From: Musa acuminata AAA Group | Lineage: Eukaryota; Streptophyta; Magnoliopsida; Zingiberales; Musaceae | DNA: 64,000 nt | Assembly (NCBI RefSeq): GCF_036884655.1 | Contig: NC_088356.1 | Span: forward strand, 14,037,501 to 14,101,500 | Direction of reading: 5' to 3' | In this document: one piece after another, positions 1-64,000 of the stretch | Position numbering within the stretch: the first letter of the stretch is position 1 | Layout of the letters: each line of letters starts with the position of its first letter | Notes under the pieces: model-generated | Databases searched by the model: none | Seen by the model: only the letters and a program-made list of their open reading frames with translations | Told to the model about the DNA's origin: nothing | Position numbers and translations under genes: made by a program

Positions 1-275
1 CGTACGAATTTTCGGTGCATCATCTTTTCCTTCAACGTATTAACCGATCCATCGACATGTTGACCTCTCACAATATTTGATTTTGGTTCAATGCTCGATC
101 CTTCCAATTGATGCCCGAACTCTTGACATGATCCACTCTAGCCCAACATTTGATTCTCCTACTGTAATCAGTTTATCTTTCCATGATCGAAATTTGTCCT
201 GCATCACTTATCTTAAATGCTCGTTAGTTCAGAATTTTATCAATTGATTTCATCATCAAAATCTAGGATTCAACA
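1..275 (-). repeat. S0 3' LTR, first part
   Basis: The minus strand begins TGTTGAATCC at 275 and continues with the ATTTTGATGATGAAATCAATTGAT block shared by the LTR starts at 3676, 9761, 34661, 48307, 55268 and 62229. The LTR leaves the window at base 1. Confidence 0.75.
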
Positions 276-289
276 ATCTCCCCCTTTTT
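276..289 (-). other. S0 polypurine tract
   Basis: On the minus strand this reads as an A-run followed by GGGGGAGAT immediately before the LTR start. The tract primes plus-strand DNA synthesis. The same sequence precedes the 3' LTRs at 9761, 55268 and 62229. Confidence 0.75.
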
Positions 290-770
290 AATGATGACAA
301 TCAATTGATGATAGAGTTTTAACTAAACTCCCCCTATCTATATGTCATATTGAAATAAACTTAAATTCAGAAAAAGATAACCTTTTAATTCTAGTCTATG
401 AATTCAAGTCGAAACAATGATAGTATCTTTCATTGCAAAGGTCATATCAAAATAATCATTTCACACTTCATATGCATAGTTAAACTATCATTGCATGCAT
501 CATAATATCAAATCATGAGTTAAGATTCTAAATCATCAAGGTACATAATAACATGATTTAAGATATCATTGCATGTATAATTTCAAATAATCAAAATTTT
601 AAATCATCAAAGATTACATTCAAGTTCTACCTCTTTGTCAATAAAAAAATGAGAATTATGCAAGTTTTTTACTTCTCTTTGAAGTATGCAAGCTAGCAAG
701 TTTTTGCTTCTCTTGAGATGTTCAAGCTAGCAAGTTTTTGCTTTTCTTTGAAATGTGCAAGCTAGCACTT

Positions 771-789
771 CTCTCTCTCTCTCTCTCTC
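771..789. repeat. (CT)n microsatellite
   Basis: About nine CT dinucleotides lie in the 3' noncoding region of S0, close to its broken right end. Confidence 0.9.
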
Positions 790-836
790 CTCTTTATCAT
801 TATCAAACATGCTCTAAGTATTACAAGCATATATCA

Positions 837-1748
837 AGCGAATCTAGGTTTGAAATATTGGAAGGAAATAAAGTATATCCTTAAGTACTTCATGAAGGAC
901 TAAGGATCTTTTACTGGTATATGAAGGAGATAGCCTCAATGTTGAGGGACTATCGATATATGATAACTAAGGACAGATAGGTCCATAAATTAGATTCTCC
1001 TATATCGTTTGCGGACTACGACGTAGTGGCCTAATACGTCCATAGTCGATTAGTCGAATGAATTATTATGGAGATAATAATTTACTAAGTCAAAAAGAGT
1101 TTTGATATGTATGACTCACAACCAGCTCGATATTGGGCCTAGAGGGTCACATACATATGGTAGGTGTTGCGATGAGTAGAGGTTCGGATATGAGATATCT
1201 ATTGAAGCCCCTATCTTATTGGATATCCATAAAGTCTCTGAATTATTGGATCTTATGAATAAGATCTAGTAAGAGCCAATGAGAGATTATTGGGTAGAAA
1301 TCCACTAATCTAAGAGAGTTTGTTAGTTTGATGGAGATCTAGTATCCATTAGGGTAAGATCCATTAGGGTTAAGTTGACATGGACCTCTATATATAGGAG
1401 GGAACCAAAGAGGGCATAGGATAGACCCTTTTGGCTGTCACCTCCTATACCCCTCCCTCTCTCTCTCCTTAGCCAACAGCCCTAGTTTGGGGCATGGGGA
1501 TAGCAAGGAGGGTCGGCCCCTTCTTGATCGAGTGGTGCACATGGAAAGGAGGATTGTGTAGTAATTTGAGGAGTGTCTTCACAATGCTTGCCATGTGGAT
1601 TACCATTAAAGAGGAGGTCAATTAACCTCCTTCATCGTCTCCCATAGAATTATATATTTTTTAGGATATATGATCTCCATAGGTAACATCTCTTTTACAT
1701 ACGTGTGGTTTTCAATTTTGTGGGTTTTTGTACACTAATCTTTACATG
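837..1748 (+). mobile_element. Copia C1 fragment (RNase H remnant joined to LTR)
   Basis: Bases 837-945 resemble the RNase H region of C3 (about 45393-45500), with the shared landmarks ACTAAGGATCTTTTACTGGTAT and a following AGATAGCCT block. The sequence then jumps, by internal deletion, to LTR sequence that follows C3 LTR positions from about 39617 to 40226 (the GGACTA...GTAGTGGCC and CAGCTCGATATTGGGCCTA blocks). A TATATATA promoter-like stretch sits near 1389. The LTR stops near 1748 before its usual CCCAACA end, where gypsy A1 begins. There is no open frame. Confidence 0.75.
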
Positions 1749-1904
1749 ACAATAAGACTCTTATTCCTTTACAACTCCTAATGTTTTTCCAAGAAATAAC
1801 CTCCTAACTCTAGTCGGCCTCTTCATCCCTTTAATAGGGGTCGACTAGGCAGGTTAACATGAATGCCCCTCTCAATTAGGACTCTCCTAGCTAGAGTCCT
1901 AACA
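1749..1904 (-). repeat. A1 3' LTR, truncated
   Basis: On the minus strand it starts TGTTAGGACTCTAGCTAGGA at 1904, matching the starts of the A1 5' LTR (15358) and the A2 3' LTR (23943). Only about 156 of roughly 415 bases remain; the rest is lost at the join with C1. Confidence 0.85.
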
Positions 1905-2602
1905 AACCCGCCCTCTTCAAATCAGCCTTATCCTCGAGACTGACGATTCATGAATTCTAGGAAGTTGATCTTCAAGTCGTCATAGTTCTCCCAAGTGGCA
2001 CCTTCTGTTGGTAAGTTTGCCCACTATATTAGCACTTTAGTAGTGGGTCATCGTTGTCGAGTCACGATCCGTCGATCAATAATGGCACTCGGTTGGGTCT
2101 GGAGTTCTCCTTGGGTAGTCATATTTGGTGGATGGCTTTGGGCTATCTCCAAGCACCTGTTCACCACTTTCGTCTAGCCGTCGGTTTGTGGGTGATACGT
2201 CGTACTCCTTTTCAATTTAGTGCCCTACATCTGGAATAACTCTTTGGAAGGTAACAACCCTTCGATGAAGTCCATGGAGATGTCAATCCACATCGAGTCC
2301 GGTATGGGTAGTGGTTGTAGCTTCCTTAGACTTGCCATTGTTTCACCCTTGTGCTGTTGACATACATCACATTATGCCACATATTCAGCAATAATTTATT
2401 TCATCAATTTCCAATAAAAATTTTGCTTCACTCTTTTGTAGGTTCTCAGGAATCCAGAGTGCCCTGTTGAAGGTGTGGAGTGCATTTCATGCAGGATGAT
2501 TTTGATGCAAGGGAAGTCAGGTATAAGCACAATGCGACCTTTGTAGCGTAGATCCCTCGAATCGCAAGTGCAGTGGGCTATTGCACTTGGATCTTTCTCC
2601 AA
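1905..2602 (-). pseudogene. pol: A1 integrase remnant with internal deletion
   Basis: The right part (2396-2602) encodes an integrase N-terminus with the HCTCDSRDLRYKGRIVL block and a zinc-binding HEMHSTPSTGHSG segment. Further left on the minus strand a MDFIEG block, containing the first catalytic Asp of the DDE triad, is followed almost directly by a GTKLKRSTTYHPQTDG block. The stretch carrying the second catalytic Asp is missing. After NRCLE the sequence passes to AQSHPPNMT and then to a short C-terminal TWENYDDLK block. Several stops interrupt it. A2 (23560-23900) has the same join after NRCLE, so that deletion predates both insertions. It cannot encode a working integrase. Confidence 0.8.
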
Positions 2603-2803
2603 TCTTTTTATGATGTTGTTGATCTCTGGATCCTTCTTCCATTCTTCCCTAATGTCCTCAAGGAAGCTGGTGGTAGGAAGGGAGATGGCTAAAAAGTTAG
2701 CTTGCTCAGGTAGCTGTGAGAGTGCATCTGCAACAACGTTTTCTTTCTCCTTTTTGTAAATAATTTCATAATCAAATCCAAGAAGTTTGGTTACCTATTT
2801 TTG

Positions 2804-3675
2804 TTACTCAAAGGATGATATATTTTGCTCTAAAAAGTACTTGAGGCTTCTAAGGTCGGTTTTCATTAGAAATTGCCGACCTATCAAGTAGGGTCTCCAC
2901 CTCGTTACTACGTGCATAATGGCGAGCATTTCCTTATCATATATTGACATATTTTGATGGGAGGGAGATAATGCCTTGTTGGTATATGTGAGTGGTCGAT
3001 CATCTTGCATAAGAACGGCTCCAATTCTGACTCCAGATGCATCGACCTCAATGATGAAGGGTCGGTTGAAATCTAGTAACGCTAGTACCGACGTCGTCCT
3101 GGTTGCCTTAAGTTTGTCAAAGGCAGCGGAGGCTTTGTCCAACTATTAGAAGACATCTTTTTTTAGTAGAGAAGTGAGGGCTATGCTGATCTTCCCATAG
3201 TCCTTAATAAATTTTCGGTAGTAGCCCGTTAGTCTAAGGAACCCGTATAGTAATTTCATGTTTGTAGGTTTCGGCCAGCCTTGCATTACTTCAATTTATG
3301 TTGGGTCTACCACCAGTCCTTCTTCTGATATTATGTGCCCAAGGTACTTTACTTTTTGCTAGAGAAAACTATACTTTCGCTGCTTAACAAAAAGAGTATT
3401 CTCCCCAAGGATCGTCAAAACAACCCATAAATGCTGAAAGTGACTCTCAACAGAAGGGCTGTAAATGAGAATATCATCGAAAAATATCAGCATAAATTTA
3501 TAAAAAAAGCTTTGAAAAATATCATTTATGAGATTTTGGAAGGTTGAAGGAGCATTAGTGAATCCAAAAGGTATTACCAAGAATTTATAATCGCCGTTAT
3601 ATGTGCGGAATGCAGTTTTTGGAATGTCGTCTTCACATACCCGAATTTGGTGGTAACCGGATCAGAGGTCCAACT
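2804..3675 (-). pseudogene. pol: A1 reverse transcriptase (C-terminal half) and RNase H
   Basis: On the minus strand, 3359-3580 encodes an RT segment with PFGFTNAPSTFQNLIND followed by FFDDILIYS, the FDD form of the RT catalytic box. After a stop, 2804-3142 encodes the RNase H start, with FIIEVDASGVRIGAVL and the later SIYDKEMLAI and RWRPYLIGRQF blocks. The region is split by stops and frameshifts. It ends at 3675, where S1 interrupts the RT domain; the other half of RT resumes at 12117. Confidence 0.85.
3671..3675. repeat. Target-site duplication of S1, left copy
   Basis: CAACT lies directly before the S1 5' LTR and is repeated at 12112-12116 directly after its 3' LTR. Five bases is the usual length for LTR elements. 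Confidence 0.93.
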
Positions 3676-4608
3676 TGTTGAATCTCGTATTTTGATGATG
3701 AAACAACTTGATATATGTTTATGATTTAATCTGTGTTTTGAGTGACGCAGGGTGCTTCGATCAGGATGAAACAATTAAAGCAGGAACATCATGTTGAGCC
3801 GGAGGAACATGTCAGAAGATTGGACGTCGGGCCGGTGGATCGGTCGACGTATCGACAGAAGGCTTCGGGCCGTGGACTCGGGCATCGGGCCAAGAAGAGC
3901 TGGTATTGTGCCAAGGATATCAGAGTTGCGGAGTCAACTGGCCGATTGGGCAATAGGCTGCAGGAAAGGACGATGCGCCGAAGAATCGGACGAAGCGTCG
4001 AGGGACCAATGACATGCCGGACAACTTGGTTAATTGCTTAGGATTAATTGTCTCGATCGAAGTTTTTCTTTAATTGTGCAGGATTAGCTATGATAACGAT
4101 GAAGACATAAAGCGAAACAAAGTGTCGGAGTCAAGCGCGAAGGATTTGTTGCAAGTTTGAGAGTTCGACGGAAGTCCGAAGGTTCATCGGGAATGCTACC
4201 GGAACTAGCCGAGAATGAGTTGGAAGCTTGCCGAAGGGTTTTTCGGAAGCTCGCCGGAAGGTTCGTTGGGAGTTCGCGGAGCTCGCCGAGAAAGATCGGA
4301 GCTTGCCGAAGAAGCTCGTTGGAACTCGCTAAGAACAAATCGTGAAGTCTAGGAGCTTGCCGGGAGTCCGCAGAATGGTTTCCGAGAGTTCATCGGAAGA
4401 CCGCCAGAAGTTTGCCGAAAGCTCGCCAGAAGAAGTCTTGACTTGCGGACTTTGTAATAGCTTATAAAATGTCTTTAAAATCATAGTTAGCACATTAATT
4501 AGGGTTAGGATTAGGTGTTAATCCTATAACCCAAGTAGGGGCCAATTAGGCCCAAGTTCGAACTGGTTTGGGCCAATTTTGGAGCCAAACCAAGTGAGCT
4601 GAAATAGT

Positions 4609-4840
4609 GAAAGAGGTGGCACCGCCCCAGCCAGGAGGTAGCACCGCCCAGGCTATGTCTCCTAGCGAGACTAGGAGGTGCAACCGCCCCAGCCAGGAGG
4701 TGGCACCGCCTGGGGCTCAGTCTTCGAGCAAGACTGGGCGGTGCAACCTCCCTGACAGAGAGGTGGCACCGCCTGAGCTCGGTCTTCGAGCTCTGCCAGG
4801 CGGTGCAACCTCTCCAGTTAGGAGGTGCAACCGCCTGATC
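4609..4840 (+). repeat. Cluster of GGCGGTGCAACC / GGTGGCACCGCC boxes upstream of TATA
   Basis: Many near-palindromic copies of AGGTGGCACCGCC and GGCGGTGCAACCTCC alternate in about 230 bases ending 55 bases before the TATA box. Equivalent clusters lie upstream of TATA in the other Sirevirus LTRs here (for example 10694-10925, 31080-31210, 35190-35420, 48877-49000). Sireviruses are known for hyper-repeated palindromic motifs in this part of the LTR; a cis-regulatory role is likely but not shown by sequence. Confidence 0.75.
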
Positions 4841-4895
4841 CCGGAATTCCGGGATTTGATCGTTTTGAGCTCCAAATTTGAACTGGGTTGGGGCC

Positions 4896-4903
4896 TATAA
4901 ATA
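4896..4903 (+). promoter_or_regulatory. TATA box of S1 5' LTR
   Basis: TATAAATA lies in the context GGGGCCTATAAATACCCCACC, also found at 10981 in the 3' LTR. It is the probable core promoter for the element RNA, with U3 to its left. Confidence 0.8.
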
Positions 4904-5259
4904 CCCCACCCATTCAGCACTGAAAAGATATAGAACTTACCCGAAATCTTGATCTTTTCAGTGGTTCTTAGAGCTCAAAACTGCTAGTTTTCCTCCTCCT
5001 TCTGTTCTTCAAGTTTGAGTTGTAAAGAGAGGAGAGAAAATATCTGTAAGGGTTGTCTCCTAAGCCCGTCAAAAGGAGTGAATCTGTAAGAGGGTAGTTG
5101 GCCTTCGCCTATTGAAGGAAGGCCTCTAGTTGACGTCGGTAACCTCATCGGTGGAGGAAGCCAAAAGTGGAGTAGGTCAAGACTGACCGAACCACTCTAA
5201 ATCTCTGGTTTGCGTTTATTTTGAGCACTTTATCATTGCTGCAAACCTCCTACATAGCT

Positions 5260-5640
5260 ACTGCTCTCTACGCTTTTACGAACGAGTTCTGTGCAGTTTA
5301 CGTTCACGTCTTAATTCCATTTACAAACTGCAAACTGCTCTCTGTGCTTTTACGAACGAATTCTGTGCAGTTTACGTTTACGTCTTGATTCCATCTACAA
5401 ACTGCAAACTGTCTCTCTGTGCTTTTACGAATGAGTTCTGTGCAGTTTACGTTTACGTCTTGATTTCACTTACAACTGCAAACTGTCTTCTGTGCTTTTT
5501 TTACGGACAAGGTTCTGTGCAGTTTACGTTTACGTCTTGATTTCATTTACAACTGCAAACTGTCTTCTGCGCTTTTACGAACAAGGTTTTGTGCAGTTTA
5601 CGTTTACGTCTTGATTTCATTTAGAACTGCAAACTGTCAT
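5260..5640 (+). repeat. About 74-bp tandem repeat array in S1 5' LTR
   Basis: About five head-to-tail units, each containing GCTTTTACGAACGA, TTCTGTGCAGTTTACGTT and CTTGATTCCATTTACAA-type blocks. Unit starts are spaced roughly 72-78 bases apart. The same array recurs in the 3' LTR at about 11345-11720. Confidence 0.85.
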
Positions 5641-5642
5641 CT

Positions 5643-5868
5643 GCGTTTAGATGCAAACTGCGTTTAGACGCAAACTGCATTTAGACGTAAACTGCGCTTA
5701 GACGCAAACTGCGTTTAGACGCAAACTGCGTTTAGACGCAAACTGCGCTTAGACGCAAACTGTGTTTAGACGCAAACTGTGTTTAGACGCAAACTGCGCT
5801 TAGACGCAATCTGCGCTTAGACATAAACTGCGCTTAGACGCAAACTGGGTTTAGACGTAAACTGCGTT
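5643..5868 (+). repeat. 17-bp minisatellite in S1 5' LTR
   Basis: About 13 units of GCGTTTAGACGCAAACT with single-base variants (GTG, GCT, ATG) are arranged head to tail. Each unit contains the short palindrome-like GCGTTTAGACGC. The array is repeated in the 3' LTR at about 11727-11955. It lies downstream of the TATA box and is therefore probably transcribed. Confidence 0.9.
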
Positions 5869-6032
5869 AAGAAGTAAAACTGCGCTTAATCTTAAGTAAT
5901 ATTAAAATTGACTTTTGCATCAAAATAGTTTTTATCGAACGAACGCAGCTTTCGTTTTAAATCGCTGAAAGATTTCCACTGCACTAATTCACCCCCCCCC
6001 CCCCCCCTCTTAGTGCTCTCGATCCTAACAAT

Positions 6033-6044
6033 TGGTATCAGAGT
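6033..6044 (+). other. S1 primer-binding site
   Basis: TGGTATCAGAGT starts two bases after the 5' LTR. It complements the 3' end of plant initiator tRNA-Met, with the last base differing from the usual TGGTATCAGAGC. Confidence 0.85.
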
Positions 6045-6080
6045 GGGGTATTTCTCATTTCGGATTTACACCCGAGAGAA

Positions 6081-7088
6081 ATGGCTCTTCAGGAGGGCTT
6101 ATCGGTTGTTCGTCCACCGTTCTTTAACGGATTGGACTACACTTATTGGAAAACTCGAATGAGAGTTTTCTTGATTTCTCTGAATCTGGATTTATGGAAT
6201 ATTGTTGAAAACGGTTTTCAACTTCCCTCCAAACCGATGAACGAATGGTCGGATTTGGAGAAGAAGTATTTTTCTTTAAACGCAAAGGCTATGAATGCCT
6301 TATTTTGTGCTTTGGACAAAAATGAGTTCAATCAGGTTTCTTTGTGCGAAACGGCTTTCGATATTTGGCGCACTCTTGAAATCACGCACGAAGGAACTAG
6401 TAGAGTCAAAGACTCGAAAGTTAATATTTTACTGCATGATTTCGAGCTTTTTCAAATGAAGCCAAGCGAAACCATTGTTGACATGTACACCCGTTTTACG
6501 GATGTCGTCGATGGTTTAAGAGCTCTTGGCAAATGTTTTTTTAATTCTGAACTTGTGAACAAGATTTTGCGTTCTCTTTCTAAGAAGTGGGATTCAAAAG
6601 TAACTGCAATACAAGAAGCTAAAAACCTAAACAACTTACCACTTGAAGAACTAATTGGTTCGTTAATGACATATGAAATGGTGCACAATGCACATGATGA
6701 ACATGTTGAATACAATCACCTTCCAAAGAACAGGAAGGATTTGGAACTCTGGACAAATGAATGCCACTTGAGCGATGACTCAAGTGATGAGGACAATGAT
6801 GAACAAAACAACCTTCCAAAGAACAGGAAGGATTTGAGACATAGAACATTTGAAGACCACTCGAGCATAAGCTCAAGTGATGGTGAACTTAAACTACAAA
6901 TGAAACGAAAATTAAAAAGCAAAAAGAATGGAACTACTTGCTTTAAACGCAAGAAGAAGAACAAAAATTGGGATGAATCGAGCTCCTCCGAAGATGAAGA
7001 AAAAATCAACAAAAGCGAGGCGGCAAACTACGCCTTAACAGCCTACAATGTTGAGGTAATGCCTTTGGTTTATTTTGAAATTACTTGA
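6081..7088 (+). CDS. gag: S1 short Gag protein
   Basis: An intact 335-residue frame encodes the capsid-type Gag of a Sirevirus. The N-terminal two thirds align residue by residue with D1 Gag: RPPFFNG, DYTYWKTRMR, LNAKAMNALFCALDKNEFN, EGTSRVK, MYTRFTDV, LPLEELIGSLMTYEM. The C-terminal third is acidic and lysine-rich (two LPKNRKDL copies, SSSSEDEE) and ends YFEIT. Both CCHC zinc knuckles present in the 517-residue D Gag are missing, so RNA binding would have to rely on the basic region near residues 275-310. The start codon follows CCCGAGAGAA, as in D. No pol frame follows. It could form or join particles with helper Gag (inference); being unbroken it is unlike the pol genes around it. Confidence 0.88.
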   Translation: MALQEGLSVVRPPFFNGLDYTYWKTRMRVFLISLNLDLWNIVENGFQLPSKPMNEWSDLEKKYFSLNAKAMNALFCALDKNEFNQVSLCETAFDIWRTLEITHEGTSRVKDSKVNILLHDFELFQMKPSETIVDMYTRFTDVVDGLRALGKCFFNSELVNKILRSLSKKWDSKVTAIQEAKNLNNLPLEELIGSLMTYEMVHNAHDEHVEYNHLPKNRKDLELWTNECHLSDDSSDEDNDEQNNLPKNRKDLRHRTFEDHSSISSSDGELKLQMKRKLKSKKNGTTCFKRKKKNKNWDESSSSEDEEKINKSEAANYALTAYNVEVMPLVYFEIT

Positions 7089-9746
7089 TGCTTTCATGAT
7101 GTAGTTTTCTTTTTTAGTTTAGAATTAATTTTCTTGAAAATTACATGTTAAAAAAAAAAAATTTATTACAAAATCATGATCATGCTAGTAATTTCGAAAA
7201 TGATAATATTGCATATTTTATGATAAACAAACAAAATTTGATTGAAAATATGAAATCATGGTTAAGAAGTAATAATGTGTATCATGTTTGATTAACATTG
7301 TTGAATGAAATCACGTTTGATTTAAAGTAATGCATAATAATATTAAATGGTTATGATACAATGATTAACAATTTTATGCATGAGATTTTAAGTTATTCAT
7401 GATCATAAGCTTGTTTGATCTTCATGATTTAAATTCAAAATCTATAGCAAAAATCATGTCTGAATATATGAAAGTGTTAATTTCATTTTCGGATTCACTT
7501 AACAAGTGGTATCCTAACTATCGGATTTACTCATACACTTATGAAAAATAATTTTCTAAAATAGATTTGATGAAATGATTCCTGCTTATAAATTCCATCT
7601 TGAAATATGAATGATAGTATTTTTGCTTGCAAAGATTTGTTTCACATACATATGATTCATGTGCAGAAAAAGAATTTATAAATCATAATACAATGAGATT
7701 TCTTATGCAAAAATAAAGTGCTTTTGTGATTCATTGCTAAAGAGAATAATTATTAAAATCATGATCTTGAAGCTTATCAAAAAGGAGTTCTTCAAATGAA
7801 ATGCAACTTGTCTTTTGATTTCTTAGAATTCAATGAAGTGTCATATTAATATCTTAAAACTTGGAATATTTTAAAATGTGATCTTGATAATAATGTTTCA
7901 AGTTGCTCTTTATACTATATCTTTTCAAATGAATCATGAGCCTTGATATCATATATTTCATAATATAGAAATAACAAGATTTCTTTGCCTTTTGTCTTGA
8001 ACTTTCATGCTTATCTTAATTTGGCATATAAAGACTAAGGCATGATTAGATGAAAAAGAATCTCTTAAAAAATGCTTTTCCCATCTGATCGAGATTAATG
8101 ATTTCATGATATTTTGTGAATCTCGAAATTAATTTTAATGACTTGATTATGAATTTCAAGTTAATGATTTGATTTGAATAAGTTTTATCTAAATCATAAT
8201 CTTGATCTTGCAAAATTGAAGTCACAAATAATATCCTGTGGTATTCATGAATTGATACTCACAATATGAAAGCATTGATATTCATGACTTGAATTGGATT
8301 GAAACATTGTATGCTTAAATTAATCATTCTCCTATGTTTCAAAAATTCCTTAAATGCCTTATGTGATGATTGAAAACTAACTTGCTTTATGATGAATCAC
8401 GAATCATAACTTGATCTATGATGCCTTGAAATGATAAAATGGGGAGAAGTTTTGATCATGCATGGTAGGATATAATTTGACAAAATTGATACCATCATGA
8501 TATGAAACATTTATGATGTGCAATTATGCATGCAATACTTGTGCTTTCTAATTATGATGTGATGTGTTGCATATGATGTAAATCATGATTTAAAATGCTA
8601 TGAGTGCTAAGTTACACACTTTGAGAAGAAATTGCTATATTGAAACATTAATGTAATTATGAATGGTGATATGAAATTATGCATGTAATACTTCAACCTA
8701 TGATAACGATGCATGCAATGATAAAATATTCATGATGAAAAATTGTCTTGACATTCATAACTTGATTATTCATCCTTTGTCATGATTTTGAAATCGTTGT
8801 AAAAGGAAAAAGAACTACAAAACTGTATTCTTCCTTTCTTTTTGACAATGACAAAGGGGGAGATAGCTAGCTTGCACAAGTCAAGAAGATGCAAAAACTT
8901 GATTGCTAACTTGCTTATTTCAAGAAGCAAAAATTGTCTTCTTGAAAATCACTATCTTGAATATCTCAAGAAGCAAGACTTGCAACCTGCACATTACAAT
9001 AGGAAGCAATAATCATGAGCCTACACAAGAAAGTTATCTTGCATTTGCTTTCGAAGTTTTTGCTAGCTTGTATATTGCGAAACTTGTATATCGTAAAAAT
9101 TGCTAGCTTGTAGTCTAAAGAGAAGCGAAAAGTTGCTATCTCAAAAGAAGCATATGTGCTATCTTGCCTATCTCAAGAGGTAAAAATGCTGACTTGCACA
9201 TCTAGCAAAACTTGACAAATTTGCATATTTCAAGAAGTAAGAGTTGCCTTCTTGAACATCTCTAATTTGCTAGCTTGCATGATATAGAACTTGCTATCTT
9301 GAACATCTCTAATTTTCATACCAAGTGCTATCTTGTATACTGTAAAACTTGTATATCTAAAACTTGATAGCTTGAATGTTCTAAGCATGATGTAACATTT
9401 GCTAAATTTTTTGGCTTCAAAACTGCATGATGATAAAACTTGATATTATGTTTTTCATGCAATGAGTTGAACCAATATCACAAACACTTGATTGTGATAC
9501 TTCTCCTTTTTGTTGATGACAAAGGGGGAGAAGTATGTTGATGAAAGTATGTTGATGACATGACATGTGATGCATAAGTTTATGCATATGTTCATGTTGA
9601 CGTGTTGCAAGTATTCATGATGAATATTGCAATGACTTGAATTCAGTTTGAATTCAAGTTTCTATCAATATGGCATATTGATAGGGGGAGTTTGTTTAAA
9701 CTCCGGGAGTTAAGTTTAACTCCATCATCAAGTGGTTGTCATCATC
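7089..9746 (+). other. S1 AT-rich 3' noncoding region
   Basis: About 2.65 kb without a convincing protein, very rich in A/T and in TCATGAT-type words. The segment about 8120-8395 matches the post-pol region of D1 (about 54284-54545) closely. From 8866 to about 9420 there are many degenerate CTTGCTAGCTTGCA and CTCAAGAAGCAAAA repeats. GACAAAGGGGGAGA occurs at about 8850 and again at about 9518, and GATAGGGGGAG at about 9683, all resembling the true polypurine tract. Confidence 0.8.
8866..9420 (+). repeat. Degenerate CTTGCTAGCTTGCA repeat block
   Basis: Irregular direct repeats of 25-60 bases are built from TTGCTAGCTTG, CATATCTCAAGAAGCAAAA and ACTTGCTATCTTG. Counterparts in the same position lie at 660-770 (S0, minus), about 27320-27850 (S2, minus) and 37935-38212 (S3). 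They are absent from the D 3' regions. Their role is unknown. Confidence 0.75.
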
Positions 9747-9760
9747 AAAAAGGGGGAGAT
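9747..9760 (+). other. S1 polypurine tract
   Basis: AAAAAGGGGGAGAT directly abuts the 3' LTR. Identical tracts lie at 55254-55267 and 62215-62228. Confidence 0.88.
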
Positions 9761-12111
9761 TGTTGAATCTCGTATTTTGATGATGAAACTACTTGATATA
9801 TGTTTATGATTTAATCTGCGTTTTGAGTGACGCAGGGTGCTTCGATCAGGATGAAACAATTAAAGCAGGAACATCATGTTGAGCCGGAGGAACATGTCAG
9901 AAGATTGGACGTCGGGCCGGTGGATCGGTCGACGTATCGACAGAAGGCTTCGGGCCGTGGACTCGGGCATCGGGCCAAGAAGAGCGGGTATTGTGCCAAG
10001 GATATCGGAGTTGCGGAGTCAACTGGCCGATTGGGCAATAAGCTGCATGAAAGGACGATGCGCCGAAGAATCGGACGAAGCGTCGAGGGACCAATGACAT
10101 GCCGGACAACTTGGTTAATTGCTTAGGATTAATTGTCTCGATCGAAGTTTTTCTTTAATTGTGCAGGATTAGCTATGATAACGATGAAGACATAAAGCGA
10201 AACAAAGTGTCGGAGTCAAGCGCGAAGGATTTGTTGCAAGTTCGAGAGTTCGACGGAAGTCCGAAGGTTCGTCGGGAATGCTACCGGAACTAGCCGAGAA
10301 TGAGTTGGGAGCTTGCCGAAGGGTTTTTCGGAAGCTCGCCGGAAGGTTCATTGGGAGTTCGCGGAGCTCGCCGAGAAAGATCGGAGCTTGCCGAAGAAGC
10401 TCGTTGGAACTCGCTAAGAACAAATCGTGAAGTCTAGGAGCTTGCCGGGAGTCCGCAGAATGGTTTCCAAGAGTTCATCGGAAGACCGCCGGAAGTTTGC
10501 CGAAAGCTCGCCAAAAGAAGTCTTGACTTGCGGACTTTGTAATAGCTTATAAAATGTCTTTAAAATCATAGTTAGCACATTAATTAGGGTTAGGATTAGG
10601 TGTTAATCCTATAACCCAAGTAGGGGCCAATTAGGCCCAAGTTCGGACTGGTTTGGGCCAAGTTTGGAGCCAAACCAAGTGAGCTGAAATAGTGAAAGAG
10701 GTGGCACCGCCCCAGCCAGGAGGTAGCACCGCCCAGGCTATGTCTCCCAGCGAGACTGGGAGGTGCAACCGCCCTAGCCAGGAGGTGGCACCGCCTGCGG
10801 CTCAGTCTTCGAGCAAGACTGGGCGGTGCAACCTCCCTGACAGAGAGGTGGCACCGCCTGAGCTCGGTCTTCGAGCTCTGCCAGGCGGTGCAACCTCTCC
10901 AGTCAGGAGGTGCAACCGCCTGATCCCGGAATTCTGGGATTTGATCGTTTTGAGCTCCAAATTTGAACTGGGTTGGGGCCTATAAATACCCCACCCATTC
11001 AGCACTGAAAAGATACAGAACTTACCCGAAATCTTGATCTTTTCAGTGGTTCTTAGAGCTCAAAACTGCTAGTTTTCCTCCTCCTTCTGTTCTTCAAGTT
11101 TGAGTTGTAAAGAGAGGAGAGAAAACATCTGTAAGGGTTGTCTCCTAAGCCCGTCAAAAGGAGTAAATCTGTAAGAGGGTAGTTGGCCTTCGCCTATTGA
11201 AGGAAGGCCTCTAGTTGACGTCGGTAACCTCATCGGTGGAGGAAGCCAAAAGTGGAGTAGGTCAAGACTGACCGAACCACTCTAAATCTCTGGTTTGCGT
11301 TTATTTTGAGCACTTTATCATTACTGCAAACCTCCTACATAGCTACTGCTCTCTGCGCTTTTACGAACGAGTTCTGTGCAGTTTACGTTCACGTCTTAAT
11401 TCCATTTACAAACTGCAAACTGCTCTCTGCGCTTTTACGAACGAATTCTGTGCAATTTACGTTTACGTCTTGATTCCATCTACAAACTGCAAATTGTCTC
11501 TCTGCACTTTTACGAATGAGTTCTATGCAGTTTACGTTTACATCTTGATTTCACTTACAATTGCAAACTGTCTTCTGCGCTTTTTTTACGGACAAGGTTC
11601 TGTGCAGTTTACGTTTATGTCTTGATTTCATTTACAACTGCAAACTGTCTTCTGCGCTTTTACGAACAAGGTTCTGTGCAGTTTACGTTTACGTCTTGAT
11701 TTCATTTAGAACTGCAAACTGTCATCTGCGTTTAGACGCAAACTGCGTTTAGACGCAAACTGCGTTTAGACGTAAACTGCGCTTAGACGCAAACTGCGTT
11801 TAGACGCAAACTACGTTTAGACGCAAACTGCGCTTAGACGCAAACTGTGTTTAGACGCAAACTGTGTTTAGACGCAAACTGCGCTTAGACGCAATCTGCG
11901 CTTAGACGTAAACTGCGCTTAGACGCAAACTGGGTTTAGACGTAAACTGCGTTAAGAAGTAAAACTGCGCTTAATCTTAAGTAATCTTAAAATTGGCTTT
12001 TGCATCAAAATAGTTTTTATCGAACGAACGCAGCTTTCGTTTTAAATCGCTGAAAGATTTCCGCTGCACTAATTCACCCCCCCCCCCCTCTTAGTGCTCT
12101 TGATCCTAACA
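9761..12111 (+). repeat. S1 3' LTR
   Basis: A second copy of the 2.35-kb LTR with the same internal order: boxes at 10694-10925, TATAAATA at 10981-10988, the 74-bp array at 11345-11720, the 17-bp array at 11727-11955 and a 12-base C-run. It differs from the 5' LTR by scattered substitutions. Confidence 0.93.
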
Positions 12112-12116
12112 CAACT
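12112..12116. repeat. Target-site duplication of S1, right copy
   Basis: CAACT, identical to 3671-3675. Confidence 0.93.
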
Positions 12117-12678
12117 TCGTGAAGACTCAAGCTCCTTTTAACTCATCAAAAAGTTCATCCATCACTGGTATTGGGTACTTGTCCTTGACAGTGATGACAT
12201 TTAAAGCTCGGTAGTCGATGCACATCCGTTAAGTTCCGTCCTTCTTGCGTACAAGTAGCACCAGTGAGGAATAGGGGTGGCAACTTGGCCGAATCACCCT
12301 TGTTTCAAGTATCTCCTTTACAATCTTTTCAATTTTATCCTTCTAGAGGTGAGGCTATTAGTACGGCCAAGTGTTTGCTGGTGGCTTGCCTGGAAGGATT
12401 GGAATCCGATGGTCATGTTGCCGAGTAGGAGGAAGACTACACGACTCAGCAAAAATGTCAAAAAATTTAGCAAGAAATTATGTGAGATTTTGATCTTCAA
12501 TTTCTATTTTCTTCCCCTCTAGTTGCTGTTAGAGATGCATAAAAAAGCCACCATTTACCTTGTGCAAATCTTTCTCCATTCGTTGGGTTCAAACGGTGGT
12601 TACGTTGCTTCCGTGCTTCCCGCGTAGGATGATCTGTTTGCCTTTGAAGTAGAATTTCATAATTAATTTGGAGAAGTA
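12117..12678 (-). pseudogene. pol: A1 reverse transcriptase, N-terminal part
   Basis: On the minus strand this region follows the protease frame. It contains the RT start typical of Ty3/gypsy: a segment corresponding to KDEIEKIV and IRPS near 12300-12350, then the VLLVRKKDGT-like and [12 protein letters not shown] blocks near 12190-12260. Stops and frameshifts interrupt it. It ends at the S1 insertion; the catalytic half is at 3359-3675. Confidence 0.7.
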
Positions 12679-13407
12679 TCAAGAGACATCACCTAGCATT
12701 GTCAACCATTCTATGCCAAGCACAGCCTCATAGTCATCAATTGGTAGGAGGAAGAAGCCGGTGATAATTTCTTGGTCTTGCAGTAATAGTTTCACCTGCG
12801 GACATCTTTGGTCGCACTTTAGGATTCTTCCGTCAGTGACCTTTATGTCGAACTTGCTGCAACCTTCAATGTGGAGCATCATTCGAGAAGCAACCTTACT
12901 GTTTAGGAAGTTTTTAGTGCTGCTCGTGTCGATGAGAATAGTGATCGGTTGTTGTTTGAGAAGGCCTCCAACTTTTATCATTTGCGGGTTTGAGTAGCCG
13001 GCTAGTGCATGTACCGTAAAGTTGATTGGTTGTGGCTCTTCTTCCACATCTTCTTCTTCATGTTCAAGGCTCTCTTCTGGATGTTCAATGACCTCTTCTT
13101 CTACTGGTTCAATCACAAAAAGTCTCCTTTTTTTACAGCGATGCTCGTGGCTCCATGGCTCGTCGTAGTGCCAACATAACCCCTTCGCAGATCGCTCCCG
13201 AAGCTCTTCTTTTGTCAACCTTTTTAGTGCAGGGGCTTGATTGACAGTAGAGGGGGCTGAGGGCTTCAGTATTACTGGTTGGGGAGTAACTCTAGTCCTC
13301 TGAGCTTCATGGTTCAATTGCTCCTCTTGAAGTCGTGCGAAAGAGATGGCTGCCATAAGCGTGTATGGTTGTCGTGCTTTTACTTCTCCCCGGATATCTG
13401 GCTTCAA
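12679..13407 (-). pseudogene. gag: A1 Gag C-terminus and protease
   Basis: A 242-residue open stretch on the minus strand joins the end of Gag to protease. It begins at EVKARQPYTLMAAISFARLQ. The nucleocapsid motif reads CWHYDEPWSHEHRC, with Tyr where the second Cys of a CCHC knuckle is expected. An acidic EEEDVEEEP linker follows, then the protease block ILIDTSSTKNFLN, in which the catalytic DTG reads DTS (A2 has DTG at the same place). It also carries FFLLPIDDYEAVLGIEWL, a conserved protease end. Open length is preserved but both key motifs are altered. Confidence 0.83.
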
Positions 13408-13960
13408 GCCCTCAATGAAGGTCTCTAATAGCTATTTTTCAGACTAATCATGAGTTTGATTAGACTCTCAAACCTGGTTTGGTACTCCTGAATGGTGGAG
13501 GTTTGTCGGATCTTTGCTAGTTGTCCGTCAATGTTCTCGTAATCAGTTGGTCCGAAGCTGATCAGCAGTCCTTCTTTGAATTATCGCCATGAGAGGACTC
13601 CATGAGTGTGTTCAAACTAGTCAAACCACTGTATGGCATCCCCTTTAAGATGTATAGCCATAATTTCCATCATAGATGCGTTTGTGGTTTTGTGGTACCA
13701 AAAATATTGCTCCGTGCATTAGATCCAACCAATTGGGTCTCCTTCTTCCCATCTAGGAAAGTCCATTCTCATGCATGGATAGTTAGAATCAGTCATAGAG
13801 CTTCCCCTCTCTTGGAAGTTATCTCTTCAAGCTTGGTGTGATTGGTCATAGCTCTCTCCTTGATGTGATTTCTTCGGGCTTGATGGTCGGCCCAAACTAA
13901 GTTCGGTAAAGAGAGTCCAAATCTTACCCTCCATTCGTGCCTCGAATGCTACAAATCTAG
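13408..13960 (-). pseudogene. gag: A1 Gag, degenerate N-terminal and central part
   Basis: On the minus strand, broken frames carry a retrotransposon Gag domain: a W-rich DGD...W(I)SRAEQ-like block near 13700, then ALQWFDWFEH-like, FGPTDYENIDGQLAKI-like and YQ-RFERLSNQ-like blocks toward 13450. The same order occurs in the G3 gag (21600-22000). Multiple stops make it a pseudogene. The exact start cannot be placed. Confidence 0.6.
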
Positions 13961-14928
13961 CATTGATTGCCTCCTCAGATGCTATATTATATGTCTCCAA
14001 ATCTGTAATATTAAGATCTCTCTTTTATTGTCGGGTTAAAGGCATGTATAGGTTGAGAGAAGTGGTGGTCGAAAGGGTTGGTGGATTGGTGGATATAGGC
14101 TGCGGTTTAGGCTTATTTTGGATGCAGTTTGAGGGTATGGTTTAGTAGAGTTTTAGGGCTGTGATGGTAGTGGATGAAGGTTAGGGAAAAAAGTTTTAAA
14201 TCTATGGTAGATGGCAGCAAAGGTTTGATAGAAATCATTGGAAGTTGCTGCAGATATATGTTGTCTTGTAAGAGCAGAATTATCGTCGAAGAAACAGTGG
14301 TTTCTTGATGAAATTTCCAGAAAAAATTGAGAGATATGAGGAGAGAATTTGATAGAAAAATATTGGTTTATATAACAACAAAGATGACCAATTTAATAAA
14401 AAAAAAAATGGTAGTATAACAGCAAGCAAATTGGTGCAAGTTGTGGTAGCAGAATTCTCGTCGAAAAATTTCAGCGGTTTGCAATGAAAATTTGCAGCAA
14501 CACAAGAACATTTTTAGAGATGAATTCCTCATTAATTCAATCTTAGATGGAAGCTAAGATGATCTATGAAGTGAAATTTTATTCAAAAAGGGTTGCAAAT
14601 AGATCGGTTAAGGCAACAATATACGATTGAAATTTTCTACAGCAATCCTTCGTTCATAAAGATGATAACTTTTGTGATGAAAGGAATTCGCAGGAATATA
14701 GGAATAATTTTTTTTGGATTTTTGTATAAGAATAACTAAATTACAGCAGTAGTAAGGTAGGAAACCAAAACCTGTTGTAATTCACGAGGAGATTAAAGGA
14801 TGATCCGCGGTGGTGGAGATGATAGCGGAATTCAGCGACGATCTTTTATGCAATTGTGGGAATTGCTTTGGGCAGTTGTGGAGGGCTAATGGATGGCTGT
14901 GGAAGGGCAGCGAGATGCTAAGAAAATT
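13961..14928 (-). other. A1 leader between PBS and gag
   Basis: AT-rich sequence of about 970 bases lies between the PBS and the first recognisable Gag sequence. I see no conserved frame, RNA gene or clear repeat in it. Confidence 0.55.
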
Positions 14929-14940
14929 GCTCTGATACCA
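14929..14940 (-). other. A1 primer-binding site
   Basis: The minus strand reads TGGTATCAGAGC two bases after the 5' LTR, complementary to initiator tRNA-Met. Confidence 0.88.
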
Positions 14941-14942
14941 GA

Positions 14943-15358
14943 TGATAGAACCCTTACAGATTCTAAGCTTGGGGTTGATTTCTTTAGGGGATTGGCCTCC
15001 TTGGAACTCTATAGGGGTTCCTTCCTCCAAATTGCTGCTCAAAGGCTGCAGAAAAGATTCATCTATTGCTTGTTAAAAGAGGATGAATACATGACTATTT
15101 ATAGGGCTTCTAAACTCTAACTCCTAATATGACTCCTAATCAAGACTCCTATTCCTTTATAACTCCTAATGCTTCTCTAAAAACAACTCCTAATAGGACT
15201 CCTACTCAAGACTCTTATTCCTTTACAACTCCTAATGCTTCTCCAAGAAATAACCTCCTAACCCTAACCGGCCTCTTCACCTCTTTAATAGGGGTCAGCT
15301 AGGTAGGTTAACATGAATGCCCCTCTCAATTAGAACTCTCCTAGCTAGAGTCCTAACA
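14943..15358 (-). repeat. A1 5' LTR
   Basis: A 416-base LTR on the minus strand begins TGTTAGGACTC at 15358 and ends TTCTATCA at 14943. It has a TATAAATAG-like box near 15094 and repeats of the unit ACTCCTAATxxGACTCCTA (15118-15250). It is similar to the A2 3' LTR (23943-24336). Confidence 0.87.
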
Positions 15359-16995
15359 CTATCATAATAAACTCCTCCTTATACACATTAGCTTAATGAT
15401 ATATTGGAAAGGAGGAACCACACACTATTGGACATGGTGCAGTCACTTTTTGGAGATACGCCATAAAGTCCATAATTTAACTTCTAAATAGAGTTCCATC
15501 TAAAGTGGTAGTATCTACATATGAGATATAGAAAGAGAAAAAGCATGATCTTAAGGTTGTTAAGATTTAAGGATGTCCTACCTACGTTAGAGATACAACC
15601 CCGATAAGTTGGAGTGAAGGACGAAATAATGTAAATTTGTGGGATACACCAATGAGACTTGTGGATATTATTTCTATCATTCCGAGGGTTAAAAGGTCTT
15701 TGTTGTTAATATAGTGGTGTTCCTTGAAAAAAAACATATTCTTAGTGGAAATAGTAGGAGTGTGAAAGAGTTAAGTGAGGTTGGAGAACCTAGCTTAAGC
15801 ACCATTCCACATGACAAATATGTTTCGGTACCTAGCACACAAGTTCCAACTTTGTGTAAGTCCAGTAGAGTATCCAACCCTCCTAAAAGATATATAGGAT
15901 ATATCAAGAGTGATGACATTAAGGATTTCGATCCTTAGATCTTTGAGGAGACTATTACAAGAATAGACTCTAGGAAGTGATAAGAGGCCATGAATTCTAA
16001 TATGGATTTTATGTACTCCAATAAGGTTTGGAATATAGTTGATACACCTGAGGGTATTGTACCCATTAGTTACTAGTGGATCTTCAAGAAGAAGATTTGA
16101 GGAAATGGAAAGATAGAGACCTACAAGGGTATCGTTAAAAGCAAGGTATTGACTACGATAAAAAATTCTCACCTGTGGCCATGTTGAAATCTATCCAAAT
16201 TCTATTAGTCATTGCAACATACTATGATTATGAGATCTGACAAATGGATATAAAAAATATATTCCTCAATAGCAATCTTGAGGAGCAGGTGCATATGATA
16301 TAACCTAAGGGATTTATGTATAAGGAAAGTTTAAATAAGGTGTGTAGATTGCTTAAGTTCATCTATGGACTAAAACAAGCTTCCCAAAGTTGGAACATAA
16401 GATTTGATGAGGCAATCAGATCTTATGACTTTGTTATGAATAAATATGAGCCTTGTATATATAGGAAGGTATGTAAGAGTGCTCTCACATTCTTGGTGGC
16501 ATATGTGGATGGCATCCTAATCGTTGGGAATGATATAGGAATGCTCTCCATGGTTAAGGCTTGGTTATCTAGGCACTTCTCCATGAAAGATTTAGGAGAA
16601 GTATCCTATATTTTGGGGATTTGAATCTATAGAGATAAATCTAAAAGGATACTTGGCGTGTCCTAATCTAGGTACATAGACACCATTATCGAAAGGTTAG
16701 GCATGAAAAATTTCAAGAGAGGTCTCATACTAATGAGACATAGAATATCACTTTCTAAGAGTATGTCCTCAAAGATTCCTATAGAAAGAGCAAACATAGA
16801 TAGGATACCCTATACCTCAGTGATAGGGTCTATCATGTATGCTATGTTACGTACCAGGCCTGATATAATACATGCTCTAAGTGTTACGAGAAAGTATTAG
16901 GCAGATCCAAGTTTAAAATGCTAGAAGGCAGTAGAGTGTATCCTTAGTACTTGAGAAGGACTAAGGATCTTTTACTGGTATACGGAGGAGATAGC
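15359..16995 (+). pseudogene. pol: Copia C2 integrase-RT-RNase H, first part
   Basis: A decayed pol of the same family as C3. It follows C3 from the end of the integrase core (about 43880, matching near 15370) through the GKKPDLKVVK-type region. RT is recognisable at 16316-16624, where KVCRLLKFIYGLKQASQSWN is followed by AYVDGILIVGN; the YVDD box reads YVDG. RNase H starts at about 16800 (RPDIIHALSVTRKY). Many stops and frameshifts occur. The copy is split at 16995 by S2 and resumes at 32070. Its 5' half is missing at the A1 junction. Confidence 0.85.
16991..16995. repeat. Target-site duplication of S2, left copy
   Basis: ATAGC directly before the S2 left LTR is repeated at 32065-32069 directly after its right LTR. 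C3 has the corresponding uninterrupted sequence near 45489 (GGTAATAGCCTTAAGG). Confidence 0.9.
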
Positions 16996-17621
16996 TGTTA
17001 GGAAAAGAGTCGGCACTAAGAGGGGGGGGGGGTGAATTTATGCAGCGGTAAAAATTATGTCAGTTCAAAACTTCAATGCGATTAAATCCATTTTTGACAA
17101 AAAACCATTTCGTAAAGGTATTAACTTTGAAAGCGTACGAAAGAGCATAGTGGATGTAAAGCAAGTAAAGTGGTTTGCAGTAAAGTAAATTACATAAGAG
17201 AAACGCAAACTAGATTTTTTTAGTGGTTCGGTCGTGGTGACCTACATCCACTTCGTCGATTCCTCTTCCGTCGAGGCCATCGGCATCCACTATCGGTCTT
17301 CTTTCAATGGGCGAAGACCAACTACCCTTTTACACCCCTCTTCTCCTTTTCACAAGTTTAGGAGATAACCTTTTACAACTCTCTTTTACAAGGTATCCCT
17401 CTCACATCTCTCTTAGAACTCTCTCTAAGCTTTGGGAGGAGGGAACTCAACTTTCTAAGGTTTATAACTTTATAATCATATAGTTTTGCTTAATATTTCT
17501 TACTAATCCATGCAAGAATAGCTGGGGTATTTATAGGCCTCAAATGGATTCAAATTTGGAGCCCAAAATTCAAACCCCCGAAATTTTAGGGTACGGGCGG
17601 TACCACCGCCTACACTGGGTG
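16996..17621 (-). repeat. S2 3' LTR, distal half
   Basis: It matches 30486-31109 of the 5' LTR, including the long G-run (C-run on the minus strand) near 17024, the minus-strand TATA box at 17528-17535 and the first GGCGGTACCACCGCC box. It ends abruptly at gypsy A2. Confidence 0.85.
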
Positions 17622-18180
17622 GTAAGCCAAAGAGGTTAACAAGAGAAGAGCTTCGGTAGCAATATGCGAAGGGGTTATGTTGGCATTATGACGAGCCGTG
17701 GAGCCGTGAGCATCACTGTAGTAAAGGGAGACTTCTTATGATTAAACCAATAGAAGAAGAGGTCATTGAACATCCAGAAGAGAATCTTGAACATAAAGAA
17801 GAAGATGTAGAAGAAGAGCCACAACCGATCGAAGTTACGGTACATACACTAGCCGGCTACTCAAACCCAAAAATGATGAAAGTTGGAGGCCTTCTCAAAC
17901 AACAACCGATCACTGTTCTCATCGACACGGGCAGTACTAATAACTTTCTAAACAGTAAGGTTACTATCTAGATGGCCTTACCTATCAGGTTTTACGTTAA
18001 GGTCGCCGATGGATGGATTTTGAAGTATGATCGTAGGCGCCCGCAAGTGAAACTATTGCTGATCATGAGGCCTTACCAAGAGATAATTGCATATTTCTTC
18101 CTTCTCCCTCTTGATGATCATGAGGCCATGCTCATAATTAAATGTTTGACAACATTAGGTGATATTTCTTGGAATTTTAT
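17622..18180 (+). pseudogene. gag: A2 Gag end and protease
   Basis: It begins inside Gag at a KRLTREELR-like block and the altered knuckle CWHYDEPWSREHHC. Then comes the acidic EEEDVEEEP linker and the protease block VLIDTGSTNNFLNSK, with an intact DTG. A stop follows at 17969, and the protease end FFLLPLDDHEAML is open again (17972-18271). Apart from DTG it is close to A1 12679-13407. Confidence 0.8.
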
Positions 18181-19291
18181 GCAACTAATTATGAAATTTT
18201 ACAGTAAGGAGAAACAGGTGATATTGAACGGGAAACGTGGGGGCGACGTAACGACGATTTACACACAATAAATGGAGAAGTTTTTGCATAAAGCATGTAG
18301 CAGATTTTTGGTACAACTTGAGCAGCAAACTAAGGGAGAGTCAATAGAATTTGAAGATCCAAACCTACTACCTTTGCTTGCTGAATTTTCAGATATATTT
18401 GATGAACTGTATAACCTATCTCTTACCCGTCGGCATGATCATTATATAACGATTCTTTTAGGCAAACCTCAAGCAAATACTCGGCCATATCAATATCTAC
18501 ATCTTCAAAAGGATGAAATAGAAAAGATTGTAAAATAGATGCTTGAAATAGGAGTTATTCGGCCAAGTTGCAACCTCTACTCTTCACCGGTGCTACTTGT
18601 ACGCAAGAAGGACGGAACATGACGAATATGTATTGATTACCGAGCTCTCAATGGCATAACCATCAAGGACAAATACCTTATTCCAATAGCAGATGAATTG
18701 CTAGATGAAAGGGAGCACAAATCTTCATAAAGCTGGACCTTTGATCCGGGTATCATTAAATATGAGTGTGCGAAGAAGACATACCGAAAACCACCTTTTG
18801 AACACACAACAACCACTATGAATTTTTGCTTTCTTCAACAGAAGGTGGAATATCTTGGGCATATCATATCAGAGGAAGGTGTGACAGTGGACCCCTTCAA
18901 AATTGAAGCAATGCAAAACTGGCCTACCCCGAGGAACATAAAATTGCTACATGGCTTTCTGGGTTTAACAGGCTACTATCGTTAGTTCATGAAAAACTAT
19001 GTTAAGATCAATGCACCACTTACTTTCTTACTGGAAAAAGATGTCTTCCAATGGTTAGACAGAGCCTCCGCTGCCTTCGACAAACTTAAGGCAGCCATGA
19101 CGACGACCCCGGTACTAACACTACCAGATTTCAACCGACCCTTCATTATTGAGGCCGACGCATCTGGAGTCGGAATTGGAGCCATTCTCATATAAGATGG
19201 TCGACCACTCACATATACTAGCAAGGCATTATCTCCCTCCTATCAAAATAAGTCAACATATGATAAGGAGATGCTCGCCTTTGTGCACACA
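18181..19291 (+). pseudogene. pol: A2 reverse transcriptase and start of RNase H
   Basis: The RT N-terminus is recognisable (LLAEFSDIFDEL, a stop after EIEKIVK, then IRPS, PVLLVRKKDGT and [12 protein letters not shown]). The catalytic FDD box is missing because of an internal deletion near 18720-18835. The RT end follows ([14 protein letters not shown], near 18850). RNase H begins at 18989-19195 with FDKLKAAMTTTPVL and FIIEADASGVGIGAIL. G3 interrupts it at 19291. Confidence 0.8.
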
Positions 19292-19810
19292 TGTTAGGAC
19301 CCTTTTTCTGAGCTTTTGAATAATGTTTATTAAGTCTGTTTAGTCCAGTTATTATTGAGTCGATTTGGTTCAATTAGAGTCAAGTAGAGGTTTATTTAAT
19401 ATTTATTTATTATTAGAGTTCAAGTCCTGATGGACTTTGGGTGGAACTCTATAAATAGGGATGTAACTGCTTCTTTTAAATAATCTATGAAAAATACTAT
19501 TATGTTTTGGACAAACCCTAGGAGGCCGATCCCCTCGAAGTAATCAAGGAGGGCCAATCCCCTCGAAGCAATCAAGGAGGCCGATCCCCTCGAAGTGATC
19601 ATTATCATCCTCATTTCTCCCATTTCTCTTCTTCTTTTTTACTATACGACTTTAGGGTCTTATCAATTAGTATCAGAGCGACGATAAGACCTTTAGGGTC
19701 TTATCATTTGGTATCAGAGTGACGATAAGACCTTTAGGGTCTTATCAATTGGTATCAGAGCATCCCCATTTCTCCCCTTTCTTCCACGATAAGATTTTAG
19801 GGTCTTATCA
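19292..19810 (+). repeat. G3 5' LTR
   Basis: It begins TGTTAGGACCC and ends GGGTCTTATCA. A TATAAATAG box lies at about 19450. Three GAGG(C/G)CCGATCCCCTCGAAG-type repeats lie at 19520-19600. The last 150 bases hold three repeats of TTTAGGGTCTTATCA followed by a primer-binding-site-like word (about 19668, 19709 and 19750). Confidence 0.9.
19666..19761 (+). repeat. Primer-binding-site copies inside the G3 5' LTR
   Basis: The LTR-end/PBS junction sequence (TTATCAATTGGTATCAGAGC) occurs three times before the true junction: near 19661-19680 (one base off), 19701-19720 and 19742-19761. Each is followed by GACGATAAGACC or CATCCCC. The 3' LTR carries the same copies at about 23029, 23070 and 23111. 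Confidence 0.88.
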
Positions 19811-19812
19811 TT

Positions 19813-19824
19813 TGGTATCAGAGC
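19813..19824 (+). other. G3 primer-binding site
   Basis: TGGTATCAGAGC starts two bases after the 5' LTR end and complements initiator tRNA-Met. Confidence 0.85.
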
Positions 19825-21405
19825 GGTGATTCTTGGCGTTCTCGCTGCAGTATTGCCGTGGCAATAAAAAAAAAAAAAAATTGTGTGAGAAGGGTGAAGC
19901 CGACCGTCACGAACACTGATCCTTCTCAACCAAGAAGGAACCTCTGCGTCGCCGCTGCCCATTGCTACAGTTATCTTCATCTTTGGAAAAAAAAAAAAAA
20001 GCAAGAGGAAGAAGAAGAAGCCACTGCCACCCTTGCTTCCCCTACTGGACCCCTGTTTCCGGCCAGCCCACCCGCCGCCGCTGCTGCCCAGCCAACAGCC
20101 ACCACCGTCGCCGCTGCCCTTCCCCCCCCCCTCCCCGGCCAGTGACTTCGCTGCCTGCCTCTCGCTCGAGCGAGAAGGGCCGCGACCGCCATTTCCCAGC
20201 CAGCGGACCACCCATCGCTGCTTCTACCGTCGGCGATGCTGCCCTTGCCGCACCACCATCGCTGCCTTACCTCGGTTGCAGCTTCGGCCGCGCGATCTGT
20301 CGGCGTCGTTGTTTCTGTGGTGCGATAAAAACAGAGCAGCCGCCGGTCCCTCTGCTGCCGTAGGCGCCGGTTGCCTCTACCGCCGCCGCTGCTTCTCTAC
20401 CACTTCAACGCCACCCCTCTCCTTCGTTGCCGAGTCACCACCGCTGCCAGCCACCGTGCGACAACCGCCGCACGCCTCCCAGCCGCCGATCCTCCTTGTT
20501 CTACATCCGTAGTGACAGAAACAGGGCAACTCACCAGTTGCCCTTCCCAAACGCGACACCGCCGACTCCTCCTTCTCCACCGTCGCCACTACTGCCCAGC
20601 TAGCGATGACGCCGCTCGCCGCCCAGCCTGCCACGACTGCTGCTGCCAGCCACCGCAGCCTTCACCTCAACCCCCTCGATCTGTACCGTTGCTGCAGCCC
20701 CCTTGCTCTGCATCTTTGCCGCAGCCGCCGGTTGCCACCACTGCAGCCTCAACCCCGGCCGCTTCAATGCCACCTCCCTCTTGTTCTGCCTCCGCTGCTG
20801 TAGTTGTTGGCTGGCATCACTGCAGCCTCAACCCGACTACTTGACGATTGCTTCCTTGGGTCACAACAGTCACAACCGTCGCCTTTCAGCCTCGGCGCTC
20901 TCATCTCACACAGTGACAAAAACACAGGGCAGCAACTCTTCCTCCATCGCAGCCACAGCAGTGGCGAGTCCTTGCCGGCACTTCCCCTAACCACATCACC
21001 ATCGCTGCCTCCCAGCCCTCAGTAGCAGCGATCCCTCCACGCAGCGACTGCAACAAGCATCGTTGCCTCTCACCAGCGCCTCCTTCCGTAGTGTGACAAA
21101 AACATAGCAACGTTGCCTTCCATCCGCGCTGTCGTAGCCATCGCAGCGGTGCTGCCCTAGCCGCACCACCATCACTGCCTCCAAGCCCTCAGCAACAGCG
21201 ATCCCTCTACGTAGCGACCGCAACAAGCATCGCTGCTTCCCACACAGCGACTGCAGCTACATCCCTGCATCCTCGCAGCAACCCTTCATTCTCATAGTGT
21301 TGCCACCGACTGCGTCACAACAGCAGCACTGAATAGGGCAGTGATTGATACCCTTGACTAACACCAAAAATATGAGTTGAGATTACAGATTTGTAGTCTT
21401 ACGAA
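19825..21405 (+). other. G3 leader, C-rich low-complexity DNA
   Basis: About 1.6 kb lies between PBS and gag. It includes A-runs at 19866-19879 and 19986-19999. From about 20015 to 21300 it is strongly C-rich with CCG/CTG/CCA trinucleotide patterning. Several frames stay open by composition only, giving Pro/Ser/His-rich peptides with no domain. Internal direct repeats (GCAGCGATCCCTC, near 21026 and 21197) occur. I do not call a gene here. Confidence 0.65.
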
Positions 21406-22293
21406 ATGGCCACCGGTAACTCAGTGAAAGCACAAATGGAAGCATTGAAAATTAGAATTGAGAACCGGTTACAAGAAGTACTTAATGATTTCAAAAAGGA
21501 CTTACTGGGGAGCCTTAGTAAATTTCAACAAGGTGGGAGCTCAAGTTCTATGTTGCACAGATCTGAAAATACAAGAAATAGGCCCCAAGATTGTGACACA
21601 AACTACTTACACATGAAGGTGGAATTTCCGAGATGGAAAGATGGAGATCTAACTAGTTGGATCTCTAGGGCAGAAAAGTTTTTCTATTTTCATAGAACTC
21701 TAGAAGAATCCAAGGTGGAAATAGCCTTAATACAGCTCAATGGAGATGCACTCCAGTGGTACGATTGGTATGAAACTGTTTACGGAGTTCCTTCGTGAGA
21801 GAAGTTCAAAAGAGGGTTTCTTGTTCGATTTGGCCCATCTGAATATGAGAATGTTGATGGCCAGCTCACCAAAATTTTTCAAACTTCTACAGTGTTGGAA
21901 TATCAGAGTAGGTTTGAAAGATTGTCAAATCAAGCTAGAGATTGGTCGGAACGACAGCTTCTGAATACATTTATTGAAGGGCTTAATTCGGAGATCCGGT
22001 GTGAAGTTAAGGCTCGTCAACCCCGCACTATAATAGCTGCGATCTCATTTGCACATCTACATGAGAAAAAAATTAGCAAGGAAAGATCAGCAAGGGGTTT
22101 GTACTATGATAAAAAATGGAGTATGGAGCACCGATGTAAACAAGGGCAACTACTGATGATTGAGCCAATTAGAGAGGAACCAGAAGTAAAAGAGTTGGAC
22201 TCCAATCATAAAGGTATAAAAACTGATGAAGATATTGAAGCCATCAACATACAGTGCATGCATTGGCTAGCTACACTAACCCACAAACTATGA
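21406..22293 (+). pseudogene. gag: G3 Gag, interrupted by one stop
   Basis: The frame from 21406 is open to a TGA at 21796-21798 and then open again in the same frame to 22293, giving about 295 codons. The first part has a basic/acidic helix and the Gag core FPRWKDGDLTSWISRAEKFF and ALQWYDWYE. The second part has FGPSEYENVDGQLTKIFQ, YQSRFERLSNQARDWSE and EVKARQPRTIIAAISF. The nucleocapsid motif is partly lost (RGLYYDKKWSMEHRC retains one Cys). A retroelement Gag is clear; the stop makes full-length product unlikely. Confidence 0.83.
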
Positions 22294-22654
22294 AAATCGG
22301 AGGAACTTTGAAGCATCAACCTGTCACTATTTTGATTGATACAGATAGCACTAATAATTTTATGGACAGGAAAGTTGCAGCCCAATTAGCCCACCACATT
22401 GAAGGCTGTGATATATTCGAAGCTGATGGACAGATTTTAACTTATGATAGCAAAGGCCAGAAATTTCTTGCAACGATTACTACACTGAAAGATTGACCTA
22501 TTGCTTACACTATCAAAAAGTGGAGACCATACTTACTTGATCAATAGGTTGTGATGTGTTACAGATAGTCTATGGCTAAAGTGCTGAAAGAGAAGCTCCT
22601 TGAGATTGATGCTAATCAGCCTTGAGGACAAGGCTGATTTGAAGAGGGGGGAAC
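22254..22654 (+). pseudogene. pol: G3 protease remnant and pol-end remnant
   Basis: A frameshifted continuation encodes protease with [13 protein letters not shown], where the catalytic DTG reads DTD. It stops at 22496. The next bases jump to an RNase H-like RPYLLDQ block and then to the 3' end block GAGGACAAGGCTGATTTGAAGAGG that also ends A1 and A2. RT and integrase are deleted. Confidence 0.75.
22640..22654 (+). other. G3 polypurine tract
   Basis: A purine run, GAAGAGGGGGGAAC, lies directly before the 3' LTR start. Confidence 0.75.
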
Positions 22655-23173
22655 TGTTAGGACCCTTTTTCTGAGCTTTTGAATAATGTTTATTGAGTCT
22701 GTTTAGTCCAATTGTTATTGAGTCGGTTTGGTTCAGTTAGAGTCAAGTAGAGGTTTATTTAATATTTATTTATTATTAAAGTTCAAGTCCTGATGGACTT
22801 TGGGTGGAACTCTATAAATAGGGATGTAACTGCTTCTTTTAAATAATCTATGAAAAATACTATTCTGTTTTGGACAAACCCAAGGAGGCCGATCCCCTCG
22901 AAGTGATCAAGGAGGGTCGATCCCCTCGAAGCGATCAAGGAGGTCGATCCCCTCGAAGCGATCATTATCATCCTCATTTCTCCCCTTTCTCTTCTTCTTT
23001 TTTACGATACGACTTTAGGGTCTTATCAATTGGTATCAGAGCGACGATAAGACCTTTAGGGTCTTATCATTTGGTATTAGAGCGACGATAAGACCTTTAG
23101 GGTCTTATCAATTGGTATCAGAGCATCCCCATTTCTCCCCTTTCTTCCACGATAAGATATTAGGGTCTTATCA
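22655..23173 (+). repeat. G3 3' LTR
   Basis: It has exactly the same length as the 5' LTR (519 bases), with scattered substitutions. It carries the three internal PBS-like words and ends GGGTCTTATCA. Confidence 0.9.
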
Positions 23174-23942
23174 GCGCAGCAACGAGATGGAGACCCTACT
23201 TGATTGGTCGACGATTTCAAATTAAAACCGACCATAAAAGCCTTAAGTACTTTTTGGAGCGAAAGATATCATCCCCTGAGCAGCAAAAATGGGTAACAAA
23301 ACTTCTTGGATTTGATTATGAAATAACTTACAAAAAGGGGAAAGAGAATGTTCTTGCAGATGCGCTTTCGTAGCTACCCGAGCAAGCTGAAGTTTCGACC
23401 ATTTCACTTCCGACCAGCGACTTCCTTGAGGATATTAAGATGGAATGGCAAGAAGATTCAGATACTAGTAAGATTATAAAAAAATTGGAGGAAGCACCAA
23501 GCTTCGTGGCTCATTACAATTGGGACTCAAAAGAATTACACTATAAGGGACGCATTGTGCTTATGATAAATTCTACTTGCATCTTCACGAGCAGATTTTG
23601 GACAAAGTTATTCCACATGCAGGGTACTAAATTGAAAAGGAGTATGGCATATCACCCACAAATCAACGGCCAGACAAAAATTGTAAATAGGTGCTTGGAG
23701 ACAGCCCAAAGCCACCCACCAAATATGACAATCCAAGGAGAACTCCAGACCCAGCCAAGTGTCATTATTGATCGACGGATAATGACTCGACGACAACGAC
23801 CCACTATGAAAGTGCTAATACAGTAGGTGAACCTACTAACAGAAGATGCCACTTGGGAGAACTATGACGACTTGAAGATCAAATTCCCAAAATTCATGAA
23901 TCGTCAGCCTCGAGGACAAAGCTGATTTGAAGAGGACGGGTC
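23174..23942 (+). pseudogene. pol: A2 end of RNase H and deleted integrase
   Basis: Directly after G3 the A2 RNase H resumes with TRWRPYLIGRRF and YFLERKISSPEQQKW, and then DALS. The integrase start (YNWDSKELHYKGRIVL) is joined to FTSRFWTKLFHMQGTKLKRS, YHPQINGQT and NRCLE. The same AQSHPPNMT junction as in A1 follows, then DATWENYDDLKIKFPKF. Most of the catalytic core is absent. It ends with a polypurine tract (23929-23942). Confidence 0.8.
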
Positions 23943-24336
23943 TGTTAGGACTCTAGCTAGGAGAGTCCTAATTGAGAGGGACATTCATGTAAAACCTACC
24001 TATGCCGACCCCTATTAAAGAGGTGAAGAGGCCGGCTAGGGTTAGGAGATTGTTTCTTAGAGATGAATTAGGAGTTGTAAAGGAATATGAGTCTTGAGTA
24101 GAAGTCCTATTAGGAGTTGGTTATAAGTAGGAGTCTTGAGTAGGAGTCCTATTAGGAGTTAGGGTTTAGAAACCCTATAAATAGTCATGTATTCCTCCTC
24201 TTTTGATAAGCAATAGATAAATCTTTTCTACAGCCTTTGAGCGGCAACTTGGAGGGAGGAACCCCTATAGAGTTCCAAGAAGGCGGATCCCCTAAAGAGA
24301 TCAACCCCAAGTTTAGAATCTGCAAGGGTTCTAACA
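23943..24336 (+). repeat. A2 3' LTR
   Basis: A 394-base LTR from TGTTAGGACTC to GGTTCTAACA, with a CTATAAATAG box near 24174 and the ACTCCTA-type repeats of the A1 LTR on the complementary strand. The sequence after it is B integrase, so B was the insertion target. Confidence 0.86.
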
Positions 24337-25755
24337 TCATTTTGATGCAGCTCATCAAAGAAGGCAAGGCCCGACGATTTTGGGTCCAGGAGGGACTCGT
24401 GTACACAAAAGGGAATAGGGTTTATGTTCCTCGGGTGGACAATTTGAGGCGTGAACTCCTAAAAGAGTGTCACGATTCCCTTTGAGCTGGACACCCAGGT
24501 ATTCACCAAACATTGGTTCTCGTGGAGAGGGTCTTCTACTAGCCAAAGATAGGGATTGATGTGGAGGAATATGTTCGAATGTGCTTCACTTGCCAACAAG
24601 ACAAGGTGGAACAACGGAAGCCGGTGGGACTTTTGGAGTCGTTGCCCATACCAGAAAGGTTGTGGGAGAGCATTTCCTTGGACTTCATATCAAGCTTGCC
24701 ACTTGTAGGAAGACTCGGATCGATACTCGTGATGGTCGATCAGTTTTCAAAGTATGCAACTTTCATTGCTGCTCCCCTACACTGTTCAGTAGAAGAGGCG
24801 GCCAAGCTGATGATGAAGGATGTGGTGAAGTATTGGGGAGTCCCACACAATATCATCAGTGATCGAGACGCTCGGTTCCTGGGACGATTCTAGACCAGAT
24901 ATTCAAATTGTTGGGGTCAAAGTTATACTTCTCCACAAGCCTCCACCCCCAGACGGATAGCCAAACTAAAAGAATAAACTCGCTCTTGGAGCAATATTTT
25001 CGGCACTACGTGAGTGCCAACCAACGAGATTGGGTGAAATTGTTGGACATTGCCCAATTCTCCTATAACTTGCAGCGGAGCTCTGCATCCAACAAGAGCC
25101 CCTTCAAGATTATTACAGGACAACAACCGTCAACTCCTCACACCATGGCAATTGGGTATACTGGGAGTAGTCCGTCAGCTTACCACTTCACAAAGGAGTG
25201 GCACCGAAATGCAAATATTGTGCGGGCTTACTTAGGGAAGGCGGCAAGAAGAATGAAGAAGTGGGCAGACTTGGGAAGGCGACCGCAAGAGTTCAAGGTC
25301 AACGATTTGGTGTTGGTAAAGCTCCAACTAGCATCACTCCAATTCTTCAGGAACAAAATCCACAAAGGATTAGTGCGCAAGTATGAAGGGCCCTTCCCAA
25401 TTATCAGCAGGGTAGGCAATGTCTCCTACAAGTTGCAGTTGCCGGCGTGGTTCAAAATTCACAACGTTCTTCATGCCAGCAATCTAAAAGCCTACCACTC
25501 GGATTTGCAAGATGCTTCCCGAAGTGTTCCAACTCGGCTACCTCCCACAACTGCCTCCTACGAGAAGCGAGTTGAAACCATTCTAGCAGACCGTAAGATA
25601 AAGCTACCCAATGGAGCTAAGCTGACAGAGTACTTGGTGAAGTGGTGAAAGCTTCCCCGAACTGAAGTCAGTTGGGAGCCTAAAGATGCCCTACGACATG
25701 AAGAAGCAATCATCAACAACTACCAACAAGCGTCGATGAGGGCGTCAACGGTTTA
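24337..25755 (+). pseudogene. pol: Gypsy B integrase with C-terminal chromodomain
   Basis: It starts inside pol just before the integrase zinc finger (CHDSL...GHPGIH, then CFTCQQ), interrupted by stops at 24483 and 24539. The core has SLDFISSLP (first Asp) and ISDRDARF (second Asp), then a stop near 24891 and a frame change. In the next frame (24908-25648) LHPQTDSQTKRIN has Lys where the catalytic Glu of the triad is expected. After the GPFPI and LPAWFKIHNVLHASNLK blocks a chromodomain begins (EKRVETILADRK, YLVKW). It is cut by a TGA at 25646, and SWEP follows in frame. The chromodomain marks B as a chromovirus. Its 5' half is missing. Confidence 0.85.
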
Positions 25756-25768
25756 AGTGGGGGAGAAT
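25755..25768 (+). other. Gypsy B polypurine tract
   Basis: A purine run, AAGTGGGGGAGAA, lies directly before the LTR start TGTCACG. Confidence 0.8.
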
Positions 25769-26511
25769 GTCACGAACGGTCATCACGCACTCGCAATAAC
25801 TCCGTTCAACAAACCGTTCGTCGTTCACACCTACATATACAACTGCTTGACAACATATTTTGTCTTGGTTTTGGGTCATTTTGCTTGTAAAAATGTAAGT
25901 TCAAACAAGCTGCAGCATTACAAAGCAACCGCTCACCGAATCGAGCAAAACAGTCCCAAAACAGCCTAAAACAACTCTGTTTTTGTGTGTCGCGGGCTGA
26001 TTTATGGAATCTGCCTCCGCTCACCAAAATGTCAGCCATCTCAGCCCCTTGGAACCCCCCGGGTGGCACAGGGCTAGATGGGGCTTCGGTATAGTACTGG
26101 GCATTGAACACTCCTTCACAAGTTCGCACGTTGCCTTGACGGGGACTTGTTGTTGCGCTCGGGACTCGGTGAGCGGCTGTTTATGGGCTTGTAACTGTTC
26201 GTTCAACCTTCTAAAGCCCTTGTTTTCCCCCTCTCCCTCTTTTCTCTTGTGCATGCAAGGTGCTCCCTGAATTGCTTGTAAAGCTTCCCCTCTTTTCGCG
26301 AGACGTCGGGACTTGTCCGTCGCTCGTTCTTTCAAACTAATCAACTTTCTCTTTTACAGGTCCTTCGGGACCTGCGAGAGGTTACAAGTGGGCTGATCTT
26401 TGCAGAGCAATATCGCAAGGGCGAAGCGCGACTTAGGCAATGCAAGCTAAGTTCGCGTCTTGGCCGCAAGAGTGCCTCACGCCTTAGGTAATTCCAGCTA
26501 AGGCCGTGACA
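25769..26511 (+). repeat. Gypsy B 3' LTR
   Basis: A 743-base sequence runs from TGTCACGAACGG to GGCCGTGACA, so the ends form an inverted TGTCACG/CGTGACA pair typical of chromovirus LTRs. It abuts S2 LTR sequence at 26512. The 5' copy is absent. Confidence 0.82.
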
Positions 26512-27018
26512 GAATGTCCGGACTTCCGACAAACTCTCAAACTCCCAACAAAATCATGTTCTTGATTCTAGGACTTCATTTTGCTTTATGCCTTGTTATC
26601 ATAGTTAATCCTGGATATATAAAAACATACTTCGATCTAGACAATTATTACTAAGCATGAATCATGTCATCTGGCATGTCATTGGTCCATCGACGCTTCG
26701 TATGATTCTTCGGCGCATTATCCTCTCTTGCAGCCTATTGCCCAATTAGCTAGTTGACCTCCGCAACTCTGATATCCTTGGCATAATATCCACTCTTCTT
26801 GGCCTGATGCCTGAATCAATGGCCCGAAGCCTTTTATCGATATGTCGACCGATCCTCCGGCCCGATGTCCAATCTTCTAACATGTTTTCCTCCGGCCCAA
26901 CATAATTCTTCCTACTTTAATTGTCTCTCCCTAATCGAAGCATCGTACGTCACTCAAAGCGTAGATCAAATCATAAATACTATCAATTGGTTTCATCATC
27001 AAAGTTCGAGATTCAATA
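26512..27018 (-). repeat. S2 3' LTR, proximal half
   Basis: It matches 31558-32064 of the S2 5' LTR. The minus-strand start reads TATTGAATCTCG at 27018, one base from the usual TGTTGAATCTCG. Confidence 0.84.
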
Positions 27019-29502
27019 ATCTCTCCCTTTTTTATGATGACAACCAATTGATGACGGTGTTAACCTTAACTCCCGAAGTTTAAACAAACTCCCCCTATCA
27101 ATATGCCATATTGATAGAACCTTGAATTCAAGCTGAATTCAAGTCATTGCAAATTTTATCATAAATATTTGTAACACATCATCATGCATAACATGATCAT
27201 ACTTCTCCCCCTTTGTCATCAACAAAAAGGAGAAGTTCCAACTATCAAGTGTTTGTGATATAAGTTCAAATCATTGCATAAAAAACATAATATCAAGTTT
27301 TATCATCATGCAATTTGTAAGCTAACAAATTTAGCAAGTGTTACATCATGCAAGCTATCAAGTTTTAGATATGCAAGGTAGTAAGATAGCAAGTTTACAA
27401 TATACAAGCTAGCAAAAATTTCGAAAGTAAATGCAAGATAGCTTTCTTGTTGAAGTGTGTAAGATAGAGATTCTTGCTTCCTCTTGTAATTTGTAAGCTA
27501 AGTTTTGTTTCTTAAGATTGGTAAGATAGTGATGTTCAAGATAGCAAGCTCTTTCTTCTCTTTTGAGAAGTGTCATTTTTGCTTCTTTGCAAAGTGCAAG
27601 CTAGCAAAATTTTACATTATTTTATAACAATCAAGCTAGCAATTTGACAAGTATTACTTCTCTTTGAAGTATAAAGACTAGCAAGTTTTTAAAAAATAAT
27701 ACAAGATAATAAGCTAGCAAGATACAATGTTTTACATGAAGCAAGCTACATGAAGTACATTTGCATCTTCAATTTAGATGTGCAAGCAAACAAGCAAGTT
27801 TTTGCATCTTCTTGACTTATACAAGCTAGCTAGCAAGCTAGCTATCTCCCCGTTTGTCATTGTAAAAAAGAAGGGAAGAATACAATTTTGTATCTCTTTG
27901 TCCCTTTACAATAATTTTCAAATCATGACAAAGAATAAATAATCAAAGATGAAAAATCAAGTTATGAATGTCAAAACAATTTTTCATCATCAATATTTTA
28001 TCATTGCATGCATCATTATCATAAGTTGAAGTATTGTATGCATAATATCAAATCATCATTCATAATTACATTAATGTTTCAATTATTATTTTAATATGTT
28101 TGTGCATCATTATAGTTTCAATTTACAACATGCACAATTTTAAAACTTTACATATCATTCTTACTCTATGCATGATACTAAAAATAAATCAATCATCATA
28201 TCATACATGATACTCATAAGCTAGCAAATTTATATCATTTTAGAGCATCAAAACAATATCATGAGTATTCATGTATTCATATCATCAATGTTTCAATCAT
28301 TATTTCAATCATCAAAAATGAAAGATCAAGTCTAAAATTCAAGAGATCAAGATCATAATCTAAAAAATGTATAAGAAGAATTTATTCATTTGGAATATCT
28401 AACATGTCTAAGTTTCTCATTTAAGCTAGCATTTTTCTTTCTCCCCTGTGTTATTGTAAACAAGGAAGAAGTAGAGTGGAATAATACAATTTTCACATCA
28501 ATGCTCTACTTATTACATGAGGTTTACAACTATAAATACAAAGGAATTTGCATATCATGTCATGAAAGATAATAATATCAAATCATGAATGTCACAAGAC
28601 ATGATTTATTTAATCAAATTTATTTTTATAAATAGCAAAAAGAAACCTAGGAGATCAAATGATATAATATCTTGATTTATGCATAAGAAATCTCAAGTTA
28701 TAAATCTCGAAAAATCAAGATAAGTCTTATTCAAATTCAACTCATCAAAATCATTTTCATGATCCAAGAGATTCATAAAAGTGATATAAATAGATTCGTT
28801 AATCTCCTTTTTGGAAAAATCGATAAAGTAGGAAAAAATAAATTTTTCAAGGAGAAACCTTTCCTCTTTTTAGTTGTTTCAATTCATGTGATTTATTTTA
28901 TTTATGCCAAATAAAAATATGCATCAACGTTTAAAAACCGAAAAAGCCACTTTCATTACCGTAAAAATCGATAATCCATAAATCTCAAGAATCATCATGC
29001 ATAATTTCGAAATTTATTAAGCATGATCATTATGCATGACATTAAAACATGATTTCAAAATATTTAATATTTTCATTATATAATTACATCATTATGCATC
29101 ATCGAAATTGATTGCATCAAACATAAAGCATTTTCCATCAAGATAATTTTGTTGTTGTAGTCATGCATTTTTCTTTTTAGGTGAATCTAACTTTTCATGC
29201 TTAGTTTTTCATACAGAAGCTATGCATCATCGTTAAGCAGAATATAAAACTTCTTAATATTTTCATTAAGACATCATGGTTTCAATCAAAATTGGAAATC
29301 ATCAAGATACACATTATTTCTTCTTGAAAAATAAACATAGGATCATTATATTTAAATTTAACATTTTATTCCATTACATAAAATATGTAATTTTCATTAT
29401 CATTTTCAAAATTACTAGCATGATTATATTTTTTTTGCATTTTCATTTTTAAACTTGTAATTTTCAAGAAAAATAATCATTCTAAACTAAATTAAAAATA
29501 AC
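27019..29502 (-). other. S2 AT-rich 3' noncoding region
   Basis: This is the minus-strand counterpart of S1 7089-9746: a polypurine tract near 27019-27033, a CTCCCCCTTTGTC block near 27203, degenerate CTAGCTTGCA repeats (27320-27850) and long AT-rich stretches. No protein is supported. Confidence 0.75.
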
Positions 29503-30435
29503 TCATGAAAAGCATCTTGTAATTTTGAAATAAATTAAAGGTATTTTGATTACCTCATCCTCGAATACCGTTAAGGCATAGTTTGCCCCCTCGCCTTTGT
29601 TTTTCTCCTCGTCTTCGGATGAGCTTGATTCGTCCAAAGTCGCATTCTTCTTCTTTTTAAGTTCATTTTTAATTTTCAATTCTTGTTTTAAAAATTTCAT
29701 GAGGAGTTCAAGTTCACCATCACTTGAGCTTATGCTTGAGTGGACTTTAATTGTTCTAAGTCCTAAATGCTTCCTAATCTTTGGAAGGTGGTTCTCAAGT
29801 TCTTCACGTGCATTGCACGTCATTTCATAGGTCATCAAAGACCCTATAAGTTCTACAATTGGTAAATGGTTCAAGTTTTTTTATTCTTCAATAGCCGTTA
29901 CTTTTAAATTTCAAGTTTTAGAAAGTGAGTGTAAAACTTTATTCACAAGTTCAAGATTCGAAAAACATTTGCCAAGAGCTTTTAAACTATTGATGACATC
30001 CGTAAAGCGGGTGTACATGTCAACAATAGTTTCGCTCGGCTTCATTTGAAACAACTCGAAATCATGCACTAAAAAATTAATCTTTGAATCTTTTACTTTA
30101 TTCATGCCTTCGCATATGATTTCAAGAGTGTGCCATATATCGAAAGTCGTTTCGCAAGTAGAAACCAGAAACCTAATTAAACTCAGTTTTATCTAAAATG
30201 CAAAATAAGACATTCATAGCCTTTGCATTTACAGAAAAAGTCTTTTCTCCAAATCATTCCAATGGTTCATTGGAAGAGAAGACATTCGAAAATCATTTTC
30301 AATAATACTCTATAAATTTAAATCCAAGGAAAGTAAGAAAACTCTCATTCGAGTTTTCCAATATATGTAGTATGTCCCATTGAACAAGGGAGGACGAATG
30401 AGAGTGTGACCCTCTTGAAAGCCGAAAAGAAGCAT
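29503..30435 (-). pseudogene. gag: S2 short Gag, decayed
   Basis: It is read leftward from an ATG at 30433-30435. The order of blocks is that of S1 Gag: RPPLFNG, YWKTRMRVFLLSLDL, the FDIWHTLEI region, VHDFELFQMKPSETIVDMYTRFTDV, SLKALGKCF, LIGSLMTYEM, an acidic SSSSEDEE tail and YFKIT near the end, before a final stop at 29503. Stops and frameshifts occur near 30290, 30240, 30190, 29910 and 29875. Like S1 it lacks zinc knuckles and any pol sequence. Confidence 0.83.
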
Positions 30436-30471
30436 TTCTCTTGGGTGTTAAACCAAATGAGAAATTACGAG

Positions 30472-30483
30472 GCTCTGATACTA
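30472..30483 (-). other. S2 primer-binding site
   Basis: The minus strand reads TAGTATCAGAGC, one base from the initiator tRNA-Met complement TGGTATCAGAGC, two bases after the 5' LTR. Confidence 0.8.
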
Positions 30484-30485
30484 AT

Positions 30486-32064
30486 TGTTAGGAAAAGAGT
30501 CGGCACTAAGAGGGGGGTTGAATTAGTGCAGTAGTAAAAATTATGTCGATTCAAAACTTCATTACGATTAAATCCATTTCCGACAAAAATCCATTTCGTA
30601 AAGGTATTAACTTTGAAAGCGTATGAAAGAGCATAGTGGATGTAAAGCAAGTAAAGTGGTTTGCAGTAAAATAAATTACATAAGAGAAACGCAAACCAGA
30701 TTTTTATAGTGGTTCGGTCATCATGACCTACATCTACTTCGTCGATTCCTCTTCCGTCGAGGTCACCGGCATCCACTATAGGTCTTCTTTTAATGGGCAA
30801 AGACCAACTACCATTTTACACCCCTCTTCTCCTTTTTACAGGTTTAGGAGACAACCTTTTACAACTCTCTTTTACAAGGTATCCCTCTCACACCTCCCTT
30901 AGAACTCTCTCTAAGCTTTGGGAGGAGGGAACTCAACTTTCTAAGGTTTACAACTTTAGAATCATAGGGTTTTGCTCAGTATTTCTTACTAATATATGCA
31001 GAAATATCTGGGGTATTTATAGGCCCCAAATGGATTCAAATTTGGAGCCCAAAATTCAAACCTCCGAAATTTTAGGGTACGGGCGGTACCACCGCCTGCA
31101 CTGGGCGGTACCACCACCTGCAGCCTGACACTGGGCAGTACCACTGCCTAGACAGTCTCAGATACTGAGTCTAGGTGGTACCACCACCCAGACTGGCGGT
31201 ACCACCACATGACACAGTCTCGGAAACTATGCCACGACGGTTTCACCTGTTTGGTCTTTCTCTTGGCCCAACACAGCCAAAACTTGGCCCAATTGTCCCC
31301 TAATTAGGTTGGCCCAATTCTAATCCCTATTATGTACTAACTATAAATTTTAAGATATTTACTAAGCTAAACAAAGTCTGTAAGTCTAGGTTTCTTCCGG
31401 TGAGCTTCCGACGATCTTCTGGCGAACTTCCAGCGATCTCTCGATAATATTCCAATGGATTCCTAGCAAGCTCCTAGACTTCATGATGATCTTCAGTTCT
31501 GATGAGTTTCTTTGGCAAGCTCTGGGACTTCTTGGTCAATTTTGACAGAATTTTCGACGAACGTTTGGACTTCCGACGAACTCTCGAACTCCCATCGAAA
31601 TCACCTTCTTGATTCTGGGACTTCATTTTACTTTATGCCTTGCTATCAAAGTTAATCTTGGACAGTAAAAATACACTTCGATCTAGATAATTATTACTAA
31701 GCATGAATCATGTCGTCCGGCATGTCATTGGTCCATCAATGCTTCGTCCGATTCTTCGACGCATCGTCCTCTCTTGCGGCCTATTGCCTAATCGGTCAGT
31801 TGACCTCTGCAACTCCAATGTTCTTGGCACAATATCTACCCTTCTTGGCCTGATGCCCGAATCCATGGCCTGAAGCCTTTTGTCGATATGTCGACCGATC
31901 CTCCGGCCTGATGTCCAATCTTCTAACATATTTTCCTCCGGTCCAATATGATTCTTCCTGCTTTAATTGTCTCTTCCCGATCGAAGCATCCTACGTCACT
32001 CAAAACATAGATCAAATCATAAATACTATCAATTGGTTTCGTCATCAAAATACGAGATTCAACA
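30486..32064 (-). repeat. S2 5' LTR
   Basis: A 1,579-base LTR on the minus strand starts TGTTGAATCTCG at 32064 and ends GACTCTTTTCCTAACA at 30486. TATAAATA lies at 31014-31021. Upstream of it (31080-31210) are five or more GGCGGTACCACCGCC-like boxes. Toward the LTR start, GGAAGTTCGCC-like repeats resemble those in S1 and D. Confidence 0.87.
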
Positions 32065-32575
32065 ATAGCCTCAACATTGAGGGCTACATGGACTTAAGTT
32101 TCTAGTCCGACGTCGATAATAGCAAGTCAAACTAAAAATATATGTTCACTTTAAATAAAGGAGTAGTAAGCTGGAAGAGTTCAAAACAAGATACTACTGC
32201 TTGCTTGACCACTAAGGTAGAGTATATTATTGCAACAAAAATAACAAAGGGGGCAATCTGGATGAAGAAGTTCATCACAAATCTAGGAGTCATATGAGGT
32301 AGTAAAGAGTCAATTCCACTATATTGCGACAACATTGGGGCAGTTGATTAAGCAAAGAAACTTAGGTCTCATCAAAAGTCGAAGCACGTTATGAGGAGGT
32401 TCCACTTGATTAGAGAGATCATAGCTTGTGGTGACATAGTAGTGGAAAGAGTTCTATCTAAAGATAACATTGAAAGATTCACTAACAAAGTCATTATCTC
32501 AAATTGTTTCGAGCATCACCAGGACTTGATGGGGATCAAGCATTTGGGTGATTGGCTTTAGCACAAGTGGGAGAT
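32065..32575 (+). pseudogene. pol: Copia C2, end of RNase H
   Basis: It resumes C2 after S2. ATAGCCTCAACATTGAGGGC matches the C3 RNase H near 45489-45510. The TTKVEYIIATKITKGAIWMKKF-like block, the CDNIGAV-like block and the end DWL before the stop at 32561-32563 are visible in pieces. An AAGTGGGAGAT polypurine tract precedes the LTR. Frameshifts and stops interrupt it. Confidence 0.8.
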
Positions 32576-34264
32576 TGTTAGTTACAAGTGCCCTATAAGC
32601 CAATCACGTAAGTGATAGCACATGTGATACGCTACACAATCTCTTTTAGTTAATATTAATAATGATATTTTTTCACTTTATATTATATGATGAATATATA
32701 TTATGATATCTTTGGATTTATGCAATATGAATTAGATTATGATGAGATCATGATAATGTGACTAATTCACCTTTAAACATAGATGCTAAATATTCTTGAT
32801 CATAGGTTACTCAAGAGGGACATCGAGATAACCGGACAGACTGGTGTGCAATATACCTATTCATATGATGGAGGCAATTGGTCTTATAACTACTTCTGTG
32901 GGGACACTAGGGATATAGTATAAGTACTTATTGGATAATGAGTTAAATGAATAATCTACTTACGAAATGATGGATGGTTAATGATACCTAATTGTTAGAT
33001 AGTGATATCGTAGTCCTAGTTATATATCTAGTCCTTAGACTTGAGATACCAAGGATGTCTTATTTGAGTATTTCATTTTTTAATATCGAACTTATAGATT
33101 TGGAGGTTCTGGATCTAGTATAGATAGTCATTGGGAATAGTAGCCAACCTTATAAAGGTAATTGAGTATTAATAGAGGATCATCCACTCTCAGTATCATG
33201 AGAGAAATATCCTATATGTTTTCGTGTAGAAAAATCCATGGCCATGTTCAATCTAATTGAGAGAATCCAATACGAGAGAGACTCGAATTGAGAGAAAAGT
33301 TCTTTAGGAAAATCCGATAAGAGTGAGACTTGGATTGATTTCGTACGGGCCTGATAGTACCATATCCGGTATATGGTCTTAGGGATATTAGATGGATAAG
33401 GGATTATATACATGGTAATTAAGGATAAACATGTCCAATGGATTAGATCCCCCTATACCATTTGAAGACTATGGCATAGTAACATAATACATCCATAGTC
33501 GATGAGTTGAGTGAATTATTATCCCATAATAATTCACTAAGTAAAAAAGAGTTCTAACAGGTGCAACTCACAGCTAGCTCGATATTAGGCTAGAGGATCA
33601 TACATATATAGTGGACAACTTGACGAATAGAGGATTAGATATAGGATATCCAATAAGTTCCTATTTTAATGGATCCATTGGGTGAGACCTAATAGAGCTT
33701 AGAGTGGTTATTGGTTTAGGATCCAATACCTATTAAGCTAGTGGTTATTAGATGGGGATTCAATACTCGTTAAGATATATCTATTAGGGTTAGCAACAAG
33801 AGCTCTCTAGAAATAGGAGTTAGGACTTCATAAGTCATAGGCTAGACCCTATACCCACTGGCCTTCTATCTCCTCCTCTCCATCTCTCCTTCAGCCGTGA
33901 GCCCCTCCTTGGCATGAGAGGATAGCAAGAGGGCTGGCCCCTCTCTTAGTTGCGGCTACATGGTGGTGCGCGATCATGAGGAGAGAACCCACTACACAAG
34001 GAGGTGCCTTATCACTGCATCTATTGTATGGATCACCACGAGAAAGGAGTTTGTGAGAGCTCCTTCATCCATGGATTGAGATATATGATTTAGAAGATAT
34101 ACAATCATCCCTATGTGAGAATGCCTCAACCACTTGATGCAGTTTTGTTTTTTGAGTTTTTCACTCCTGATTATTGCATGATGATCCGATAAGATCTATT
34201 TTGGGAATACTTTTTGTTTTTATTTTCTACTGCACATGTGATGTTCTCCTAAGGTTTCCTAACA
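32576..34264 (+). repeat. C2 3' LTR
   Basis: A 1,689-base LTR starts TGTTAGTTACAAGTGCCC and ends GGTTTCCTAACA. It is the diverged counterpart of the C3 LTRs, with the same order (CCAATCACGTAAGTGATAGCAC, AGGTTACTC, AGGGACACTAGGGATA, GTATGTCCAATGG-like, CAGCTCGATATTAGG). Confidence 0.85.
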
Positions 34265-34660
34265 GCCTGCACTTGAGCAGAGTGAAGCCTGTTAAGGCAG
34301 ACTCACTCCCAAGCCATGCACTTCGACTAGAAGACCCGAGTGTTACACCTTGGCCGAGCTAACATGCTCCTGAGCCATGCACCTTGGCATGAAGACCCGA
34401 AGCCTACAGCTCGGTAGGGTGGAGCCTATTAAGGTAGACTCGCTCCCGAGCCATGTACCTTAGTATGAAGACTTGAGGGCTGCACCTCAGCCAAGCTAAC
34501 ACACTCTTGAGTCGTGCGCCTTGACATAAAAACCTAAGGCCAGCACCTCGTCGGAGTGGAGCCCATTAAGACGGACTCACTCTAAAGCGGTGTAGGTTGG
34601 CTAGAAGACCCGAGGGCTATACCTCAGCCGAGATAATACACTCCCGAGCCATGTACCTTG
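34265..34660 (+). repeat. Tandem array, about 140-bp dimeric unit
   Basis: Roughly 2.8 copies of a unit of about 140 bases, itself two related halves. The landmark GAGCCATGxACCTTGG recurs at about 34311, 34370, 34454, 34510, 34593 and 34648, with spacings alternating near 57 and 84. Other landmarks are GAAGACCCGAG, CACCTCGGCCGAGCTAACACACTC and GTGGAGCCTATTAAGGCAGACTCAC. It lies exactly between the C2 LTR end and the S3 LTR start. No coding sequence or known element is recognised. Confidence 0.75.
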
Positions 34661-35711
34661 TGTTAAATCTCAGATTTTGATGATGAAATCAATTGATGAG
34701 TTTATAATCTAATCTATATTTTGAGTGACATAGGACTAATTTCGATCAGAAAAGTCAAATCAATTAAAATAGGAGGAATCAGACATTGGGCTAGAGTAAA
34801 ACATGTTAGGAGATTAGATGTCGAGCCAAAGGATCGATTAATGTACTGGCAAAAGGACTTCGTGCCATGAGTTCGGGCATCGGGTCGAAGGATTAGATAT
34901 TGTGCCAAGGAGATCGGATGTTGCAGAGGTCAACATACCAGTTGGGCAATACACCAAAGGAGAGGACGATGCGCCGAAAGATCGGACGAAGCGCCGGATG
35001 AACTAATGATATGTCGAACAACATAGGATTCATGCTTGTAATAATTTGTCTAGATTAAAGTAGTTTAGGTTTGATTGAGTTAGTTTCAGGTACAATCAAG
35101 TTAACTCAATTAGGGGCCCATTGGGCTAGAGTTGGGCTATTTTAGGCCAAGAGAAAGGCCCATTCAGTGACCCTTAGCTAGCCCAAGCGGTGGCACCGCT
35201 AGGGCTGGTGGTGGCACCACTTGAGGCTCAGCCTCCCAGGTGCTTTGAGCGATGGTACCGCCCAAACTAGGTAGTGGTATCACCGGTAGTTAATGCTGCC
35301 AAGCAATGGTACTGCCCTATCAGGTGGTGGTACTACCAAAGCCCAATCCCCGAGGTTCTATTAGGCGGTCATACCACCTAGACTAGGTGGTGGTACTGCC
35401 CAATACTGGCGGTAGTATCACTAGTACCTCGAAAACTTGGGATGAGACCATTTTGGCTCCAAATTTGAATCCATTTGGGGCCTATAAATACCCACCCATC
35501 CCTGCTCGGTTAAGACAAGAACTAAAACAAAAATAGTGTGAAAACTCTTCAGTAAATACTTGAGAATTCCCCTTTAGCTCTAAGTTTTAGTTTTAGTTTA
35601 AGAGAGGGGTGGGTGGCTTGTAAAGGTTAACTCATGAACCTAATTCATTCGCCCACACCCCCACCACCCTCCCCCCCCCTCCCCTCTCTTAGTGTCGACT
35701 TAATCCTAACA
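34661..35711 (+). repeat. S3 5' LTR
   Basis: It starts TGTTAAATCTCAG and ends TTAATCCTAACA. GGTGGCACCGC-like and GGTGGTACTGCC-like boxes lie at 35190-35420, CTATAAATACCC at about 35483 and a C-rich run near 35665-35690. Confidence 0.85.
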
Positions 35712-35713
35712 AT

Positions 35714-35725
35714 TGGTATCAGAGC
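35714..35725 (+). other. S3 primer-binding site
   Basis: TGGTATCAGAGC lies two bases after the LTR. Confidence 0.85.
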
Positions 35726-35769
35726 TAGGTTACTCTTTGTTTGGTTTAACACCTAAGAGAGATTATTTT

Positions 35770-36728
35770 TTTCAGCATTCAAAAGGATCTTTCTATCACT
35801 CGTCCTCTTATATTCAATGGAACGGACTATACGTATTCGAAAACATGAATGAGAGATTTTTTGCTTTCATTAAACTTTAATTTATGAAATATTATCGAAT
35901 ATGGTTTTCAACAACCCTCTAAACCTATGAATGAATGGAATGATTTTGAGGAAAAAATATTTTCGTTAAATGCAAAAGCTATGAATGCTATGTTTTGTGC
36001 TTTAGATAAAAATGAGTTTAATCATATTTTGACTTGTGAGACTATACGTGACATTTGGTACACTTTTGAAATCACATACGAAGGCACAAGTAGGGTTAAA
36101 GAATAAAAAATTAATCTTTTGATGCATAGTTTTGAATTATTTCAAATGGAACTAAGCAGAACCATAGACGATATGTACACCCGTTTTATGGATGTCATCA
36201 ATGGTTTGAAAATATTTAATAAATTTTTTTTTAATTTTGAACTTATTAACAAAATACTAAGATCCCTTCCAAAAAGTTGGGATCCGAAAGTGATGGCAAT
36301 ATAAGAGACAAAGGACTTGAATAATTTCTCTCTTGAAGAACTTTTTGGGTCTTTAATGACCTATGAAATGACTTGTATCAAACATGATAAACATGAGAAC
36401 AACCTTCCAAAGAACATGAAGGATTTAACACTTCGAACAATAGAAGACCACTTGAGAGAAAACTCAAGTGATGATGGTGATGATGAAAATAACTTGCTAT
36501 GAATACAATTGGCTAGGGCACTTCAAAAGTGAATGTCTGCAACTAAAGAAGAATATGCTTACACAAAGGAAGAAGAAAGCACTCAAGGCAACATGGGACA
36601 AAACGAGTACATCCAAAGATGAAGAGAAAACTAGCAAAGATGAGGTGGTGAACTACACTTTGGTGACTTTCGACAATGAGGTAAGTAACTCAACCAAAAC
36701 CCCTTTACCTTACTATGAAATTACTTGA
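35770..36728 (+). pseudogene. gag: S3 short Gag, decayed
   Basis: The initiating ATG is lost (the matching site reads ATT). Blocks in order are a PLIFNG-like start, the region 36119-36304 (FELFQMELSRTIDDMYTRFMDV, LRSLPKSWDPKVMAI), 36317-36502 (EELFGSLMTYEM) and 36468-36728. The last holds a knuckle-like CYEYNWLGHFKSEC, with Tyr where the second Cys is expected, and ends YYEIT. Frames change near 36115, 36305 and 36500. The knuckle remnant suggests S3 left the full-length Gag form less far behind than S1 or S2. Confidence 0.8.
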
Positions 36729-38212
36729 TGCATTTCAAAAGTTTTTTTTAATTAGTTAGTAAAAAATATAAAATTTATTTAATAAGTTATTTTTTGAACT
36801 ATAAAAGGGGGCTCATACTTCTCTTCCTAGGGATTTTGGAATTTTTTTTAAAAAAAATTAAGCATGACAATTTCATATTAACTCTTTGTACTAAGTATGA
36901 AGAGTTAGATTCACTTAAGAAGAAAAATATATTACTACAACAAATAAAATAATTTTGACTGAAAATGCTTTATGTTTAATGAAATCATGCTTGATGATTT
37001 AATGATGTATGATGATTTGAAGTAATGATGATTTTTATGATTTATGGTTTATTGATCTTGATAACTCTTGTGATAAATCTTATTTTTTGGTTTTAAATGA
37101 TAATGCATATTTTTATTTGGCATAAAAGACAAAGGTATTCTTGTATGAAATAAATCACATAAATTGAAATGCATAAAAAATAGAAATATATTATTATTGA
37201 AAATGTCTCTATCCCTAAAATCTTATTGAGTTTTCAATAAGAGATTAATGAATCTATTTATGTCATTTTATGAATCTCTTAAACTATGAAAATATTTTTG
37301 ATGATTTGAATTTGAATAATATTTTTCTAACCGAATCATGAACTTGATCTTGGTTTCTCGAGATTGATACTTGAGATTTTTTTATGAATTAATATCTCTT
37401 ATTTGATCTCCTATATTTTTTTTTGCTATTTACTAAAAAGAATATTTATCAAATTAAATCATGAACTTTATGGGAATCAAAATTTTTTATCTTCTATGAT
37501 TTCTTCTTTTTACCATTTACTAAAGAGGAAAATTATGCAAACAAACCATGATCTTGAGATTTTTATATCATTCACTATGATTCTTTCGTTTTATTAAAGA
37601 GAATTATCTAAATGAATCATGATTTGTCTTTTGATTTCTTGGAATTATAACTTGAGATTTTTATATGAATCAAGATCTTTCATTATTTGTTCTCCTACAA
37701 TTCTTTTGTTGTTTATTAAAGAGGATATTTATCCAAATTAACCATGATATGTCACTTGACTTCTTAAGATTTATGACTTGAGTTTTATATATAATACTCC
37801 CTTGTATTCATGAATTGTATACCTCATCACTCTTGATTTAAATTTATCTTTTTATCATGATTTAAAAATTGATGTAAAGGGAAAATGATTACAACATTAT
37901 ATTCTTTCCTTCTTTTTGACAATAACAAAGGGGGATAAAAGTCTTGCTAGCTTGCATATTGCAAAGAAAAGAGAAAAGTGCTAGCTTACACATCTCAAGA
38001 AGCAAAACTTACAAATTTATCTCAAAAGAGAAGCAAGAATTGCTATCTTGCAATCAATCTAAAGAAAAGCAAAAATGTTATCTTGTCCATCTCAAGAAGC
38101 AAAGAATTGTTAACTTGCATATCTCAAAAAACTTACTAACTTGCATATTCTAAAATGATGTAAAACTTGCTAATTTACTAACTTGCATTCTGTTTCAAAA
38201 ACTTGCTACTTG
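36729..38212 (+). other. S3 AT-rich 3' noncoding region
   Basis: AT-rich sequence with repeated phrases such as GAGATTTTTATATGAATC and TTTACTAAAGAGGA (37380-37760), a TGACAATAACAAAGGGGGATAA polypurine-like word near 37918 and CTTGCTAGCTTGCA repeats from 37940 to the break at 38212. No protein is supported. Confidence 0.72.
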
Positions 38213-38813
38213 TGTTAGGATCGGAGTGGCACTAAGAGGGGGGGGTGAATTAGTGCAGCGGTAAAGTGTGATAAACTTTTGACGATTTAAACACTTTCAA
38301 AAACTTCATACGATAAAAGTAACGTTTTCGTTTGAAACCGTTCGATTGCGTTTTAGCTTGAAGAGATAAGTAAGACGGAGACAAAGAAGCAAAGCATTAA
38401 AGTGCAAATGGTTTGTAGTAATGTAAATGACAATAAGTAAATGCAAACCAGAAATCACGCCGATTTTACAGTGGTTCGGTCAAATGACCTACATCCACTT
38501 GCGAGGCCCCTCTTCGATGAGGCTCCCACCTTCCACTAGCAAATCTCTTGAAATGGAAGGGCAAATACCCCTCTTACAACTTTTTACAAGCGGTTCACTC
38601 TCTTACAGATTTTCAGCAAGAAAGAAGGAGGTGAACACTAGCAAATTGAAAACAAGACTAGCAAAGACTTTTCTAAGACTTTTCTCTCAAACAATTGCTG
38701 CTCAAAAAGTTGTATTCTCAGCTGAGACTTGAGGGATATTTATAGGCCTCAAGAGGATTCAAATTTGGGCTCCAAAAATTTGAATTCTCTTATGTTCCCG
38801 ATGTTGGCGGTGC
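38213..38813 (-). repeat. Sirevirus LTR S4, distal part
   Basis: A minus-strand LTR whose 3' end (TGTTAGGATCGG on the plus strand) starts at 38213. It resembles the D LTRs: a G-run, an AGTGGTTCGGTCAAATGACC block, a minus-strand TATA box at 38737-38744 and the adjacent AAATTTGGGCTCC half palindrome. It is split at 38813 by C3 and continues at 47493. Confidence 0.83.
38809..38813. repeat. Target-site duplication of C3, left copy
   Basis: GGTGC lies before the C3 5' LTR and is repeated at 47488-47492 after the 3' LTR. It falls within a GGCGGTGCCACCGCC box of S4. Confidence 0.93.
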
Positions 38814-40310
38814 TGCTAGTCATAGGTGCCCAGCAAGCCAATCACGTGAGTGATGGCACGTGTGACTTGATACAGAATCTTTTTGCTTATTATATTTTGG
38901 CGTATATCACTTTATAACTATTGCATAAATGCATATATATATATTGTGATGTCCTTGGATTTGTGCAATGGGAATCGGATCGTGATGAGATCACGATAAT
39001 GAGATCGATTCACCTTTAAACACATATCCTAAATAATCCCGGTCATAGGTTACTCGAGAGGGACATCGTGATAACCGGATAGACTAGTGTGCTATATACC
39101 CGTCCATATGATGGATGCAGCTGGTCTCATAGCTGCTCGTGTAGGGACACTAGGGATACAGTACAGGTGCTCATTGGAGAATGAGTTCACTGATTGATCC
39201 GCTTACGGAATGCTGGATGGTTGATGATGCCTTATTGTCAGACAGTGATTCCGTAGTCCTAGTGGTGTATCTGGTCCTTAGACTTGAGACACCAAGGATG
39301 TCCTGTATAAGTGCTCCACTCTTTGATACCAGACTTATAGGTTTGGCTGTTCCCAGATCTAGTACAGCTGGCCATTGGGAGTGGTAGTCGACCTTACGAG
39401 CGCTATTGAGTGTCAATAGAGGATCATCCACTCTCGGCGTCATGAGAGGAATATCCTATGTATTCTTGCTCAGACAAATCCCTGGCCAGGGTCATTCGGG
39501 TTGAGAGAGAAAGAGTTCTCCGGGAGAATCCGATTAGAGCGAGACTTGAGTAGAAACCGTATGGGTCTGACAACACCATGCTCGATATACGGTCTCTGGG
39601 ATATTAGATGGATGAGGGACTATAGGTACATGGTAACTGAGGACAGACAGGTCCAATAGATTGGATTCCCCTGTATCGTCTGGGGACTACTGCGTAGTGG
39701 CCTAGTACGTCCGTAGTCGATGAGTCAAGTGAATTATTACAGAGATAATAATTCACTCAGTCATAGGGAGTTCTGACAGGTATGACTCACGGCCAGCTCG
39801 ATATTGGGCCTATAGCGTCACACACATATGGTAGGCATTGCGATGAGTAGAGGTTCGGATATGAGATATCCGACGGAGCCCTTGTCTTATTGGATGCAGA
39901 TCCAATACCCACTAGGGAAGGACCCATTAGGGTTTGACACGGGATCTCTATAAATAGGAGGGATTCACAGCCTCATAGGCTAGAGTCTTTGCTTGCCTTT
40001 CCTATTCTCCTCTCCCTCTCCACCTCAAAGTAGGCCTGAAGTTTTGAGGAGCGTCGTCGCAACCCTGCTGTGTGGATCACCGCTAGAGAGGAGGACGCTT
40101 GACCTCCTTCACCCTCTCCTAAGGATCTGCAAGGAAACAGGGATATACGATCTCCCTAGGTAACACAATCTCTATACGCAGTTTTGTGTTTTGCGGATTT
40201 TTTGCGCACCAATCTTCGCACGACGACGAACATCTTTTTGGGAATCGGGGATTTTGTTTTCTTGTTTTTCCGCTGCGCATATGATGTCGCCCCCCAATGA
40301 TTTCCCAACA
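38814..40310 (+). repeat. C3 5' LTR
   Basis: It starts TGCTAGTCATAGG and ends GATTTCCCAACA. An inverted repeat, ATCGTGAT-GAG-ATCACGAT, lies at 38979-38997. The TATA box is at 39949-39956. The last 150 bases contain a TTTTTTGCGC stretch and GACGACGA. Confidence 0.93.
39949..39956 (+). promoter_or_regulatory. TATA box of C3 5' LTR
   Basis: TATAAATA in GATCTCTATAAATAGGAGGG. The 3' LTR copy is at 47129-47136. Confidence 0.8.
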
Positions 40311-40311
40311 G

Positions 40312-40323
40312 TGGTATCAGAGC
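40312..40323 (+). other. C3 primer-binding site
   Basis: TGGTATCAGAGC lies one base after the 5' LTR, complementary to initiator tRNA-Met. Confidence 0.88.
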
Positions 40324-40399
40324 CAGGTTGTTCGTGCGAATGATTGGTTTTGAACTGCGTGTATTGTGTTTAGGAAGAATTTTGACGTCAAAATCGTTG

Positions 40400-40890
40400 A
40401 CGCAAAAGCGAGGAAGGGCAGCAACAGTTGCTTCCCTCGATCTGCATGCCTGCAGCCACCTGCAGCGGCAGCCGCAACCGCAGCCAGGCAGCACAGCGCC
40501 GGCGCATGCGCAAGCGCTGTGTCTGCAGCAGCCGGCCGGCGGCCTGCTTGCAGCAGGCTTGCTGCCGGCGGGGCTGGCAACCCACGGGCAGAGGCGCCGC
40601 AGGGCAGCGTCGCCTGCTGCCGAAAGGAAGTGGCGCCTGCCGCCGCAGGGCAGCGACGCGCGACGCCTGCCGCCGCTGCTCCCGCGGGCGAAACCCCCCC
40701 ACAGGGGCGGCCGCCCGGCGGTACAGCACCGCCTGCGGAGGCAGCGGCGCCCGAAGGGGGCGCCCACCCGCAGCGGCATCGCCGCCAGCGGGCGCGCCGC
40801 CTGCAGGCGAGGGCAGTGCCCTCGCCCCGCCGCACAAGCAGCCGCCGGCAGGGTGGCGGCGGCGGCAGCAGCGAAAGGGGGAAAGGGCAT
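40400..40890 (+). other. GC-rich segment of the C3 leader
   Basis: About 490 bases are extremely G+C-rich (CpG, GCC and CAG words), in sharp contrast to the AT-rich sequence on both sides. Several overlapping frames on both strands are open by composition alone (Ala/Gly/Pro/Arg-rich), without a domain or a favoured frame. It may be secondary-structured leader RNA or captured foreign DNA. I do not call a protein. Confidence 0.65.
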
Positions 40891-41663
40891 TAGGGTTTTC
40901 TGGGAAAAAGACAGTTTTGCCCCTCGGAATTTGAGAAATTCCAGTTTCTATCTTTTATCAAAATTACGAAAATACCCTTAGGAATTGAGAAATTCCCTAT
41001 ATATCCCTGATTTCAGAAATTATTAATTAATTAAAAGGTTTAGTTGATTATTATTTTTATTATTATCTAGTAGTCCTACATGATGATGATTATTTATACA
41101 TGTGATGTATGATGTGTGGACGGATGATCATGGACCGTGTGATGTGTGTACTTGTGATTATTGTTATTGAGGTCTGCGAACCTCCATTATATTTCTCGTT
41201 TATTGTCGGGCCTGCGTGCCTATGATTAAGTTGTAATCTCACGAGGAGGCGCAGCGGGAGCGTGGATGCGATAGCGGGACCCACGATACGGACGATCGTG
41301 ATGCATGGAGATGCATCAAGATGTCGACGAAACCGACGAGGACGAGATGGACGATCACAGGGCATGGAGATGCACCGTTGCACACATAGATCTTGATGTG
41401 AGTGATTAGGCCTACTGGCTCGGGCCTAATCATATTACGTTGTGGTCCATGATCATCTAGTGTGATTACTTATACACATACTAGATATGTATATATATTT
41501 GCATGCGATGTAGATATATATTAAATATGTATATGTGTGACATGTCATATTAGGAGATCAAATCATAGAAACATCTCTCGATAATATTAAGTCGGTAAAC
41601 GTGAGGCAATTAGATTGACCCACGTGGCCTTCCATCGTTATGAGTATGAACTGATTCCCGGTG
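40891..41663 (+). other. C3 leader, middle part
   Basis: Ordinary-composition leader with short direct repeats (GAATTTGAGAAATTCC and GAATTGAGAAATTCCC near 40928 and 40982) and TA-rich stretches near 41480-41545. I see no conserved frame. Confidence 0.5.
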
Positions 41664-41699
41664 TAGGTTGAGTTGGTCGAGTCCCTCGAGACTCACCTA
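41664..41699 (+). other. C3 leader hairpin 1
   Basis: The lower stem TAGGTTGAGT (41664-41673) pairs with ACTCACCTA (41691-41699) with one bulged T. The apex TTGGTCGAGTCCCTCGAG (41673-41690) forms an inner 5-bp stem TCGAG/CTCGA closing a TCC loop. Confidence 0.7.
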
Positions 41700-41755
41700 T
41701 ATCGCGATTCGCTATCTTGCTTACGACATAGAGATGTCACCGGTGACCTGAGGGC

Positions 41756-41792
41756 ATGGTATGCTTGGTCGAGTCCCTCGAGGGTATATCAT
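41756..41792 (+). other. C3 leader hairpin 2
   Basis: The lower stem ATGGTATGC (41756-41764) pairs with GTATATCAT (41784-41792): nine pairs, two of them G-U. The same 18-base apex lies at 41765-41782. Confidence 0.7.
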
Positions 41793-41830
41793 CAAATCAG
41801 ACTCATCTTGTAACGAAGGTGTTGACTTAA

Positions 41831-41876
41831 CCGAGCATCATGGTTGGTCGAGTCCCTCGAGGCCATGGTGATTCGG
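41831..41876 (+). other. C3 leader hairpin 3
   Basis: The lower stem pairs CCGAGCATCATGG (41831-41843) with CCATGGTGATTCGG (41863-41876), leaving a small internal loop. The same apex lies at 41844-41861. Confidence 0.7.
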
Positions 41877-41937
41877 AGGCCGAACAGGACGGGAATCATA
41901 AGGAGTTGTGATCGGCAAGAGTTGCCTACCTTTTAGG

Positions 41938-41976
41938 CTTAGTGTGATTGGTCGAGTCCCTCGAGGTTGCACTAAG
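41938..41976 (+). other. C3 leader hairpin 4
   Basis: The lower stem CTTAGTGTGA (41938-41947) pairs with TTGCACTAAG (41967-41976), with two G-U pairs. The same apex lies at 41948-41965. A further simple hairpin, GAAGTCT/AGACTTC, is at 42004-42022. Confidence 0.7.
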
Positions 41977-42161
41977 ACGCTGATTGGATCCTGATCCCCA
42001 CTAGAAGTCTGCCGGAGACTTCCGTTTCACGTGCTGAGGGTGTCGCGTGACTCGTTAGTAAAATAGTGGGAGCATATTAAGATAGAAGTTCATATCTTGA
42101 TAGTTTATTTCTTGCAAAATCTGCATGTTATACATTTCTGCTACATCTTTATTTTCAAAAA

Positions 42162-43076
42162 ATGTCGCTTTCAAATCCCTTACGTGGCATACTTGATGTC
42201 AACCGCCTCACTGGTCCAAATTATATGGATTGGCTCCATAACTTGAGAATTGTTCTCACAGCGGAGAAAATCGTGTACGTCCTTGATACAGTGATGCCTA
42301 CGCCCGAAGAAGGGGCAAGCGAGGATGAGATCGCTCGCTACGTGAAGTACATTGATGACTCCAATCTTGCTCAGTGCTATATGTTGGGCTCTATGACTCC
42401 AGAGTTACAGAGACAACATGAAAAGATGGATGCCAGATCCATTCTCCTACATGTCCGCAAATTGTTTGAGGAACAGGGAAGGACTCAACGATATGAGATA
42501 TCCAAGAGCCTTTTCCGCGCTAGGATGACTGAGGGGACACCGGTTCAGAACCATGTCCTAAAGATGATTGAGTGGATAGAGAAACTCACAGGTCTAGGAA
42601 TGGTCCTAGAGGATAACTTGTGTGGGGACATTGTGCTTCAGTCCCTACCAGATTCCTTTTCACAGTTCATAATGAATTTTAATATGAACAAGCTTGAGGT
42701 GACTCTCCCAGAGCTCCTCAATATGTTGAGGGAGGCAGAGAGTACTATTAAGAAAGAGAAGCCAGTTCTCTACACTGGTGAGACCAGAAAGAAAAAGAAA
42801 GCAGAAAGGTCCCTTAAGAAGGGAAAGGGCAAGGGCAAACAAGGTAAAGCAAAGGTTGCTAAGAAAGACCCAACAAAGGACAAAGGCCAGTGCTTCCACT
42901 GTGGTAAAGATGGGCATTGGAAGAGAAACTGCAAAGAGTACCTTACAGAAAGGGCGAAACAAAAGCTTGATGAAGCTTCAGGTACATTCATGATCAGTCT
43001 CCATTTGTCAGAATCTTATGATAACACATGGGTATTGGATACTGGTAGTGCTTATCATATATGCAATTCGTTGTAG
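42162..43076 (+). CDS. gag: C3 Gag and start of protease, ending at an in-frame TAG
   Basis: The open frame of 304 codons begins ATGTCGCTTTC. Gag N-terminus: [19 protein letters not shown], typical of copia Gag. The centre has [15 protein letters not shown] and [11 protein letters not shown] lysine-rich stretch (residues about 205-235) precedes the CCHC knuckle [14 protein letters not shown] (residues 244-257). Protease then begins with [15 protein letters not shown], the catalytic DTG at 43038-43046. A TAG at 43074-43076 ends the frame, but the same frame is open downstream from 43113, so the stop falls inside protease, not at the Gag/Pol border. Gag itself is complete and could be made. Confidence 0.9.
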
Positions 43077-45302
43077 GTTCTGGCAAGGCCTAGGAGACTT
43101 GAGAGAGGCGAGATGGACCTCAAGATGGGTAATGGAGCAAAAGTTGCTGTAGTAGCTATTGGCGAGGTCACCTTACATCTGCCTAGTGGATCTTTTAATG
43201 CATTAGATGCATGTTATTTTGTTCCTTCTATTATCAAAAACATTATCTCCATTTCATGTTTAACAGTTAGTGGATATAAATTTGTTTTTGAGAACAATGG
43301 TTGTTCAATATTATTAGATGATAAGATCATCACAAAAGGAACATTGCATAATGGTTTATTTATGTTAGACACTACTCCACATATCATTAATGTAAATGTG
43401 TCTAAAAGGAAACGAGATGAGTTGAACAGTGCATACTTGTGGCATTGTAGGCTAGGTCACATCCATGAAAGAATGATTCAAAAGTTGCTAAATGATGGAT
43501 ATCTAGATCCATTCGACTATATGTCTTATGCAAGTTATGAGCCTTGCATTCGTGGAAAATTGACCAACTCTCCATTTAGTGGAACTAGAGAGAGAGCCAC
43601 TGAGTTGTTGGAACTCATACATAGTGATGTATGTGGACCCATGTCAACTCATGCCATTGGAGGTTACTCCTACATTACATTTACTGATGATTTCTCAAGG
43701 TATGGATATGTGTACTTAATGAAGTACAAGTCCGAGGCATTTGAGAAATTCAGAGAGTATAAGAATGAGGTGGAGAACCAGACTGGAAAGAGTATCAAAA
43801 CTCTTCGATCAGAACGAGGAGGTGAGTACTTAAGTACAGAGTTTACTCAGTTCCTCAAGGACCATAGGATATTATCCCAATGGACACCTCCTTACACACC
43901 TCAGCTCAATAGTGTCTCTGAAAGGAGAAATCGTACGTTATTAGATATGGTACGGTCCATGATGAGTTTCGCTGACCTACCCATCTCATTCTGGGGATAT
44001 GCCTTAGAAACCGCAACTTACCTTCTGAACAGAGTTCCAACTAAGTCGGTAGTGTCTACACCATATGAGATATGGAAAGGGAAGAAGCCTGATCTTAAGG
44101 TTGTTAAGATTTGGGGCTGCCCTGCCCACGTTAAAAGACACAACCCCGATAAGTTAGAATCAAGGACAGAGCGATGCATATTTGTGGGATACCCCAAGGA
44201 AACTTGTGGGTATTACTTCTATCATCCCGAGGACAAAAAGGTCTTTGTAGCTAAGAGAGCAGTGTTCCTTGAGAAGGAACACATTCTTGGCGGAGACAGT
44301 GGGAGAATGATAGAGTTGAGCGATGTTAGAGAACCAAGCTCAAGCACCACTCTACAGCCCGAGTCTGTTCAGGTACCTAATACACAAGTTTCAACTTTAC
44401 GCTGGTCTGATAGAGTATCTCATCCTCCTGAGAGATATGTGGGACATATAAGAGGAGAGGATGCTGTGGATATTGATCCTCAGACCTACGAGGAGGCTAT
44501 TATGAGTATAGACTCCGGGAAGTGGCAAGAAGCCATGAATTCTGAGATGGATTCTATGTACTCCAATAAGGTTTGGAACCTAGTTGATGCGCCCGAAGGT
44601 ATTGTACCCATCGGTTACAAATGGATCTTTAAGAAAAAGATCGGAGTAGATGGAAAGGTAGAGACCTATAAAGCAAGGCTAGTGGCTAAAGGGTATCGTC
44701 AAAGACAAGGTGTTGACTACGACGAAACCTTCTCACCCGTAGCAATGCTAAAATCCATCAGAATTCTATTGGCTATTGCAGCACACTATGATTATGAGAT
44801 CTGGCAGATGGATGTGAAAATCGTATTCCTCAATGGGAACCTCGAGGAGGAGGTGTATTTGATGCAACCTGAGGGATTCGTGTCCAAGAACTGCCCAGAT
44901 AAAGTGTGTAGGTTGCTTAGATCCATTTATGGACTAAAGCAAGCTTCCCGAAGTTGGAACATAAGATTTGATGAGTCAATCAGATCTTATGACTTCATTA
45001 AGAACGAAGATGAGCCTTGTGTGTACAGGAAGGTAAGTGGGAGCGCTATCACCTTTTTGGTGTTATATGTGGATGACATCCTCATCATTGGGAATGACGT
45101 AGGAATGCTATCCACAGTAAAGACTTGGTTATCTAGACACTTCTCCATAAAGGACTTAGGGGAAGCATCCTATATCTTGGGGATTAGAATCTATAGAGAT
45201 AGATCCAAGAGGATGCTTGGCTTGTCCCAGTCCAGGTACATAGAAATCATTGTCAAAATGTTTGGCATTGAAAATTCTAAGAAAGGGCGAACATGGATAT
45301 GA
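43077..45302 (+). pseudogene. pol: C3 Pol: protease end, integrase, reverse transcriptase
   Basis: In frame with gag after the TAG. The integrase zinc finger has WHCRLGHIHE, but its CxxC reads YEPC (Tyr codon 43536-43538). The core shows LIHSDVCGP, then LRSERGGEY with Glu where the second catalytic Asp is expected (43812-43814), then SERRNR with the catalytic Glu. RT has [25 protein letters not shown] and the catalytic YVDD at 45066-45077. After GIENSKKG about 60 bases present in C2 (near 16740-16800) are missing and the frame ends at 45302. The integrase changes alone would probably prevent integration in cis. Confidence 0.88.
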
Positions 45303-45970
45303 TACCTTATGCCTCAGCAATATGGTATATCATGTATGCCATGCTATGTACTAGGCCTGATATAGCGCATGCTCTGAGTGTCACGAGCAGGTATCAGGCG
45401 GATCCAGGCTTGGGGCACTGGAAAGCAGTAAAGTGTATCCTTAAGTACTTGAGAAGGACTAAGGATCTTTTACTAGTATATGGAGGTAATAGCCTTAAGG
45501 TTGAAGGCTTCACTGACTCAAGTTTTCAGTCTGATGTCGATGATAGGAAGTCGAATTCAGGGTATGTGTACACCTTGAATGGAGGAGCAGTGTGCTGGAA
45601 GAGTTCCAAACAAAATACCACTACTGACTCGACCACAGAGGCGGAGTACATTGCTGCATCAGATGCAGCAAAGGAGGGAGTCTGGGTGAAGAAGTTCATC
45701 ACAGATTTGGGAGTCGATACAGATAGCGACAAGTCGACTTCCTTATATTGCGACAACTATAGGGTGATTACTCAAATAAGGGAACCCGGGTCTCATCAGA
45801 AGTATTCTGAGGAGGTTCCAGCTTATAAGAGAGATCGTAACCCGAGGAGATGTAGTAATGGAAAGAGTTCCATCTGAAGATAACATTGCAGATCCACTGA
45901 CAAAGTCGTTGTCTCATATTGTCTTTGAGCGTCACAGGGGTCTGATGGGGATCAGACACATAGGTGATTG
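45293..45970 (+). pseudogene. pol: C3 RNase H, frameshifted
   Basis: It opens in a different frame from RT after the deletion. The order is CTRPDIAHALSVTSRYQ, FTDSSFQSD (first catalytic Asp), [13 protein letters not shown] (Glu) and LYCDNYRVI, in which Asp is kept but the following residues are changed. After QKYSEEV another frameshift leads to an early stop at 45875. The usual end GDWL is visible in another frame at about 45965. Confidence 0.85.
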
Positions 45971-45979
45971 GCTTTAGGT

Positions 45980-45991
45980 CAAGTGGGAGAT
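45980..45991 (+). other. C3 polypurine tract
   Basis: CAAGTGGGAGAT directly precedes the 3' LTR; C2 has the same tract before 32576. Confidence 0.8.
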
Positions 45992-47487
45992 TGCTAGTCA
46001 TAGGTGCCCAGCAAGCCAATCACGTGAGTGATGGCACGTGTGACTTGATACAGAATCTTTTTGCTTATTATATTTTGGCGTATATCACTTTATAACTATT
46101 GCATAAATGCATATATATATATATTGTGATGTCCTTGGATTTGTGCAATGGGAATCGGATCGTGATGAGATCACGATAATGAGATCGATTCACCTTTAAA
46201 CACATATCCTAAATAATCCCGGTCATAGGTTACTCGAGAGGGACATCGTGATAACCGGATAGACTGGTGTGCTGTATACCCATCCATATGATGGATGCAG
46301 CTGGTCTCATAGCTGCTCGTGTAGGGACACTAGGGATACAGTACAGGTGCTCATTGGAGAATGAGTTCACTGATTGATCCGCTTACGGAATGCTGGATGG
46401 TTGATGATGCCTTATTGTCAGACAGTGATTCCGTAGTCCTAGTGGTGTATCTGGTCCTTAGACTTGAGACACCAAGGATGTCCTGTATAAGTGCTCCACT
46501 CTTTGATACCAGACTTATAGGTTTGGCTGTTCCCAGATCTAGTACAGTTGGTCATTGGGAGTGGTAGTCGACCTTACGAGGGCTATTGAGTGTCAATAGA
46601 GGATCATCCACTCTCGGCGTCATGAGAGGAATATCCTATGTGTTCTTGCTCAGACAAATCCCTGGCTAGGGTCATTCGGGTTGAGAGAGAAAGAGTTCTC
46701 CGGGAGAATCCGATTAGAGCGAGACTCGAGTAGAAACCGTATGGGTCTGACAACACCATGCTCGATATACGGTCTCTGGGATATTAGATGGATGAGGGAC
46801 TATAGGTACATGGTAACTGAGGACAGACAGGTCCAATGGATTGGATTCCCCTGTATCGTCTGGGGACTATGGCGTAGTGGCCTAGTACGTCCGTAGTCGA
46901 TGAGTCAAGTGAATTATTACAGAGATAATAATTCACTCAGTCATAAGGAGTTCTGACAGGTATGACTCACGGCCAGCTCGATATTGGGCCTAGAGGGTCA
47001 CACACATATGGTAGGCATTGCGATGAGTAGAGGTTCGGATATGAGATATCCGACGGAGCCCTTGTCTTATTGGATGCAGATCCAATACCCACTAGAGAAG
47101 GACCCTTTAGGGTTTGACACGGGATCTCTATAAATAGGAGGGATTCACAGCCTCATAGGCTAGAGTCTTTGCTTGCCTTTCCTATTCTCCTCTCCCTCTC
47201 CACCTCAGAGTAGGCCTGGAGTTTTGAGGAGCGTCGTCGCAACCCTGCTGTGTGGATCACCGCTAGAGAGGACGCTTGTCCTCCTTCACCCTCTCCTAAG
47301 GATCTGCAAGGAAACAGGGATATACGATCTCCCTAGGTAACACAATCTCTATGCGCAGTTTTGTGTTTTGCGGATTTTTTGCGCACCAATCTTCGCACGA
47401 CGACGAACATCTTTTTGGGAATCAGGGATTTTGTTTTCTTGTTCTTCCGCTGCGCATATGATGTCGCCCCCCAATGATTTCCCAACA
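45992..47487 (+). repeat. C3 3' LTR
   Basis: Near-identical to the 5' LTR, with TATAAATA at 47129-47136 and the inverted repeat at 46159-46177. Only scattered substitutions and small indels separate them. Confidence 0.93.
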
Positions 47488-47906
47488 GGTGCCACCGCCC
47501 AGCGCTCGGGTGTTGGGCGGTGCAACTGCCCAGCCCAGGAGGTGTCACCGCCTAGGCCAAATCAGCTCACTGGTTGGGCTCCAAACTTGGCCCAAACCAG
47601 TCCGAACTCGGGCCCAATTGGCCCCTACTTGGGTTATAGGATTAACACCTAATTCTAACCCTAATTAACATGCTAACTATGAATTTAAAGACATTTTCTA
47701 AGCTATTACAAAGTTCGTAAGTCAAGACTTCTTCCGGCGAGCTTCCGGCGAACTTCCGGCGGTTTTCCGATAAACTCTTGGAAACCATTCTGCGGACTCC
47801 CGGCAAGCTCCTAGACTTCACGATTTGATCTTGGCGAGTTTCGTTGAGCTTCTTCGGCAAGCTCCGATCTTTCTCGGTGAGCTTCGCGAACTTCTAACGA
47901 ACCTTC
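47488..47906 (-). repeat. Sirevirus LTR S4, proximal part
   Basis: It continues 38213-38813 after the duplicated GGTGC. GGTGCCACCGCCCAGC boxes come first, then the GCCCAATTGGCCCCTA block and GGCGAGCTTCCGGCGAACTTCC repeats. It is cut at 47906, before the LTR start, by S5. Confidence 0.82.
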
Positions 47907-48306
47907 TGTTAAATCTCGTATTTTGATAATGAAACCACTTGATATGTGTTTATGATTTAAACTGCATTTTGAGCGATGCAGGTCTACTCGATCAGGTTTA
48001 GACAGTTGACGCAGGAGGAATTGACATTGTGCCGGAGGAGATCACGTCAGGGTATTGGATGCAGAAGGCTTCGGATGTCGGGTGTCGGTCCAAGGAGAGT
48101 GGAATTGCGCCAAGGATATTGGGGTTGCGGAGGTCAACCGCCAATTGGGCAACAAGCCGCAAGAGAGGACGATGCACCGAAGAATCGGATGAATTGCCAA
48201 CCAATGACGTGCCGGGCAACAGAATGTCAATTCGCGTTGTAATAATTATCTAGATCGGAGTAGAGTTTTGGCTTGTGTGTGCAGGATTAACTACGATAAC
48301 GATGAA
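47907..48306 (+). repeat. Sirevirus LTR S5, first part
   Basis: It starts TGTTAAATCTCG and follows the S1 LTR start (3676 onward) up to ACTACGATAACGATGAA. It is interrupted at 48306 by the D tandem and resumes at 63493. The rest of the element lies beyond the window. Confidence 0.85.
48302..48306. repeat. Target-site duplication of the D tandem, left copy
   Basis: ATGAA before LTR1 is repeated at 63488-63492 after LTR3. No TSD-like pair flanks the middle LTR. Confidence 0.92.
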
Positions 48307-48876
48307 TGTTGAATCTCGGATTTTGATGATGAAATCAATTGATGGGTTAATTGATCTAATCCATATTATTGAGTTAAGTGTGCAGGATTAACTACGATAA
48401 CCAGAAAACACAAAGCAAGAATACCGGAGTCAAGATCGATGGACGTTTAAGAGTCCGAAGAATCGTCGGAGATGCTGCCGGAACCAACCGAGAAGAAATC
48501 GGGAACCTATCGGAAGTTCGCCGAAGAGATCGTCGGAGGTTCACGGAGATCACCGAGAAGGCTCGGCTACTCGTTAAAGTCATCACAAGATCGGGAGCTT
48601 GATGGGAGTCCGTCGGAAGAAGTTCGTCGGAAAGCTCGCCGAAACAAGACTCGACGTTCGTGGTTGAAAGCTTGCTTAGGATGTGTTTTTGTTATGTAGT
48701 TCACTTGTAATTAGGATTAGGATTAAGAGATAATCCTATATCCTGGTTAGGGGCCAACTGGGCCCAAAGTCAGAGTTGGTTTAGGCTAAAAATTAAGCTA
48801 AACCAGCGAACTAGAGAGCCAAGATTGAAGCCCAACTAGTGGCTGAAAACACTGTAGTCGGGCTGAAAACACTGTA

Positions 48877-49000
48877 GGCGGTGGCACCGCCCAGCACCCG
48901 AGAGCTGGGCGGTGACACCTCCTTGGCTGGGCGGTTGCACCGTCCAGCACCCGAGCGCTGGGCGGTGGCACCGCCTGGTTAGGCGGTGGCACCTCCAGCA
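48877..49000 (+). repeat. GGCGGTGGCACCGCC boxes in D LTR1
   Basis: The perfect 15-base palindrome GGCGGTGGCACCGCC occurs at 48877-48891 and again near 48961-48975. Variants (GGCGGTGACACC, GGCGGTTGCACCGTCC, GGCGGTGGCACC) lie between and after them, separated by CCAGCACCCGAGxGCT. The same cluster is in LTR2 and LTR3. Confidence 0.82.
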
Positions 49001-49017
49001 CCGGAAACCCTAAGAAA

Positions 49018-49046
49018 ATTCAAATTTTGGAGCCCAAAATTTGAAT
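49018..49046 (+). promoter_or_regulatory. 13-bp inverted repeat upstream of the D LTR1 TATA box
   Basis: ATTCAAATTTTGG and CCAAAATTTGAAT are perfect reverse complements separated by AGC. The repeat ends 12 bases before TATA. Identical copies are in LTR2 and LTR3. S1 (AGCTCCAAATTTGAAC before 4896) and S2 keep related, less perfect forms. Confidence 0.8.
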
Positions 49047-49058
49047 CCTCTTGAGGCC

Positions 49059-49066
49059 TATAAATA
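49059..49066 (+). promoter_or_regulatory. TATA box of D LTR1
   Basis: TATAAATA in GAGGCCTATAAATACCCC. Copies are at 56020-56027 (LTR2) and 62981-62988 (LTR3). Confidence 0.82.
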
Positions 49067-49547
49067 CCCCTCAAATCTCAGCTGAGGTTACAACTTTTGA
49101 GAAGCATTTTGATTGAGAGAAAAGTCTTAGAAAGTCTTAGCAAGTCTTGTTTTCAATTTGCTAGAGAGTTCTCCTTCTTCTTTCTTATTGAAAATTTGTA
49201 AGAGGTTGTAAGAGGGGTGTTTACCCTTCCATTTCAAGAGACTTGCTAGTGGAAGGTGGGAGCCTCATCGAAGAGGGGCCTCGCAAGTGGAGTAGGTCAT
49301 TTGACCGAACCACTCTAAAAATCGACGTAATCTCTGGTTTGCTCTTTATTATTGTCATTTACATTACTGCAAATCTTCTTACTGCTTTAGTTCCTTATTA
49401 CTCTTGCTGTGCAACTTCAAGAATACGCCTTTAAGTTAAATTTCTCAAGTTTCGTTCTTAACGTACGAAAGATTTTGATTAAAATCGAAGTTTTAATCCG
49501 CTGCATTAATTCACCCCCCCTCTTAGTGCCGCTCCGATCCTAACAAG

Positions 49548-49559
49548 TGGTATCAGAGC
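49548..49559 (+). other. D1 primer-binding site
   Basis: TGGTATCAGAGC lies two bases after LTR1. Confidence 0.9.
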
Positions 49560-49597
49560 AAGATTATCTCTCATATTTGGTTTAATACCCAAGAGAG

Positions 49598-51151
49598 ATG
49601 GCTTACTCCGGCATGCAAGAGGGTCATTCTATTGCACGACCACCTTTGTTTAATGGGTCGGATTACACATATTGGAAGACTCGCATGAGAATCTTCCTCA
49701 TTTCTATGGACTTTGAGCTTTGGTCTATTGTCGAGAATGGATTTCAAAAATCTTCTCTTCCGATGAGCGAATGGGATGAATCGGAGAAGAAGGTTTTTGC
49801 TTTAAATGCAAAGGCTATGAATGCCTTGTTTTGTGCACTAGACAAAAACGAATTTAATCGTGTTTCAATGTGTGATTCGGCTTTTGATATTTGGAGAACT
49901 CTTGAGGTCACTCATGAAGGCACTAGCCGAGTGAAAGAGTCCAAAATCAACATCCTTGTGCACTCTTACGAACTTTTCCGAATGAAACCAAGTGAGTCCA
50001 TCGGAGACATGTATACCCGGTTTACGGATGTCATCAATGGACTCAAAGCTCTTGGTAAAGATTTTACTAACTTTGAACTAGTAACTAAAATCTTAAGATC
50101 CCTCCCTAAAAGTTGGGATCCAAAAGTTACGGCCATTCAAGAGGCCAAAGACCTTAAAGCATTCCCTCTTGAAGAACTCATTGGGTCTCTAATGACCTAC
50201 GAAATGACATGTCAAGCTCATGACGAGCTCGAGAACCCCCTTCCAAAGAACAGGAAGGATATGTCACTCAAATCACAAGAAGACCACTTGAAAGGAACAT
50301 CAAGTGATGAGGACAGTGATAATGACATTGCACTTTTGACTCAAAAATTTAAGAAATACTTAAGAAAGAACAAATTTAAAAACAAATTTGAACAAAATAA
50401 GGACCAAGTGATTTGCTATGAATGCAAAAAACCGGGACACTACAAGAACGATTGTCCTCAAGCCAAAAAGAGAACATCGAAGAAGAAGGCGTTCAAGGCA
50501 ACGTGGGATGATTCAAGCGCATCCGAAGAAGAGGAGTCCAACACCGAGCAAGTTGCTCATTACGCGCTAATGGCGTTAGGAGAAGAGGTATGTGATTTAT
50601 TTAATGAAGAGTTATCTTTTGAAGAACTATCTATCGCTTTTCATGAATTATTTGATGAATGTAGAGCTGTTAGCAAGAAGTTAAGTATCTTAAAGAAAGA
50701 GCATGCTTTGCTACAAGATAAGTTTGATAGTCTTCAAACTCCTCCATGCTCTAAGTGTGAGCACTTAGAAGCAATAAAAAATGAAAATTTGCTTCTTAAG
50801 GAAACCTTAAACAAGTTTAAGGTTGGTAGCAAAGGATTAGATATGATCCTTGCACACAAGGGTCACATCGCAAATAGAAATGGAATTGGATTTGTAAAAG
50901 GATTACATCAAAATCCTACCACTTTCATAAAAGGACCTACATTACATGTTTCCTCTTATATGAAATGCAACTTTTGTTGCAAATCCGGACATATTGCCTA
51001 CAAATGCCCATTTAGGAAAATTAGTTCACAAAAATTAATATGGGTTCCTAAAGGAACTATAAAGAATTCAATCATAAATAACAAAGTTAGTGGGTCAATT
51101 TTTGAGGCACCCAAAATCAAATGGGTACCTAAAAATCATCCTCTTTTGTAG
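49598..51151 (+). CDS. gag: D1 Gag protein
   Basis: An intact frame of 517 residues encodes Sirevirus Gag. Residues 15-220 form the capsid-like domain (RPPLFNGSDYTYWKTRMR, LNAKAMNALFCALDKNEFN, MYTRFTDVINGLKALGKDF, LEELIGSLMTYEM). Two zinc knuckles follow: CYECKKPGHYKNDC (about 273-286) and CNFCCKSGHIAYKC (about 457-470). Between them is a Glu/Leu-rich region (about 335-430) likely to form a coiled coil. The start ATG follows CCAAGAGAG, as in S1. The frame ends in TAG just before protease, and the same frame is open after it. D2 Gag differs at a few positions (for example near residues 15, 326 and 328 and at the last residue). Confidence 0.92.
   Translation: MAYSGMQEGHSIARPPLFNGSDYTYWKTRMRIFLISMDFELWSIVENGFQKSSLPMSEWDESEKKVFALNAKAMNALFCALDKNEFNRVSMCDSAFDIWRTLEVTHEGTSRVKESKINILVHSYELFRMKPSESIGDMYTRFTDVINGLKALGKDFTNFELVTKILRSLPKSWDPKVTAIQEAKDLKAFPLEELIGSLMTYEMTCQAHDELENPLPKNRKDMSLKSQEDHLKGTSSDEDSDNDIALLTQKFKKYLRKNKFKNKFEQNKDQVICYECKKPGHYKNDCPQAKKRTSKKKAFKATWDDSSASEEEESNTEQVAHYALMALGEEVCDLFNEELSFEELSIAFHELFDECRAVSKKLSILKKEHALLQDKFDSLQTPPCSKCEHLEAIKNENLLLKETLNKFKVGSKGLDMILAHKGHIANRNGIGFVKGLHQNPTTFIKGPTLHVSSYMKCNFCCKSGHIAYKCPFRKISSQKLIWVPKGTIKNSIINNKVSGSIFEAPKIKWVPKNHPLL
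51149..51151 (+). promoter_or_regulatory. TAG at the Gag/Pol border of D1
   Basis: TAG lies in frame between the last Gag residues (KNHPLL) and the protease start (WYLDSG); the equivalent TAG in D2 is at 58111-58113. Being in both copies it was present before the duplication. The following bases ACAAAC do not match the CARYYA readthrough context of tobacco mosaic virus type. Confidence 0.75.
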
Positions 51152-54100
51152 ACAAACCCACAAGCTAGGAGCAAGAGATGGTATCTCGATAGTGGATGCT
51201 CAAGACATATGACTGGAGATCCATCTCATTTCTCTATGCTCACTAGCAAAGAAGAAGGGTACGTTACCTTCGGAGACAACAACAAGGGCAAAATCATTGG
51301 CAAGGGAACTATTGGTAACAAATTTAATTTTTCCATTGATGATGTCTTACTAGTTGATGGATTGAAACATAATCTCTTGAGTATTAGTCAACTATGCGAT
51401 AAAGGTTACATCGTTAGATTTGAATCAAATATGTGCATTATTGAAAAACCAAATCATAACATGACTATGATTGCTTTAAAACAAAATAATGTCTATACCA
51501 TCAATCTTGATGAACTAAGTAATGAAATGTGCTTCTCCGCCGTAAATGATGATGCTTGGCTTTGGCATAGGAGATTAGGCCATGCAAGCATGAAAACAAT
51601 ATCTAAGATCTCATCTCAAGAATTAGTACGAGGAATTCCAAATATAAAGTTTATTAAGGACAAAGTATGCGATGCATGTCAACTAGGCAAACAAATAAAA
51701 ACAAGCTTCAAACCAAAAAATCAAATTAGCACTACTAGACCATTACAATTGATCCATTTGGACCTATTTGGACCAATTGATACAACAAGTCTAGGTGGAA
51801 GCAAATATGCTTTTGTGATTGTGGGTGACTACTCTAGATACACTTGGACCTATTTTTTTAGCTCACAAAAGTGATTGCTTCAAGTGTTTCTCTAAATTTT
51901 GTAAACTCACTCAAAACGAAAAAGGCTTCATGATTTCATCAATTCGGAGTGATCACGGTGGTGAATTCCAAAACCGTGACTTTCAAAATTTTTGCGAAAG
52001 TAATGGGTACAATCACAACTTCTCAACTCCAAGAAATCCTCAACAAAATGGAGTAGTTGAAAGGAAAAATAGAAACCTACAAGAAATGGCAAGAACTATG
52101 TTGAATGAACATAGTTTACCTAAGTACTTTTGGGCCGAAGCCGTAAATACGGCTTGCTACATCATGAATAGAGTCCTAATAAGACCATCCTTATCCAAAA
52201 CTCCCTATGAATTATGGAATAACAAAAAACCAAACATCTCCTATTTTAAAGTTTTTGGTTGTAAATGCTTTATTTTAAATGAAAGGGATGCTTTAGGAAA
52301 ATTTGATGCTAAATCCGATGAAGGCATCTTTCTTGGTTACTCTTCCGTTTCTAAAGCTTTTCGGGTTTTTAATAAAAGAACTTTAGTAATTGAAGAGTCT
52401 ATTCATGTAGTTTTTAATGAAATTTTCGATTTAAAGAAAAATAATTTTGATGATGATCTTGGTTTTGATAATTTGAATTTAAATGAACCCTCTCCTCAAA
52501 ATAGCCATTTGAATGCATCTTCTTCCGAAATTTCTTTACCAAAAGAATGAAAGTATGTAGATGCTCATCCAAAAGAGCAAATTATAGGAGATACATCAAA
52601 AGGGGTTCAAACTCGTTCTTCTTTCAAAAATTTCTATGCTAACGCCGCTTTCCTTTCTCAAATTGAACCTAAATGCATTGACGATGCCTTAAAAGATGAT
52701 TTTTGGATCATTGCAATGCAAGAAGAATTGAACCAATTTGAGAGGAATGAGGTATGGAAGCTTGTTCCTAGACCAAGTGACCACTTAGTCATAGGTACTA
52801 AGTGGGTCTTTAGAAACAAGCAAGACGAAAATGGTATCGTGGTTAGAAACAAGGCTAGATTAGTGGCCAAAGGTTTCAACCAAGAAGAAGGTATTGATTA
52901 CGAAGAAACCTTCGCTCCCGTGGCTCGATTAGAAGCCATAAGGATGCTCCTTGCCTATGCTAGTAGTAATAATTTTAAACTATTTCAAATGGATGTTAAA
53001 AGTGCTTTCTTAAATGGTTTTATTTCCGAAGAAGTATTTGTCGAACAACCTCCCGGATTTGAAAATTCTCTTCTTCCTAATCATGTATTCAAATTGACTA
53101 AAGCTCTCTATGGCTTAAAACAAGCTCCTAGAGCTTGGTATGAAAGGCTTAGTTCCTTTCTTATTTTAAATAATTTTACCAAAGGCAAGGTTGATACTAC
53201 ATTGTTTATTAAACATTTTGAAAATAATTTTCTTATTGTGCAAATTTATGTTGACGATATTGTGTTTGGCTCTTCGGATGAATCACTATGTGAATCATTT
53301 GCCAAATGTATGAGTCTTGAATTTGAAATGAGTTTAATGGGTGAATTAACTTTCTTTTTGGGATTACAAATCAAACAACTTAGTGATGGTATATTTCTTA
53401 ACCAATCCAAATATACATTAGAATTGTTAAAATGATTTAACATGGATAATTCAAAAGCAATAAACACCCCTATGAGTACTACGACTAAGTTAGATATGGA
53501 TGAAAATGGTGAAAGTTTCGATCAAAAAACATATAGGGGAATGATAGGTAGTCTACTCTACCTCACTGCGACTAGACCGGATATTATGTTTAGTGTAGGA
53601 CTTTGCGCTAGGTTTCAATCTAATCCTAAATTATCTCATCTTAAGAGTGTTAAAAGAATATTTAGGTATCTTAAAGGAACTCCAAATTTAGGATTGTGGT
53701 ATCCAAAATCTGAAAAATTTGATCTAATAGCTTATGCAGATGCCGATTTTGGCGGATGCAGGATAGATAGAAAAAGTACATCCGGAATATGTCAATTTTT
53801 AGGACATGCACTTGTTTCTTGGACTTCCAAGAAACAAAATTCAGTTGCACTATCTACGGCGGAAGCCGAATACATTGCTGCAAGTGCATGTTGTGCACAA
53901 GTAATTTGGATGAAAAATACATTAGAAGACTATGGAATTCACCTTGAAAATATTCCCATAAAATGCGATAATACCAGTGCCATATGCCTTACTAAAAATC
54001 CAATTCAGCACTCTAGGACTAAGCACATCGACGTTAGGCATCATTTCATACGCAATCATGTTCTTAACAATGATGTTGTTCTAGAATTCATTGACACAAA

Positions 54101-54191
54101 GCATCAATTAGCAGATATATTCACAAAAGCCTTGAATGAAGACCAATTTGAATTCATTAGAAGGGAATTAGGTATGTTAAATTGTCCCTAA
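51152..54191 (+). pseudogene. pol: D1 Pol, three breaks
   Basis: Protease has WYLDSGCSRHMTG with the catalytic DSG at 51188-51196. The integrase zinc finger is HRRLGHASM...CDACQLGKQ; the core has LDLFGPID and RSDHGGEF, and Glu in VVERKNRN. An extra T in a T-run near 51856 shifts the frame inside the integrase core. A TGA at 52548-52550 stands where D2 has TGG. RT has [17 protein letters not shown] and YVDD at 53247-53258. A TGA at 53433-53435 stands where D2 has CGA. RNase H (53442-54191) has [19 protein letters not shown] and KCDNTSA, then ADIFTKAL and MLNCP at the end. Confidence 0.92.
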
Positions 54192-55253
54192 ACAATAAAC
54201 TTGTTTGATTGGATTTTCCGTAAAGTTTTCATCTTCTTTCCATCTCTCATTCTCCTTCAAATTCCATATGACATGTTGTGAAATCTCGAAATCGACTTCG
54301 ATGACTTGATTATGAATTTCAAATTAGCGATTTGATTTAAATAAGTTTTATCTAAATCATAATCTTGATCTTGCAAAATTGGAATCACAAATAATATCTT
54401 TTGGCATTCATGAATTGATACTTACAAATATGAAAGTATTGGCATTCATGACTTGAATTTGATTGAAACATTGTATGCTTAAATTCATCATTCTCCTATG
54501 TTTCAAAAATTCTTTAAATGCCTTATGTGATGATTAAAAAGTAATGTTAAGATTTTCATGAATTTGACGATTTGAATGAGTTTGTATTCGAATTATGATC
54601 TTGACTTCATGAAATTACTACTTGAATTTTTTATCCCAATCTCTCTCTTATACATCTACAATTTCTATTATTCATAGAAAGAAGAGATTAGATAATATGA
54701 ATGCATGCTGAATTTTCCTCTAAAATGAACTCTGCGTAAATATTTTTGCATACTTAATTTTCAATGATAAAATCGTTGTATGACAAAATATGTGCTTCAA
54801 GTCTCATTTTCCTTTTTGTTGATGACAAAGGGGGAGAAAAGTGATGACTTATATCATTCTTAATAGCATGACAAAATATGAATTGCAAAATCCTTGAGAA
54901 AAGTGATCGATCGATGATTATCTTATATGCCTTGCAAAATCCTTGAAAATATCGTAAGATTGATTGATCATATTGAATGCATGTCTAAAATGTATAATCA
55001 TGCAATTCAAGTTGAAAATCTTTATCTCTTGTCATAGTAAAATTTGTCTCTTATCTTTCGACTTGAAAAAGATTTTCATCAAAGTTTCGCATTTACATTA
55101 TGCTTAATGAGAATAACGATAAGTTCTACGGTTAGAGCTTATCGGTTTATACTTGAATTCAATGATGAAATTCAAGTGTTTTATCTTCTCATAATATGGC
55201 ATATAGATAGGGGGAGTTATGTTTAACTCCGTCATCAATTGATTGTCATCATC
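54192..55253 (+). other. D1 3' untranslated region
   Basis: About 1.06 kb of AT-rich DNA. Bases about 54284-54545 resemble S1 8120-8395. TTGATGACAAAGGGGGAGAAAAG occurs near 54819, 430 bases before the true polypurine tract, and GATAGGGGGAG near 55207. The longest frame is about 60 codons, and no env-like protein is present. Confidence 0.8.
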
Positions 55254-55267
55254 AAAAAGGGGGAGAT
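55254..55267 (+). other. D1 polypurine tract
   Basis: AAAAAGGGGGAGAT directly before LTR2. Confidence 0.88.
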
Positions 55268-56507
55268 TGTTGAATCTCGGATTTTGATGATGAAATCAAT
55301 TGATGGGTTAATTGATCTAATCCATATTATTGAGTTAAGTGTGCAGGATTAACTACGATAACCAGAAAACACAAAGCAAGAATACCGGAGTCAAGATCGA
55401 TGGACGTTTAAGAGTCCGAAGAATCGTCGGAGATGCTGCCGGAACCAACCGAGAAGAAATCGGGAACCTATCGGAAGTTCGCCGAAGAGATCGTCGGAGG
55501 TTCACGGAGATCACCGAGAAGGCTCGGCTACTCGTTAAAGTCATCACAAGATCGGGAGCTTGATGGGAGTCCGTCGGAAGAAGTTCGTCGGAAAGCTCGC
55601 CGAAACAAGACTCGACGTTCGTGGTTGAAAGCTTGCTTAGGATGTGTTTTTGTTATGTAGTTCACTTGTAATTAGGATTAGGATTAAGAGATAATCCTAT
55701 ATCCTGGTTAGGGGCCAACTGGGCCCAAAGTCAGAGTTGGTTTAGGCTAAAAATTAAGCTAAACCAGCGAACTAGAGAGCCAAGATTGAAGCCCAACTAG
55801 TGGCTGAAAACACTGTAGTCGGGCTGAAAACACTGTAGGCGGTGGCACCGCCCAGCACCCGAGAGCTGGGCAGTGACACCTCCTTGGCTGGGCGGTTGCA
55901 CCGTCCAGCACCCGAGCGCTGGGCGGTGGCACCGCCTGGTTAGGCGGTGGCACCTCCAGCACCGGAAACCCTAAGAAAATTCAAATTTTGGAGCCCAAAA
56001 TTTGAATCCTCTTGAGGCCTATAAATACCCCTCAAATTTCAGCTGAGGTTACAACTTTTGAGAAGCATTTTGATTGAGAGAAAAGTCTTAGAAAGTCTTA
56101 GCAAGTCTTGTTTTCAATTTGCTAGAGAGTTCTCCTTCTTCTTTCTTATTGAAAATTTGTAAGAGGTTGTAAGAGGGGTGTTTACCCTTCCATTTCAAGA
56201 GACTTGCTAGTGGAAGGTGGGAGCCTCATCGAAGAGGGGCCTCGCAAGTGGAGTAGGTCATTTGACCGAACCACTCTAAAAATCGGCGTAATCTCTGGTT
56301 TGCTCTTTATTATTGTCATTTACATTACTGCAAATCTTCTTACTGCTTTAGTTCCTTATTACTCTTGCTGCGCAACTTCAAGAATACGCCTTTAAGTTAA
56401 ATTTCTCAAGTTTCGTTCTTAACGTACGAAAGATTTTGATTAAAATCGAAGTTTTAATCCGCTGCACTAATTCACCCCCCCCTCTTAGTGCCGCTTCGAT
56501 CCTAACA
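55268..56507 (+). repeat. D LTR2 (shared middle LTR)
   Basis: 1,240 bases. It follows a polypurine tract and precedes a PBS, so it is both the 3' LTR of D1 and the 5' LTR of D2. Its private changes include GGGCAGTGAC near 55868, AAATTTCAGC near 56034 and GCTTCG near 56495. TATAAATA is at 56020-56027. Confidence 0.95.
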
Positions 56508-56509
56508 AG

Positions 56510-56521
56510 TGGTATCAGAGC
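56510..56521 (+). other. D2 primer-binding site
   Basis: TGGTATCAGAGC lies two bases after LTR2. Confidence 0.9.
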
Positions 56522-56559
56522 AAGATTATCTCTCATATTTGGTTTAATACCCAAGAGAG

Positions 56560-58113
56560 ATGGCTTACTCCGGCATGCAAGAGGGTCATTCTATTGCACG
56601 ACTACCTTTGTTTAATGGGTCGGATTACACATATTGGAAGACTCGCATGAGAATCTTCCTCATTTCTATGGACTTTGAGCTTTGGTCTATTGTCGAGAAT
56701 GGATTTCAAAAATCTTCTCTTCCGATGAGCGAATGGGATGAATCGGAGAAGAAGGTTTTTGCTTTAAATGCAAAGGCTATGAATGCCTTGTTTTGTGCAC
56801 TAGACAAAAACGAATTTAATCGTGTTTCAATGTGTGATTCGGCTTTTGATATTTGGAGAACTCTTGAGGTCACTCATGAAGGCACTAGCCGAGTGAAAGA
56901 GTCCAAAATCAACATCCTTGTGCACTCTTACGAACTTTTCCGAATGAAACCAAGTGAGTCCATCGGAGACATGTATACCCGGTTTACGGATGTCATCAAT
57001 GGACTCAAAGCTCTTGGTAAAGATTTTACTAACTTTGAACTAGTAACTAAAATCTTAAGATCCCTCCCTAAAAGTTGGGATCCAAAAGTTACGGCCATTC
57101 AAGAGGCCAAAGACCTTAAAGCATTCCCTCTTGAAGAACTCATTGGGTCTCTAATGACCTACGAAATGACATGTCAAGCTCATGACGAGCTCGAGAACCC
57201 CCTTCCAAAGAACAGGAAGGATATGTCACTCAAATCACAAGAAGACCACTTGAAAGGAACATCAAGTGATGAGGACAGTGATAATGACATTGCACTTTTG
57301 ACTCAAAAATTTAAGAAATACTTAAGAAAGAACAAATTTAAAAACAAATTTGAACAAAATAAGGACCAAGTGATTTGCTATGAATGCAAAAAACCGGGAC
57401 ACTACAAGAACGATTGTCCTCAAGCCAAAAAGAGAACATCGAAGAAGAAGGCGTTCAAGGCAACGTGGGATGATTCAAGCGCATCCGAAGAAGAGGAGTC
57501 CAACACCGAGCAAGTTGCTCATTACGCGCTAAGGGCGTTTGGAGAAGAGGTATGTGATTTATTTAATGAAGAGTTATCTTTTGAAGAACTATCTATCGCT
57601 TTTCATGAATTATTTGATGAATGTAGAGCTGTTAGCAAGAAGTTAAGTATCTTAAAGAAAGAGCATGCTTTGCTACAAGATAAGTTTGATAGTCTTCAAA
57701 CTCCTCCATGCTCTAAGTGTGAGCACTTAGAAGCAATAAAAAATGAAAATTTGCTTCTTAAGGAAACCTTAAACAAGTTTAAGGTTGGTAGCAAAGGATT
57801 AGATATGATCCTTGCACACAAGGGTCACATCGCAAATAGAAATGGAATTGGATTTGTAAAAGGATTACATCAAAATCCTACCACTTTCATAAAAGGACCT
57901 ACATTACATGTTTCCTCTTATATGAAATGCAACTTTTGTTGCAAATCCGGACATATTGCCTACAAATGCCCATTTAGGAAAATTAGTTCACAAAAATTAA
58001 TATGGGTTCCTAAAGGAACTATAAAGAATTCAATCATAAATAACAAAGTTAGTGGGTCAATTTTTGAGGCACCCAAAATCAAATGGGTACCTAAAAATCA
58101 TCCTCTTTTTTAG
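56560..58113 (+). CDS. gag: D2 Gag protein
   Basis: An intact frame of 517 residues, almost the same as D1 Gag. Visible differences are Leu for Pro at residue 15, Arg for Met and Phe for Leu in the ALxAxGEE segment (about 326-328) and Phe for Leu as the last residue. Both zinc knuckles (CYECKKPGHYKNDC, CNFCCKSGHIAYKC) and the Glu/Leu-rich region are unchanged. It ends at the same TAG as D1. Two intact Gag frames from one locus contrast with two broken Pol frames. Confidence 0.92.
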   Translation: MAYSGMQEGHSIARLPLFNGSDYTYWKTRMRIFLISMDFELWSIVENGFQKSSLPMSEWDESEKKVFALNAKAMNALFCALDKNEFNRVSMCDSAFDIWRTLEVTHEGTSRVKESKINILVHSYELFRMKPSESIGDMYTRFTDVINGLKALGKDFTNFELVTKILRSLPKSWDPKVTAIQEAKDLKAFPLEELIGSLMTYEMTCQAHDELENPLPKNRKDMSLKSQEDHLKGTSSDEDSDNDIALLTQKFKKYLRKNKFKNKFEQNKDQVICYECKKPGHYKNDCPQAKKRTSKKKAFKATWDDSSASEEEESNTEQVAHYALRAFGEEVCDLFNEELSFEELSIAFHELFDECRAVSKKLSILKKEHALLQDKFDSLQTPPCSKCEHLEAIKNENLLLKETLNKFKVGSKGLDMILAHKGHIANRNGIGFVKGLHQNPTTFIKGPTLHVSSYMKCNFCCKSGHIAYKCPFRKISSQKLIWVPKGTIKNSIINNKVSGSIFEAPKIKWVPKNHPLF

Positions 58114-61100
58114 ACAAACCCACAAGCTAGGAGCAAGAGATGGTATCTCGATAGTGGATGCTCAAGACATATGACTGGAGATCCATCTCATTTCTCTATG
58201 CTCACTAGCAAAGAAGAAGGGTACGTTACCTTCGGAGACAACAACAAGGGCAAAATCATTGGCAAGGGAACTATTGGTAACAAATTTAATTTTTCCATTG
58301 ATGATGTCTTACTAGTTGATGGATTGAAACATAATCTCTTGAGTATTAGTCAACTATGCGATAAAGGTTACATCGTTAGATTTGAATCAAATATGTGCAT
58401 TATTGAAAAACCAAATCATAACATGACTATGATTGCTTTAAAATAAAATAATGTCTATACCATCAATCTTGATGAACTAAGTAATGAAATGTGCTTCTCC
58501 GCCGTAAATGATGATGCTTGGCTTTGGCATAGGAGATTAGGCCATGCAAGCATGAAAACAATATCTAAGATCTCATCTCAAGAATTAGTACGAGGAATTC
58601 CAAATATAAAGTTTATTAAGGACAAAGTATGCGATGCATGTCAACTAGGCAAACAAATAAAAACAAGCTTCAAACCAAAAAATCAAATTAGCACTACTAG
58701 ACCATTACAATTGATCCATTTGGACCTATTTGGACCAATTGATACAACAAGTCTAGGTGGAAGCAAATATGCTTTTGTGATTGTGGGTGACTACTCTAGA
58801 TACACTTGGACCTATTTCTTAGCTCACAAAAGTGATTGCTTCAAGTGTTTCTCTAAATTTTGTAAACTCACTCAAAACGAAAAAGGCTTCATGATTTCAT
58901 CAATTCGGAGTGATCACGGTGGTGAATTCCAAAACCGTGACTTTCAAAATTTTTGCGAAAGTAATGGGTACAATCACAACTTCTCAACTCCAAGAAATCC
59001 TCAACAAAATGGAGTAGTTGAAAGGAAAAATAGAAACCTACAAGAAATGGCAAGAACTATGTTGAATGAATATAGTTTACCTAAGTACTTTTGGGCCGAA
59101 GCCGTAAATACGGCTTGCTACATCATGAATAGAGTCCTAATAAGACCATCCTTATCCAAAACTCCCTATGAATTATGGAATAACAAAAAACCAAACATCT
59201 CCTATTTTAAAGTTTTTGGTTGTAAATGCTTTATTTTAAATGAAAGGGATGCTTTAGGAAAATTTGATGCTAAATCCGATGAAGGCATCTTTCTTGGTTA
59301 CTCTTCCGTTTCTAAAGCTTTTCGGGTTTTTAATAAAAGAACTTTAGTAATTGAAGAGTCTATTCATGTAGTTTTTAATGAAATTTCCGATTTAAAGAAA
59401 AATGATTTTGATGATGATCTTGGTTTTGATAATTTGAATTTAAATGAACCCTCTCCTCAAAATAGCCATTTGAATGCATCTTCTTCCGAAATTTCTTTAC
59501 CAAAAGAATGGAAGTATGTAGATGCTCATCCAAAAGAGCAAATTATAGGAGATACATCAAAAGGGGTTCAAACTCATTCTTCTTTCAAAAATTTCTGTGC
59601 TAACGCCGCTTTCCTTTCTCAAATTGAACCTAAATGCATTGACGAAGCCTTAAAAGATGATTTTTGGATCATTGCAATGCAAGAAGAATTGAACCAATTT
59701 GAGAGGAATGAGGTATGGAAGCTTGTTCCTAGACCAAGTGACCACTTAGTCATAGGTACTAAGTGGGTCTTTAGAAACAAGCAAGACGAAAATGGTATCG
59801 TGGTTAGAAACAAGGCTAGATTAGTGGCCAAAGGTTTCAACCAAGAAGAATGTATTGATTACGAAGAAACCTTCGCTCCCGTGGCTCGATTAGAAGCCAT
59901 AAGGATGCTCCTTGCCTATGCTAGTAGTAATAATTTTAAACTATTTCAAATGGATGTTAAAAGTGCTTTCTTGAATGGTTTTATTTCCGAAGAAGTATTT
60001 GTCGAACAACCTCCCGGATTTGAAAATTCTCTTCTTCCTAATCATGTATTCAAATTGACTAAAGCTCTCTATGGCTTAAAACAAGCTCCTAGAGCTTGGT
60101 ATGAAAGGCTTAGTTCCTTTCTTATTTTAAATAATTTTACCAAAGGCAAGGTTGATACTACATTGTTTATTAAATATTTTGAAAATAATTTTCTTATTGT
60201 GCAAATTTATGTTGACGATATTGTGTTTGGCTCTTCGGATGAATCACTATGTGAATCATTTGCCAAATGTATGAGTCTTGAATTTGAAATGAGTTTAATG
60301 GGTGAATTAACTTTCTTTTTGGGATTACAAATCAAACAACTTAGTGATGGTATATTTCTTAACCAATCCAAATATACATTAGAATTGTTAAAACGATTTA
60401 ACATGGATAATTCAAAAGCAATAAACACCCCTATGAGTACTACGACTAAGTTAGATATGGATGAAAATGGTGAAAGTTTCGATCAAAAAACATATAGGGG
60501 AATGATAGGTAGTCTACTCTACCTCACTGCGACTAGACCGGATATTATGTTTAGTGTAGGACTTTGCGCTAGGTTTCAATCTAATCCTAAATTATCTCAT
60601 CTTAAGAGTGTTAAAAGAATATTTAGGTATCTTAAAGGAACTCCAAATTTAGGATTGTGGTATCCAAAATCTGAAAAATTTGATCTAATAGCTTATGCAG
60701 ATGCCGATTTTGGCGGATGCAGGATAGATAGAAAAAGTACATCCGGAACATGCCAATTTTTAGGACATGCACTTGTTTCTTGGACTTCCAAGAAACAAAA
60801 TTCAGTTGCACTATCTACGGCGGAAGCCGAATATATTGCTGCAAGTGCATGTTGTGCACAAGTAATTTGGATGAAAAATACATTAGAAGACTATGGAATT
60901 CACCTTGAAAATATTCCCATAAAATGCGATAATACCAGTGCCATATGCCTTACTAAAAATCCAATTCAGCACTCTAGGACTAAGCACATCGACGTTAGGC
61001 ATCATTTCATACGCAATCATGTTCTTAACAATGATGTTGTTCTAGAATTCATTGACACAAAGCATCAATTAGCAGATATATTCACAAAAGCCTTGAATGA

Positions 61101-61152
61101 AGACCAATTTGAATTCATTAGAAGGGAATTAGGTATGTTAAATTGTCCCTAA
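58114..61152 (+). pseudogene. pol: D2 Pol, one stop after the Gag/Pol TAG
   Basis: In frame with gag. Protease DSG is at 58150-58158. A TAA at 58444-58446 stands where D1 has CAA, between protease and the integrase zinc finger. From 58489 the frame is open for 887 codons: HHCC ([17 protein letters not shown]), catalytic [16 protein letters not shown] and [10 protein letters not shown] with YVDD at 60208-60219, RNase H with YADADFGG and [11 protein letters not shown], ending MLNCP. One visible change is Cys in [10 protein letters not shown] where D1 has Gly. The long open stretch is the best preserved Pol in the window, but protease is cut off from it. Confidence 0.92.
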
Positions 61153-62214
61153 ACAATAAACTTGTTTGATTGGATTTTCCGTAAAGTTTTCATCTTCTTT
61201 CCATCTCTCATTCTCCTTCAAATTCCATATGACATGTTGTGAAATCTCGAAATCGACTTCGATGACTTGATTATGAATTTCAAGTTAGCGATTTGATTTA
61301 AATAAGTTTTATCTAAATCATAATCTTGATCTTGCAAAATTGGAATCACAAATAATATCTTTTGGCATTCATGAATTGATACTTACAAATATGAAAGTAT
61401 TGGCATTCATGACTTGAATTTGATTGAAACATTGTATGCTTAAATTCATCATTCTCCTATGTTTCAAAAATTCTTTAAATGCCTTATGTGATGATTAAAA
61501 AGTAATGTTAAGATTTTCATGAATTTGACGATTTGAATGAGTTTGTATTCGAATTATGATCTTGACTTCATGAAATTACTACTTGAATTTTTTATCCCAA
61601 TCTCTCTCTTATACATCTACAATTTCTATTATTCATAGAAAGAAGAGATTAGATAATATGAATGCATGCTGAATTTTCCTCTAAAATGAACTCTGCGTAA
61701 ATATTTTTGCATACTTAATTTTCAATGATAAAATCGTTGTATGACAAAATATGTGCTTCAAGTCTCATTTTCCTTTTTGTTGATGACAAAGGGGGAGAAA
61801 AGTGATGACTTATATCATTCTTAATAGCATGACAAAATATGAATTGCAAAATCCTTGAGAAAAGTGATCGATCGATGATTATCTTATATGCCTTGCAAAA
61901 TCCTTGAAAATATCGTAAGATTGATTGATCATATTGAATGCATGTCTAAAATGTATAATCATGCAATTCAAGTTGAAAATCTTTATCTCTTGTCATAGTA
62001 AAATTTGTCTCTTATCTTTCGACTTGAAAAAGATTTTCATCAAAGTTTCGCATTTACATTATGCTTAATGAGAATAACGATAAGTTCTACGGTTAGAGCT
62101 TATCGGTTTATACTTGAATTCAATGATGAAATTCAAGTGTTTTATCTTCTCATAATATGTCATATAGATAGGGGGAGTTATGTTTAACTCCGTCATCAAT
62201 TGATTGTCATCATC
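61153..62214 (+). other. D2 3' untranslated region
   Basis: A near copy of 54192-55253, with the same polypurine-like words near 61780 and 62168 and no protein. Confidence 0.8.
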
Positions 62215-62228
62215 AAAAAGGGGGAGAT
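62215..62228 (+). other. D2 polypurine tract
   Basis: AAAAAGGGGGAGAT directly before LTR3. Confidence 0.88.
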
Positions 62229-63487
62229 TGTTGAATCTCGGATTTTGATGATGAAATCAATTGATGGGTTAATTGATCTAATCCATATTATTGAGTTAAG
62301 TGTGCAGGATTAACTACGATAACCAGAAAACACAAAGCAAGAATACCGGAGTCAAGATCGATGGACGTTTAAGAGTCCGAAGAATCGTCGGGGATGCTGC
62401 CGGAACCAACCGAGAAGAAATCGGGAACCTATCGGAAGTTCGCCGAAGAGATCGTCGGAGGTTCACGGAGATCACCGAGAAGGCTCGGCTACTCGTTAAA
62501 GTCATCACAAGATCGGGAGCTTGATGGGAGTCCGTCGGAAGAAGTTCGTCGGAAAGCTCGCCGAAACAAGACTCGACGTTCGTGGTTGAAAGCTTGCTTA
62601 GGATGTGTTTTTGTTATGTAGTTCACTTGTAATTAGGATTAGGATTAAGAGATAATCCTATATCCTGGTTAGGGGCCAACTGGGCCCAAAGTCAGAGTTG
62701 GTTTAGGCTAAAAATTAAGCTAAACCAGCGAACTAGAGAGCCAAGATTGAAGCCCAACTAGTGGCTGAAAACACTGTAGTCGGGCTGAAAACACTGTAGG
62801 CGGTGGCACCGCCCAGCACCCGAGAGCTGGGCGGTGACACCTCCTTGGCTGGGCGGTTGCACCGTCCAGCACCCGAGCGCTGGGCGGTGGCACCGCCTGG
62901 TTAGGCGGTGGCACCTCCAGCACCGGAAACCCTAAGAAAATTCAAATTTTGGAGCCCAAAATTTGAATCCTCTTGAGGCCTATAAATACCCCTCAAATCT
63001 CAGCTGAGGTTACAACTTTTGAGAAGCATTTTGATTGAGAGAAAAGTCTTAGAAAGTCTTAGCAAGTCTTGTTTTCAATTTGCTAGAGAGTTCTCCTTCT
63101 TCTTTCTTATTGAAAATTTGTAAGAGGTTGAGCTGCTTGTAAAAGGTTGTAAGAGGGGTGTTTACCCTTCCATTTCAAGAGACTTGCTAGTGGAAGGTGG
63201 GAGCCTCATCGAAGAGGGGCCTCGCAAGTGGAGTAGGTCATTTGACCGAACCACTCTAAAAATCGGCGTAATCTCTGGTTTGCTCTTTATTATTGTCATT
63301 TACATTACTGCAAATCTTCTTACTGCTTTAGTTCCTTATTACTCTTGCTGCGCAACTTCAAGAATACGCCTTTAAGTTAAATTTCTCAAGTTTCGTTCTT
63401 AACGTACGAAAGATTTTGATTAAAATCGAAGTTTTAATCCGCTGCACTAATTCACCCCCCCCTCTTAGTGCCGCTCCGATCCTAACA
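62229..63487 (+). repeat. D LTR3
   Basis: 1,259 bases. It is 19 bases longer than LTR2 because of an extra AGCTGCTTGTAAAAGGTTG near 63130-63148, between two AGGTTG words; LTR1 and LTR2 lack it. TATAAATA is at 62981-62988. Confidence 0.95.
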
Positions 63488-63492
63488 ATGAA
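63488..63492. repeat. Target-site duplication of the D tandem, right copy
   Basis: ATGAA, identical to 48302-48306. The S1 LTR has a single ATGAA at the matching site (near 4100). Confidence 0.92.
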
Positions 63493-64000
63493 GACATAAA
63501 GCGAAACAAAGTGCCGGAGTCAAGCACGAAGGATTCGTTGGGAGTTCGAGAGTTCGACGGAAGTCCGAAGGTTCTTCGGGAATGTTGCCGGAACTAGCCG
63601 AGAATGAGTAGGGAGCTTGCCGAAGGGTTTTTCGGAAGCTCGCCAAAAGGTTCGTCGGAAGTTCACGGAGCTCACCGAGAAAGATCGGAGCTTGCCAAAG
63701 AAGCTCATTGGAACTCGCCGAGATCAAATCGTGAAGTCTACGAGCTTGTTGGGAGTCCGCAGAATGGTTTCCGAGAGTTTGTCGGAAGACCGCCGTAAGT
63801 TCGCCGGAAGCTCGTCGAAAGAAGTCTTGACTTGCAGACTTTGTAATAGCTTAGAAAATGTCTTTAAATTCGTAGTTAGCATGTTACTTAGGGTTAGGAT
63901 TAGGTGTTAATCCTATAACCCAAGTAGGGGCCAATTGGGCCCGAGTTTGGACTGGTTTGGGCCAAGTTTGGAGCCCAAACTAGTAAGCTGTAAGGGTCTG
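63488..64000 (+). repeat. Sirevirus LTR S5, second part
   Basis: It continues from ACGATGAA as GACATAAAGCGAAACAAAG and follows the S1 LTR (from about 4100) through GCTCGCCG repeats and the TAGGGTTAGGATTAGGTGTTAATCC block to the window end. The GGTGGCACC boxes and TATA are not reached. Confidence 0.83.

Follow-up and report, generated by a model that had tools for sequence, protein, structure and literature searches.

A Predicted Four-Hairpin RNA Array with a Constant Apical Module in the Leader of a Ty1/copia Retrotransposon from Musa acuminata

Structure of the Host Element

The array reported here is hosted by a structurally complete Ty1/copia LTR retrotransposon of Musa acuminata AAA Group. 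It was found in a 64,000-nucleotide stretch of contig NC_088356.1, which is called the window below and whose numbering is used throughout. The element has a pair of LTRs, a TSD, a primer binding site (PBS), gag, and pol with integrase ahead of reverse transcriptase, as Ty1/copia elements do. The 5′ LTR (38814..40310, + strand) has TG...CA ends and contains TATAAATA at around 39949. The 3′ LTR (45992..47487, + strand) is 98.1% identical to it, and the TSD GGTGC is present at 38809-38813 and at 47488-47492. The PBS TGGTATCAGAGC (40312..40323, + strand) is presumably the initiator-tRNA-Met PBS of plant copia elements. The untranslated leader extends for 1850 nt from the PBS to the gag ATG (40312..42161, + strand). 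It is followed by the gag ORF (42162..43076, + strand), which encodes 304 aa with Retrotran_gag_2 and one CCHC zinc knuckle, and by a pol ORF segment (43113..45302, + strand) of 729 aa with pre-integrase, integrase, SH3-like, and RVT_2 domains. The gag and pol frames are separate in the list of open reading frames.

Among the best 120 of 597 protein matches to gag, the top match shows 96% identity over 88%, and the nearest named relatives are three entries from Ensete ventricosum (75-78% over 67-77% of the query) and one from Musa textilis (92% over 40%), which very probably places the host in the banana family.

The other elements in the 64-kb window include no second copy of the array-bearing leader. 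An older relative of the element is located at 15208-17000 and 31559-33651, with pol and LTR sequences about 74-80% identical. It was apparently split by a nested insertion from around 16996 to 31110, and its leader was not found. Two further features were observed in or near the leader of the array-bearing element itself. The region at the end of the LTR and the start of the leader (40156-40981) is GC-rich and contains overlapping open frames of 217 aa (+ strand) and 244 aa (− strand). A perfect 14-bp inverted repeat (41123-41136 and 41444-41457) encloses a second structured domain of the leader (41123-41457), which includes a strong hairpin at 41402-41433; one window in this domain has a z-score of −5.0.

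Four Hairpins with One Apex

The first-pass annotation of this DNA reported an 18-base sequence repeated four times in the leader, and the repeat was recovered exactly: the 18-mer TTGGTCGAGTCCCTCGAG is present at 41673, 41765, 41844, and 41948, with spacings of 92, 79, and 104. No further copy with three or fewer mismatches was found on either strand of the 64-kb window (mean expected number, 0.00).

Each copy caps a hairpin on the + strand. Hairpin 1 (41659..41704) has its apex at 41673-41690 and 5 + 8 outer pairs separated by one bulged T. Hairpin 2 (41756..41792; apex 41765-41782), hairpin 3 (41836..41870; apex 41844-41861), and hairpin 4 (41938..41976; apex 41948-41965) have 10, 9, and 11 outer pairs, respectively, together with a T-G pair adjoining a bulge. 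The outer stems thus have 9-13 pairs, where 9-12 had been claimed, and hairpin 1 attains its length through the one-base bulge. All four share one predicted fold. From the base upwards it consists of an outer stem that varies between copies, a U-G pair, a bulge of two unpaired G in the 5′ strand, the 5-bp stem UCGAG/CUCGA, and a loop of UCC. The inner TCGAG/CTCGA stem around TCC had already been recognized in the first-pass annotation; the invariant GG bulge and the U-G pair below it are additions of the present analysis.

The array (41659-41976) lies between the PBS (40312) and the gag ATG (42162), about 185-503 nt upstream of the latter. The distance from the end of hairpin 4 to the ATG is 185 bases, where the first-pass annotation gave 190.

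The hairpins are predicted both when folded alone and in a 2.28-kb context from the presumed transcription start to about 100 nt into gag. In this context the inner TCGAG/CTCGA pairs have probabilities of at least 0.93, the T-G pair beside the bulge 0.64-0.87, and the first four outer pairs of every hairpin at least 0.95; the bases of the GG bulge and the TCC loop stay unpaired with a probability of 0.98 or higher. The fifth outer pair of hairpin 1 reaches only 0.50 because of its bulge.

The apex and the arms differ sharply in conservation. No substitution is seen across the 4 × 18 apex positions, and the arms agree between copies at just 2-6 of 10 bases. The first-pass description of the four stems as unrelated in sequence is therefore largely correct, except that hairpins 2 and 4 have 6 of 10 left-arm bases in common. 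Among the first 10 flanking positions, 7, 10, 9, and 10 are paired in hairpins 1-4, and the 7 of hairpin 1 become 13 outer pairs in all once one bulged T is allowed. When arms from different copies are matched together, 5-8 of 10 pairs are formed.

Two other candidates were considered and rejected. A tRNA-like T-loop reading of GGTCGAGTCCC was dropped because the T-loop consensus is not matched by its loop of seven bases. Another LTR-bearing element in the window, with repeats at 19292-19810 and 22655-23173 that are 96% identical, contains three tandem repeats of 27-28 nt in each copy (19520-19601 and 22881-22964). These repeats, which directly follow a TATAAATA box, include GGYCGATCCCCTCGAAG or a near form; in the best copies, 13 of 15 bases agree with the array apex GGTCGAGTCCCTCGA. 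They were rejected as a second array, since they are without such stems and do not form the same hairpins.

Covariation and Strand of the Folded Molecule

The covariation analysis covers the four hairpins of one leader, from one copy of the element, and one hairpin of one relative described below. With the arms of the four hairpins arranged as columns, 93.8% of the cells are paired, and pairing is kept through both-sided changes in 8 of 16 pairs. In 500 shuffles, the observed value was not reached once on any of the five measures used. Pairing falls to 37.5-50% when the partner is shifted by 1-3 columns.

As a natural control, the 16-mer was found once each in 32 unrelated stretches of public viral contigs. 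The number of flanking pairs out of 10 in these stretches was 1 (three stretches), 2 (six), 3 (six), 4 (ten), 5 (four), 6 (two), and 7 (one), so that none had 8 or more. The window has 68 clusters of repeated 12-mers, with adjacent 12-mers of one repeat counted as separate clusters; in only 4 of them does every copy cap a stem (at least 8 of 10 pairs), and all 4 belong to this motif. Two-copy arrays of the motif were absent from the genome contigs and viral contigs searched.

Energy statistics are less striking for single hairpins. With shuffled flanks, a fold at least as stable was obtained in 1, 68, 47, and 68 of 3000 trials for hairpins 1-4, which means that the single hairpins, save the first, are only moderately unusual (three outliers at about 2%), and it is the set that is striking. 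The z-scores of 90-nt windows average −1.21 over the array (24 windows), −0.75 over R-U5 and the leader before the array (108 windows), and −0.59 over the start of gag (62 windows); the value of the array is not a strong global signal.

The outer stems comprise 33 Watson-Crick pairs, 10 G-U pairs, and no A-C pair, and the T-G pair by the bulge is invariant. The partial use of G-U pairs had been pointed out in the first-pass annotation. Every G-U pair would be an A-C mismatch on the other strand. This makes gag-sense RNA the most likely molecule to be folded, rather than DNA or an antisense transcript.

The RNA array itself is well supported. The apex does not vary by a single letter, and in the stems only the pairing is preserved; this is plainly the pattern of a scaffold that presents a recognition surface. 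The earlier proposal of a structured RNA with a constant apex thus gains support from the pairing, the both-sided changes, the use of G-U pairs, and the related hairpin described in the following section.

Related Elements

The gag protein was searched for in bacterial assemblies. Fourteen stretches matched, and two of them, designated L033 and L034, encode a relative, with gag identities of 46% and 35-36%, respectively. These plant-type copia gag contigs come from the assemblies of Geminicoccus harenae and Streptomyces fumigatiscleroticus and are probably plant contamination. A protein labelled as Modestobacter marinus (P0096) is also a copia gag relative, again probably from plant contamination. 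Searches of viral contigs with gag, integrase, and reverse transcriptase revealed no relative, and tblastn with gag gave no match in plasmids and phages.

A covariance model was built from the four hairpins, as the first-pass annotation had suggested, and its outcome in the relatives was mixed. In the window, the strong matches are the four hairpins of the array only, the next best scoring 14.3 bits (E 0.09). L033 has one match (2085-2136; 17.2 bits, E 0.0017 in 10.3 kb), 460-511 nt upstream of its gag ATG, and no hairpin of the array architecture was found in the upstream region of L034. In L035, a viral contig whose gag alignment matches the knuckle only, the first 990 bases contain no such hairpin. 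The L033 hairpin consists of an outer stem, a T-G pair, TT[GG] with the GG bulged, a 5-bp stem CTGCA/TGTGG, and a GATA loop. It has the architecture of the array with a different apex, and it is a single hairpin, not an array.

Within the window, a descriptor of the architecture found only the array, with 4 hairpins on the + strand and none on the − strand. It found 1 in L033 and none in L034. Its background was 1 in 597,336 strand-bases of viral contigs and 2.75 per Mb in first-order random sequence of L033 composition, and shuffling of the L033 upstream region gave a descriptor hairpin in 11 of 2000 trials. Because the descriptor was composed after the model match was known, the covariance-model match is the cleaner test. 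With the L033 hairpin added to the alignment, TT, GG, and the T-G pair are still invariant, and pairing is again kept through both-sided changes, in 10 of 14 counted pairs, a count that omits two inner pairs put out of register by an alignment gap. A 22-nt block common to the L033 leader and the array leader (95% identity, E 1.7 × 10−4) hints that the two leaders may be of common descent.

Several smaller similarities were observed among the leaders. TTCCATCGTTA is common to 41630-41640 and L034:770-780, at −532 and −518 from gag, and is not significant alone (E 3.6). GTGGGAG is present 96 nt before the gag ATG here (42066) and 85 nt before it in L033 (2511), and also in the presumed polypurine tract ahead of the 3′ LTR (45983). 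Since pol has two more copies (44299 and 45037) and L033 has others elsewhere, the similarity may be due to chance. An acceptor-like pyrimidine tract with AG closes the leader just before the gag ATG in L033 (2570-2595) and L034 (1265-1287). A pyrimidine tract is present here too (42140-42161), without AG at that place. The leader of this lineage may be an intron.

Possible Functions of the Array

The reading that we consider best, with a probability of roughly 0.45, is that the array is a protein-docking RNA element of the sense transcript, a packaging signal similar to Psi and read by the element's own Gag. Protein recognition, Gag as the reader, and packaging as the outcome are what we infer from the architecture. 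Four stems of free sequence would each hold up one constant apical module (U-G pair, GG bulge, UCGAG/CUCGA, and UCC), and a protein would read the module, with the stems merely supporting it. The likeliest reader would be the Gag of the element, and the bulged guanines would be bound by its zinc knuckle. The four sites would provide avidity, mark the full-length RNA, and nucleate its packaging into virus-like particles, as the Psi region does. If the leader were spliced from part of the transcripts, which is a conjecture, the hairpins would be present only on the unspliced RNA and could act as a packaging mark.

Retroviral Psi regions lie between the PBS and gag, and the position of the array before gag, together with its multiplicity, fits a packaging signal. 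The unpaired letters of the module are GG and UCC, and the Gag of this element carries a CCHC knuckle. The CCHC knuckles of HIV-1 NC are reported to bind guanosines that are exposed or only weakly paired (PMC7395439), and the zinc finger of Ty3 is called critical for packaging (PMC4974528).

The covariation and the use of G-U pairs would suit any protein reader. A host RNA-binding protein could read the module and so govern how the unspliced transcript is exported from the nucleus, localised, or stabilised. Some retroviruses have constitutive transport elements, and elements for export or localisation can look like multicopy sites in a long leader. We regard a host reader as unlikely: the array has no match in Rfam, we know of no host motif with its apex, and the element supplies a zinc-knuckle protein of its own.

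A role in translation is rather more doubtful. The array would either help ribosomes past the long leader, by internal entry or shunting, or repress translation in favour of packaging. There are 41 ATGs from the presumed transcription start to the gag ATG, which makes plain scanning improbable, and the array is located about 185-503 nt ahead of the gag ATG. Plant pararetroviruses are described as shunting past structured leaders (PMC2241666, PMC5902531). The shunt described there employs short ORFs and a single stable stem-loop; small hairpins repeated with one constant apex are not part of it. The acceptor-like ends of the L033 and L034 leaders also speak against this role, since the leader may be spliced.

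Dimerisation, with the hairpins of two RNAs paired together, is given little probability. The apex does hold the palindrome CTCGAG, and CTCGA in any copy is a possible pairing partner for TCGAG in any other. For Ty1, a model of dimerisation with two kissing-loop interactions has been put forward (PMC5454406). The loop is UCC in all four hairpins, neither self-complementary nor mutually complementary, and thus forms no classical kissing loop, which makes kissing-loop dimerisation unlikely. A search for partners of the apex and its complement elsewhere in the element gave nothing above the shuffled level, with best scores of 18 and 20 against shuffle medians of 18 and 18 and 95% points of 21 and 22.

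Similarly improbable is the idea that the array is a relic of gene conversion or local duplication, or a DNA-level element (a protein site or cruciform) with no RNA role. It might draw on the family being known here from one copy and on the left-arm resemblance between hairpins 2 and 4. Against it, duplication would have copied the stems too, which here are diverged and compensated, the ten G-U pairs without an A-C mismatch point to RNA of one strand, and a similar hairpin lies upstream of the gag of a distant relative, L033.

Docking of Gag on the array may have a wider meaning. A plant Ty1/copia lineage may mark its genomic RNA with an undescribed module (U-G pair, bulged GG, 5-bp stem, and small loop), single in some families and in others multiplied into an array with identical apices on stems that evolve freely, which would be the first defined Gag-docking code of plant retrotransposons. 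This generalization is tentative and somewhat unlikely as a whole. How plant LTR retrotransposons set RNA to be packaged apart from RNA to be translated is known mainly from BARE. The module here is compact, comes in four replicates within one leader, has a defined unpaired GG, and allows simple controls in which a stem is broken, so that a docking code would be directly testable.

Comparison with Known Systems

A scan of 38800-47500 with 4227 Rfam families gave four matches below the gathering score, none of them in the array. The 16-mer sequence is absent from the open-licence literature searched, and the portions of that literature available contain no apparent description of such an array in a plant retrotransposon. 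The main text of a recent survey of plant structured RNAs (PMC12218528) includes no word beginning with "transposon" or "copia".

The nearest parallels are found in RNA viruses. The SL5 of coronaviruses, part of the 5′ region containing the start codon, has UUYCGU loops on SL5a and SL5b (PMC12513883, whose reference list names studies of packaging signals). It resembles the array in that one constant loop motif sits atop two large stem-loops. It differs in having a hexaloop instead of a bulge-plus-stem module, in belonging to an RNA virus, and in forming one junction, not a spaced array. The dispersed packaging signals of ssRNA viruses and HBV, for example those with -RGAG- loops, also consist of many stem-loops with one short recognition motif (PMC7612645, PMC8472981). 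Their motifs are short, genome-wide, and degenerate in STNV (PMC6475782), whereas the array has 18 identical bases four times within about 300 nt.

The Psi of HIV-1 shares with the array the leader position and several exposed or weakly paired guanosine sites for a Gag with CCHC fingers (PMC7395439). Its highest-affinity sites are at three-way junctions, with no array of identical hairpins; for the array, binding by Gag is a proposal.

Among LTR retrotransposons, Ty1 and Ty3 have packaging and dimerisation regions in the 5′ part of their RNA (PMC4974528, PMC5454406). The Ty1 region is formed by a pseudoknot in the first 326 nt and by hairpins with complementary apices, and no repeated apex is mentioned in the abstract that describes it (PMC5454406). 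BARE of barley is a plant Ty1/copia element with an untranslated leader, and BARE2 is said to have conserved signals for dimerization and packaging (PMC3735527). No repeated hairpin array is described in the passages on these signals. A repeated constant loop on different stems is thus a known kind of structure from RNA viruses, and this instance and its apical module are new as far as the literature searched is concerned.
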